From the NCBI GenBank assembly GCA_013288825.1, contig JABDBC010000020.1, positions 1 to 37,566 of the forward strand: 37,566 nt of DNA, written 5' to 3'. Numbering within the stretch: position 1 is the stretch's first letter; each line of letters begins with the position of its first letter. This DNA comes from Chlamydiota bacterium (GTDB taxonomy: Bacteria > Chlamydiota > Chlamydiia > Chlamydiales > Parachlamydiaceae). A program made the position numbers and the translations under genes. The notes under the pieces were generated by a model. It did not search any database, had not been told where the DNA came from, and saw nothing but the letters and a program-made list of their open reading frames with translations. Below, in pieces: positions 1-37,566 of the stretch.

Positions 1-1044
1 AGGAGAACCACCGTCACCTCCATTGCCACCGACGTCACTGCCTCCATCATTGCCGCCTAGTCCCCCTGAGTTGCTACCTCCGGCACCTGTTCCTCCAACG
101 ATGTTATTTTGACTACCATAGCCTCCCCCACCGACGACAAAGGGAGAAGTTTGTTGACCAGAGAACGTATAAGGGGCAATTGTCACAGCGTTTATAGGAG
201 AAGAACCACCGATGCCTCCCGTAGTGCCAAGAATTGCGCCTCCCCCACCACCCAAATTGCTTCCACCATCACCACCAGCACCACCGCCGCTGCCATAGTT
301 ATCACCCCCATTGCCACAGTAGCCGCCACCACCACCACCTCCGGAGCCGCCATTGCCGCCAAGGCCGCCACCACCGCCGCCAGAGCCGGTTGATCCGCCT
401 CCAAGACCTGCTGTTGTGGAGCAGTTGCTGAAGTTGACATTGTGGAGGGTCACGTCGGCGGTGTCGATAAAGAGGGCGCCCCCGGCACCCATTCCACCAC
501 CACCTCCATCACCTCCACTACCACCGGTAGTGTTGCAGCTCTGGAAGTTGAGGTTCTGCAAAGTGACAGCGCCCTGGCGGATGAATAGCCCACCGGCGCC
601 TGAGCTGCCTGTGATGGTGACAGGAGGAGCAGGGTCAGAGTTGCCGATCACAATCGTGTCGGAGCCAAGAAGGTTGACCATCGACAGCTTGGCGCCCAGC
701 TGAATCGATTCAATGCCGGTTGCAAAGACAATTTCGTAGTCTTGGGAGATGCCTTGAGCTTGTTCATTGAGGATATAGTTAATACAATAGCGCAGATCAC
801 CAGAAGTAGCACCAGAGGAATCTGTTTGACCGCCTGGGTAAGAGTTTGGGGTATCCGTATTCGTGTTGACTGTTAAAGTAACTGGGTTAGCATTTGCCTT
901 CCCAACTAAAGCCATACTCAATGCGACCATGCAAAACGCAAACAGCCTTACACTTCTATTCCCAATACTATATTTATTCACCTTTTTCTTAGACCCGAAG
1001 AAGATTTTAACAAGTGCTGGAAGTTGGTCATAAGATTGATTCAT
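1..1044 (-). CDS. Gly-rich autotransporter-like surface protein, N-terminal part
   Basis: The gene is open through the left edge, so only 348 codons of its N-terminal part are visible. The start ATG at 1044 follows an AGGAA-like ribosome site. The N-terminus is unusually long for a signal peptide: about 30 residues with a basic stretch (SKKKVNK), then a hydrophobic core (about 33-48) and a likely signal-peptidase site after ANA53. Residues 54-95 (VTLTVNTNTD ... GDLRYCINYIL) resemble the opening of CSLREA-type and beta-helix adhesins. Repeating turns (VTLQNLNFQSC, VTLHNVNFSNC) follow, as in right-handed parallel beta-helices. Long Gly/Ser/Asn loops begin at about residue 175. I infer secretion to the cell surface, possibly as an autotransporter, but the C-terminal barrel would lie outside the window. 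The Gly repeats give C-rich open frames on the other strand, which are shadows. Confidence 0.8.
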   Translation of the reverse strand, partial: MNQSYDQLPALVKIFFGSKKKVNKYSIGNRSVRLFAFCMVALSMALVGKANANPVTLTVNTNTDTPNSYPGGQTDSSGATSGDLRYCINYILNEQAQGISQDYEIVFATGIESIQLGAKLSMVNLLGSDTIVIGNSDPAPPVTITGSSGAGGLFIRQGAVTLQNLNFQSCNTTGGSGGDGGGGGMGAGGALFIDTADVTLHNVNFSNCSTTAGLGGGSTGSGGGGGGLGGNGGSGGGGGGGYCGNGGDNYGSGGGAGGDGGSNLGGGGGAILGTTGGIGGSSPINAVTIAPYTFSGQQTSPFVVGGGGYGSQNNIVGGTGAGGSNSGGLGGNDGGSDVGGNGGDGGSP

Positions 1045-1294
1045 TGAATGGCTTTCCTCATGTTTGCTTGGTAAGGAAAATTTTAATCTTTTACTGCTGT
1101 TTCCAACAATCAAAACTTCTGATTACTTTTGGTTGTCTGCAAAAAAGACTCTAAATACTCTCAAACCATGAGGTTCTCTTTTTATGAAGGACCTTAGATT
1201 TCTATCAGGTTATTTCGGCTATCCATTTCAAGATACGGCTATTAGCGAGAGCGAAGTTTGCGGTGCTCTACGTATTTCTCGATTCCATCAAGCA

Positions 1295-1390
1295 TTAATA
1301 CAGTCCGCCGGCAATGACTAAAGATTCACCTGTTATCCATGCGGAATCGTCCGAAGCAAAGAATAATACTGCTTGTCTAAGAATCCACGT
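1295..1390 (-). pseudogene. C-terminal fragment of a short-chain dehydrogenase
   Basis: Reading the minus strand from about 1390 to the TAA at 1295 gives AVLFFASDDSAWITGESLV followed by IAGGLY. This is the typical end of classical SDRs of the FabG or glucose-dehydrogenase type (xVxFLASDxxxxITGxxLxVDGG). No Rossmann motif, Asn-Ala-Gly or YxxxK catalytic segment is found upstream, so only the last 30 or so residues remain. It is a relic left by rearrangement between the surface-protein gene and the arsenic genes. Confidence 0.65.
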
Positions 1391-1459
1391 AATTTGCGTA
1401 TAACTCAGCCTTTTCGCCTATTTTCTTGAGTGATTTTTTTGTTATTTGTCGGAAAGTTG

Positions 1460-1492
1460 TTGTTGAATATATGTATATCCGCATATACATAT
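1460..1492 (+). promoter_or_regulatory. arsM-arsR promoter with palindromic operator
   Basis: A perfect 10-bp inverted repeat (ATATGTATAT, 4-nt spacer, ATATACATAT) occupies 1469-1492. A plausible promoter overlaps it: TTGTTG at 1460-1465 and TATACA at 1484-1489, 18 bp apart. ArsR/SmtB repressors bind AT-rich dyads of this kind between or over promoter elements. The arsR gene downstream makes this a likely autoregulatory site. The promoter assignment is by eye. Confidence 0.5.
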
Positions 1493-1530
1493 GAAGATAT
1501 AAACGAACCACCAATAAGGAGGACAAGCTC

Positions 1531-2394
1531 ATGGACTATTATCACCAACCAAAAACCGAATATGTCTATTACGTGGCAGCAAATACGGCTAAGAATACGG
1601 AAGACGTCAAAAGAGAAGTACGCTCAGCTTATGGGGGCGTAGCAGAAGCCAATAACCAAAATAAAAGCTGTGGCAATTCAAGAAGCTGTTGCGGTGTTTC
1701 AGCAAAGCCTGATAGTGGTTATTCGCAAGAATTAGGGTATTCACAAGAAGATTTGAACAGCGTACCTGAAGGTTGCAACATGGGGTTAGGTTGTGGGAAT
1801 CCTCAGGCTATAGCTTCTTTAAAACAAGGTGAAGTTGTCCTAGATTTAGGAGCTGGCGGTGGTTTTGATGTCTTTTTAGCCGCCAAACAGGTCGGCCCAA
1901 AAGGAAAGGTATATGGAGTAGATATGACTCCAGAAATGATAAGTAAAGCTAGAGACAATGCCTCTAAAAATGGCTACAAGAACGTTGAATTCCTTTTAGG
2001 GGAAATAGAGCATTTACCTCTTCCTAACAATACTGTGGATGCCATTATATCGAATTGCGTTGTTAACCTGTCAACAAATAAAGAAAGTGTTTTTAATGAG
2101 TCTTTCCGAGTATTAAAAGAAGGTGGTAGGTTGGCTATTTCTGACATGGTTGCTAGCAAGCCATTGCCGCCCGAAATGATTAATAATAAGGAGCTTTATT
2201 GCAATTGCATCTCTGGTGCTATTACAATCAATGAGCTTAAAAACATGTTGGCAAAAGCTGGATTTACTGACATTGTAATTGAACCTCAAGAAAACAGCCG
2301 CATGTTTATTAAGGATTGGGTTCCTGGTTCTGATGCAGAAAATTATGTCGTATCAGCAAAAATTAAGGCTGTTAAACCAAAGGCAAGACAATGA
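1531..2394 (+). CDS. arsM: Arsenite S-adenosylmethionine methyltransferase
   Basis: ArsM methylates arsenite in the cytoplasm to methylated, partly volatile arsenicals, using SAM. The SAM-binding motif VLDLGAGGGFD is at about residues 103-113, followed by the acidic residue of GVDM. The ArsM cysteines are in place: a CC pair at 53-54, GCNMGLGCGNP (C82, C88), NCVVNLS (C176) and YCNC (C224, C226). These are the residues that bind As(III) and take part in the redox chemistry. At 287 residues it has the usual length. AGGAGG lies 8 nt upstream of the ATG. The stop overlaps the arsR start (ATGA), so the two are translationally coupled. No arsenite pump or arsenate reductase is adjacent. Confidence 0.93.
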   Translation: MDYYHQPKTEYVYYVAANTAKNTEDVKREVRSAYGGVAEANNQNKSCGNSRSCCGVSAKPDSGYSQELGYSQEDLNSVPEGCNMGLGCGNPQAIASLKQGEVVLDLGAGGGFDVFLAAKQVGPKGKVYGVDMTPEMISKARDNASKNGYKNVEFLLGEIEHLPLPNNTVDAIISNCVVNLSTNKESVFNESFRVLKEGGRLAISDMVASKPLPPEMINNKELYCNCISGAITINELKNMLAKAGFTDIVIEPQENSRMFIKDWVPGSDAENYVVSAKIKAVKPKARQ

Positions 2395-2753
2395 TAACTC
2401 CTAATGAGTTGTTCTCTCTGTTATCTGATAAAACACGCTTACGCTGTTTAGTTTTGCTTCAAAAAGAAAGAGAACTTTGCGTTTGCGAAATTAGTCAGAT
2501 AATAGGAAGCATACAACCAAAGATGTCTCGCCATCTCGCTCTTATGCGCAATTCTGGACTTGTTTCGGATGAACGGAGAGGGCAGTGGGTGTATTACAGT
2601 CTTAATCCATCATTACCTGATTGGGCTAAAAAAATTATCGAATCTACTTTAGAAAATCTTCAGAAAGAAGAACCCTATAGTTTAGACATAGATAAAATAT
2701 CCTCACTAAAGAAAGAAAATATTTGTAATTCCAAGCTTAAACTAGCTGAATAG
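2391..2753 (+). CDS. arsR: ArsR-family metalloregulator
   Basis: A 120-residue winged-helix repressor. The N-terminal helix (ELFSLLSDKTRLRCLVLL) is typical of the ArsR/SmtB family. The segment ELCVCEIS carries the Cys-x-Cys pair that binds As(III)/Sb(III) in the classical alpha-3 site. The recognition region QPKMSRHLALMRNSGLV follows, then the wing (RRGQWVYYSL). The last 30 residues are Lys-rich and not conserved. The gene overlaps arsM by 4 nt. By family behaviour it represses its own operon until arsenite binds, and the dyad at 1469-1492 is the obvious operator. Here the regulator gene comes second, after the enzyme. Confidence 0.9.
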   Translation: MITPNELFSLLSDKTRLRCLVLLQKERELCVCEISQIIGSIQPKMSRHLALMRNSGLVSDERRGQWVYYSLNPSLPDWAKKIIESTLENLQKEEPYSLDIDKISSLKKENICNSKLKLAE

Positions 2754-2854
2754 TGATAATTTCAAAATGAGAGGCGATTGCCGCAGTTTTTCCTGTTGTA
2801 ATTCTATTGACGAATTCCATTCATAAGCTGTCAGGTATAGAAAATTCGGTCTGC

Positions 2855-3142
2855 TCATCTAGGTTTCTTTGGAGGTTCATCTTGTCGAATTTCCCGCTCC
2901 GCCTGTGCCTTGGCGTCTTCTCTTGGCGGATCGAACAGAGGTAATACACCCAGATACTGCCATTGACCGTCTCCCTCGGCTCGAGCCACACCCAGAGAAC
3001 GAAAGCCACGTGCCGCGAATTCATTGACTGCCTTTCCGACAGCAATCTTGACTTGCTCGGCATTGGACGATAATGCCAAAATCACCTGCGGTGCCCCCTT
3101 CGTCACTTTGAACTGTTTCCCATCTTTATCCTTGACTGTGGC
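2855..3142 (-). pseudogene. Fragment of a P-type (proton-efflux) ATPase
   Basis: The minus-strand frame reads ATVKDKDGKQFKVTKGAPQ, then later FAARGFRSLGVARAEGDGQW and LGVLPLFDPPREDAK. This is the nucleotide-binding region and hinge (DPPR) of plasma-membrane proton ATPases of the P3A class. The phosphorylation motif DKTGT, the GDGVNDAP motif and all transmembrane segments are missing on both sides. The homology starts abruptly near 3142, and the frame ends in an unrelated Lys/Pro-rich tail. It is a non-functional remnant of about 95 residues, probably left by a deletion or an incoming element. Confidence 0.75.
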
Positions 3143-3344
3143 CACCTCGGAGCAAGACCTATTTTGGGCAATCAAATTCATGTTTCTCACCGGGTGGCTA
3201 GCCAATGTGAATCAACGCATTCTTTTGTACCGATATTCTAATTGACATTTTTTATTTGGTACAATATTACGGATACAATCCAGTAAGTCAGAAGTTTTGG
3301 TCCACAAAAGGGCACCCCAAAACTATAAATCACGAAGCGATGTC

Positions 3345-4040
3345 ATGAAAACGATATATCACAGAGAGGAACATTTTAAAGGTGGAAACACAATACGAGA
3401 CATAGTAATTGGCATGTCAGATGGACTCACTGTGCCTTTCGCTTTAGCTGCAGGTATATCGGGAGCTATCGCTGAAACCCATCTTGTAGTCACAGCTGGT
3501 TTTGCCGAAATTGCGGCTGGCTCAATTGCAATGGGCTTAGGTGGCTATTTGGCTGCCAGAAGTGACGCAGAGCATTTTGAGACTGAAGCCAAACGTGAGC
3601 AGCTCGAAATTATCCAACAAACTCAGGCAGAAGAACAAGAAATATATGATATTTTTGCTCAATATGGTGTTTCTCAAAATGAATCATCATCTGTGGTAAC
3701 AGCACTTAAGCGAAATCCCACGGCTTGGAAAGATTTTATGATGAAATTTGAGCTTGGACTTGAAAAACCAGATCCTTCTAGAGCTTTCCAAAGCGCGTTT
3801 ACAATTGCTTTTTCCTATGTTTTAGGAGGGATTATTCCACTATTTCCCTATATACTGATCTCGGACTCACATACAGCCCTTTTGATCTCTGCCTCTGTGA
3901 CCCTTCTAGCATTATTCGGTTTTGGTGTTGCCAAAGGATATTTTACAGGTACTTCCCTATTCAAGAGTGGATTTCAAACGGTATTCGTTGGGGGGATGGC
4001 TGCCGGAGCTGCCTACCTTTTGGCAAAAGCAATATCATAA
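3345..4040 (+). CDS. VIT1/CCC1-family iron/manganese transporter
   Basis: An inner-membrane divalent-metal transporter of 231 residues, the usual size. It opens with HFKGGNTIRDIVIGMSDGLTVPFALAAG, the hallmark first helix of this family. A second helix follows with GFAEIAAGSIAMGLGGYLAARSD. A Glu-rich cytoplasmic loop (HFETEAKREQLE ... QAEEQEIYDIF) corresponds to the metal-binding domain of plant VIT1. Three more hydrophobic segments close the protein. I chose the ATG at 3345; an upstream TTG in frame (3297) would add a polar stretch without family similarity. The ribosome site is weak. Family members move Fe2+ or Mn2+ out of the cytoplasm. The substrate here is not visible. Confidence 0.85.
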   Translation: MKTIYHREEHFKGGNTIRDIVIGMSDGLTVPFALAAGISGAIAETHLVVTAGFAEIAAGSIAMGLGGYLAARSDAEHFETEAKREQLEIIQQTQAEEQEIYDIFAQYGVSQNESSSVVTALKRNPTAWKDFMMKFELGLEKPDPSRAFQSAFTIAFSYVLGGIIPLFPYILISDSHTALLISASVTLLALFGFGVAKGYFTGTSLFKSGFQTVFVGGMAAGAAYLLAKAIS

Positions 4041-4217
4041 AGAAAGCGTAATTCTAAAATAAGCCTTGCTAAAGAACTTAAACAGGAAGATTGTCAAATC
4101 ATTATTCTAAGGCGCCTATCTATTTTCTCTTGAAAGAAAAATATCAAGAGTTTACACGCTATAAATAAGTGAACTCAAAGAGCCATAGGATATGAACGTT
4201 TAAGGGTAAAATCTACC

Positions 4218-4595
4218 ATGAGTTATATTACAATATTTCTTCAACTATTTGTAGCTTTTGGATTGCTAAACGTTTGGCTCATTCGATGTAATAAAAAAAC
4301 CACCTATAGGGGATCCAATGCTTGTTCCTTAAAAGATGAATTCACTGCTTATGGTCTGCCCTTATGGTCTTTCTATGTTATTGGATTCATCAAAATCAGC
4401 TCTGCTATCTCACTTCTTTTAGGATTGTGGAAACCTTTCTTGGTTTTTCCTTCAGCTCTTATAATTTCTTTGATGATGGTAGGAGCTTTATGCATGCATA
4501 TAAAAGTCAGAGACCCTGTGAAGAAGTCGTTACCAGCTTTAATAATGCTATTTTGTAGTATCGGCATATGCCTTGGATCATTTTATCATAGATGA
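4218..4595 (+). CDS. DoxX-like small integral membrane protein
   Basis: A 125-residue protein with four hydrophobic segments (about 4-22, 48-68, 72-93 and 103-121). The pattern of a helix pair around YVIGFIKISSAISLLLGLW and a C-terminal LPALIMLFCSIG resembles the DoxX-like family. Family members are found with redox and stress functions, but no specific reaction can be assigned. It stands alone, 177 bp after the VIT1-like gene. The ribosome site is poor (AAGGG about 12 nt upstream). Confidence is good that it is a gene and moderate for the family. Confidence 0.65.
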   Translation: MSYITIFLQLFVAFGLLNVWLIRCNKKTTYRGSNACSLKDEFTAYGLPLWSFYVIGFIKISSAISLLLGLWKPFLVFPSALIISLMMVGALCMHIKVRDPVKKSLPALIMLFCSIGICLGSFYHR

Positions 4596-4841
4596 TTAGT
4601 ATTCATATTTATCTATTGAGCAGCCATATTCCAGCATTAAGTGATGTCGCATACATGACCCAAACTAAAATCGTCATTTAAATGGCTTCCCCAGCTAAAC
4701 CGTTTGCCATTTTCCTAAAAATAAAGTAATGAAAAGGGACAAGAATACACAATCATCAACATCCCTGGACCATCAACAAAAAATTGCATTGAATAAATTT
4801 ATTTATTATAATTCGGGAATATTAAAAAAAGGTGGTTGCCA

Positions 4842-5648
4842 ATGAGTTCAGGTTTATGCCCTTTGTCGTCTATACGTGTTGCATCAGCAGGTGTTGCAGC
4901 TTGTTCAGCCCCTAAAGAAGCTCCAAAAATGTATAGGAGAGTGCATAAGTCTACAGCTCCTTCATCACCCTTAGTTCTTCCTTCAGCGCTTCCTTCATCT
5001 GGTAAAGGTTTGGCCGATCGAACATTTCGTTCAGCAGCAATCGTAGTCTCTTCTGATGACGAGTCAGATAGAAAGGAAGAAAAAAAATCGTCTCCTGCAT
5101 CAGGAAAAAAAAGGACAATAACAAAAGCTGCACCAAAAAACTCAGTTGAAGGAGAGAAAAAAGCAAAGCAGGAAAAGCAAGAACCCATTCCAGCGATACG
5201 ATATTGGCTAAACGTAGTTTCTTTAGAGCATGTTAAAACTGGTGTTGAGGGGGGATTTACACAGGCATGCCATGGTAAAAAAAGTGCTTTAGAAAGAATG
5301 AAAAAGGGCGATGGAATTGTTCATTATTCTCCAAAAGTTATGATGGGAGAAGGGGCTGCGTGTAAAAAATTTACTTCCATTGGACGGATTGCAGACGACA
5401 GAATTTATAAGTTTGATATGGGCGGGGGATTTGTTCCCCATAGACGTGATGTTGTATACGAAAAAAATGTTACTCTTGCACCAATAGCTCCTCTTTTGCC
5501 TGTGCTTAGTTTTAGTAAAGATAAGGGAAAGAATTGGGGAATGGTGTTAAGGGCTGGTCTGATTTCCATTACTGAAGAGGATTTTAAGATTATTTCTGCA
5601 AGAATGATACGAAGTGTCACCTCATCAGGAATTCCAGCTAAAAAATAA
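4842..5648 (+). CDS. EVE-domain protein with low-complexity N-terminal extension
   Basis: Residues of about 120-258 form an EVE domain (RYWLNVVSLEHVKTGVEGGF, QACHGKKSALERMKKGDGIVHYSP, FTSIGRIADDRIYKFDMGGGF). This PUA-like fold reads modified bases in DNA or RNA. The first 115 or so residues are low-complexity: Ser/Ala/Pro-rich, then an acidic patch (SSDDESDRKEEKK), then Lys-rich segments. The start ATG at 4842 follows GGTGG at 6 nt; a TTG two codons earlier is less likely. The EVE part is clearly paralogous to the protein at 18332-18841 inside the polyketide operon, which lacks this extension. The two sit at opposite ends of the locus. The extension could be a secretion or nucleic-acid-binding tail. 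Its function is unknown. Confidence 0.85.
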   Translation: MSSGLCPLSSIRVASAGVAACSAPKEAPKMYRRVHKSTAPSSPLVLPSALPSSGKGLADRTFRSAAIVVSSDDESDRKEEKKSSPASGKKRTITKAAPKNSVEGEKKAKQEKQEPIPAIRYWLNVVSLEHVKTGVEGGFTQACHGKKSALERMKKGDGIVHYSPKVMMGEGAACKKFTSIGRIADDRIYKFDMGGGFVPHRRDVVYEKNVTLAPIAPLLPVLSFSKDKGKNWGMVLRAGLISITEEDFKIISARMIRSVTSSGIPAKK

Positions 5649-5767
5649 CAGGATAGCCAAGCAATTCATCAGGGTAAGACAAAAATTTTACCACAAATAA
5701 AAGGATATTTTCTCAGTAAAATCTCTTGCCTTATTACTTTAGCATGATGCTTATGCCTGCATATCCG

Positions 5768-7195
5768 TTACATGTTAGCAGGAATTGCTGAGATGCATTC
5801 TCTGCTTTGGATGCCTAAAGCTTTCATAAGACGTACCCAGGCTAGAATTTTTTCTCCTTTGAGCGAGATTGCTTTTCGCTCTACATCGAGTAGGGTGTTT
5901 TCAGCATCCTGCACTAGTAAGTAGGAAATTAAGCCAGTATTAAATTGTTCATTAGAAAGATATGCCGTGTCGCTGGCTGCATCTAGCGCCCTTTTCTGAC
6001 CTTCATACTGAAGGTGGAGATAATTGATATCTGCAAGAGCATCTTCTACATCTTGAAAAGCACAATTTACAGTTTTGACATAGTCATTAAAGTTTTCAGC
6101 AAATTGGGCTTTCGCTTCAAGAAGATTTGCATTGCGTTTGCCACCATCATACAAAGGGGCAAATAGGTCAAAAATATAGCTCCAATAACGTCCTTCCCAC
6201 TCAAAAAGATGGGAAAGAAAAGGGCTTGCAAGTCCTGCTGCAGTGGTGAGTGAAAATGAAGGGAAGTAGTTTCTTAAAGCAACATCAACATTCGATCGGT
6301 CTGCAGCAAGCAAGGCTAAACTCTGCTGGACATCTGCTCGCCGCATCAAAATTTCTGCAGGCATAACAGCTGGTACAGGTGGTATGTTTGTAGGTAACAG
6401 GCCTAGTTCGAGACTCCAACAGGAAGCGGGCTTCCCAAGCAAAGTTGCTAAGGCGTGTTCCTGAATGGCGTACTGGCACTTGGCCTCTTCTATATCGACT
6501 TCAGCCAAAGCAAGCTCCAATTTAGCTCTGGAAAGATCAACTTCAGGATCTGCTCCTGCCTCCACCCTGCATTGATTTAGAAACACAGCATCTTTTCGCA
6601 AGGCTATTGCTCTTGTAAGAAAGTGGATTTCTTCGCCAAGAGTTCGTAAGGTGAAATATCGGATTGCAACCTCAGTGACAACAGTCTGAAAAACAAATTC
6701 ATATTCCCACTGGGTTGCTTGCCACCTAGATCTGGCGCTTTCCTCCTGTGCTTTAAGCTTGCCCCACAGATCTAATTCATAAGAAAAATCTGCCACGATA
6801 GAATATTCTTGCTGTTGAACGCGTTTAAGTTTTTTTGTGGGAGAGCCAAATGAACGGGGATTTAAGAGCGTTTCATCATTCATAAAGTTGGCAGCCAGAT
6901 TGACATGTGGCATGCGTTCTGCATACTCACTTGATACTATGGAACTGGCTTGTATAATGCGGTAGATGGCTATTTTTATATCAGAATTCGCCGCTATTGC
7001 TTCTTCTTCTAAAGCGTTTAAAAGGGGGTCATTGAAATATTCCCAAAACCGATTTTTTTCTTGGTTAAAACAGATTTCTGATCGAACAGGCTCTTTCCAA
7101 GTACTGGGAATTTCAAGTTCGGGTAAGTCAGGAGAATAACTACTGCACGCTGTCATCATGACCAATAGCAACAATAGTGGAACACTGAATTTCAT
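5768..7195 (-). CDS. Outer-membrane efflux lipoprotein, NodT/TolC family
   Basis: A 475-residue outer-membrane factor. It begins with a lipoprotein signal ending MMTAC, so Cys16 or so would be lipidated. Two OEP-type repeats follow, with long helical hairpins. Typical motifs are YELDLWGKLKAQEESARSRW in the first half, PAEILMRRADVQQSL near the middle, and YSYIFDLFAPLYDGGKRNANL in the second. The ATG at 7195 has GAGGA 5-6 nt upstream; a TTG four codons earlier is less likely. It is the last gene of the exporter operon, 21 bp after the adaptor gene. It would form the outer-membrane channel for the ABC pump encoded upstream. Confidence 0.92.
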   Translation of the reverse strand: MKFSVPLLLLLVMMTACSSYSPDLPELEIPSTWKEPVRSEICFNQEKNRFWEYFNDPLLNALEEEAIAANSDIKIAIYRIIQASSIVSSEYAERMPHVNLAANFMNDETLLNPRSFGSPTKKLKRVQQQEYSIVADFSYELDLWGKLKAQEESARSRWQATQWEYEFVFQTVVTEVAIRYFTLRTLGEEIHFLTRAIALRKDAVFLNQCRVEAGADPEVDLSRAKLELALAEVDIEEAKCQYAIQEHALATLLGKPASCWSLELGLLPTNIPPVPAVMPAEILMRRADVQQSLALLAADRSNVDVALRNYFPSFSLTTAAGLASPFLSHLFEWEGRYWSYIFDLFAPLYDGGKRNANLLEAKAQFAENFNDYVKTVNCAFQDVEDALADINYLHLQYEGQKRALDAASDTAYLSNEQFNTGLISYLLVQDAENTLLDVERKAISLKGEKILAWVRLMKALGIQSRECISAIPANM

Positions 7196-7216
7196 ATGAT
7201 TCCTCAAGGAAGAGCG

Positions 7217-8107
7217 CTATTCGCGTTCAATATAAAGGTCTACTTGCTGGCCAATGTAAAGAGGCATTTCTTGCGGCATATTAAATGTATAAATCACTTG
7301 CAGGACACGCGTATCCACTCTTTCTCTACTTGACCCTGTCAGAGATTTTTTTGGAATAATATAAGGCTCAATTCTTACAAAGGTTAGCGGGATAGCATAG
7401 TCCGGACGGTTTTTAGGATATGCTATGGCTGCTGCTTTACTTGCTATCCTTGAGGCATTTTGTTCGTCAATATCTGCCCTGATTTGAAGTTTTGACATAT
7501 CTCCGATCACCATCGGCGGATGATCCGATCCGGTTGATGCAAGAAATTCGCCCTCTTTAATATTTTTTTGGATAACCATTCCGTCAATTGGTGAACAAAC
7601 AATCATTCTATCTAGAAGAGTTTTGACTTTTTCTGTTTCAGCCTTAGCTTGGGCAAACTTGGCAGAGGCTACCAGCAATTCATTTTCTTTAGATCGCAAT
7701 TCTTCCTGGCTTATGGCACGTTGGTCTTTAATGGACTGAAGACGGGAAAGTTGATCCTGAACGCGGTTATGTTGTGCAAAAGCTACATCTTCTTTAGCTT
7801 GGGCTACCATTAATTCTGCTTGAAGTTCACGTTGATCAAGTTGGAAGAGGTGATCGCCCTTTTTTACAATCTGCCATACTTCTGCGTACACCCTCTGAAC
7901 GATACCATTAACAGGAGACCCCACTAAAACATTTTCTCCCAGAGCTTCGATAATTCCTGAAGCAGACACTCGTTTTGCATAATCATTTTTGGCAGGAGGG
8001 ACCACAGGAGGTAACTCAGGAGGCCCTGTCATGGCTCTTTGAACCGCCCAAATTGCTGAGAAGATTCCTAAAAAGGCTAATATAAAAGCGAAGTTTTTAC
8101 GTAGCAT
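7217..8107 (-). CDS. HlyD/DevB-type periplasmic adaptor
   Basis: A membrane-fusion protein of 296 residues. It has one N-terminal membrane anchor (FAFILAFLGIFSAIWAV). Next comes a biotinyl-lipoyl-like half (SGIIEALGENVLVGSPVNGIV), then a long coiled coil (about residues 95-185) and the second lipoyl half (IVCSPIDGMVIQKNIKEGEF). A beta-barrel region (LQIRADIDEQNASRI) follows. The ATG at 8107 has GAGGG 5 nt upstream and overlaps the end of the ATPase gene by 11 nt. It would link the inner-membrane ABC transporter to the outer-membrane lipoprotein. The set resembles the DevBCA and MacAB types. Confidence 0.92.
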   Translation of the reverse strand: MLRKNFAFILAFLGIFSAIWAVQRAMTGPPELPPVVPPAKNDYAKRVSASGIIEALGENVLVGSPVNGIVQRVYAEVWQIVKKGDHLFQLDQRELQAELMVAQAKEDVAFAQHNRVQDQLSRLQSIKDQRAISQEELRSKENELLVASAKFAQAKAETEKVKTLLDRMIVCSPIDGMVIQKNIKEGEFLASTGSDHPPMVIGDMSKLQIRADIDEQNASRIASKAAAIAYPKNRPDYAIPLTFVRIEPYIIPKKSLTGSSRERVDTRVLQVIYTFNMPQEMPLYIGQQVDLYIERE

Positions 8108-8798
8108 GAGTTCCCTCAGAATTTGTGATTTTACCATCGTCCATTTTCACAATGCGATTTGCATATTTAAATATTCTGCTGTCATGTGTGACAACGATGA
8201 CGACCCTGCCTAAAGCAGTAACATGCGAGCAGATCAGTTCCATAATTTTAGTTCCTGAGTCAGCATCTAGGGCTGAAGTGGGTTCATCACAAATGATTAG
8301 CTTGGGCTTGTGAATTAATGCTCGTGCAATTGCAACACGCTGTTGCTGGCCCCCAGAAAGGTTTTTGGGTAATGATGTAAATTTTGAACTGAGGCCGACC
8401 TCTTCCAAGCTTTTGGCAGCTTCTTCGAGAGCTTTGTTTCGAGGCCATCCATTGAGCAGGAGAGGAATAGCTGCATTTTCCCCGCAAGTCAGGGTTGGAA
8501 TCAAATGGAACTGTTGAAAAATAAATCCAATGGTACTCCTTCTAAAAGCAGTAATTTCCCTTTGAGCTTTTTCATGTAGTGGAAAATCGAAGAGATGAAT
8601 ATTTCCCGAATCAGCCCTCAGGGTTCCTGCGATGGTACTTAACAGAGTTGTTTTTCCGCTTCCCGAGGGGCCAACAATCATAATGAGTTCACTAGGATAT
8701 GCTTTAAAATGAACATTTTTTAATACATGAAAGATGTCGCCGCCTTGTTCGAAGCTCTTAGAAACATTTTCAACGACTACACTGGCTTGATTATCCAC
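8097..8798 (-). CDS. ABC exporter ATP-binding subunit (MacB/LolD/DevA type)
   Basis: The nucleotide-binding subunit. Walker A GPSGSGKT lies at about residues 43-50, the Q-loop in GFIFQQFHLIPTLT, the signature LSGGQQQR, Walker B LIICDEPTSALD, and the H-loop in VVTHD. The FQQFHLIPTLT segment is typical of the MacB/LolD/FtsE group. I prefer a GTG start at 8798, which has GAGG 6 nt upstream. The ATG at 8816 has no ribosome site and lies deeper inside the permease gene. The GTG start overlaps the permease stop by 8 nt. It powers the permease encoded just upstream. Confidence 0.93.
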   Translation of the reverse strand: MDNQASVVVENVSKSFEQGGDIFHVLKNVHFKAYPSELIMIVGPSGSGKTTLLSTIAGTLRADSGNIHLFDFPLHEKAQREITAFRRSTIGFIFQQFHLIPTLTCGENAAIPLLLNGWPRNKALEEAAKSLEEVGLSSKFTSLPKNLSGGQQQRVAIARALIHKPKLIICDEPTSALDADSGTKIMELICSHVTALGRVVIVVTHDSRIFKYANRIVKMDDGKITNSEGTHAT

Positions 8799-9930
8799 GG
8801 AACACCTCAGCAGCATCTAATTTGCGTATGCGATTAATGCCAAGAAGAGCGGCAAATAGACAAATGATGATAACGGCAACAAAAGTAATTGCTAAAATTT
8901 CATAAGGCATAAAGAATGGAAAGCCATCTTGTGAGCAGGCAAGGTGTCCAAAAATTGATGTAATGCCAACGCCTATTCCATACCCGATAAAGCCAACAAA
9001 AAAAGCTTGTAAAAGGAGCATTCTGCACAATAACCCAGTCCCTGCTCCCATAGCTTTCAAAGCACCCAAATGTTTTAAATTTTCTAGAACAAAGGAGTAG
9101 AAGGTTTGACCCGCCACTGCGATTCCAACCAAAAAACCAGTAATAATGGTGATGCTGAATGAAAAAGGGATGCCGGTATTTTTAAATATCCAATTTATTG
9201 TACTCCAAAAAAATTGGTCTGAAGTAAATGCTTTCAAGCCAGTTTCTTTGTTGATTTTCTCTATTACTTGATCGATATTCTTTCCTTCTGCTGGTGCTGC
9301 AAGAATGAATGCGAGGCTTTTTCGCTTCGCAGGAGCTATTTGGACTGCTTGGTTAAATGTTGTGTAGATGTATGGGTAGCCAAAAAAAGAGCGTTCTGCT
9401 TTGCAAATTCCAACGATTCTAACATCATGATCATTAATGTCCAGATGGTCTCCGATACTGATTGGCTGATCCCTGCCTACGCTAAATTGTTCTACAGCAA
9501 CCTGATCAATGATCACTGCGCCGTCTTGCCAAATGTCATGGATATCTCCTTCTAACATACGTGAGGGGGCTCCTATTAGTGTGGCTGTATCTAATCCCAT
9601 CAATTGGATAGCTTTGAAGGCTCCTCCCTCTAAACGAGCTTGCTGAATAGAAAAAAAAAGAGGCACGGCCCATTGCACTCCTTCTACCGAGCGAATCCGA
9701 GGCAGGTCGGTATCGAGAAGAGGAAGAATATCGCCTGGCTGTTCTACGAGAGGATCGACAACCCAAATGGGAACTTGCGTATTGCGAATGGTGGCCGTTG
9801 ACCAGCGGAGAAGGCCGAAGAAAATTGAGCCTTGATGGGTCATTAAAAGGGATGCAAAGCATAAAGCAGACACAAGCAGCAGGTATTTAGCTCGATCTCC
9901 TATTAGCATTTTGAATGCCATCCAATACAT
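8791..9930 (-). CDS. FtsX/DevC-type ABC permease
   Basis: A 379-residue inner-membrane permease with FtsX topology. One N-terminal transmembrane segment (YLLLVSALCFASLLMTHQGSI) is followed by a periplasmic domain of about 220 residues. Three C-terminal segments follow (about 255-285, 300-330 and 345-370), ending with LGINRIRKLDAAEVFRG, the DevC/FtsX-type C-terminus. The ATG at 9930 has GGAGG 6 nt upstream; a TTG at 9933 is also in frame. It is the first gene of a four-gene operon (permease, ATPase, adaptor, outer-membrane factor). Related DevBCA-TolC systems export glycolipids in cyanobacteria, so a lipophilic cargo is reasonable. Confidence 0.9.
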   Translation of the reverse strand: MYWMAFKMLIGDRAKYLLLVSALCFASLLMTHQGSIFFGLLRWSTATIRNTQVPIWVVDPLVEQPGDILPLLDTDLPRIRSVEGVQWAVPLFFSIQQARLEGGAFKAIQLMGLDTATLIGAPSRMLEGDIHDIWQDGAVIIDQVAVEQFSVGRDQPISIGDHLDINDHDVRIVGICKAERSFFGYPYIYTTFNQAVQIAPAKRKSLAFILAAPAEGKNIDQVIEKINKETGLKAFTSDQFFWSTINWIFKNTGIPFSFSITIITGFLVGIAVAGQTFYSFVLENLKHLGALKAMGAGTGLLCRMLLLQAFFVGFIGYGIGVGITSIFGHLACSQDGFPFFMPYEILAITFVAVIIICLFAALLGINRIRKLDAAEVFRG

Positions 9931-9954
9931 CAATTGCCTCCTCGATGGAAAAAC

Positions 9955-9982
9955 AGTGTAGCATAAACTTTCTTAAGTTCAA
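9955..9982 (-). promoter_or_regulatory. Candidate promoter of the exporter operon
   Basis: On the minus strand TTGAAC (9977-9982) and TACACT (9955-9960) are 16 bp apart, about 25 bp before the permease ATG. The 121-bp gap between the divergent permease and SRPBCC genes must also hold the promoter for the plus-strand pair, which I could not place clearly. Confidence 0.35.
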
Positions 9983-10051
9983 ATCATTAAAATATATTTT
10001 GAAAATAAATGCTGAGAATGCCACTATATCTATTTATAAAAGGAGCAAGCC

Positions 10052-10486
10052 ATGCGTTTCTATGAAGCCTCTATTTTTACCTCAGCTAGCCCGGAAGCCA
10101 TTTGGAAACAGTATACTGAAGTTCATAGCTGGCACAAATGGGATGGAGAATTAAGTAAGTGTGAATTATTAGGGGCGTTTGGCAACGGTGCTAAGATTAA
10201 ATTATCCCCTAAAGAGGGTCCCGGAGTAACGGCAAAGATCACAGATTGTGTTTTAAACAGGGCATTTACAAGCACAAGTGGAATCCCTTGTCTTATCAAG
10301 ATTTCTTTTCATCACAAGATAGAACCAATTAGAGATGGGGCAAAGATTACGCATCAGATTATATTGGAGGGCTGCTTGGCAAGAATTTTTCACACGTGCA
10401 TAGGTCCTTCAATAGCTAAGGGCCTTTCAAAATCTTTAGAAGAGCTGGGTAAATTAGCAAATGAAAGAAGCTCAAAAGAACGGTAG
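10052..10486 (+). CDS. SRPBCC (polyketide cyclase/START-like) protein
   Basis: A 144-residue single-domain protein of the SRPBCC fold. It opens with the usual pattern (a strand, ASPEAIWKQYTEVHSWHKWDGEL), has a central beta-sheet (GNGAKIKLSPK ... GAKITHQIILEG) and ends with a long helix (GLSKSLEELGKLANE). The fold makes a deep hydrophobic pocket and is used by aromatase/cyclases of polyketide pathways. It shares its motifs with the next gene and with 19701-20168, so the three form one subfamily. The ATG follows AGGAG at 7 nt. It is read divergently from the exporter operon, 8 bp before its partner. The specific step is not known. Confidence 0.8.
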   Translation: MRFYEASIFTSASPEAIWKQYTEVHSWHKWDGELSKCELLGAFGNGAKIKLSPKEGPGVTAKITDCVLNRAFTSTSGIPCLIKISFHHKIEPIRDGAKITHQIILEGCLARIFHTCIGPSIAKGLSKSLEELGKLANERSSKER

Positions 10487-10493
10487 GGGGGAT

Positions 10494-10931
10494 ATGTTTA
10501 AGTGGAAAATAACTGCCAGTGCTAAGGCACAGGCTAGGCCGAGCGATGTTTGGGAGATCTGGACAGATGTAGCAGCTTGGCCAAAATGGGATCATGAACT
10601 TGAATGGAGCTCTTTAAACGGTCCTTTTAAAGTGGGTACAGAGGGAAAATTGAAACCGAAAGGATGGCCTGAATCAAAGTTTTGTTTAATTTCTGTGGAA
10701 GAAGGCAAAGCTCACAGCGATAAGACACAAATGCCTTTCACTTCTATTGTATTCAATCATACTATGGCTCCTTGCGAAAATTCACAAGTGAAAATAATGC
10801 ACACTGTAGAAGTCTCGGGATTATTAGCTCCGCTTCTTTGGCTAACTATGAGATTTGCCTTAAAAAAAGGGCTGCCGAAGGCGGTTGAAAAATTGGCAAA
10901 AATGGCTGAAGCACGAGCACAAACTCGATAA
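10494..10931 (+). CDS. SRPBCC (polyketide cyclase/START-like) protein
   Basis: A 145-residue SRPBCC protein with the opening KITASAKAQARPSDVWEIWT and a WPKWDHELEW motif nearly matching WSEWDHGIDW of the protein at 19701-20168. The C-terminal helix (LPKAVEKLAKMAEARA) also matches that protein (LPESVKTLAKMAKELS). The ATG at 10494 directly follows the stop of the preceding gene and a run of six G; the longer frame from 10461 would overlap it. The gene ends 3 bp from the convergent chain-length-factor gene. It is likely a cyclase, aromatase or ligand-binding helper of the polyketide pathway. Confidence 0.8.
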   Translation: MFKWKITASAKAQARPSDVWEIWTDVAAWPKWDHELEWSSLNGPFKVGTEGKLKPKGWPESKFCLISVEEGKAHSDKTQMPFTSIVFNHTMAPCENSQVKIMHTVEVSGLLAPLLWLTMRFALKKGLPKAVEKLAKMAEARAQTR

Positions 10932-10934
10932 AGT

Positions 10935-12110
10935 TTAGTTGGACAACAATAAACTCACGCTAGATCCATCTAAATTGCGCGAATTGATCATCACATTCTC
11001 CAATTTCCCATCAATTGGATTGTCTAATACTAATTTCCCTACGGTAGGATGGATCAATTCTGAACTTGACCACAGCCCCCTTGGAATGGTCTGTTTCTCT
11101 AAGGATTTGACAGCGATCACTACCTGAACGGCGAAGTCAGCTGCTAGTAAACTCCCATGTAAGGGTTTTGTCGTTGTCAAATAGAGCTTCGGAGATTGTT
11201 TGAACACTTGACTAATGGCATTGTATTCGTCGTTGTCGTAGTCAGGAAGGCCTTTTGCATCAAGAAATATACAATTTACCTTTTCTGGACCTACGTTGGC
11301 ATCATCAAGACAGCTTCTCATTGCTTCAGGAAGGGACCTTGCGATTCCCATACCAGCAATTCGAGCAAGAATCTTTTGTTTTTCTGCTGCTACGGATTCC
11401 TCAGGCTCTACTGTGAAAAGACCTGCTCCCTCTCCTAACAAATAACCATCCGATTTTTGATGAAATGGCAAATATTGACCAGAGGCAGAAATCGGCTCCC
11501 TGCGAATGCAAGCATTATATACCAATGGTGATAAAGGGGCCTCAACACCTCCAACAAAGGCTCCAGGAAGATCACCTCGTCGAATTAGATGACAGGCATG
11601 TTCTAAGGCATAACCAGTGCTTAATGCATCTGCTGCGAATGTTTTGCTATAACCAGAAATTTTGTACTGAAGTGAAATTTCTCCCTGTGGTGCTGTTGGA
11701 AACCATGCTGTAGCCACATATGGGCTAAGTGCATCGAAATTATTGTTATATATCTCGTCCAATTGGGGTTCAACAAACGTCCATCCTCCTGTCAGATTGC
11801 CCAACAAAATGCCAAAATCTTCAATTTTAGCAGAATCTAAAATCAAGCGACTATGCACTTGTTGAAAAGCTTGCATAATTAGGAGTGTAAACCGATCTAA
11901 CTTTCGCAATATCCTAATGTTGATTCCATTACTTAACAGATCATCATTTATATATGCTACATTTGGTTTCCAGACAGCTGTTTCAGGCATTTGAAGATGC
12001 TTTTGGAAATTAGATGTTCCTCGAGCAATATTTTGCATCATATTTTCGATGCAACATCCTAGTGAGGTGGCAACCCCACATTCTGTAATAACTAAACGTT
12101 GTTTTGTCAT
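10935..12110 (-). CDS. Type II polyketide chain-length factor (KS-beta)
   Basis: A 391-residue thiolase-fold protein homologous to the ketosynthase encoded just upstream, with every catalytic residue lost. Where the ketosynthase has TGCTGG this protein has DALSTG (Cys to Leu). NAHGSST is replaced by DAKGLPD (His to Lys), and the second His of IGHALSAAN by Gly in LHGSLLAAD. Structural landmarks remain (GEGAGLFTVEP, GGVEAPLSPL). This is the hallmark of chain-length factors, which pair with KS-alpha and set the number of extender units. The start ATG overlaps the ketosynthase stop (ATGA). Most actinobacterial chain-length factors have Gln in place of Cys, so Leu is unusual. It is the last gene of the operon. 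Confidence 0.9.
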   Translation of the reverse strand: MTKQRLVITECGVATSLGCCIENMMQNIARGTSNFQKHLQMPETAVWKPNVAYINDDLLSNGINIRILRKLDRFTLLIMQAFQQVHSRLILDSAKIEDFGILLGNLTGGWTFVEPQLDEIYNNNFDALSPYVATAWFPTAPQGEISLQYKISGYSKTFAADALSTGYALEHACHLIRRGDLPGAFVGGVEAPLSPLVYNACIRREPISASGQYLPFHQKSDGYLLGEGAGLFTVEPEESVAAEKQKILARIAGMGIARSLPEAMRSCLDDANVGPEKVNCIFLDAKGLPDYDNDEYNAISQVFKQSPKLYLTTTKPLHGSLLAADFAVQVVIAVKSLEKQTIPRGLWSSSELIHPTVGKLVLDNPIDGKLENVMINSRNLDGSSVSLLLSN

Positions 12111-13345
12111 ATCTTTTTTAATACCAAGCTGGAGTGAATACCTGAAAAGCCACTACTGGTTTTTAACACTGTTGTGACATTCTTTTCTAAAGACTTCTTA
12201 GACACTACTGTTAATGGACAGGTGGGATCCTGAGATTCTAAATTGAGAGTAGGAGGAATTCTGCTATCTTGAATTGAAAGGACAACACTTATCAATTCAA
12301 TGCTATTGGCAGCTGAGAGAGCATGTCCAATTTGTGATTTGATCGATGTGACTGGAATTTCTTTTGCGCGTTTTCCAAATATACGGTAGAAAGCATTGCA
12401 TTCTGCAGTATCGTTTTGGGGAGTGGAAGAGCCATGAGCATTAATAAAATCCACTTCTTCGGGATCTATTTTAGCATCTTTAAGAGCCAAAAGACATGCT
12501 TTAGAGATAGATATTCCATCTTGGGGGATATCCGTCATATGGTAACAATTGTTAACACTGGCGGTTCCTCTAATTTCTGCATAAATCTTAGCATCCCTTT
12601 TTTGAGCATGATCAAAATTTTCTAAAATTAATATCCCGCATCCCTCAGCTAATACAAATCCATCGCGATCCTTATCAAACGGACGTGAGGCCTTTTGTGG
12701 ATCGTGATTCCTTTTTGAAGTCGCTCCGATTTTACCGAACGCTGCTACAACAAGAGGTGTAATAGGTGCTTCTACAGCACCAACGATGCACATATCAACA
12801 TTGCCACTTCGAATCATATGTAGACCATATCCCATGGCGTCATTCCCACCAGTGCAGCCTGTGGCTATGGTGACAGAACCACCTCGACAAGAATATTTCT
12901 GTGCAATATTTGCTGCAATGTTATTAAAAAAGAAACTGTCTTCGTAATATTGGGACTGTAAAGGGATAAATCCTATATGCCCACCTGTTTTTCTATTGCG
13001 TTCAAAAGATAGTTCCATTTGAGCAATTTCACCAATTGCAGTGGCAATAAATACTCCGCAACGATCATTAAAATTTGTGTCTAGGAGATTTGCATCTTGC
13101 AGAGCCTCTTGTACGGCCATTTCTGCAAATAAAAGATTTCTTTTCTGGATTTTTTCACCCTTATTATCGAAAGGGATAGAAACAACCCCAGCAATTTGGC
13201 TTAAATGGGGAGGGATATTAATTAAATCAGTAATTTTACGTACGCCAGAAGTACCTGACAGGCAGTTCTTCCAAAATTCAGAAACATTTTTACCTATAGG
13301 ATTAACAGTTCCTATACCTGTAACAACTGCCCTTCTTTCAGACAT
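12107..13345 (-). CDS. Type II polyketide ketosynthase (KS-alpha)
   Basis: A 412-residue beta-ketoacyl-ACP synthase. The catalytic triad is intact: Cys164 in ATGCTGGNDAMGYG, His304 in INAHGSSTPQND and His341 in SQIGHALSAANS. The TGCT context around Cys is closer to aromatic-PKS KS-alpha (TGCTSG) than to housekeeping FabF (TACAT). Other landmarks are RPFDKDRDGFVLAEGCG and EAPITPLVVAAF. The ATG at 13345 has AAAGG 6 nt upstream. It would form a heterodimer with the chain-length factor and extend malonyl units on the ACP at 16157-16873. A FabF duplicate is the alternative, but the degenerate partner and the cyclase neighbours argue against it. Confidence 0.93.
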   Translation of the reverse strand: MSERRAVVTGIGTVNPIGKNVSEFWKNCLSGTSGVRKITDLINIPPHLSQIAGVVSIPFDNKGEKIQKRNLLFAEMAVQEALQDANLLDTNFNDRCGVFIATAIGEIAQMELSFERNRKTGGHIGFIPLQSQYYEDSFFFNNIAANIAQKYSCRGGSVTIATGCTGGNDAMGYGLHMIRSGNVDMCIVGAVEAPITPLVVAAFGKIGATSKRNHDPQKASRPFDKDRDGFVLAEGCGILILENFDHAQKRDAKIYAEIRGTASVNNCYHMTDIPQDGISISKACLLALKDAKIDPEEVDFINAHGSSTPQNDTAECNAFYRIFGKRAKEIPVTSIKSQIGHALSAANSIELISVVLSIQDSRIPPTLNLESQDPTCPLTVVSKKSLEKNVTTVLKTSSGFSGIHSSLVLKKI

Positions 13346-13354
13346 AACCATCCT

Positions 13355-14128
13355 TTAGTTTATTTCATCATTGAGTAACGCAACAACGCGCGCAGGGCCA
13401 CCTCCACATCCTTTTAATTTGATTGGAAAACAAGAGACCTTGAATTTCTTCTTAGTCGGCAATGCTTCCAAATTTGTTAATCGTTCTATTTGACAATATT
13501 TTCGTCTTCTTCCAAGCATATGACAGGGCCATAATGAATGTTGATTCCCAGTTTTCTGAAATGCTTGAATCATCTTGTGGAAGGGGGCATCAAATCCAAA
13601 ACTATCGACTCCGATCACCTTTATGCCGCAGTCTAGCAACCAATCTGTTGCCTCGAGACTAATTCCACGAAAATGTGTAAAATATTCTCGGCGCCCCCAA
13701 AGCTTATTTGCTCCTGTATTGATAAAGACTATGTCTCCCTTATTTAAAGACAATCCTTGGATGGTCTGTGCTTGTTGGAGCTCTTTAGCAGACACTGTTT
13801 CCTCGCTCTGTTTCAGAGAACAATCTAACACCAAGGCAGTTCCAAAAAACCATTCTAGAGGAAGTTCATCAATCGATTGAGCCCTTACTCCTTCACAGAG
13901 AGGTCCATAATGTAATGGGGCATCTACATGGGTTCCTGAATGAGATGTCAATTTTATGCGTTCAAGATTCACTGCTAAACCATCAGGAAAACTATCTGCA
14001 TTGATTCCGCTTTCCTTTAATAAAAGAAGCGCCCCCTGCTGATGGTCGATATATTCAAATTGTACTGGCTCAGGTTCTGAAATTGATGTTTCTAAAGGAA
14101 CTGAAAGATCAATGCACTGCAGTTGCAT
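13355..14128 (-). CDS. Metal-dependent cyclase, kynurenine-formamidase-like family
   Basis: A protein of about 257 residues of the 'putative cyclase' family. It carries the metal-site motif HSGTHVDAPLHYG and further family landmarks (DLSVPLE at the N-terminus, GDIVFINTGANKLWG, GVDSFGFDAP, IKLKGCGGGPARVVAL at the end). Members hydrolyse formyl-kynurenine, or are found in aromatic polyketide clusters as later-ring cyclases. Given the neighbours, a ring-closing or hydrolytic step is likely. I chose the ATG at 14128, which has GAGGTG close upstream. The longer frame to 14185 runs inside the flavoprotein gene without a ribosome site. It overlaps the flavoprotein gene by 20 nt. Confidence 0.85.
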   Translation of the reverse strand: MQLQCIDLSVPLETSISEPEPVQFEYIDHQQGALLLLKESGINADSFPDGLAVNLERIKLTSHSGTHVDAPLHYGPLCEGVRAQSIDELPLEWFFGTALVLDCSLKQSEETVSAKELQQAQTIQGLSLNKGDIVFINTGANKLWGRREYFTHFRGISLEATDWLLDCGIKVIGVDSFGFDAPFHKMIQAFQKTGNQHSLWPCHMLGRRRKYCQIERLTNLEALPTKKKFKVSCFPIKLKGCGGGPARVVALLNDEIN

Positions 14129-15299
14129 ATGCACCTCGAGCAACTTGTATTCCATTACTATATGAACAACCATCGCGAACGACACTTGTAAAAGCTTGGG
14201 TTAGCATAAGAGGTATTTGCAAAGGCAAATGAGGATCGGCAAATAATTTTAAGATGTCATTCCATAGGGATTTTTCTATGTTCTGGTAAACGCTAGATTG
14301 TTGATTTTTTAACCAGTTCTGTATTGCCTTGGTGTAGGATTCAGGAGTATTTTGCACGATTGAGGCAGCAGCTTGTTCCGCAGAGAAGAAGGCAAAATCA
14401 ATTCCGGGGGAAAAAAATGGATCCAGGAAGGCTGCAGCATCACCCACTAAGCGGTAGCAAGATCCAGCAGGTTCAACACATACTCTTCGATAGTTTTTTG
14501 CCGGAATGATAGGCAAGACTCTTTTTGCTCCTTCGAGCATGTTTGTTAGATATGAAGAGAGTGCAATTGTATTGCTAAAAAGCTTGTCTGATGGGGCGCT
14601 GGGATCTAAAGAATTTTCTGCAAGCACGCATCCAATACTGATCCGATTTTTCGAAAGAGGAATAGAGAAGAGATACCCCCCTTCTATAGCTATAATCCTC
14701 ATTTCGTGGATTACCTCTGATGGCAATTCAAAATGGCTAAAAAGGGCTATACGTTGATCTAATTTTTGCTCTTCAACAGGCAATTCTAAGTGTTGAGATA
14801 GGTACGCCGTCTTACCCGTTGCATCTACTATAATGGGCGCTACTAATTCGTAAGAACAACTCTGACTATCATAGGATATGTTGACTGAGATTGACGATAA
14901 TTCGCAGCTTTTGATAATGCTTTTAGGGAAGAATTCAACACCTGAATCTAATGCAGCTTCTAATAGGACTTGGTCAAATAGATTACGATCAACATGAACA
15001 AGGTCGCCGTATTCAACTTCATTGCTTGAGGATTTAACTTTGATTTCAATAGTTTGTTGTCCGCTTGCCGAACAGAAAACACAACTACTGTTTTTTTTCA
15101 GTGCAGAGAGCAGTCGTTCTCCCACCTTAGGGTTACCCATATTACATGAAGAGTTGTAAATCCATGATTCAGGCAAATGATAAGCAGTGCCGGCATCGCG
15201 AGAGATCATTGCGACTTTAAATCCCTTCTGAGACAGATATGCAGAGGTCGCACATCCACTTATACCAGAACCTAAAACAATTACATCTATCTCTCGCAT
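14109..15299 (-). CDS. FAD-dependent oxidoreductase of the halogenase/geranylgeranyl-reductase type
   Basis: A 396-residue flavoprotein. The N-terminal dinucleotide-binding motif is VLGSGISGCATSAYL (residues 8-22). The second FAD motif VGDAAAFLDPFFSPG (285-299) is the form found in tryptophan-halogenase-like enzymes and geranylgeranyl-reductase-like enzymes. The halogenase signature WxWxIP is not present; the matching place reads GGYLFSIPL (207-215). It is therefore more likely a monooxygenase or reductase than a halogenase. AGGTG lies 4 nt before the ATG. The gene overlaps its upstream neighbour by 13 nt. In the pathway it would hydroxylate, oxidise or reduce the polyketide. Confidence 0.85.
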   Translation of the reverse strand: MREIDVIVLGSGISGCATSAYLSQKGFKVAMISRDAGTAYHLPESWIYNSSCNMGNPKVGERLLSALKKNSSCVFCSASGQQTIEIKVKSSSNEVEYGDLVHVDRNLFDQVLLEAALDSGVEFFPKSIIKSCELSSISVNISYDSQSCSYELVAPIIVDATGKTAYLSQHLELPVEEQKLDQRIALFSHFELPSEVIHEMRIIAIEGGYLFSIPLSKNRISIGCVLAENSLDPSAPSDKLFSNTIALSSYLTNMLEGAKRVLPIIPAKNYRRVCVEPAGSCYRLVGDAAAFLDPFFSPGIDFAFFSAEQAAASIVQNTPESYTKAIQNWLKNQQSSVYQNIEKSLWNDILKLFADPHLPLQIPLMLTQAFTSVVRDGCSYSNGIQVARGAYATAVH

Positions 15300-15751
15300 G
15301 AATCACCTAATTTTTGAAGTAGATCTTGTAGCCTAGTCTGAAAGTCTTGTGAAAATTGAATAAGCCTCATGCTGTATTCTTCAGATTCTTCCAGTTCGGC
15401 TTGCGGTAATTCAAAATACCTGACTGCTGTAAGCTCTGTGAGGGTATCTGTTAAAACTGCAAATTGCCATAATCCCTGATGGATCGATGTCGGTGGTGGT
15501 GGTTGTGGCGAGAAAAAGGCAACATCAAGATTTGGGTTACAAAAGCGTATGGTGCGAACCCAGCTATTCCGTCCTTGCCAGTCGACAAGCATTTTAAAGT
15601 CTTGGTGCAAACCATCGTCATACAAAATTTCAATTTTCTGAAGGGGATTCCAAAATGAGGCCCAGCTGCTGATATCCCAAATACGCTTATGAGCAATGTT
15701 CAGAGGTACTTGAATCTTTTTTTTTACGATGATTTTATGCACTTTTTTCAA
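15287..15751 (-). CDS. SRPBCC aromatase/cyclase-like protein
   Basis: A 154-residue SRPBCC protein. Key segments are VPLNIAHKRIWDISSWASFW, ILYDDGLHQDFKMLV, RFCNPNLDVAFFSPQPPPP and HQGLWQF. The same blocks recur in the next upstream gene and in the C-terminal half of the ACP fusion protein, so these three are paralogues. The frame has no early ATG: the start is a TTG at 15751, which overlaps the preceding gene by 17 nt, or a GTG at 15742. Both have weak ribosome sites, so expression probably relies on coupling. The role is likely regiospecific folding or aromatisation of the polyketide chain. Confidence 0.82.
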   Translation of the reverse strand: MKKVHKIIVKKKIQVPLNIAHKRIWDISSWASFWNPLQKIEILYDDGLHQDFKMLVDWQGRNSWVRTIRFCNPNLDVAFFSPQPPPPTSIHQGLWQFAVLTDTLTELTAVRYFELPQAELEESEEYSMRLIQFSQDFQTRLQDLLQKLGDSCER

Positions 15752-16160
15752 TCCAGTTTTTGAAGGATTTTAGATTATGCTCTAGAAACTTCTCTAAGAG
15801 AGTAATGTCAAAACCATACCCCTGTTTGATTTCAAATTCCCTAATTGCCTGTACGGATGTCATTTCGCCTTCTGATGAAAAAGTCCAGATCCCAGACATT
15901 TTGCTTAGGAGAGGCGGAGGCTTTGTTTGAAAAATTTCTATTGAATGGCAGGGATAACAAAACCGCACAGAGTGTACTGTTTCGTCTTTATCTCCACGCT
16001 TTACTGTCATATCGAATTCTTGATGGCGCCCGTCGTCGTAAAAAATGGAAATGGCGCGCACATCTGTCAGGACATCTTTCCAACGTCGTATATCTGCGTA
16101 TACGCCGTAAACAACTTCTCGGGGTGCACAGATTTCAATCTGCTTCATGACTTTCATCAT
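15735..16160 (-). CDS. SRPBCC aromatase/cyclase-like protein
   Basis: A 141-residue SRPBCC domain. Its landmarks are CAPREVVYGVYADIRRW, IFYDDGRHQEFDMTV, VRFCYPCHSIEIFQTKPPP and SGIWTF, paralogous to its two neighbours. I place the start at the ATG at 16160. It overlaps the stop of the ACP fusion gene (ATGATGA) and has GGAG 5 nt upstream. An earlier ATG at 16184 lies inside the upstream gene. The pocket-forming fold and the cluster context point to an aromatase/cyclase. No catalytic residue can be named from sequence alone. Confidence 0.85.
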   Translation of the reverse strand: MMKVMKQIEICAPREVVYGVYADIRRWKDVLTDVRAISIFYDDGRHQEFDMTVKRGDKDETVHSVRFCYPCHSIEIFQTKPPPLLSKMSGIWTFSSEGEMTSVQAIREFEIKQGYGFDITLLEKFLEHNLKSFKNWIEKSA

Positions 16161-16873
16161 GCTGTCTCCAGTAAAGCTTTCCATGTTTTGAGGGCTAGCT
16201 CAGCGTGAGCCAATAATACATTAGTGATACGCTCTTCAGTAGTTGCATTATCTTTTGCAGGAAAAAGATCATGAGCAATTTTGGGCTCCAGATTCCATTG
16301 ATGCCATGTAGTGACAATGCATCCGGTAGCTTGGTTTTTAAAAGTCCATCCCCCACAATGATGTTTGAGGAACTTTGGCGGTTTTGGTTGAAAGAAAGTG
16401 ATGCCTTCATCCGGAATGCAGCGACGTATGGAACGGACCTGGATCATGCCGCTGTCTGAGAGCACGTCCATTAAAAATTCTTGATAAATTCCATCGTTAT
16501 ATAGGGTTTCTATGCGTTTAACATGGGGAAGTTTTTCTGGCCATTTATCCATCTCATATATGGCTTGATAAGCCATCTGCGGTGAACATCGCATGCCTAT
16601 TGATGTTTCAATTTTCCCTTCAAATTTTCCCAAGGATTGAGAGGACTCCTGGGCACTCCGAATAGTTTTTATTACATCGCCAATGCTGTGCTTTTTTGAA
16701 AAGGAGCAAGCAGGCAGTTTAATCTGGAATTGCTTATCCAACATGCAAGTGAAATCGATAATTTCCTGCGAATCTAAACCAACGCCTGTCTCTCCTAAGG
16801 GGGTATTTGAATCGATGTGGGGATTCTTAATTCCTAGCCCATTCTGGATAAGTTTTTTTATCTCTTCAATCAT
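16157..16873 (-). CDS. Acyl carrier protein fused to SRPBCC cyclase domain
   Basis: A 238-residue two-domain protein. Residues of about 1-78 are an acyl carrier protein with the phosphopantetheine serine in GVGLDSQEIIDFT (Ser35). Residues of about 86-238 are an SRPBCC domain with the paralogous blocks TLYNDGIYQEFLMDV, RSIRRCIPDEGITFFQPKPP and CGGWTF. A Ser-rich linker (SAQESSQSLG) joins them. In classical type II systems the ACP is a separate small protein, so this carrier would deliver its chain to a tethered cyclase. No other ACP is present in the operon. The ATG overlaps the stop of the radical SAM gene (ATGA) and has AGGTG 6 nt upstream. Confidence 0.9.
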   Translation of the reverse strand: MIEEIKKLIQNGLGIKNPHIDSNTPLGETGVGLDSQEIIDFTCMLDKQFQIKLPACSFSKKHSIGDVIKTIRSAQESSQSLGKFEGKIETSIGMRCSPQMAYQAIYEMDKWPEKLPHVKRIETLYNDGIYQEFLMDVLSDSGMIQVRSIRRCIPDEGITFFQPKPPKFLKHHCGGWTFKNQATGCIVTTWHQWNLEPKIAHDLFPAKDNATTEERITNVLLAHAELALKTWKALLETA

Positions 16874-18294
16874 TGTACACCTACTAATTGTTCATTTGTC
16901 ATAGGTCCTAACCATTTCTCTCGGTTATCCGCCAGGAGATCAACCAAGACTACATTCATAGACCAATTTGGTTGGTCTCGAGAAACTTTATTTCCCCAAA
17001 ATTTGGGATTTACAAACTCAAGAACCACATTTAAAAACCATTCTCTACCTAAAGCTGTCATTTCCACAGCTTCTTCAGTAATATGAACGAGTCCTTTGTT
17101 TTTTAGTTTTTGGAAAATATGACCGAAATCATCAAACAATTCTGTCCCAAAACGCTCAAGATAACGCTTAAAGTACACCCTATAATATTGAAAGGTGAAC
17201 ATAATATAGCGTTCCTTATGGTTCAGTTTATCCATTTTTTCTGAAATAGTGCTGACCATATGGTTGTCGCTATTGACCGTTTCTACGTATTCATCCACGG
17301 CTTTGGAAGTCCCTAGTCTATAGTTGTCAATGAGACTATAAGCTCCTGCTCCAATTCCAAGAGTGTCGCTTACATGCTCTAAGTTGTAATCATTATAAAC
17401 ACTTCTAAATCCAGGTTTGCAAAAATGGTTATGCATATAGAGCTCAAAACCCATTTCACTAGCAATATCGCCTGCTTCTGTATACATCATTTTGACCATA
17501 GGAGACTCACGATCAATAATGTTTGGCACCTTCCCCTCTTTAATGAACTTATCTTGTGGAGTGCCCTCATGAATACGATAGAGGTAGGTTGTTAAATGGG
17601 TTATCTCAAGATCCTTTAATTTCTTTAGATCTTCTTTCCAGACCTCTAAGGTATGTCCAGGCATGTTGTACATCATGTCCAACTGTATATTGACCATACC
17701 ACGTTTCTGAAGCGCTCTTATCACCCTTTCACTGGCTTCTGCGGCATGAGGAGAGCCCACAATTTTTAATACCTCCTCATTAAATGATTGCACCCCCAGA
17801 CTAATTCGATTAATTGGGGAACTCGCTACATAATCCAACTTCGCGTCATCATAATCTCTTGCATTGCCTTCTAAGGTAATTTCAGTGTCTTTTGTCACAG
17901 GAAAAGATCCACATAAAGCCTCTAATAAACGCTTGAGATTTTCAGTTCTTAGGATAGAGCCCGTTCCACCGCCAATGTAAATAGAACGCAAGCGGCTTTT
18001 ATTCCAGCGAGGATACCCCCCCCATTTTTGGATGTCCTTAATAAGGGCATTAATATAGAGGTTTTCCTTATCTTGAGGATCGTTTTTGGTTAACAACTCT
18101 ACAAAATAAGGGCATCCTTTGCAACGCACACGGCAAAAAGGGATTGAAACGTACAGTACGTAGTCTCCACAAGGTGTTTGCAGGTCTACATGATCTCGCA
18201 AAAACGTTGTGCCATGAGGATTCGGCCACATAGCAGTAGGGTAAAATATAAAGGGTAAATAGCATTTCTCTGGATAAGGCAATTGATCACTCAT
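16870..18294 (-). CDS. HemN-like radical SAM enzyme
   Basis: A 474-residue radical SAM protein. The iron-sulfur motif CRVRCKGC (C54, C58, C61) has HemN-type CxxxCxxC spacing. The family landmarks IYIGGGTGS (about 107-115), NRISLGVQSFN and LDMMYNMPGHT follow, and a HemN-type C-terminal domain starts near residue 350. The ATG at 18294 has AGGAG 7 nt upstream. HemN-like proteins include oxygen-independent coproporphyrinogen oxidase, and also methyltransferases and cyclopropanases of natural-product pathways. In HemN itself a fourth cysteine follows the motif (CxxxCxxCxC); here the next residues are PYF. With four-nucleotide coupling to the ACP gene, a tailoring role (C-methylation, decarboxylation or ring formation) is more likely than haem synthesis. 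Confidence 0.88.
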   Translation of the reverse strand: MSDQLPYPEKCYLPFIFYPTAMWPNPHGTTFLRDHVDLQTPCGDYVLYVSIPFCRVRCKGCPYFVELLTKNDPQDKENLYINALIKDIQKWGGYPRWNKSRLRSIYIGGGTGSILRTENLKRLLEALCGSFPVTKDTEITLEGNARDYDDAKLDYVASSPINRISLGVQSFNEEVLKIVGSPHAAEASERVIRALQKRGMVNIQLDMMYNMPGHTLEVWKEDLKKLKDLEITHLTTYLYRIHEGTPQDKFIKEGKVPNIIDRESPMVKMMYTEAGDIASEMGFELYMHNHFCKPGFRSVYNDYNLEHVSDTLGIGAGAYSLIDNYRLGTSKAVDEYVETVNSDNHMVSTISEKMDKLNHKERYIMFTFQYYRVYFKRYLERFGTELFDDFGHIFQKLKNKGLVHITEEAVEMTALGREWFLNVVLEFVNPKFWGNKVSRDQPNWSMNVVLVDLLADNREKWLGPMTNEQLVGVQ

Positions 18295-18331
18295 TCTCAA
18301 TCTCCTAGATTAGATATTTATGCAAACTGTG

Positions 18332-18841
18332 TTATACCAACGTCTTTGAAGCAATCGTTCTTTCAGATGGCAAAAAATGAGGAACCGCTGCTGGATCAAA
18401 GAAAATTCCTACCATATCCTTGTAAAGAATCGTAAAATCTTGACGCTTCATCTCAAAAAAACCATAGCGAAAAACCATGCCCCAACTTCTTTCTTTACCT
18501 TGAGTAAAAGTCAGGTCCTCTAGCAAACCTGCTATAGGAATTGGTTCACAGTCTAAATAATTGATATTGCGTCGCCAGGGGATGAATCCACCACCCATGT
18601 CAAATTGATAAACTTCGCTATCTGCAACCTGGCCAATTGAAGTGAATTTTTGACAGGGTTTGTTGCCCTGAAATGTTTCTTTAGGGGAATAATGAACAAT
18701 CCAATCGCCCTCAGCCATTCTCTTCAATGGTGAAGATTTGCCGTGGCAACTTTGAGTGATACCTGCTTTAACACCATTTCTGACGTGTTCGAATGAAACC
18801 ACGTTAACCCAGAAACGCGTTGAGTCACTTGCTTGCGACAT
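18332..18841 (-). CDS. EVE-domain protein
   Basis: A 169-residue protein made almost only of an EVE domain (RFWVNVVSFEHVRNGVKAGI, QSCHGKSSPLKRMAEGDWIVHYSP, FTSIGQVADSEVYQFDMGGGF). It is paralogous to the C-terminal half of the protein at 4842-5648. EVE domains bind modified nucleic-acid bases. It has AGGAG 7 nt before the ATG, and lies between the methyltransferase-like and radical SAM genes in the same direction with short gaps (33-37 bp), so it is co-transcribed with the polyketide enzymes. No enzymatic role in polyketide synthesis is evident. A protective or regulatory role is possible. Confidence 0.88.
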   Translation of the reverse strand: MSQASDSTRFWVNVVSFEHVRNGVKAGITQSCHGKSSPLKRMAEGDWIVHYSPKETFQGNKPCQKFTSIGQVADSEVYQFDMGGGFIPWRRNINYLDCEPIPIAGLLEDLTFTQGKERSWGMVFRYGFFEMKRQDFTILYKDMVGIFFDPAAVPHFLPSERTIASKTLV

Positions 18842-18874
18842 AAATCACTCCTGTACGGATTGTATGAAACTAAA

Positions 18875-19681
18875 TTATACTACTTCATGCTGTTCTCTTT
18901 TCTTTAAGACCTCCGGATATCCAATGAGATAGGTCACTTTGATGTGGAACTTCGAAGTGAGCTCGCCTACTTCCCATCTAAAATTTTTCCCAGATAGTTG
19001 TGAGGTCATTTCTAACCATTCTTGCTTTGTATACGTTCGAAAATTTGAGATGAGTCCATCCCAAGTGTATAGGAACGGAATGACAGGAACCAGATAGGTC
19101 CAAAAAAAACGTCCAAGTCTACGAGGGCGCACCATCAAAGAAAAAATAAGACAGGTGATCGGGGCAATAATTAATGTCATTAAAGAAATGGGTTTTCTTT
19201 CAGTAATTTCAAAAATTCCAATAGGCATTTGGGCGTTTACAGCATCTTGTAAGATGTGTTTTGCCTGTTCAGGTTGAAAGTGGTGAAAGGCTGTAAACAT
19301 AGTCCTTACCCCTTTTAGTTCCAACAGAACCTTGGTGGCATCGACTGATTGAGTGAGAGGGATAATATGAGGCTCTTTAATACTGTTGAAGGCCTCTACA
19401 TTTGGATATTTATCAGTTAAAATTAACCGAACATCTTTGCCTAAAGAGGCTGCTACCTTGGCCCGCACGCTTGGTGCAGGGCCTCCGCTTCCAGAACATA
19501 AATCCACAAGGGTGTCATGACCAGTTTCAGTAAGAACTTCTTCAAGTTTTGAAACAGTGGCATCATAGATGCCAAGAACTTTCATTTGATGTGCTAATAG
19601 ATCTGTGATGTATCTGCGAAATCTATTAGGGAGCCATTTTAAATCTTCGAATTCGAAAAGATGCAGTCTAGGTATAGCCAT
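18875..19681 (-). CDS. Class I SAM-methyltransferase-like membrane-associated protein
   Basis: A 268-residue protein. The first half carries a class I methyltransferase core: LVDLCSGSGGPAPSV as the SAM loop (about 58-72), LILTDKYPNVEAF as the acidic strand, then TAFHHFQPEQAKHILQDA. Two hydrophobic segments follow (PISLMTLIIAPITCLIFSLMV and FFWTYLVPVIPFLYTWDG), so the protein probably sits at the membrane. A C-terminal beta segment completes the fold. The ATG has GGGG 7 nt upstream. It lies second in the operon. O- or C-methylation of the polyketide is a fair inference. The lipid-like membrane segments are unusual for a soluble tailoring enzyme. Confidence 0.72.
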   Translation of the reverse strand: MAIPRLHLFEFEDLKWLPNRFRRYITDLLAHQMKVLGIYDATVSKLEEVLTETGHDTLVDLCSGSGGPAPSVRAKVAASLGKDVRLILTDKYPNVEAFNSIKEPHIIPLTQSVDATKVLLELKGVRTMFTAFHHFQPEQAKHILQDAVNAQMPIGIFEITERKPISLMTLIIAPITCLIFSLMVRPRRLGRFFWTYLVPVIPFLYTWDGLISNFRTYTKQEWLEMTSQLSGKNFRWEVGELTSKFHIKVTYLIGYPEVLKKREQHEVV

Positions 19682-19700
19682 ACAGCGCCCCTTTTTAAGA

Positions 19701-20168
19701 TCATTTTAGAGCAGGTGCCACCTTCTTTGTGGATAGCTCCTTGGCCATTTTAGCTAATGTTTTCACCGACTCTGGTAATTCTTTTTTTAGCTTCGGCAGC
19801 ATCTGTTTATTAAATATTTCTGCCACTGCAGGATTTTTAGGAGTGTATGTGAGAGTATGAGTGATTTTTACTCCCTCTTTTTGGGGGATCACTTCATGAA
19901 AAAATTGAATAGTCCCTAAGTCAAACTTGCCTTCATCTGTGAAACTCTTATTTGGCGTGCATTCGATGATTCGAATATCTAAAGGAAGGGGAGTTCCTGT
20001 AGGTTTTAGAGAGGCCTCTCCATTTTTTTGGAACTTATGCCCAGCTTTAAGCCGGCACCAGTCGATTCCATGATCCCACTCTGACCATGTTGACATATCA
20101 CTCCACAAAGCCCACACATTCTCTGGTGTAGCCTTGACTGTTTCATTATGTGAAATTTGAATCGTCAT
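19701..20168 (-). CDS. SRPBCC (polyketide cyclase/START-like) protein
   Basis: A 155-residue SRPBCC protein and the first gene of the polyketide operon. Landmarks are ETVKATPENVWALWSDMSTW, SEWDHGIDW, a long beta core and a C-terminal helix LKKELPESVKTLAKMAKELS. It is closest in this window to the plus-strand pair at 10052-10931, so members of one subfamily sit at both ends of the enzyme operon. A G-rich site (GGGGG) lies 6 nt before the ATG. A TTGACA promoter lies about 60 bp upstream. The precise role is not assignable. Confidence 0.8.
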   Translation of the reverse strand: MTIQISHNETVKATPENVWALWSDMSTWSEWDHGIDWCRLKAGHKFQKNGEASLKPTGTPLPLDIRIIECTPNKSFTDEGKFDLGTIQFFHEVIPQKEGVKITHTLTYTPKNPAVAEIFNKQMLPKLKKELPESVKTLAKMAKELSTKKVAPALK

Positions 20169-20229
20169 ATATAACCCCCAATGTATCGTGAACCTGTTTT
20201 TGGTAACGAAATACTTTATTTACAATTTA

Positions 20230-20258
20230 AATCTATAGATTCCACTATTTTGTGTCAA
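20230..20258 (-). promoter_or_regulatory. Likely promoter of the polyketide operon
   Basis: On the minus strand a consensus TTGACA (20253-20258) is followed after 17 bp by TAGATT (20230-20235); TATAGA at 16 bp is an overlapping alternative. The predicted start would leave a leader of about 55 nt before the first gene. The strong -35 box suggests transcription by the housekeeping sigma factor. No operator dyad was seen nearby. Confidence 0.5.
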
Positions 20259-20685
20259 CACGCACCATAAGCTGACAGCAATTCCAATCAAAATTTAGTC
20301 TAGTTGTTTTGAGTTGTACATTTTGTGAGGTTTTTATTGAAAAAATAATTAAACAACATCACTCACAACTATGTGTAGACTTTGTATTTTTATAAACCAT
20401 TTTAGAATTACGATCGGGCACCCCTGGGGCTTTCGTGCAGCCATAATCGGAAATTTTGACTAGAGGTTGATAAACATCTCTGAATGTATGCTAAATCTTG
20501 TTGGCAAACTGGCCCATGCGCAAGCTTGAGGGTAGGCAATGGCTATTTTGAATTGACCGATCCCTTCCAGATAGCTTTGAATATCTTGAAATCTTTCTAT
20601 TTCTTTGGTGTTCAGAAATTTAGTTCTCTAAAATAGGACTTCTTTCGAAATTGCTCATATTAGCTCTGACTATTAGGTCTCCTAA
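20259..20685. other. Non-coding or decayed stretch
   Basis: This gap between the operon promoter and the LysR remnant holds no convincing gene. A minus-strand frame of about 50 codons (LNTKEIERFQDIQSYLEG ..., ending with TAG near 20475) looks protein-like but has no start and is not recognised. It may be a relic. Confidence 0.4.
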
Positions 20686-21122
20686 TTAGCTTGCAAGGCT
20701 GTTTCTAAATCGGGAAGCTAAGTTGTTTTTCAAGAGGTTTTGGGGCAGATTGCGTAGACACTCAACGGCTCCATTTGCCATTCTGGAAGAACTTCCATGA
20801 GCTTTCCTTCCTTGATATCTTTCTCAACCAAGAAATCGGGAGGAGAACTCAAACCGGCCCCTGCAATGGCAAGCTGGTAGGCGGCATCCACTGAATCGCA
20901 CATTAATTTCGCTTGGTAGTTGACAATCACGCTCTTTCCTACGCTGTTTCTAAACCGGCGCGACAAAGGGAGCATCTCGATCCCAATCCAACGCCAAGTG
21001 CTCAGATCTTCAGGTTTTTTAACCTTGGTCTGTTTTTCAAAAAACGAAAGGGAACAGACGAGCTTTCGACCAAAGGAGAATAATTTTTTTGCCATTAAAC
21101 CGCTCTCTTTGAGAGTGGACAT
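20686..21122 (-). pseudogene. Fragment of a LysR-type regulator, frameshifted
   Basis: The frame beginning STLKESGLMAKKLFSFGRKL and continuing to VYAICPKTS matches the substrate-binding domain of LysR regulators (LIARKL, then PEDL, then AGAGLSSPPDFLVEKDI). The N-terminal helix-turn-helix is absent. Near 20741 the frame breaks; a shift restores QNLLKNNLASRFRNSLAS before a TAA at 20686, which matches the usual LysR C-terminus. The gene is therefore both truncated and frameshifted. A LysR gene next to a biosynthetic operon may once have regulated it, but the remnant cannot bind DNA. Confidence 0.75.
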
Positions 21123-21180
21123 TATGACATAGCAGTGCAATACAATGTTTTACTTCCTGGAAAGCAATACAGTTAAAGGC

Positions 21181-21372
21181 TCTTTTTTACCACTATTTAG
21201 CAGCCTTGCTACATGTCCTGTGAGGGCATTACAAGAATAGATACAAGTTTCAAGTATTATTCAAGGGGCTGTTTTTCGTGCAATTAACAAGCATGGGCAT
21301 ATTCGAGCTACGGGACTATCAGGCAAAAGCGTTGTGCTGATTATTACGCGGAATGATTACCTTAATCTGTGA
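21181..21372 (+). pseudogene. Tyrosine recombinase (integrase) remnant
   Basis: The plus-strand frame reads ATCPVRALQE, an in-frame TAG at 21238-21240, then IQVSSIIQGAVFRAINKHGH and IRATGLSGKSVVLIITR before a TGA at 21370. CPVRALxxW followed by GxVFRxIxxxGxxxxxxLSxxxV is the conserved middle of Xer/phage-type integrases. The stop replaces the usual Trp codon region. The catalytic Arg and His-x-x-Arg/Tyr segments are missing. It is a dead integrase, and direct evidence that mobile DNA once inserted between the two biosynthetic regions. Confidence 0.65.
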
Positions 21373-21438
21373 AACTCCAAAATGAAAAGATAACGCTGCA
21401 ACCAAGCTCGGGCTCTGATTACATAAGGACCATTCCGA

Positions 21439-22938
21439 TTATATCTCTTTAAAAAGATCTTCAAGGGTTACTTGGTTGGTAACGATTTCCTCAGAATACA
21501 TCGTGGGTTTTAGACCCCCCGTGGTAACCATTGAGAGGAACAGTTGTTTTTTTGTTCTCGTGTGCCTCCGAAAGATTTCCATCTTTTTCAGGAGATCTTG
21601 GGAATATACTTTGTCAATTGCAAAAAGGTTATCAGAACATTTGATTTCACATATTGTAATTGCCCCATCAGGTCGATCAAAAAGCAGGTCAATTTGAGTC
21701 CCATCTTGATTCTCTTTCGCTCTTGGTGAATAACGCCAAGTTCCTACGATAGAACCTGCATCGATATTTAAAGCCTGACGGATCTGATCGATGTGCTTAT
21801 AGCAAATAGATTCGAAAGCATATCCGGCCCAGACTTTCCAAGCTGGTTGATTGGATTTGGAAGTCCAAAAGCCATTGTTTATTGCCTTTTTAGCGATAAT
21901 CTTTAAATTTGGCTCAATCCAACGAAGATAAAATAGGCTATATTCATCATCAATGACATAGTATATCCCTTTGTCTTTATGCCCATAGGGAACTAAGCTA
22001 GTGATGAATCCAGCTTCTTCTAATTGATGCAGTCTACGAACTGTATTTCCTCCATCAGGAAGTTTAGATTGAGTGATGAGTTCAGATTGACCCACACCAT
22101 AACGATGTTTGGCAATAATTCGAATGAGATCTGTATATGGCTTAGGGTCTTCAAAAAGTGATGCAAATAATCTACCAAACTCTTTTACCAAAGGGCCATC
22201 ACTTTGAAAACAAAGCTCATCGATACTTTGTTGAGCGGAACGTCCTTTTCGAATGAACGACCAATAGAGAGGAACGCCACCTAAAACAGTGTAAAGATCA
22301 AGAATTTGTCTATGATTGAGACGGATCTGATGCTCTTTTAGAAAACTCTCCGTTTCGTGAAGTGAAAAAGGCTTTAGCTGAATCGTACGAGTTACTCGGT
22401 TATGAAGCCCTCCTTTATTATTGATGATGTTTTCAATAATCCATGAGGTAGCTGATCCACAAATGATTAGCTTAATGCGTTTATCAAAAACCCAGTAACG
22501 ATTCCAATATAATTCCAAGGCTGGAAGAAGCCTTGAACGTGGTGTTGCCATCCAAGGGAACTCGTCAAAAAAAAGAACAACCGTTTTTTCTTTTGGAATC
22601 TTGTTGATTGCTTGAGTGAGATCTTCAAAAGCGTCTCTCCAACGCTCTCTAGGAATGATAGAGGGACTTTGATAAAAAGTTGTTCCTATTTGCTTTGCAA
22701 ACTCTTCTAGCTGCTCTTTTGAAGAGCCTTTTTGCAGCCCCGTCACATGAAAAAATACACATGGGAGAGAATCCATAATGTTTTTAATGAGATAAGTTTT
22801 CCCGACCCTGCGGCGTCCATAGATAGCTATGAATTCCGATTTTTTGGATGCGATAAGGTCCTGAAGTAGTTCTTGTTCTCTTAGACGTCCGATGATCTTT
22901 TCTGTAACGTTTTTGGTCGTAGGATTCTTCTTAGCCAT
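21439..22938 (-). CDS. ATPase_2-type AAA ATPase with C-terminal DUF234/nuclease-like domain
   Basis: A STAND-like ATPase of about 499 residues. It begins with IIGRLREQELLQDLIASKKS, then Walker A YGRRRVGKTYL, Walker B VVLFFDEFPWM and sensor-like IICGSATSWI. A winged-helix region follows (GVGQSELITQSKL ... TVRRLHQLEEAGFI). The C-terminal DUF234-like domain holds GTQIDLLFDR and ICEIKCSD, the pattern of a PD-(D/E)xK nuclease fold. I chose the ATG at 22938 over a TTG at 22980; AGAGG lies just upstream. Such ATPases are common in intracellular and archaeal genomes. Their role is unproven and may be defence or mobile-element maintenance. The gene is isolated. Confidence 0.88.
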   Translation of the reverse strand: MAKKNPTTKNVTEKIIGRLREQELLQDLIASKKSEFIAIYGRRRVGKTYLIKNIMDSLPCVFFHVTGLQKGSSKEQLEEFAKQIGTTFYQSPSIIPRERWRDAFEDLTQAINKIPKEKTVVLFFDEFPWMATPRSRLLPALELYWNRYWVFDKRIKLIICGSATSWIIENIINNKGGLHNRVTRTIQLKPFSLHETESFLKEHQIRLNHRQILDLYTVLGGVPLYWSFIRKGRSAQQSIDELCFQSDGPLVKEFGRLFASLFEDPKPYTDLIRIIAKHRYGVGQSELITQSKLPDGGNTVRRLHQLEEAGFITSLVPYGHKDKGIYYVIDDEYSLFYLRWIEPNLKIIAKKAINNGFWTSKSNQPAWKVWAGYAFESICYKHIDQIRQALNIDAGSIVGTWRYSPRAKENQDGTQIDLLFDRPDGAITICEIKCSDNLFAIDKVYSQDLLKKMEIFRRHTRTKKQLFLSMVTTGGLKPTMYSEEIVTNQVTLEDLFKEI

Positions 22939-23008
22939 ATGCCTCTTTAAAACTTGTGCTATTCCGCTGGTTTCAAACAAATCAATCTAGCGGGAAAAAC
23001 TCATCATT

Positions 23009-23102
23009 ATGTTTCATCCGCCGTGATTAATTTTTATAACATGGCGGATGAAACATGTTTTAGTGTTTAACCCGCCGCTTTTGAATGTATCAAACGCGGC
23101 GG
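23009..23102. repeat. Two strong inverted repeats with a shared GGCGGATGAA motif
   Basis: The first dyad has perfect 14-bp arms, ATGTTTCATCCGCC (23009-23022) and its complement (23043-23056), around a 20-nt AT-rich loop. The second (23072-23102) pairs CCGCCGC with GCGGCGG, extended by TTTGA/TCAAA around a 5-nt loop. The decamer GGCGGATGAA appears three times, twice on the plus strand and once inverted. No T-tract follows, so these are not ordinary terminators. They lie between the ATPase start and the lanthipeptide promoter, and could be operators or recombination sites. Confidence 0.75.
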
Positions 23103-23221
23103 ATGAAGACAAGCTTTTCTGCACGATTTTTAGCAAATTTAACGATTTTAAGAGAGAGAAGAAGAGGAATAAAAGAGAGAAGATGATGTAGTGCCACTAA
23201 ATAATGCCACTAAATAAGGAT

Positions 23222-23249
23222 TTGAATATAGTGATAAATGAAGTATACT
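23222..23249 (+). promoter_or_regulatory. Candidate promoter of the lanthipeptide operon
   Basis: TTGAAT (23222-23227) and TATACT (23244-23249) are 16 bp apart. This is the best sigma-70-like pair upstream of the precursor gene. It would give a leader transcript of about 250 nt, long enough for regulation. The small open frames within that leader do not look coding. Confidence 0.35.
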
Positions 23250-23509
23250 TAGTGATGGACATGGCGATTTTCCGTTTGGTTTTAGGTTTCGTCAAAAACA
23301 CTATAAACAAACGCGATCGTTATGTCCCTTTATTTTTTAATAGTCATAAGTTTCTGATTTCTTCCCTAGGGAAAAAGAAGAATTCTGCGTTCTTCCCCTT
23401 GCGGTCCGAATTGCTGTCTGATGGTAGTGGTAAGTAATTTATATTTGCGGATAAATTCTTAAAGGCGTATTCTCTGGTTTTTCTAAAAAAACACATGCAA
23501 AAGGTATTT

Positions 23510-23755
23510 ATGGTAACACCTATAGGCCCCCAATTCCAGAATTTTTTTTTCCCTGAAGAGAAACATGCCGAAGATCCATATGAGATGGATATAGTAATTA
23601 AAGAGGACCTCCTTGATGTAAATAAAGAAGTTCCAAGGACAGACCACAACTGTACTATGCAATGCTCTTACCGATGCTCTTGCCCTTGTGGGACAGCTGG
23701 ATGTGTAACAGCAGGTTGTAGAGTTACAGAGTCGGGCAGTAATTGCATCTGTTGA
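23510..23755 (+). CDS. lanA: Class I lanthipeptide precursor peptide
   Basis: An 81-residue precursor if the ATG at 23510 is used (AAGG 5 nt upstream); an ATG at 23495 would add five residues. The leader of 43 residues is acidic, contains EDLLDV in the place of the class I FNLD-type LanB-binding box, and ends with EVPR. That resembles the nisin leader end (SPR), where a subtilisin-like protease cuts. The following 38-residue core holds nine Cys and nine Ser/Thr, including CSCPCGTAGCVTAGC and a SGSNCIC end. The stop overlaps the LanC start (TGATG). The equal Cys and Ser/Thr counts would allow many (methyl)lanthionine rings. I recognise no known lantibiotic core here. Confidence 0.88.
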   Translation: MVTPIGPQFQNFFFPEEKHAEDPYEMDIVIKEDLLDVNKEVPRTDHNCTMQCSYRCSCPCGTAGCVTAGCRVTESGSNCIC

Positions 23756-25098
23756 TGAAACACAATTCTAGTGCAAGATACGATATAGCTTTAGACGTTG
23801 CCGACAGATTAGCAAGGACTTGTGTTACCAAGGAAGTCTCTTTATCTCTCAGTAATTCGAATTCTAACCAACTAAACCAATATAGTGCTTTTCGGGAAAG
23901 TGTATCACTTGCAGGAGGTTATCCTGGCCTCCTCTTGCTTTTCTTAGCCCTGCAAAAAAGAGAACTTTCTGGTAGTGTTTGGGATAACGCTATCCATCAA
24001 TGCGTCATGAAAATCAAAGAGATAGTCGAGAGAAATGGTCTTTCTGATCTTTCTTTATTTGGTGGGGTGACGGGAATCTGCTTCGCACTCGAGCTAGCAG
24101 CTGAAAAGGAGGGGCGATATACACGAATGTTCCAAACCTTACAAAATTTTCTTTTGCAGAAGGTGAGAAAAGATTTAATAGATCCTCTCTTTTCAAACGT
24201 TAATAACAACTGTCCATCCTTTTCGAGACTTTACGATGCGATACAGGGCGTTAGTGGAATAGGTAGATACGCCTTAAAAAATCTTTCATTGCCTCCTTTT
24301 CACAGCCTGGCTATTGATATTGCTAAAACTCTTGTTTTATTCTGTCTTCCTCTTACAATAGATGGAAAACAGGTTCCTGGCTGGTATCTTCCTGCTACTG
24401 ATCCCTTAAATAAAAAACATCACATCGTAGATGGCCAAAAAGGTAATTTTAATCTAGGACTTGCTCATGGAATAACAGGTGTTTTGGCTTATTTGTCAAT
24501 CGCTGCTTTAAATGGGGTTATTGTTGATAAACAGCTCGACACAATGCGTCTTATTGCTGGTTGGTTGCGAGAAAAGGGCGATAGGCAATGGCCAAGTTCT
24601 ATTTCGTGGCAAGAAGAGGTAGAAGATCTCGCAACTCCAAAAAAGCCATCACGAGATGCATGGTGCTATGGAGTACCGGGCATTGCCAGAACTCTTTTCC
24701 TAACAGGTAAAGCTCTTGGAGATGAAAGTCTAAAAGATTTTGCTCTCGCTTCGTTTCAGGAAATCTTCACAAGACCAAGAGCTGAATGGCAAATTCCCGG
24801 TCCTGGACTATGCCATGGAATTGCAGGACTACTTCTGATTACGAATGAAATGGCTAAGGAAAACAGAATCAAATGGCTTCATGATCAAGTTGCTCAACTA
24901 GAAGCACTACTCATTTCTCAATATGATGAGAGCTCGATTTTTGGATTTCGAGACATCGAAGTAGATATCAATGGAAATTCAGTCCTAGTAGATAAAGCTG
25001 GTTGGCTCGAAGGGTCTGCGGGGGTTGCTTTGACATTACTAACTCTTTCTGAATTGCAATCATCTACTTGGAATTTACCACTGTTAATCTATGCATAA
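23755..25098 (+). CDS. lanC: Lanthionine synthetase C-like cyclase (LanC)
   Basis: A 447-residue LanC. The zinc ligands are present: Cys304 in RDAWCYGVPG, and Cys353 and His354 in LCHGIAG. The catalytic His238 (GLAHGITGVL) and the Arg300 before WCYG, matching the NisC active site, are also there. Repeated Gly-rich turns (SLAGGYPG, SLFGGVTG, IQGVSGIG, WLEGSAGVAL) mark the alpha/alpha toroid. It would add Cys thiols to dehydrated Ser/Thr in the precursor. The ATG at 23755 shares its A with the precursor stop; a TTG at 23743 is also in frame. There is no clear ribosome site, so translation probably restarts after the precursor. The stop overlaps LanB by 8 nt. Confidence 0.95.
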   Translation: MKHNSSARYDIALDVADRLARTCVTKEVSLSLSNSNSNQLNQYSAFRESVSLAGGYPGLLLLFLALQKRELSGSVWDNAIHQCVMKIKEIVERNGLSDLSLFGGVTGICFALELAAEKEGRYTRMFQTLQNFLLQKVRKDLIDPLFSNVNNNCPSFSRLYDAIQGVSGIGRYALKNLSLPPFHSLAIDIAKTLVLFCLPLTIDGKQVPGWYLPATDPLNKKHHIVDGQKGNFNLGLAHGITGVLAYLSIAALNGVIVDKQLDTMRLIAGWLREKGDRQWPSSISWQEEVEDLATPKKPSRDAWCYGVPGIARTLFLTGKALGDESLKDFALASFQEIFTRPRAEWQIPGPGLCHGIAGLLLITNEMAKENRIKWLHDQVAQLEALLISQYDESSIFGFRDIEVDINGNSVLVDKAGWLEGSAGVALTLLTLSELQSSTWNLPLLIYA

Positions 25099-28000
25099 TA
25101 ATCTCTTTATACCTGCATCTTTTTTTCTTTTGAGGGTCCCTTCTTGGTCTATACAAGAATACGAACATTTTGATAGTGAAGAGAGCCTACTTGCTCTTTA
25201 TAATTCAAATGAGTTGTTTAGAGAAGCAATATGCATCGCTTCGCCCTCTCTTTATCATGCCCTTCAGAATATACACAAAGACTCAAAGAAGGTGGCCAAA
25301 GGCTTGCTTAAGTATGCTTTGCGCATGAGTTCAAGAGCAACCCCTTTTGGGCTATTTTCCTTTGTTGCAAAAGGATATTTTGATCAATCAACAGAAATCG
25401 TTTTAAATGATGAAAAAATAGACAAGAAAATACGATTGGATATGGAATGGCTATATACTTATATCAAAAAACTTTACGAAGATAAGGATCGCTTTTCTTC
25501 TCTTTCCGTCCGCGCAAATCCCTTGGTTGAGCAAAGAGGAAATAGGATCTTTCTTTTGTTTTCTTTGAGAAAAACTGGAGAGTCGTATAAACAGGCTTCT
25601 ATCAAACTGACAACAATTGTTGCCAGTATTTTTTCTTTAACGAAAAAACCTATAACAATTTCTACATTATGCAATATACTCAAGGAGTCTTTTGATTTTT
25701 TTGATCTTCAAAAGACTCTAGCTTTAATCACTAACCTCTTATCCCAACAGTTCCTTCTTCCAGGAATGATTCCTTCTCTTTTAGATCCTTTACAATCTGA
25801 AAAATTTTTGTCATTGCCAGAATTTATAAAAATACAAGATCTCATGCAGATATATCTGCAAACTCCAATAGGGCAGGGAGAAGCAAGTCTTTCTCAAATA
25901 CAAAAAGAGATGGAAGGATTGATTCCAACTCAACCCTACTTACAAGTAGATGCTGTATATACCGATAAAGTTTCGATTTCGGAAAAAGTAGCAGAAGAAA
26001 TAGGAAAAGCAGCGACACTCCTTTGGAAAATTTCATCAAATCAAGCTAGATCGCCTGCACTCAGCATTTATCACGACCGATTTCTTGAAAAATATGGAAT
26101 TCACAGAACAGTCCCTTTGTTGGAAATGTTGCATGAAGAAAAAGGGTTAGGGCCTATGGAAAAACAACAACTCTCCATGCCTACGAAGAAGGCCCCTCCA
26201 TTTTCTTCACAATGGGAAAAATGGCTTTGTTGCGAATGGCAAAAATGCTTAAGAGACAAAAAAGATGAAATTGTTATTACAGAGAAAGAGGTAGATGCAC
26301 TTTTTTTACTCGCTAATGAACAGCCTCCCTCTGATGAGAGGGCTCCTCCGTCTTTTGATATTTTTTGTAAAGTTCTCAGTGCCGATTCGTCAAATCCTAA
26401 TGACTTTCGACTTCACCTCACACAGCCAGCCTGGCAAGGTTGCAGTAGTATGGGAAGATTTTTGCCTATCTTGGGAAAAGAGGCAGAACAGGAATGTCGA
26501 AACTATCTTAGCCAAGAAGAAGAATTAGATAAAGATACCATCTTCATAGAAGCTTCTACTTGGCCTTCGCTTCTACGTTCTGCCAATGTTACAATTCAAC
26601 CACGCCTTAGGAAGTGGCGCATAGATTTGGAGGAAGAGCAAAAAAATGAGGGATCTCTTGCCTTAGAGGATATTTATGTGGGGGCAACTCTTGACCGATT
26701 CTATTTAACCCTTAAAGAAGGGGGAGATGAACTTTCCTTGGTGTCTGGCAACTTGCTTAATACAATTTTCCTGCCATCCCCTTTGCGTTTTATGCGTGCG
26801 GTGACTCTGGATAGACATCAGCAACTCTACCCATTTTCTTGGGGGAAGCTTGAAGAAAAATCCATTTTCTTGCCACGCGTACGTTTTCAAAATACAATCC
26901 TTTCCCTAGCACGATGGAATGTAGATGCGATCTCTTATGCTAACAAAAAAATAGATGAAATTATTCCATTTTTCAAAGTTTGGGCCAATGAGTGGAATCT
27001 CCCTTCTCGGTTTTTTTTGGTAGAAGGTGATCAGAGGCTGCTGCTTGATCGTGAGTTGTCTTTCCATCTCCAAGAGTTAGCTAAGAGACTTGCCAAAGGG
27101 GAGTCGTTGTGCCTTGAAGAATATCTCACGGAATCTTGTGTTAAAAGCCAAAAAGGGGACCATCTTTCAGAAATTGTTATTCCATTTATGAAAAATCCCC
27201 TCAGAGCTATGCAGAAAAAATCTTTTACACCTCTCGTTCATGTCGCAACGCCATATCATACAAGAGTTTGTTTCCCTGGCAGTAGCAACTGGTTATTTGC
27301 AAAAATTTACCTCGGCAGCGAAGAGGTCAATCGATTTCTCATTGAGCGTCTTATTCCGTTTGCAGAATCACTCCAAGAGAAAAAATTGATCCTAGGCTTT
27401 TTTTTTATTCGATACCATGATCCCGATGCTCATATCCGATTTAGGATAAAAATAAATTGTTTGGAATCTCTTGGTCAATTAAACCTAGAAACCGCAGTTC
27501 CAGGTCAAGATTTTGTGTCAGAATCATTTGCGATGGGGGTCGATCATTCCCAAAGGAAGGCGACCCCCACTGCAAGTGATTACGGCTCAAAAGAGAGCGT
27601 CAATTTATCGCCTCCAACTGCCATTTCTAGATTAATGCATGCCCTCAATGTTGCAACGACACAGTGGCATACTTTAGGTTTAATACATAACTTTGTGCTC
27701 GCAGGCTACGAAAGAGAGATTGAACGTTATGGAGGTCAGGAACTTTATGAAATTGTAGAGGAACTTTTCTGTGCAGATTCCATCGCTATAGAACCCCTTC
27801 TGCGTCTTTTAGATAAAGATGAGAGCTTTCTACAGGCTGCAAGTGTGATCTCATTTCTTCGCGATCTTAATTTTAATTACATGGATATGATGACTTTTTT
27901 AAATCAATTTGGAGACGATACCCGTGAGCTCAAAGAATTTCGCAAGCACAAGGCTCGGTTAATAAGCATCATTCGTGCCTTTGAGGACGAATCTTTGCTC

Positions 28001-28252
28001 AATGATGATGCTCGGATTTTTCGCAAAATTGCTGAACAACGATCACCAGCGACCTTGAAATTATTCGAACAAGCACAAAAAACTAATTCATCAAGTTGGC
28101 TTGAAATTTGCCATAGTCTGCTACATATGCATTGCAACCGCATTGGTTGCGATACTAAAACAGAAAAACGTTCCCGTCTCTATGCTTTTCATGCTCTTAA
28201 ATCGTGGTCAAATGCCACGGGACGCTTCGCAGTCGCAGAGTCAAGCCCTTAA
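25091..28252 (+). CDS. lanB: Lantibiotic dehydratase LanB, full length
   Basis: A 1053-residue class I dehydratase. The N-terminal glutamylation domain spans roughly 1-700 and includes ALRMSSRATPFGLFSFVAKG (about 76-95); its two arginines correspond to those that bind tRNA or glutamate in NisB. The C-terminal SpaB_C elimination domain starts near 715 (HTRVCFPGSSNWLFAKIYLG) and carries LGFFFIRYHDPDAHIRFRIK at about 768-787. By family knowledge it glutamylates core Ser/Thr using glutamyl-tRNA and eliminates glutamate to give Dha/Dhb. It is a single polypeptide, unlike split LanB systems. The ATG overlaps the LanC stop by 8 nt without a clear ribosome site. The gene ends inside the debris of an opposing SDR gene. 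Confidence 0.95.
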   Translation: MHNNLFIPASFFLLRVPSWSIQEYEHFDSEESLLALYNSNELFREAICIASPSLYHALQNIHKDSKKVAKGLLKYALRMSSRATPFGLFSFVAKGYFDQSTEIVLNDEKIDKKIRLDMEWLYTYIKKLYEDKDRFSSLSVRANPLVEQRGNRIFLLFSLRKTGESYKQASIKLTTIVASIFSLTKKPITISTLCNILKESFDFFDLQKTLALITNLLSQQFLLPGMIPSLLDPLQSEKFLSLPEFIKIQDLMQIYLQTPIGQGEASLSQIQKEMEGLIPTQPYLQVDAVYTDKVSISEKVAEEIGKAATLLWKISSNQARSPALSIYHDRFLEKYGIHRTVPLLEMLHEEKGLGPMEKQQLSMPTKKAPPFSSQWEKWLCCEWQKCLRDKKDEIVITEKEVDALFLLANEQPPSDERAPPSFDIFCKVLSADSSNPNDFRLHLTQPAWQGCSSMGRFLPILGKEAEQECRNYLSQEEELDKDTIFIEASTWPSLLRSANVTIQPRLRKWRIDLEEEQKNEGSLALEDIYVGATLDRFYLTLKEGGDELSLVSGNLLNTIFLPSPLRFMRAVTLDRHQQLYPFSWGKLEEKSIFLPRVRFQNTILSLARWNVDAISYANKKIDEIIPFFKVWANEWNLPSRFFLVEGDQRLLLDRELSFHLQELAKRLAKGESLCLEEYLTESCVKSQKGDHLSEIVIPFMKNPLRAMQKKSFTPLVHVATPYHTRVCFPGSSNWLFAKIYLGSEEVNRFLIERLIPFAESLQEKKLILGFFFIRYHDPDAHIRFRIKINCLESLGQLNLETAVPGQDFVSESFAMGVDHSQRKATPTASDYGSKESVNLSPPTAISRLMHALNVATTQWHTLGLIHNFVLAGYEREIERYGGQELYEIVEELFCADSIAIEPLLRLLDKDESFLQAASVISFLRDLNFNYMDMMTFLNQFGDDTRELKEFRKHKARLISIIRAFEDESLLNDDARIFRKIAEQRSPATLKLFEQAQKTNSSSWLEICHSLLHMHCNRIGCDTKTEKRSRLYAFHALKSWSNATGRFAVAESSP

Positions 28253-28562
28253 TATGGGAGTTTTTTATCCCCTTTAGAAACTGTTCGACTACTTCAATTT
28301 CAGTATCCACTAAGTTGCCGACAATTTCGGACATAGAGTGGACGAGATAAAAAGCAGCTTCAATATCTTTCGGAACACTTTTTATAGTTTCAGGATTTCT
28401 TAGATCTCCCCAAATGTAGTGAAGATTTGGCCTATCTTCAGCAAAAACTTTAGCCCCTTTAATGCGGCACAAAGCATAAATTTGATGACCTTGGTTTAGG
28501 AGGTAAAGAATCAGTCTTTTTCCTACAAATCCATTGGCTCCTGTAATCAAAATTTTTGTCAT
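28197..28562 (-). pseudogene. Truncated NAD(P)-binding SDR/epimerase-like gene
   Basis: The frame encodes only the Rossmann start of an atypical SDR (MTKILITGANGFVGKRLILY, then LCRIKGAKV, WGDLRNPETIK, AAFYLVHSMSE). After about 100 residues it runs into unrelated sequence that is antisense to the end of lanB. Full proteins of this YbjT-like type are two to four times longer. The start overlaps the end of the photolyase remnant by 4 nt, so the two were once an operon. The break point near 28.25 kb coincides with the end of the lanthipeptide operon. Confidence 0.75.
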
Positions 28563-29208
28563 CGATCAATCCCTTGTGTTTCTCTATATAATGAAAGAGC
28601 GGTTTTGGATTCTTTGGCATGATCAACGATAGGAATTGGATAGGAGAGGCATTGGCTGTGATGCTTTTCTTGATGCCATTTGTGGATTATCTCAGAGGAG
28701 AGTGGGGTCAAATCAGGTATCCATTTTTTAATATACAAACAATTGGGGTCAAACTTCAACGCCTGCATCCAGGGATTGAAAATGCGAAATGCAAGAGAGC
28801 ATCATCGAAAGAACAAAAGGATACCCCCAATTTTTTACAAGTCGCGTCGATTTTCTGATCACGCTTGATGCTATACGGAGTGTAGTCTCGGTTCACAACT
28901 ACAGCATCTACATGCTGCTTTTTAATCAATTCCGCAACTATCTTTTCCGGTTTCTCATAAAACAGGTAAAGTCTTCCCCCTTTAGCGATTATCTCCTTTT
29001 CTAAGTCTTCCAAAGACTCAATCATAAATTGCAGGCAGTGGTCGCTTCGATAAGGGTTATGTTCAATTTGTTCAGGGGAAAATATAAAACAAAGGATAAC
29101 TTCTTGAGCATGTTCAAGAGCAAAAACAAGCCCGGTATTATCTTCTAAGCGCAAATCTCTTCTAAAAATAAAAAGCGCCTTTTGAAATTTTTTACTCGTT
29201 TTCATCAT
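28559..29208 (-). pseudogene. phrB: Deoxyribodipyrimidine photolyase with internal deletion
   Basis: The N-terminal part (ALFIFRRDLRLEDNTGLVFA, then VVVNRDYTPYSIKRD and FDDALL) is the antenna-binding domain of class I photolyases. After about 140 residues the frame ends at GCRR. In another frame the C-terminal end continues directly: FRIFNPWMQALKFDPN, YIKKWIPDLTPLS and YPIPIVDHAKE. The roughly 300 residues between, which bind FAD and DNA, are missing. The gene is therefore an internal-deletion and frameshift pseudogene; the two halves meet at about 28756-28800. A working copy would repair UV-induced pyrimidine dimers. Confidence 0.85.
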
Positions 29209-29229
29209 TATTACTCTTTCAGTGAAACA

Positions 29230-30480
29230 CTACTTTATCGCCTTTTGAAGATCTTCGTGCTCAAAAGCAGAAGCCATCCGATCAATCTCTGTTTTTTTTA
29301 TTTTAAGTTTTGCGGCCTCTTCACGCCATAAAGCTGTCGCTAAGCCCACTTCTTTAAAAATACCTTTCGCTTGTAAATTGTCGAGATCAAAATAGTGTGC
29401 CACACTGGCTGCCACATCAAGAGAAGCGCTAGGATCTATTAAATCGATTGCGGTGGATAAAATTCTTGGTTTAATATCTGTTGGTGTGGGATTCAAATCA
29501 TATGCTGGAGACAAACGCCAACCAGAGAGACCACAGTAGAGAAAAGCATGGTTGCGCAAATGGTCATCCACATTAGAAATCAGAACATTAAAAACAATAC
29601 GACGCCATAGAGCTTCCAGGTCTTCTTTAGGTGAAGCGCTCATTTGCCGGATAGTATCGGCGATTTCAAGATAACTATGCATTTCGTTATCTTTTGCCCC
29701 TAAAACACTCATGGCAGACAGAAATGGGATACGGATATTTTTTCTCCGATCGAACCTCCTAGACAAAAGGATTTGTTGACGTGCTACTGTCTCAATACGC
29801 CACTCTGGTACTTGAATTCCCGCCTTGGTTGCTAGCGAAAGAGCAACGGCTTCCCACGCAATGATATTTATTTCATCATCCTTGCGCGGAAACTTGGCAA
29901 TCGCTAAATGACCATCCTTGTCCCTTACGGAGGATTTAGGTCTAGCTCCTCCCAATGAGGAACCAGGAGCAAGCAAGAGTCGAAGATCTTCTTCAGTATC
30001 CGAGTCTTGCATGACATGACTTGCAGCGGTGAGCAGTTTACCAACTGAAATTAAGGGGGGAATATGGTTTTTGTCATAGGTCGTTAAGAAAGGGCCTTGT
30101 TCCTCTTTTTTGAAACGCAATGCACCTTGTCTACCTTCATCATCGACCATCAATAAAAAATCAATTTCTTTTAAAGCACGCGCGGTCCGCTTTTCATGCT
30201 CGGCATTTTTTCTTTCAGAGCGACGCATAAGCAAGCGACCCCAACGATCAGGGGCAGAATCATCAATTGCTCCAAAAAGAGGTTTATCAGATGCTGCATG
30301 AAAAGAACCGGCAACCAATTTTAAAGCTGGATCTAACGAGAATCGTTTAGGATGATTTAACCAATCACGGTCATATTCAAACGACATGCTTTCTCGCCCA
30401 TTGCGAAAGCGGCCCCAAAGTTGGCCTACTTTCATAGGAATGCCCACTAGATCTACATAAACCAAAATGGCATGCTCCAT
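29230..30480 (-). CDS. hipA: HipA-family serine/threonine kinase toxin
   Basis: A 416-residue HipA-type kinase. Landmarks are DDSAPDRWGRLLM in the N-terminal domain, the ATP loop GSSLGGARPKS (173-183), Lys196 in AIAKFP, the catalytic SNVDDHLRNHAF (302-313) and the metal-binding AYDLNP (326-331). HipA kinases phosphorylate glutamyl-tRNA synthetase or related targets and halt growth. All kinase motifs seem intact. The ATG directly follows the hipB stop (TGAATG), giving a standard antitoxin-toxin order. Its presence may stabilise the island or promote dormancy. Because LanB needs glutamyl-tRNA, a GltX-directed HipA could in theory affect lanthipeptide production, but that is speculation. Confidence 0.92.
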   Translation of the reverse strand: MEHAILVYVDLVGIPMKVGQLWGRFRNGRESMSFEYDRDWLNHPKRFSLDPALKLVAGSFHAASDKPLFGAIDDSAPDRWGRLLMRRSERKNAEHEKRTARALKEIDFLLMVDDEGRQGALRFKKEEQGPFLTTYDKNHIPPLISVGKLLTAASHVMQDSDTEEDLRLLLAPGSSLGGARPKSSVRDKDGHLAIAKFPRKDDEINIIAWEAVALSLATKAGIQVPEWRIETVARQQILLSRRFDRRKNIRIPFLSAMSVLGAKDNEMHSYLEIADTIRQMSASPKEDLEALWRRIVFNVLISNVDDHLRNHAFLYCGLSGWRLSPAYDLNPTPTDIKPRILSTAIDLIDPSASLDVAASVAHYFDLDNLQAKGIFKEVGLATALWREEAAKLKIKKTEIDRMASAFEHEDLQKAIK

Positions 30481-30807
30481 TCACTCTTCTCCTTTTTCTT
30501 TTCGGGAAAAGCGAATACGCTTTGGTAAATTGTCAGCTTCTAATCCCATACCTAATGAATCAAATGTGGGATCGGCTAATTCGACCAGCCGTTCAATCAT
30601 GCCTAAAATAAATAAAATTTTGGCGTAAGCTCCCAAAGAAACTCCATCATCGCCCTTTTCAATTTTACTTAAGGTCGCGCGACTAATTGCAGCTCTTTCT
30701 GCAGCAAGCTCCATGGGAATTCGACGCCTTTTTCTAGCATCACGAAGATCCTGTCCAAACTTTTTCAAAGCTCTTTTAACAGGGAAGGGGGTATTTTTAA
30801 TGTCCAT
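30481..30807 (-). CDS. hipB: HipB-like XRE-family antitoxin
   Basis: A 108-residue DNA-binding protein. The helix-turn-helix covers about residues 15-70: FGQDLRDARKRRRIPMELAA, ERAAISRATLSKIEKGDDG and VSLGAYAKILFILGM. A short basic C-terminal tail follows. It precedes hipA with no gap. HipB neutralises HipA and represses the operon by binding dyads in the promoter. A TCCT...AGGA dyad lies only 9 bp upstream of the ATG. Little space is left for a leader, so transcription probably starts very near the ATG. Confidence 0.92.
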   Translation of the reverse strand: MDIKNTPFPVKRALKKFGQDLRDARKRRRIPMELAAERAAISRATLSKIEKGDDGVSLGAYAKILFILGMIERLVELADPTFDSLGMGLEADNLPKRIRFSRKEKGEE

Positions 30808-30815
30808 AATATTAG

Positions 30816-30840
30816 TCCTTATATACTTTATCGTATAGGA
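30816..30840 (-). promoter_or_regulatory. Candidate hipBA operator
   Basis: The plus strand holds TCCTTATATAC (30816-30826) and GTATAGGA (30833-30840), an imperfect dyad around TTTATC. It recalls the TATCC-N8-GGATA operators of E. coli HipB. On the minus strand it contains TATAAG, a possible -10 box. Its position just before hipB fits autoregulation. Confidence 0.45.
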
Positions 30841-30905
30841 TTAAAGACATTAAGTAAATGGATTTCGGATCGAATCTTGAATTGAATCCCAGATCCTCTC
30901 TTAGG

Positions 30906-31172
30906 TTATTTTAATTCTTCTCGATAGGCATGTATCATTTGCCGTATAGTCTTTGCTTCGGCTATTGCCTCCTTTGATCGCATTCCATGTTTCCAAGAAG
31001 CCATTTTCTGAATTAACTTTCCCTCTGGAGTTTTCGAGCCAGTGCTTTTGCCTCCGTGCAAGTGACAGCGACCATTTACCATCGCAATGCGCCTGCAAGG
31101 TTGATGCTTATTTGTCCTTGCTCTTGCCCCGCAGATACTCGAATCATGGGGTACCTCGCTCGTTTTTTTCAT
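30906..31172 (-). CDS. Small HGGxSTG-motif protein
   Basis: An 88-residue basic protein with CGARARTNKHQPCRRIAM, then NGRCHLHGGKSTGSKTPEGK. This Cys/His/Gly pattern marks a small family common in phages, plasmids and genomic islands. The four Cys and His residues may bind zinc. The function is unknown. The ATG at 31172 lies inside the end of the GNAT fragment, overlapping by 29 nt, with no clear ribosome site. Its presence supports a mobile-element origin for this stretch. Confidence 0.7.
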   Translation of the reverse strand: MKKTSEVPHDSSICGARARTNKHQPCRRIAMVNGRCHLHGGKSTGSKTPEGKLIQKMASWKHGMRSKEAIAEAKTIRQMIHAYREELK

Positions 31173-31344
31173 CTGGGGAAACAGCAAATTGTCCTTCAGC
31201 TAATTGACGCTGGACTTGTTCGACAAACACCTGCTCTTCAGTCAAGTGAGGGCGCAATTGTTGCATGACCCTATGGCACGAGCGGATTTGCTCTTCCGTC
31301 GAGGCTCTTTGGATTCCTGTCTCTTCTGTGATGATTAGGCTCAT
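31144..31344 (-). pseudogene. N-terminal fragment of a GNAT acetyltransferase
   Basis: The frame (66 codons, GGAG 7 nt before the ATG) reads CHRVMQQLRPHLTEEQVFVE and then QVQRQLAEGQFAV, the typical first helices of a GNAT subgroup (VMxxLRPHLxExxFVxxVRRQxxEGY). It then turns into SPDEKNERGTP and stops, without the acetyl-CoA loop (Q/RxxGxG/A). It is probably a truncated gene, replaced downstream by the HGGxSTG gene. Confidence 0.6.
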
Positions 31345-31345
31345 T

Positions 31346-32437
31346 TCATGCTCCGATTTCTTTTTTGGGATTCAATAAGTCCTCCATATAGAGCTCCATC
31401 TGGTAATGAGGAACAGGATGCCAGCTCGCAATAAACTCCCCAATGATCTTAAAGCCGGCTTTCTGATATACGTGGATGGCTCGTTTATTAGTGGTTTCAG
31501 GATCGATCAGAACCTTTTTCACATTTGGAAACTGGCTAGTCAAGAATCCCCGAATCATCGGCACTGCAAGTCCTTTTCCCAAATAATTAAAATCGCAAAT
31601 AAACAAGTCTAAGGTAGTCGCATCAGGACCTTCAGGAGAAGTAATCAGGAATGCAAAAGGAGTGCCTTTATGATAGCCAATCCAGTAAGTGGTGCTAGAC
31701 TCTCCTCGAAAAAACTTTTCCAGGCCGTTTAAGGTATTTTGAAGACCGGTTCCATGAATCCATTCTTTAATGTGGTCTTGCTGCAACCATCCGTGTATCA
31801 GAGAAATCTGCGATGATTCAACAGGTGAAAAATGGAACTCTGACGTGTGTAATTTTTTCCTAAGAAATAGTTTTGAATGGCCGTGCCAATAATTCTTGAG
31901 TTCTCCTATTTTTTCATAGCCATTCTTTAAATAGAATTCTTCTGCTTGAAAATCCCAAGTATCAACCAAAGAAAATCTGCATCCATTTTCAATTGCTTCT
32001 CCTTCCGCTGCAGCCAACAATTTTTTACCATACCCTTGTTTTCTGAGATTTTCCTCAATCCACAATGCTTCGATATAGATCGCTTCTGAATCAAACATGG
32101 CTTGAATGCCGCCGAAAACTTTTCCCGAGTCGCTTTTTAAAAAGATAGAGAGCTCTTTATCCCGCTCGCCGAATTGGGCTTCATAAGACTTGATCAAACC
32201 TTCTTTTACGACTTCATTGTCAGATTGGCTAGGCTTATGATCGACGATCACTTTGTACACGCATTTTCTCCGATAGTTCCGCTTTTCTGATAACCCTTCA
32301 AAAGTATTTTGAAGGCCCTGTCCGTAAAACCATTCAGCAACGTGGGGTTGTACAAGCCATGCGTGGACAAGGTCTCGATGCTCTGCATCCACTGGTCTAA
32401 AATTAAAACGGGATGGGGATGCTTTATCCTTTATCAT
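31346..32437 (-). CDS. Chimeric protein with two GNAT acetyltransferase units
   Basis: A 363-residue mosaic. Residues 11-50 (LVHAWLVQPHVAEWFYGQ, then GLQNTFEGL) repeat at 201-240 (LIHGWLQQDHIKEWIHGT, then GLQNTLNGL); both match the start of AAC(6')-like acetyltransferases. The second copy continues into a full domain with YLGKGLAVPMI as acetyl-CoA loop and DPETTNKRAIHVYQKAGFK. Between them (about 57-196) is a different GNAT domain with ENLRKQGYGKKLL and YLKNGYEKIGEL. The protein looks like a fusion of two genes after a duplication, the first copy reduced to its N-terminus. The start overlaps the SDR stop (ATGA). Substrates are unknown; one half may modify an aminoglycoside-like or peptide amine. 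Confidence 0.82.
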   Translation of the reverse strand: MIKDKASPSRFNFRPVDAEHRDLVHAWLVQPHVAEWFYGQGLQNTFEGLSEKRNYRRKCVYKVIVDHKPSQSDNEVVKEGLIKSYEAQFGERDKELSIFLKSDSGKVFGGIQAMFDSEAIYIEALWIEENLRKQGYGKKLLAAAEGEAIENGCRFSLVDTWDFQAEEFYLKNGYEKIGELKNYWHGHSKLFLRKKLHTSEFHFSPVESSQISLIHGWLQQDHIKEWIHGTGLQNTLNGLEKFFRGESSTTYWIGYHKGTPFAFLITSPEGPDATTLDLFICDFNYLGKGLAVPMIRGFLTSQFPNVKKVLIDPETTNKRAIHVYQKAGFKIIGEFIASWHPVPHYQMELYMEDLLNPKKEIGA

Positions 32438-33189
32438 TGTAATTTACCCAATAACTTCATCGTATACTTGGCTGGCAAGGCTCGTAGAAGGCGTGTTATA
32501 ACTTTATAAAAGAAGAATGGCTCACAGCTTGACTTCTCACTTAAAGCAAAATCAATCATACATCGGCCCATTTTTTCAGCTGTCCACGTGAAGGGGAGTT
32601 TTCTTGAAGCTTTAAGTCCGGCAGTATCCACTGGTCCCGGGTATACAACTGAAAAACGCAACCCAGTATTGAAATAGGTTAAAGATAAGCTTTCGAAGGC
32701 TTTAGCAATTGCAGCTTTTGAAGCGCTGTATGCACTTCCGGTTGGTGGGGCGAAAATCGCATTGACGGAACTTGTAGCGATGAAATTTGCTCCTCCAATT
32801 GCTTGACATGGTTTTTCCCAAAATTCTACCCAAGCTAAAACTCCGAAATAATTGATCTGCATAATTTTTTCATGGATTTTGAGATCGAATCGATTAGGAT
32901 TCTCAATTACAGCCTCTCCTGCTATGCCAGCATTCAGAAAAAACAGAGAGGGGCAGAGGTTCATTTCGAGGATTTGATTTGAAGTTTTTTCAATGCTTTC
33001 TTTGTCAGAAACATCACAGGTCATTGGTACGAAGGCGTCATGTAAATCATTTTTAATCTGAGAGAGCTTATCAGATGACCGAGCGATACCAATCACCAAC
33101 CAGCCGCGTTTAGTAAGTTCACGAGAAATGGCTTCTCCAATGCCTGATGAAGCGCCAGTAACTAGAGCAATTTGTTTTTTATTATTCAT
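32434..33189 (-). CDS. Short-chain dehydrogenase/reductase
   Basis: A classical SDR of 251 residues. The cofactor motif is ALVTGASSGIGEA (about 8-20), then FFLNAGIAG for the NAG motif, SSVNAIFAP around the catalytic Ser, and YSASK with the catalytic Tyr and Lys. PGPVDT follows in the substrate loop. The ATG at 33189 has AAGGA 8 nt upstream; the longer frame to 33312 has no support. The stop overlaps the GNAT gene start by 4 nt, so the two are coupled. It would reduce or oxidise a carbonyl or alcohol with NAD(P)H. There is no link to the polyketide locus beyond proximity. Confidence 0.88.
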   Translation of the reverse strand: MNNKKQIALVTGASSGIGEAISRELTKRGWLVIGIARSSDKLSQIKNDLHDAFVPMTCDVSDKESIEKTSNQILEMNLCPSLFFLNAGIAGEAVIENPNRFDLKIHEKIMQINYFGVLAWVEFWEKPCQAIGGANFIATSSVNAIFAPPTGSAYSASKAAIAKAFESLSLTYFNTGLRFSVVYPGPVDTAGLKASRKLPFTWTAEKMGRCMIDFALSEKSSCEPFFFYKVITRLLRALPAKYTMKLLGKLQ

Positions 33190-33949
33190 TCTTTCGTTCC
33201 TTAAAAACTGGAAAAACATCGATATATCGTGATTCTGGCCAGATTTTTTTAAAATAAAATGCGATTGCATCGTTTGGACTATCAGAGTATCAAAAATAAA
33301 CCCTTTATTCAATAGGAATCAGCCATGAACCAATCGTTTGAATTTAAGGAAATTAAGGATATTTTCTCGTCGTGTAATCGATTCTAGCGTTATTCAGAGA
33401 GGTTACAAGTCATATTCATTTTCAATTCTTAAATAATCGTCATATTGATTTTCATTGATCTGTGAATTGCCGGCACTTGTTGTTTGCCAGTGGCCCAAAT
33501 CCGCTCCATGAGGGAAATTTGAGGTTTTTGGCTTGCCAAATTTCATAGCAAAAAAGCCACTAAAGCGACTCTAAACTAACGAGTTATGCCGAAAAGGAAA
33601 AAGTGGGGCAAGTAGGACTTGAACCTACGACCAGCGGGTTATGAGTCCGTACCCTCTCCTTAAACCACCGTAAGTTACAGTAGCTGACTGCAATCACTAT
33701 ACAGTGAAAAAGCCCTTTTCGTCCATGCCAATTTGAGGCGGTTTGATGTAGCTTGCTGCCCCTATTTGGTCCACCAGTGGTCCACGGATTTTGCCAGATT
33801 GGTTAATGATAAAAACGCATGCAAAAGTTGAAAAATGCCGACGTCTTTATCATCCAAGACATCGAAAGAATTTCGGATTTGGTGACTGATTAAATCGTAT
33901 AAAAACACGTCACCACATCATGAATTCTTGATTTGGTGATTTATTTAGC
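33190..33949. other. Long intergenic stretch with tRNA-like remnant
   Basis: No gene is supported here apart from the tRNA-like segment at 33604-33677. Two near-identical 16-mers (GTCATATTCATTTTCA at 33409-33424, and the same with one change at 33439-33454) form a short direct repeat. The segment around 33760-33800 (TTTGGTCCACCAGTGGTCCA) has a small CCA-rich dyad. This looks like decayed mobile DNA next to a tRNA target. Confidence 0.4.
33604..33677 (-). tRNA. tRNA-Met(CAU)-like remnant, probably not functional
   Basis: The minus strand contains an anticodon loop CTCATAA (CAU), a perfect T arm (GTAGG, TTCAAGT, CCTAC) and a 3' acceptor strand TTGCCCC plus discriminator A. CCA is not encoded. 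The 5' half does not fit: no GGGGCAA is present to pair with the acceptor, and the anticodon stem has mismatches at its ends (ACGGA against CCCGC). This pattern, a good 3' half with a degenerate 5' half, is typical of the tRNA end duplicated when an element integrates at a tRNA gene. A functional but odd tRNA is less likely. Confidence 0.45.
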
Positions 33950-34489
33950 TCAAAAATCTGCTTTAGGTTCTGTGGAAGGTATTTCACTTTTAGATGCCTT
34001 ATCCAAAAGACTAAGAATGGTTTTTTCAGCGACAGGTTTATAGTCCCAAACTTCAACACATAGATTGAGTTGATTAGAGATAATTTTGCTTGGTCTTTTT
34101 TCATGGACATGCCCATGCAATTGAAAATGAGTTGGTTTTTCGCTTGATGGAATATGGATAAGCTCAACTGTATGTTGGCCGATTTTTAGAAAGGCTGATT
34201 CTAAAACAGTACTGAAGCCAACCCTCATCATGTGGCTTGCATTGCGATCATGATTTCCACGGATACAGATCTTATGACCTTTAAGCTGAGAGTAAATGGA
34301 GTGCAGATGATCGACGTCACCAAGTCCAAAATCCCCAAGAAAGAAAACTTGATCGTCGGCATCAATGCAATCATTCCAATTTTTGATAAGACACCGATTC
34401 ATTTCCTCGACATTTTCAAATGGTCTACCTGTATACCTAATGATATTGGTATGGGAAAAATGGGTGTCTGAAATGAACCACTTTTTCAT
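33950..34489 (-). CDS. Calcineurin-like metallophosphoesterase
   Basis: A 179-residue phosphoesterase. The metal-site motifs follow in order: ISDTHFSHTNI (DxH), FLGDFGLGD (GDxG), IRGNHDRN (GNHD), LIHIPS and LHGHVHEK (GHxH). This small single-domain type is common on phages and islands; its substrates are phosphomonoesters or diesters that cannot be guessed. The ATG at 34489 has AGGTG 6 nt upstream, which itself overlaps the stop of the upstream gene. It is probably co-transcribed with the DUF1398 gene. Confidence 0.88.
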   Translation of the reverse strand: MKKWFISDTHFSHTNIIRYTGRPFENVEEMNRCLIKNWNDCIDADDQVFFLGDFGLGDVDHLHSIYSQLKGHKICIRGNHDRNASHMMRVGFSTVLESAFLKIGQHTVELIHIPSSEKPTHFQLHGHVHEKRPSKIISNQLNLCVEVWDYKPVAEKTILSLLDKASKSEIPSTEPKADF

Positions 34490-34498
34490 TTTAATCAC

Positions 34499-34915
34499 CT
34501 ACCCAATCTCTACTGAAGGGTAATTTTCAGCATAGGATTCACCCAAAACACCATAGTAGATGACTACTCGCTTTTCAAAGTCTACAGTGTAACTCACTAC
34601 ACCAGCTTCCCAAGAAGCTTTTAAGAATTCTGGAAAAGTGCTGTTTCCTGCCTGGTCGATCCTTAAGGCTTTTATAAGAGCTTCGCGATCAAACAGAGGA
34701 ACGTCAACAGTCGTGTTAATAAGGGGGGTACCTTGACTTGCAACAGCACCATCCTCAGTCAGATAAATACTCTGGCACGAAGGAAGGTTCCAAATATTTT
34801 GAGTAATCCCAGCTCTTCTTAAAGCTTCAGCCATATAAGGAAAACCGCCCACCTTAGGACGAATGCTCATAGCGAATTGTTGCGCTTTTAGTAGATTTTC
34901 AACGGCTTTGCTCAT
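34499..34915 (-). CDS. DUF1398 (YbcV-like) family protein
   Basis: A protein of 138 residues from the ATG at 34915 (AGGAG 7 nt upstream); the longer frame to 35008 has no family similarity. The family pattern is clear: QFAMSIRPKVGGFPYMAEAL, RRAGITQNIWNLPSCQSIYL and GAVASQGTPL, then FDREALIKALRIDQAG and FPEFLKASWEAGVVSYTVDF. The family occurs in enterobacterial prophages and elsewhere; no biochemical function is established. It is followed closely by the phosphoesterase gene. Confidence 0.82.
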   Translation of the reverse strand: MSKAVENLLKAQQFAMSIRPKVGGFPYMAEALRRAGITQNIWNLPSCQSIYLTEDGAVASQGTPLINTTVDVPLFDREALIKALRIDQAGNSTFPEFLKASWEAGVVSYTVDFEKRVVIYYGVLGESYAENYPSVEIG

Positions 34916-34962
34916 AATCTGCTCCTGACTCTTAAGTGAATGACAAACTTTTTTATTATTTA

Positions 34963-35017
34963 TTTTAGACTGTTCAATATTTTTTGAACAGTATGTTTTA
35001 ATGAACAATAAAGATGT
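34963..35017 (+). repeat. Direct repeat copy 1 with 22-bp palindrome
   Basis: It contains CTGTTCAATATTTTTTGAACAG (34970-34991, arms of 8 bp), followed by GTATGTTTTAATGAACA. The same block, with a few changes, is found at 35830-35885 in the same orientation. It lies between the DUF2971-like and DUF1398 genes, and lacks the ribosome site that copy 2 provides to the AbiEi-like gene. Confidence 0.8.
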
Positions 35018-35037
35018 TCCCGAATCGTTTGTAGTAG

Positions 35038-35787
35038 TTATTGGGTAATGAGATTGTTCTGGTATGGGTTAAGCAAATCAGATTGAGAAATACAAAAAGA
35101 AAATCCCATTTTAGTCGTGAAGTCTTCGACTGTTTTAATAAACCATTTTTCTGCGCGAGGTGAAATGACGACTTGTTCAATTAAGATTTCAAGATTTACT
35201 TCAATACTGACACCCTTGCATTCCATAGAATCGTCTTGAACTGTCTTCCAATATATGAGCCTACACTCACATTCATGAGAAAAAGCCGACCGCTTACAAG
35301 TTGCTGGAAAGAAAATATTCCCAACAGGTGTTGTTTCTTTGGATGGGTTATAGTAGCGAATTTGAGTGCCATAAACTTCACGTTCGTCCACAATGGCTTT
35401 ACTTAAGCGCTCGCCAGATGAGACAATTGCTAAAGAGTTAGCGTATCCACCGTAGATACGCCACTGTGCATCCGATTCACTATCATTCATATGCCAACAA
35501 TTAGCAAAAATGGTTTTCCTAGCCTCTAATGCCCCTTTGCTTAGTTCTGGGCGAGTCCATTTCATGTTATCCCCGCCAGGTAAAGGAATCTCATATATCA
35601 ATTGATCCTGGAAATTTAATTTTGAATGACAACCTTCCCAAGGATCACTTGAAGCTAGCTGCTCGAGAGAAGGGAAATATAACATTTTATTTTGGATCAT
35701 CCATACGTATTTGGGAAAATCCATATAGCGAAACACAACTTGCGAGGGGGAAATGGGGATTAGCTGCTTATGGGATAGGTAAGGCAT
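35038..35787 (-). CDS. DUF2971-like protein
   Basis: A 249-residue protein. Features of the DUF2971 family are visible: an N-terminal VVFRYMDFPKYVWMIQNKML, then YFPSLEQLASSDPWEG, later FANCWHMNDSESDAQWRIYG and FSHECECRLIYW. The family is found beside defence and mobile genes; its activity is unknown. The start ATG at 35787 has no evident ribosome site. The gene is flanked on both sides by direct copies of a palindromic repeat and faces the AbiEi-like gene divergently, suggesting it entered as a unit between two copies of that promoter region. Confidence 0.72.
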   Translation of the reverse strand: MPYLSHKQLIPISPSQVVFRYMDFPKYVWMIQNKMLYFPSLEQLASSDPWEGCHSKLNFQDQLIYEIPLPGGDNMKWTRPELSKGALEARKTIFANCWHMNDSESDAQWRIYGGYANSLAIVSSGERLSKAIVDEREVYGTQIRYYNPSKETTPVGNIFFPATCKRSAFSHECECRLIYWKTVQDDSMECKGVSIEVNLEILIEQVVISPRAEKWFIKTVEDFTTKMGFSFCISQSDLLNPYQNNLITQ

Positions 35788-35829
35788 ATTTTTAGTCTCT
35801 TGAGCTCATGTTAAGTTTTCTGACTCAAA

Positions 35830-35885
35830 TTTTACGCTGTTCAATATTTATTGAACAGTGTATTTTAATGAACAAATGAGGGTGT
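35830..35885 (+). repeat. Direct repeat copy 2, palindromic operator of the AbiEi-like operon
   Basis: A 22-bp palindrome CTGTTCAATATTTATTGAACAG (35837-35858, 10-bp arms) precedes GTGTATTTTAATGAACA. A possible -10 box TATTTT (35861-35866) would place the -35 region inside the palindrome. The AbiEi-like start at 35888 follows 29 bp later. AbiEi antitoxins autorepress by binding inverted repeats in their promoter, so this is the likely operator. Confidence 0.7.
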
Positions 35886-35887
35886 TT

Positions 35888-36619
35888 ATGAAAGGTCGGT
35901 TTCTGATAGGTTCCAATAAAAAATCGGTGGAGGGAAATATCTATTCTGATAAATCCGCTCTCATTCTCGATTGGCTTTTACGAGAGGGAATCAAAAATGA
36001 AGATTTGTCTTTAAGAAATGTGACCAAGGAGACTGGTGTAAGTCTTGGATTAGTACAACGTGTCTTTGAAGTTTTAGTTCTCAATGGCATTTTGCAAACA
36101 GAAGGAGTAAGAACCGCTAAGAGGTTTTCTCTCAAAAATCCCAAACTTCTTCTTGAAAGCTGGTTAGAACATTACAGCATTGTAAAAAAATGCAAAATGA
36201 GAACCTATCGTTCTGGCTACCAAGATAGGGAAGGACTTTTAGAGGCACTCAAAAACTCCAATCTAAGCAAGAAAGTAGCATTGGCTCTTCATTCTGCTGT
36301 TGAAGCGCATGGATATAAAAACACCAACTTAAACACTCTTGAACTATACATGCTTGATCCTTTGGTTAGATCACAACTTGAGAAAAAGCTACTATTAGAA
36401 CCTCAAGAAAGAGGCTATGAAGTTTTGCTTATAGAGCCCTACTACAAAAGCTTGCTTAAAAATACTTGTGACGAAAATCTAGACATCAATGTCTCTCCTT
36501 CAATTTTGACTTTTCTGGATTTATATCACTTTCCCTTACGTGGACAAGAACAAGCAGAATTTATGGCAGAACGTCTTCCAGAGCTTAAACGTATTTACAA
36601 GAGTGGTAAATCGTCATGA
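35888..36619 (+). CDS. AbiEi-like winged-helix antitoxin
   Basis: A protein of 243 residues. An N-terminal winged helix (ALILDWLLREGIKNEDLSLR, then NVTKETGVSLGLVQRVFEVL and LNGILQTEGVRTAKRFSL) is followed by a mixed alpha/beta domain typical of AbiEi-type regulators. I chose the ATG at 35888, which has GAGGG 5 nt upstream; the frame is open to a GTG at 35858 inside the palindrome. The stop overlaps the next gene (ATGA). In type IV AbiE systems the antitoxin represses the operon and counters the nucleotidyltransferase toxin without binding it directly. Confidence 0.8.
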   Translation: MKGRFLIGSNKKSVEGNIYSDKSALILDWLLREGIKNEDLSLRNVTKETGVSLGLVQRVFEVLVLNGILQTEGVRTAKRFSLKNPKLLLESWLEHYSIVKKCKMRTYRSGYQDREGLLEALKNSNLSKKVALALHSAVEAHGYKNTNLNTLELYMLDPLVRSQLEKKLLLEPQERGYEVLLIEPYYKSLLKNTCDENLDINVSPSILTFLDLYHFPLRGQEQAEFMAERLPELKRIYKSGKSS

Positions 36620-37389
36620 CATCTAATCAAGAAGACAAAATCATTTCAGAATTTTTAGAATCTATTGGTCCATGGCGAGATTTTGTTGTTATTGGAGGCG
36701 GTTTTGCCCTCTTCATCTACAAACTCTATTTAAGTGATCCAAAATTAAAAAATCCTCCAGTGGGAACAAGGGATATCGATTCTCTCATTTCAAGAAAAAT
36801 TCCAGAAATATCAAAGAAAAACATTCAAAGTTACCTTCAAGAAGCAGGTTTCATGCATGTGTTTAAAGATTTAGATGATCCTGCGACAGAGGCCTATGTG
36901 AAAGACATTGCAGGCGCTGAGGTAGAAATCGAATTTTTGACCCATGACTCTGTCAGGAACAACAAAGAGAAAAATGTTGTTATAGCAGGTGTGGTAGAAC
37001 AACCGCTTAGCTACTTAACTTTAAGCTTACAGACAACATTAAAGTTTCAGACTTATTCAAAAATTACTGGAAATGTGGTGACACCTGGTGCTTGGATATT
37101 CCATAAAGGCTTAACTTTTACGAAACGCAAAAGTTCCCTCAAGACGCTTAAGGATCTTTATGGCATTTGGTATGTTGTCTCCCAGTTGGGCGACTTTTCT
37201 GACCATGCTCTAGATGAATTTAAAGCCCTTGAAAAACTACATCCAAAATGGTTTAAAACTTTTCAGAAAAATCTACGAACTTGGCTTGACGATGCTGCGC
37301 CCAATGACTGGTCAAAACTAGAAGCCCAAGACCCCTCTGGCAAGCTACGCAAACTCAATTTTGAACAAATCGTACGACTTCTTATTTGA
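36616..37389 (+). CDS. AbiEii-like nucleotidyltransferase (putative toxin)
   Basis: A 257-residue protein with a nucleotidyltransferase core: FVVIGGGFALFIYKLYL (the Gly-rich segment) and then GTRDIDSLI, the DxD-type metal site, and VEIEFLTHD as the third acidic strand. AbiEii toxins and MenT enzymes share this fold and add nucleotides to RNA targets. A Lys-rich segment (FTKRKSSLKTLKDLYGIWYV) near residue 175 would bind substrate. It is coupled by 4 nt to the AbiEi-like gene. Function as abortive-infection or maintenance toxin is inferred from the pairing. Confidence 0.8.
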   Translation: MTSNQEDKIISEFLESIGPWRDFVVIGGGFALFIYKLYLSDPKLKNPPVGTRDIDSLISRKIPEISKKNIQSYLQEAGFMHVFKDLDDPATEAYVKDIAGAEVEIEFLTHDSVRNNKEKNVVIAGVVEQPLSYLTLSLQTTLKFQTYSKITGNVVTPGAWIFHKGLTFTKRKSSLKTLKDLYGIWYVVSQLGDFSDHALDEFKALEKLHPKWFKTFQKNLRTWLDDAAPNDWSKLEAQDPSGKLRKLNFEQIVRLLI

Positions 37390-37485
37390 AGCCTGTTTAA
37401 GTCTATTTGTAACGTGGGCACCCAAACATATGACTTGGGAGCCTTCGTTACATGCGTGGGACACGGTTGAAATCCAGCAAATCTC

Positions 37486-37566
37486 ATGCCCTACACCATT
37501 TATTTTGAAACTCCGAACCAGCGCTTCATCTCTTCAAGAAATAATCGACAGAACAGTTTTGCATTA
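37486..37566 (+). CDS. Possible start of a gene running off the right edge
   Basis: An open frame of 27 codons (MPYTIYFETPNQRFISSRNN ...) starts at the ATG at 37486 and continues to the last base. No ribosome site is clear and the product is not recognised. The rest of 37390-37566 holds only a short GTAACG/CGTTAC dyad. Confidence 0.25.
   Translation, partial: MPYTIYFETPNQRFISSRNNRQNSFAL

What the first reader, a model, noticed from the sequence alone, without database searches (positions are those of the whole stretch)
23510..28252. Compact class I lanthipeptide operon with an unrecognised, Cys-dense precursor
A three-gene operon (precursor, LanC with His238/Arg300/Cys304/Cys353/His354, full-length LanB) encodes a 38-residue core with nine Cys and nine Ser/Thr. 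The leader ends in PR, as in nisin, and carries an EDLLD box in place of FNLD. The core, with CSCPCGTAGCVTAGC, matches no lantibiotic I know. Lanthipeptides in such a Gram-negative setting are unusual.
Basis: partly seen in the sequence, partly recalled or inferred. Interest (0 to 1): 0.93.

Follow-up and report, generated by a model that had tools for sequence, protein, structure and literature searches.

The report
Chlamydial class I lanthipeptide operon
An environmental chlamydia (an intracellular bacterium of the Parachlamydiaceae) carries a compact, intact-looking gene set for making a heavily cross-linked lanthipeptide, one member of a system that is old and spread across this order and was first noticed in one chlamydia in 2010, so it is a good new example and not a new kind of system.

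Summary
At 23495/23510-28252 lie three overlapping genes: a precursor with nine Cys, a LanC with all zinc and catalytic residues, and a full-length LanB. The host is a Parachlamydiaceae genome that has two further LanB loci and five LanC-like genes in all. LanB occurs in 26 of 234 genomes of the order, and 21 sampled LanBs of the order form one clade. Precursor homologues were found only in LanB-positive genomes. In the cores, Cys lies 3-5 residues after Ser/Thr more often than chance and not in the reverse order. This is what lanthionine rings predict, and it speaks against a metal-binding peptide. Chlamydial clusters of this kind have been in print since 2010 (Parachlamydia acanthamoebae), so this is a new member with a new core. 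An unexpected extra: this LanB carries, in frame, a 152-nt palindromic repeat of a family with hundreds of termini in related genomes. It resembles Rickettsia palindromic elements and is modelled as a disordered loop, so LanB is probably still functional. Dehydration, rings, export and activity remain untested.

The parts
23495..23755 (+). LanA precursor (alternative start ATG 23510)
   Evidence: ORF; matched by the precursor profile (which includes it) at E 3e-11; leader box and Cys-rich core aligned with 22 others
23573..23593 (+). leader recognition box DPYEMDI (counterpart of FNLD)
   Evidence: conserved D-x-[YF]-x-[LMI]-D-[ILVF] across 23 chlamydial precursors; coordinates read from the sequence
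23639..23752 (+). predicted core if cleaved after PR: TDHNCTMQCSYRCSCPCGTAGCVTAGCRVTESGSNCIC (9 Cys, 9 Ser/Thr)
   Evidence: sequence; 5 Ser/Thr with Cys at +3, shuffled mean 1.8, P 0.01; cleavage point is inferred
23755..25098 (+). LanC cyclase with zinc ligands Cys304, Cys353, His354
   Evidence: PF05147 E 7e-54; aligned with NisC and 8byk; comparison with zinc-competent and degenerate LanC
25091..28252 (+). LanB dehydratase, glutamylation plus elimination domains
   Evidence: PF04738 E 2.3e-139, PF14028 E 1.1e-41; catalytic residues invariant; AlphaFold pLDDT 84, best PDB matches MadB, MibB, NisB
27482..27633 (+). in-frame palindromic repeat element inside lanB (residues 798 to about 848)
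   Evidence: absent from the other LanB rows compared; hairpin z -5.8; multicopy family; disordered loop in the model

Best explanation
This is a class I lanthipeptide biosynthetic operon of an environmental chlamydia (Parachlamydiaceae). LanB binds the leader through the DPYEMDI box, uses glutamyl-tRNA to glutamylate Ser/Thr of the core and eliminates glutamate to give dehydroalanine and dehydrobutyrine. LanC, with an intact zinc site, adds the core's cysteines to them, giving several small rings of the i+3/i+4 type. The leader is then removed by a protease that is not encoded nearby, and the peptide is exported by a transporter not encoded in the operon. A role against competing bacteria inside or around the protist host is the likeliest function. 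Shown here: gene order, intact enzyme sites, leader box, ring-spacing signature, co-occurrence with LanB. Inferred: dehydration, ring formation, export, cleavage and antibacterial role.
For: Gene overlap A-C-B. Domain hits well over the cut-offs. LanB residues aligning with the NisB glutamylation and elimination sites are invariant in the 22-row alignment (R15, R78, R82, D117, D287, R456, H781, R783, R785, R879, H1012). Predicted fold matches MadB, MibB and NisB over the full length (E 8e-65 to 7e-52). LanC has H238, C304, C353, H354. Precursor homologues appear in 15 LanB-positive genomes and, but for one weak match inside a 517-aa ORF (E 0.0076), in none of the 208 LanB-negative ones. In 23 cores Cys is enriched at +3, +4 and +5 after Ser/Thr (65, 48, 45 against 34.9, 33.7, 32.6) and not in the reverse direction. 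The 21 chlamydial-order LanBs sampled form one clade, 100/100.
Against: No LanT or LanP in the operon; no S8 peptidase found in this genome. The LanB elimination domain carries a repeat-derived insertion of about 51 residues right after the strand with H781/R783/R785. No expression or chemical data. The first 17 core residues hold 5 Cys but only 4 Ser/Thr upstream of the fifth, so not every Cys can be in a conventional ring.
Confidence: 0.88

Rival explanations
1. The operon is a decaying relic: the repeat inserted into the elimination domain disabled LanB, and the other two LanB loci of the genome do the work.
For: The insertion sits just after the catalytic strand and is absent from every other LanB compared. 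The genome has two further LanB loci.
Against: The reading frame is intact over 1053 codons. The inserted copy is 152 nt, 15 nt shorter than the 167-nt norm, so its length change kept the frame. All catalytic residues are kept. The insert is modelled as a disordered loop between strand 781-788 and helix 841-861, with the rest confident. LanC and the precursor are intact.
Confidence: 0.1
2. The small ORF is a Cys-rich metal-binding peptide unrelated to the two enzymes.
For: Nine Cys in 38 residues, with CxCxC spacing.
Against: A leader box shared with precursors beside LanB in many genomes. Ser/Thr-to-Cys spacing enriched in one direction only. Stop and start codons of precursor and lanC overlap. 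Homologues absent from LanB-negative genomes.
Confidence: 0.03
3. The product is made as described but acts on the eukaryotic host or as a signal, not against bacteria.
For: Obligate intracellular life of the group (established knowledge); no immunity genes such as LanFEG found beside the operon.
Against: Nothing specific; some chlamydial precursors of the same system carry CTPGC, a lipid II-binding motif of nisin-like lantibiotics.
Confidence: 0.25

Closest known systems
Parachlamydia acanthamoebae Hall's coccus LanA-LanC-LanB cluster (pah_c028o029-031; PMC3091789, 2010)
   Same: Same phylum, same gene set; the locus-tag numbering implies the same order A-C-B
   Different: Precursor sequence not compared here letter by letter; the window's LanB has a repeat insertion
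Other Chlamydiales LanB loci (e.g. L043, L045, L050, L069, L070)
   Same: One LanB clade with 100/100 support; the leader box and LanA/LanC/LanB content where a precursor was recognised, e.g. L043, L045, L050
   Different: Cores differ almost completely; LanB identity 47% at most
MadB (PDB 9g04/9g05, Clostridium maddingley)
   Same: Best solved relative of the LanB by sequence (E 7e-81) and by fold
   Different: Different phylum; about 24% identity; no repeat insertion
Nisin system (NisA/NisB/NisC)
   Same: LanB and LanC active-site residues; an F/Y-x-L/M-D box in the leader
   Different: No LanT, LanP or immunity genes here; core unrelated; box is YEMDI
Rickettsia palindromic elements (RPE; reviewed in PMC10969869) for the element inside lanB
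   Same: About 150-nt palindrome that inserts in frame into protein genes and encodes a conserved peptide
   Different: Different phylum; sequence kinship not tested; no Chlamydia mention in that review

Membership tests
Class I lanthipeptide system | Full-length LanB with glutamylation and elimination domains | tested here: met
   PF04738 and PF14028 over the cut-offs; fold match to MadB, MibB, NisB
Class I lanthipeptide system | LanB catalytic residues | tested here: met
   Residues aligned to NisB R83, R87, T89, D121, D299, R784, R786, R826, H961 are kept (the roles of the NisB residues are from general knowledge)
Class I lanthipeptide system | Separate zinc LanC with Cys, Cys, His ligands | tested here: met
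   C304, C353, H354 aligned with NisC
Class I lanthipeptide system | Precursor with FNLD-type leader box | tested here: met
   DPYEMDI, conserved as D-x-[YF]-x-[LMI]-D-[ILVF] in relatives; a D-L-D motif is common in LanA leaders (PMC3091789)
Class I lanthipeptide system | Core with Ser/Thr placed N-terminal to Cys at ring spacing | tested here: met
   +3/+4/+5 enrichment over 23 cores; window alone P 0.01 at +3
Class I lanthipeptide system | Lanthionine actually formed | not testable with these tools
   needs expression and mass spectrometry
Nisin-type cluster | LanT, LanP and immunity genes in the cluster | tested here: not met
   none among the adjacent genes; no S8 peptidase found in the genome
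Rickettsia palindromic element (for the insert in lanB) | Multicopy palindrome inserted in frame in protein genes, with a conserved encoded peptide | tested here: met
   it works like an RPE
Rickettsia palindromic element (for the insert in lanB) | Sequence kinship with the RPE families | not tested
   RPE sequences were not compared

The most novel reading that the evidence does not exclude
Environmental chlamydiae host an RPE-like family of mobile palindromes that insert in frame into protein genes, and here one has become a translated loop of a working lanthipeptide dehydratase, within an old, diversified chlamydial lanthipeptide system.
Probability: 0.6. Interest if true: 0.72.

Novelty: new member of a known kind. 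Interest (0 to 1): 0.5.

Why it matters
It shows that class I lanthipeptides are a standing trait of environmental chlamydiae and not a single transfer: 26 of 234 genomes of the order, one LanB clade in the sample, at least 23 different precursors, three loci in this genome alone. It gives the leader box and a set of undescribed Cys-dense cores that can be expressed in E. coli. Such peptides are candidates for the unexplained protection that some chlamydial symbionts give their amoebae (suggested for secondary metabolites in PMC9666466 and for lantibiotics in PMC11317633). The repeat inside lanB offers a test of how in-frame selfish DNA is tolerated by an enzyme.

Tried and rejected
EDLLD as leader box: rejected because relatives align on the preceding DPYEMDI. 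A metal-binding peptide: rejected on spacing and co-occurrence. Recent transfer from Firmicutes: not seen; LanBs of the order form one clade in the sample, although an older transfer stays open. First genome-contig scan with the single LanB gave nothing; the alignment-based scan worked. Promoter and terminator scans were no better than shuffles. Rfam gave nothing for the repeat. Precursors were not recognised beside LanB in L044, L052, L055, L057, L058, L059, L064 and L067. No published description of the chlamydial repeat was found with three paper searches, which is weak evidence of absence.

Full report
WHAT IS THERE. The window is contig 20 of a 2.6 Mb, 141-contig genome. Named relatives of its LanB, found with an alignment-based scan of genome contigs, include Candidatus Protochlamydia sp. 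and several 'Parachlamydiaceae bacterium' and 'Chlamydiae bacterium' assemblies, so the host is an environmental chlamydia, most likely of the Parachlamydiaceae. The three genes overlap: precursor stop and lanC start share TGATG at 23753-23757, and lanB starts 8 bases before lanC ends. The core has 38 residues with nine Cys and nine Ser/Thr if cleavage is after PR.

ENZYMES. LanB scores far above the cut-offs for both dehydratase domains. Against NisB, the arginines, the threonine and the aspartates of the glutamylation site and the H-x-R-x-R, E-R-Y-G-G and H-x-H-x-N-R motifs of the elimination domain are all present, and most of them are invariant in the 22-row alignment with other phyla. The AlphaFold model (mean pLDDT 84) matches MadB, MibB and NisB over the whole length. 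LanC keeps its zinc ligands.

PRECURSOR. Pfam gives only one sub-threshold match and NCBIfam none. Loci from 26 LanB-positive genomes yielded small ORFs beside LanB/LanC that share one leader feature, D-x-[YF]-x-[LMI]-D-[ILVF], followed by a Cys-rich tail. In the fetched loci 18 ORFs fit box plus tail near LanB, none in the other 210 kb, and 0.45 per shuffled set. A profile of the precursors finds matches in 16 genomes: 15 are LanB-positive, and the sixteenth is a weak match (E 0.0076) inside a 517-aa ORF. Part of this is circular, since most profile members were picked beside LanB; the absence from the 208 LanB-negative genomes is not.

RING SPACING. A metal-binding peptide and a lanthionine peptide make different predictions. 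Over 23 cores, Cys follows Ser/Thr at +3, +4 and +5 more often than in shuffled cores (65, 48, 45 against 34.9, 33.7, 32.6), while the reverse offsets are not significantly above chance and -4 is depleted. The window core alone has five Ser/Thr with Cys at +3 against a shuffled mean of 1.8 (P 0.01), and three more at +4. One reading is T1-C5, T6-C9, S10-C13, S14-C17, T19-C22, T24-C27, S32-C36 and S34-C38, with C15 left over; this ring map is inference. The P values treat the cores as independent, although some are related.

DISTRIBUTION AND PRIOR ART. The genome has three LanB and five LanC-like genes. The 21 LanBs of the order that were put in a tree with nine from other phyla form one group with full support, and the window's falls in an eight-row chlamydial set (100/100). 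A LanA, LanC, LanB cluster was reported in Parachlamydia acanthamoebae in 2010 (PMC3091789), a lanthionine synthetase in Candidatus Algichlamydia in 2024 (PMC11317633), and RiPP-like clusters in Chlamydiae in 2022 (PMC9666466). The kind is therefore known; the core, the leader box across the order, and the extent are what this adds.

MISSING PARTS. No transporter, leader peptidase or immunity gene is adjacent, and no S8 peptidase was found in the genome, which is 92% complete. Another chlamydial locus, L046, has an ABC transporter next to its LanC. Export and cleavage here are unassigned.

THE INSERT IN LANB. Compared with the other LanB rows (11 in the first alignment, 21 in the second, with some overlap between them), the window LanB alone has about 51 extra residues after the strand HIRFRIK. 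The DNA is an imperfect palindrome at 27482-27633 with a fold z-score of -5.8. Its ends, AACCTAGAAACNGCAGTT, recur in the genome as inverted pairs. In 39 genomes of the family the end occurs 294 times in one, 88 in another and 30 in a third, with a reversed-pattern control of 0 or 1. The normal length is 167 nt; the window copy is 15 nt shorter, which keeps the frame. Translated in one frame it gives NLETAV...TAVSR. A profile of that peptide finds 150 open copies in one genome (the number scored was capped) and 90 in another, some inside ORFs of several hundred to over 3,000 residues. In one relative a protein with dehydroquinase and shikimate dehydrogenase domains is interrupted twice, in frame. 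This works like the Rickettsia palindromic elements (PMC10969869); kinship was not tested. Whether frame is kept more often than chance was not measured. In the LanB model the insert is a disordered loop, so a working enzyme is likely but unproven.

VERDICT. A real, intact-looking class I lanthipeptide operon, ordinary in mechanism, in a phylum where such systems are little studied; new member of a known kind. The repeat is the more surprising part and deserves its own study.

Noticed in passing
window 27482-27633; L150, L154, L199, L200, L202, L204, L207: Multicopy palindromic element of about 167 nt in Parachlamydiaceae, often inside open reading frames with a conserved encoded peptide NLETAV...TAVSR; resembles Rickettsia palindromic elements. 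A shikimate-pathway protein of one relative (L207:481-2262) carries two copies in frame.
   Followed up: partly
L010 13879-14097, 13201-13794, 7417-13191; L063; L064: Loci with LanB plus a LanD-like flavoprotein and LanC-like proteins that have lost zinc ligands. In L010 and L063 the precursor has a single C-terminal Cys preceded by S-x4, suggesting an aminovinyl-cysteine, linaridin-like product; no precursor was recognised in L064.
   Followed up: partly
L009 7892-9211; L054 12705-14063; L048 4807-6102; L056 6780-8138: A second LanC-like protein without zinc ligands accompanies a zinc-competent LanC in several chlamydial clusters; its role is unknown.
   Followed up: no
L061 6284-6502 and L056 6298-6531: Precursors with SLCTPGCGNTGTGNSFCC and GCTPGCGQTGTGNSFCCTCK, resembling lipid II-binding lantibiotics of the microbisporicin type (resemblance from memory).
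   Followed up: no
window 10935-20168: Neighbouring set with two ketosynthases, a PF04199 cyclase, a halogenase-like flavoprotein, a radical SAM protein and polyketide-cyclase-like proteins: a type II polyketide-like cluster beside MacB/OEP efflux genes at 5768-9933.
   Followed up: partly
L159 about 1501-1832 (C88) and L165 862-1194 (C35): Near-perfect hairpins of about 330 nt with ends AACCTARAAACGGCGATT, apparently a second palindromic family in the same genome.
   Followed up: no
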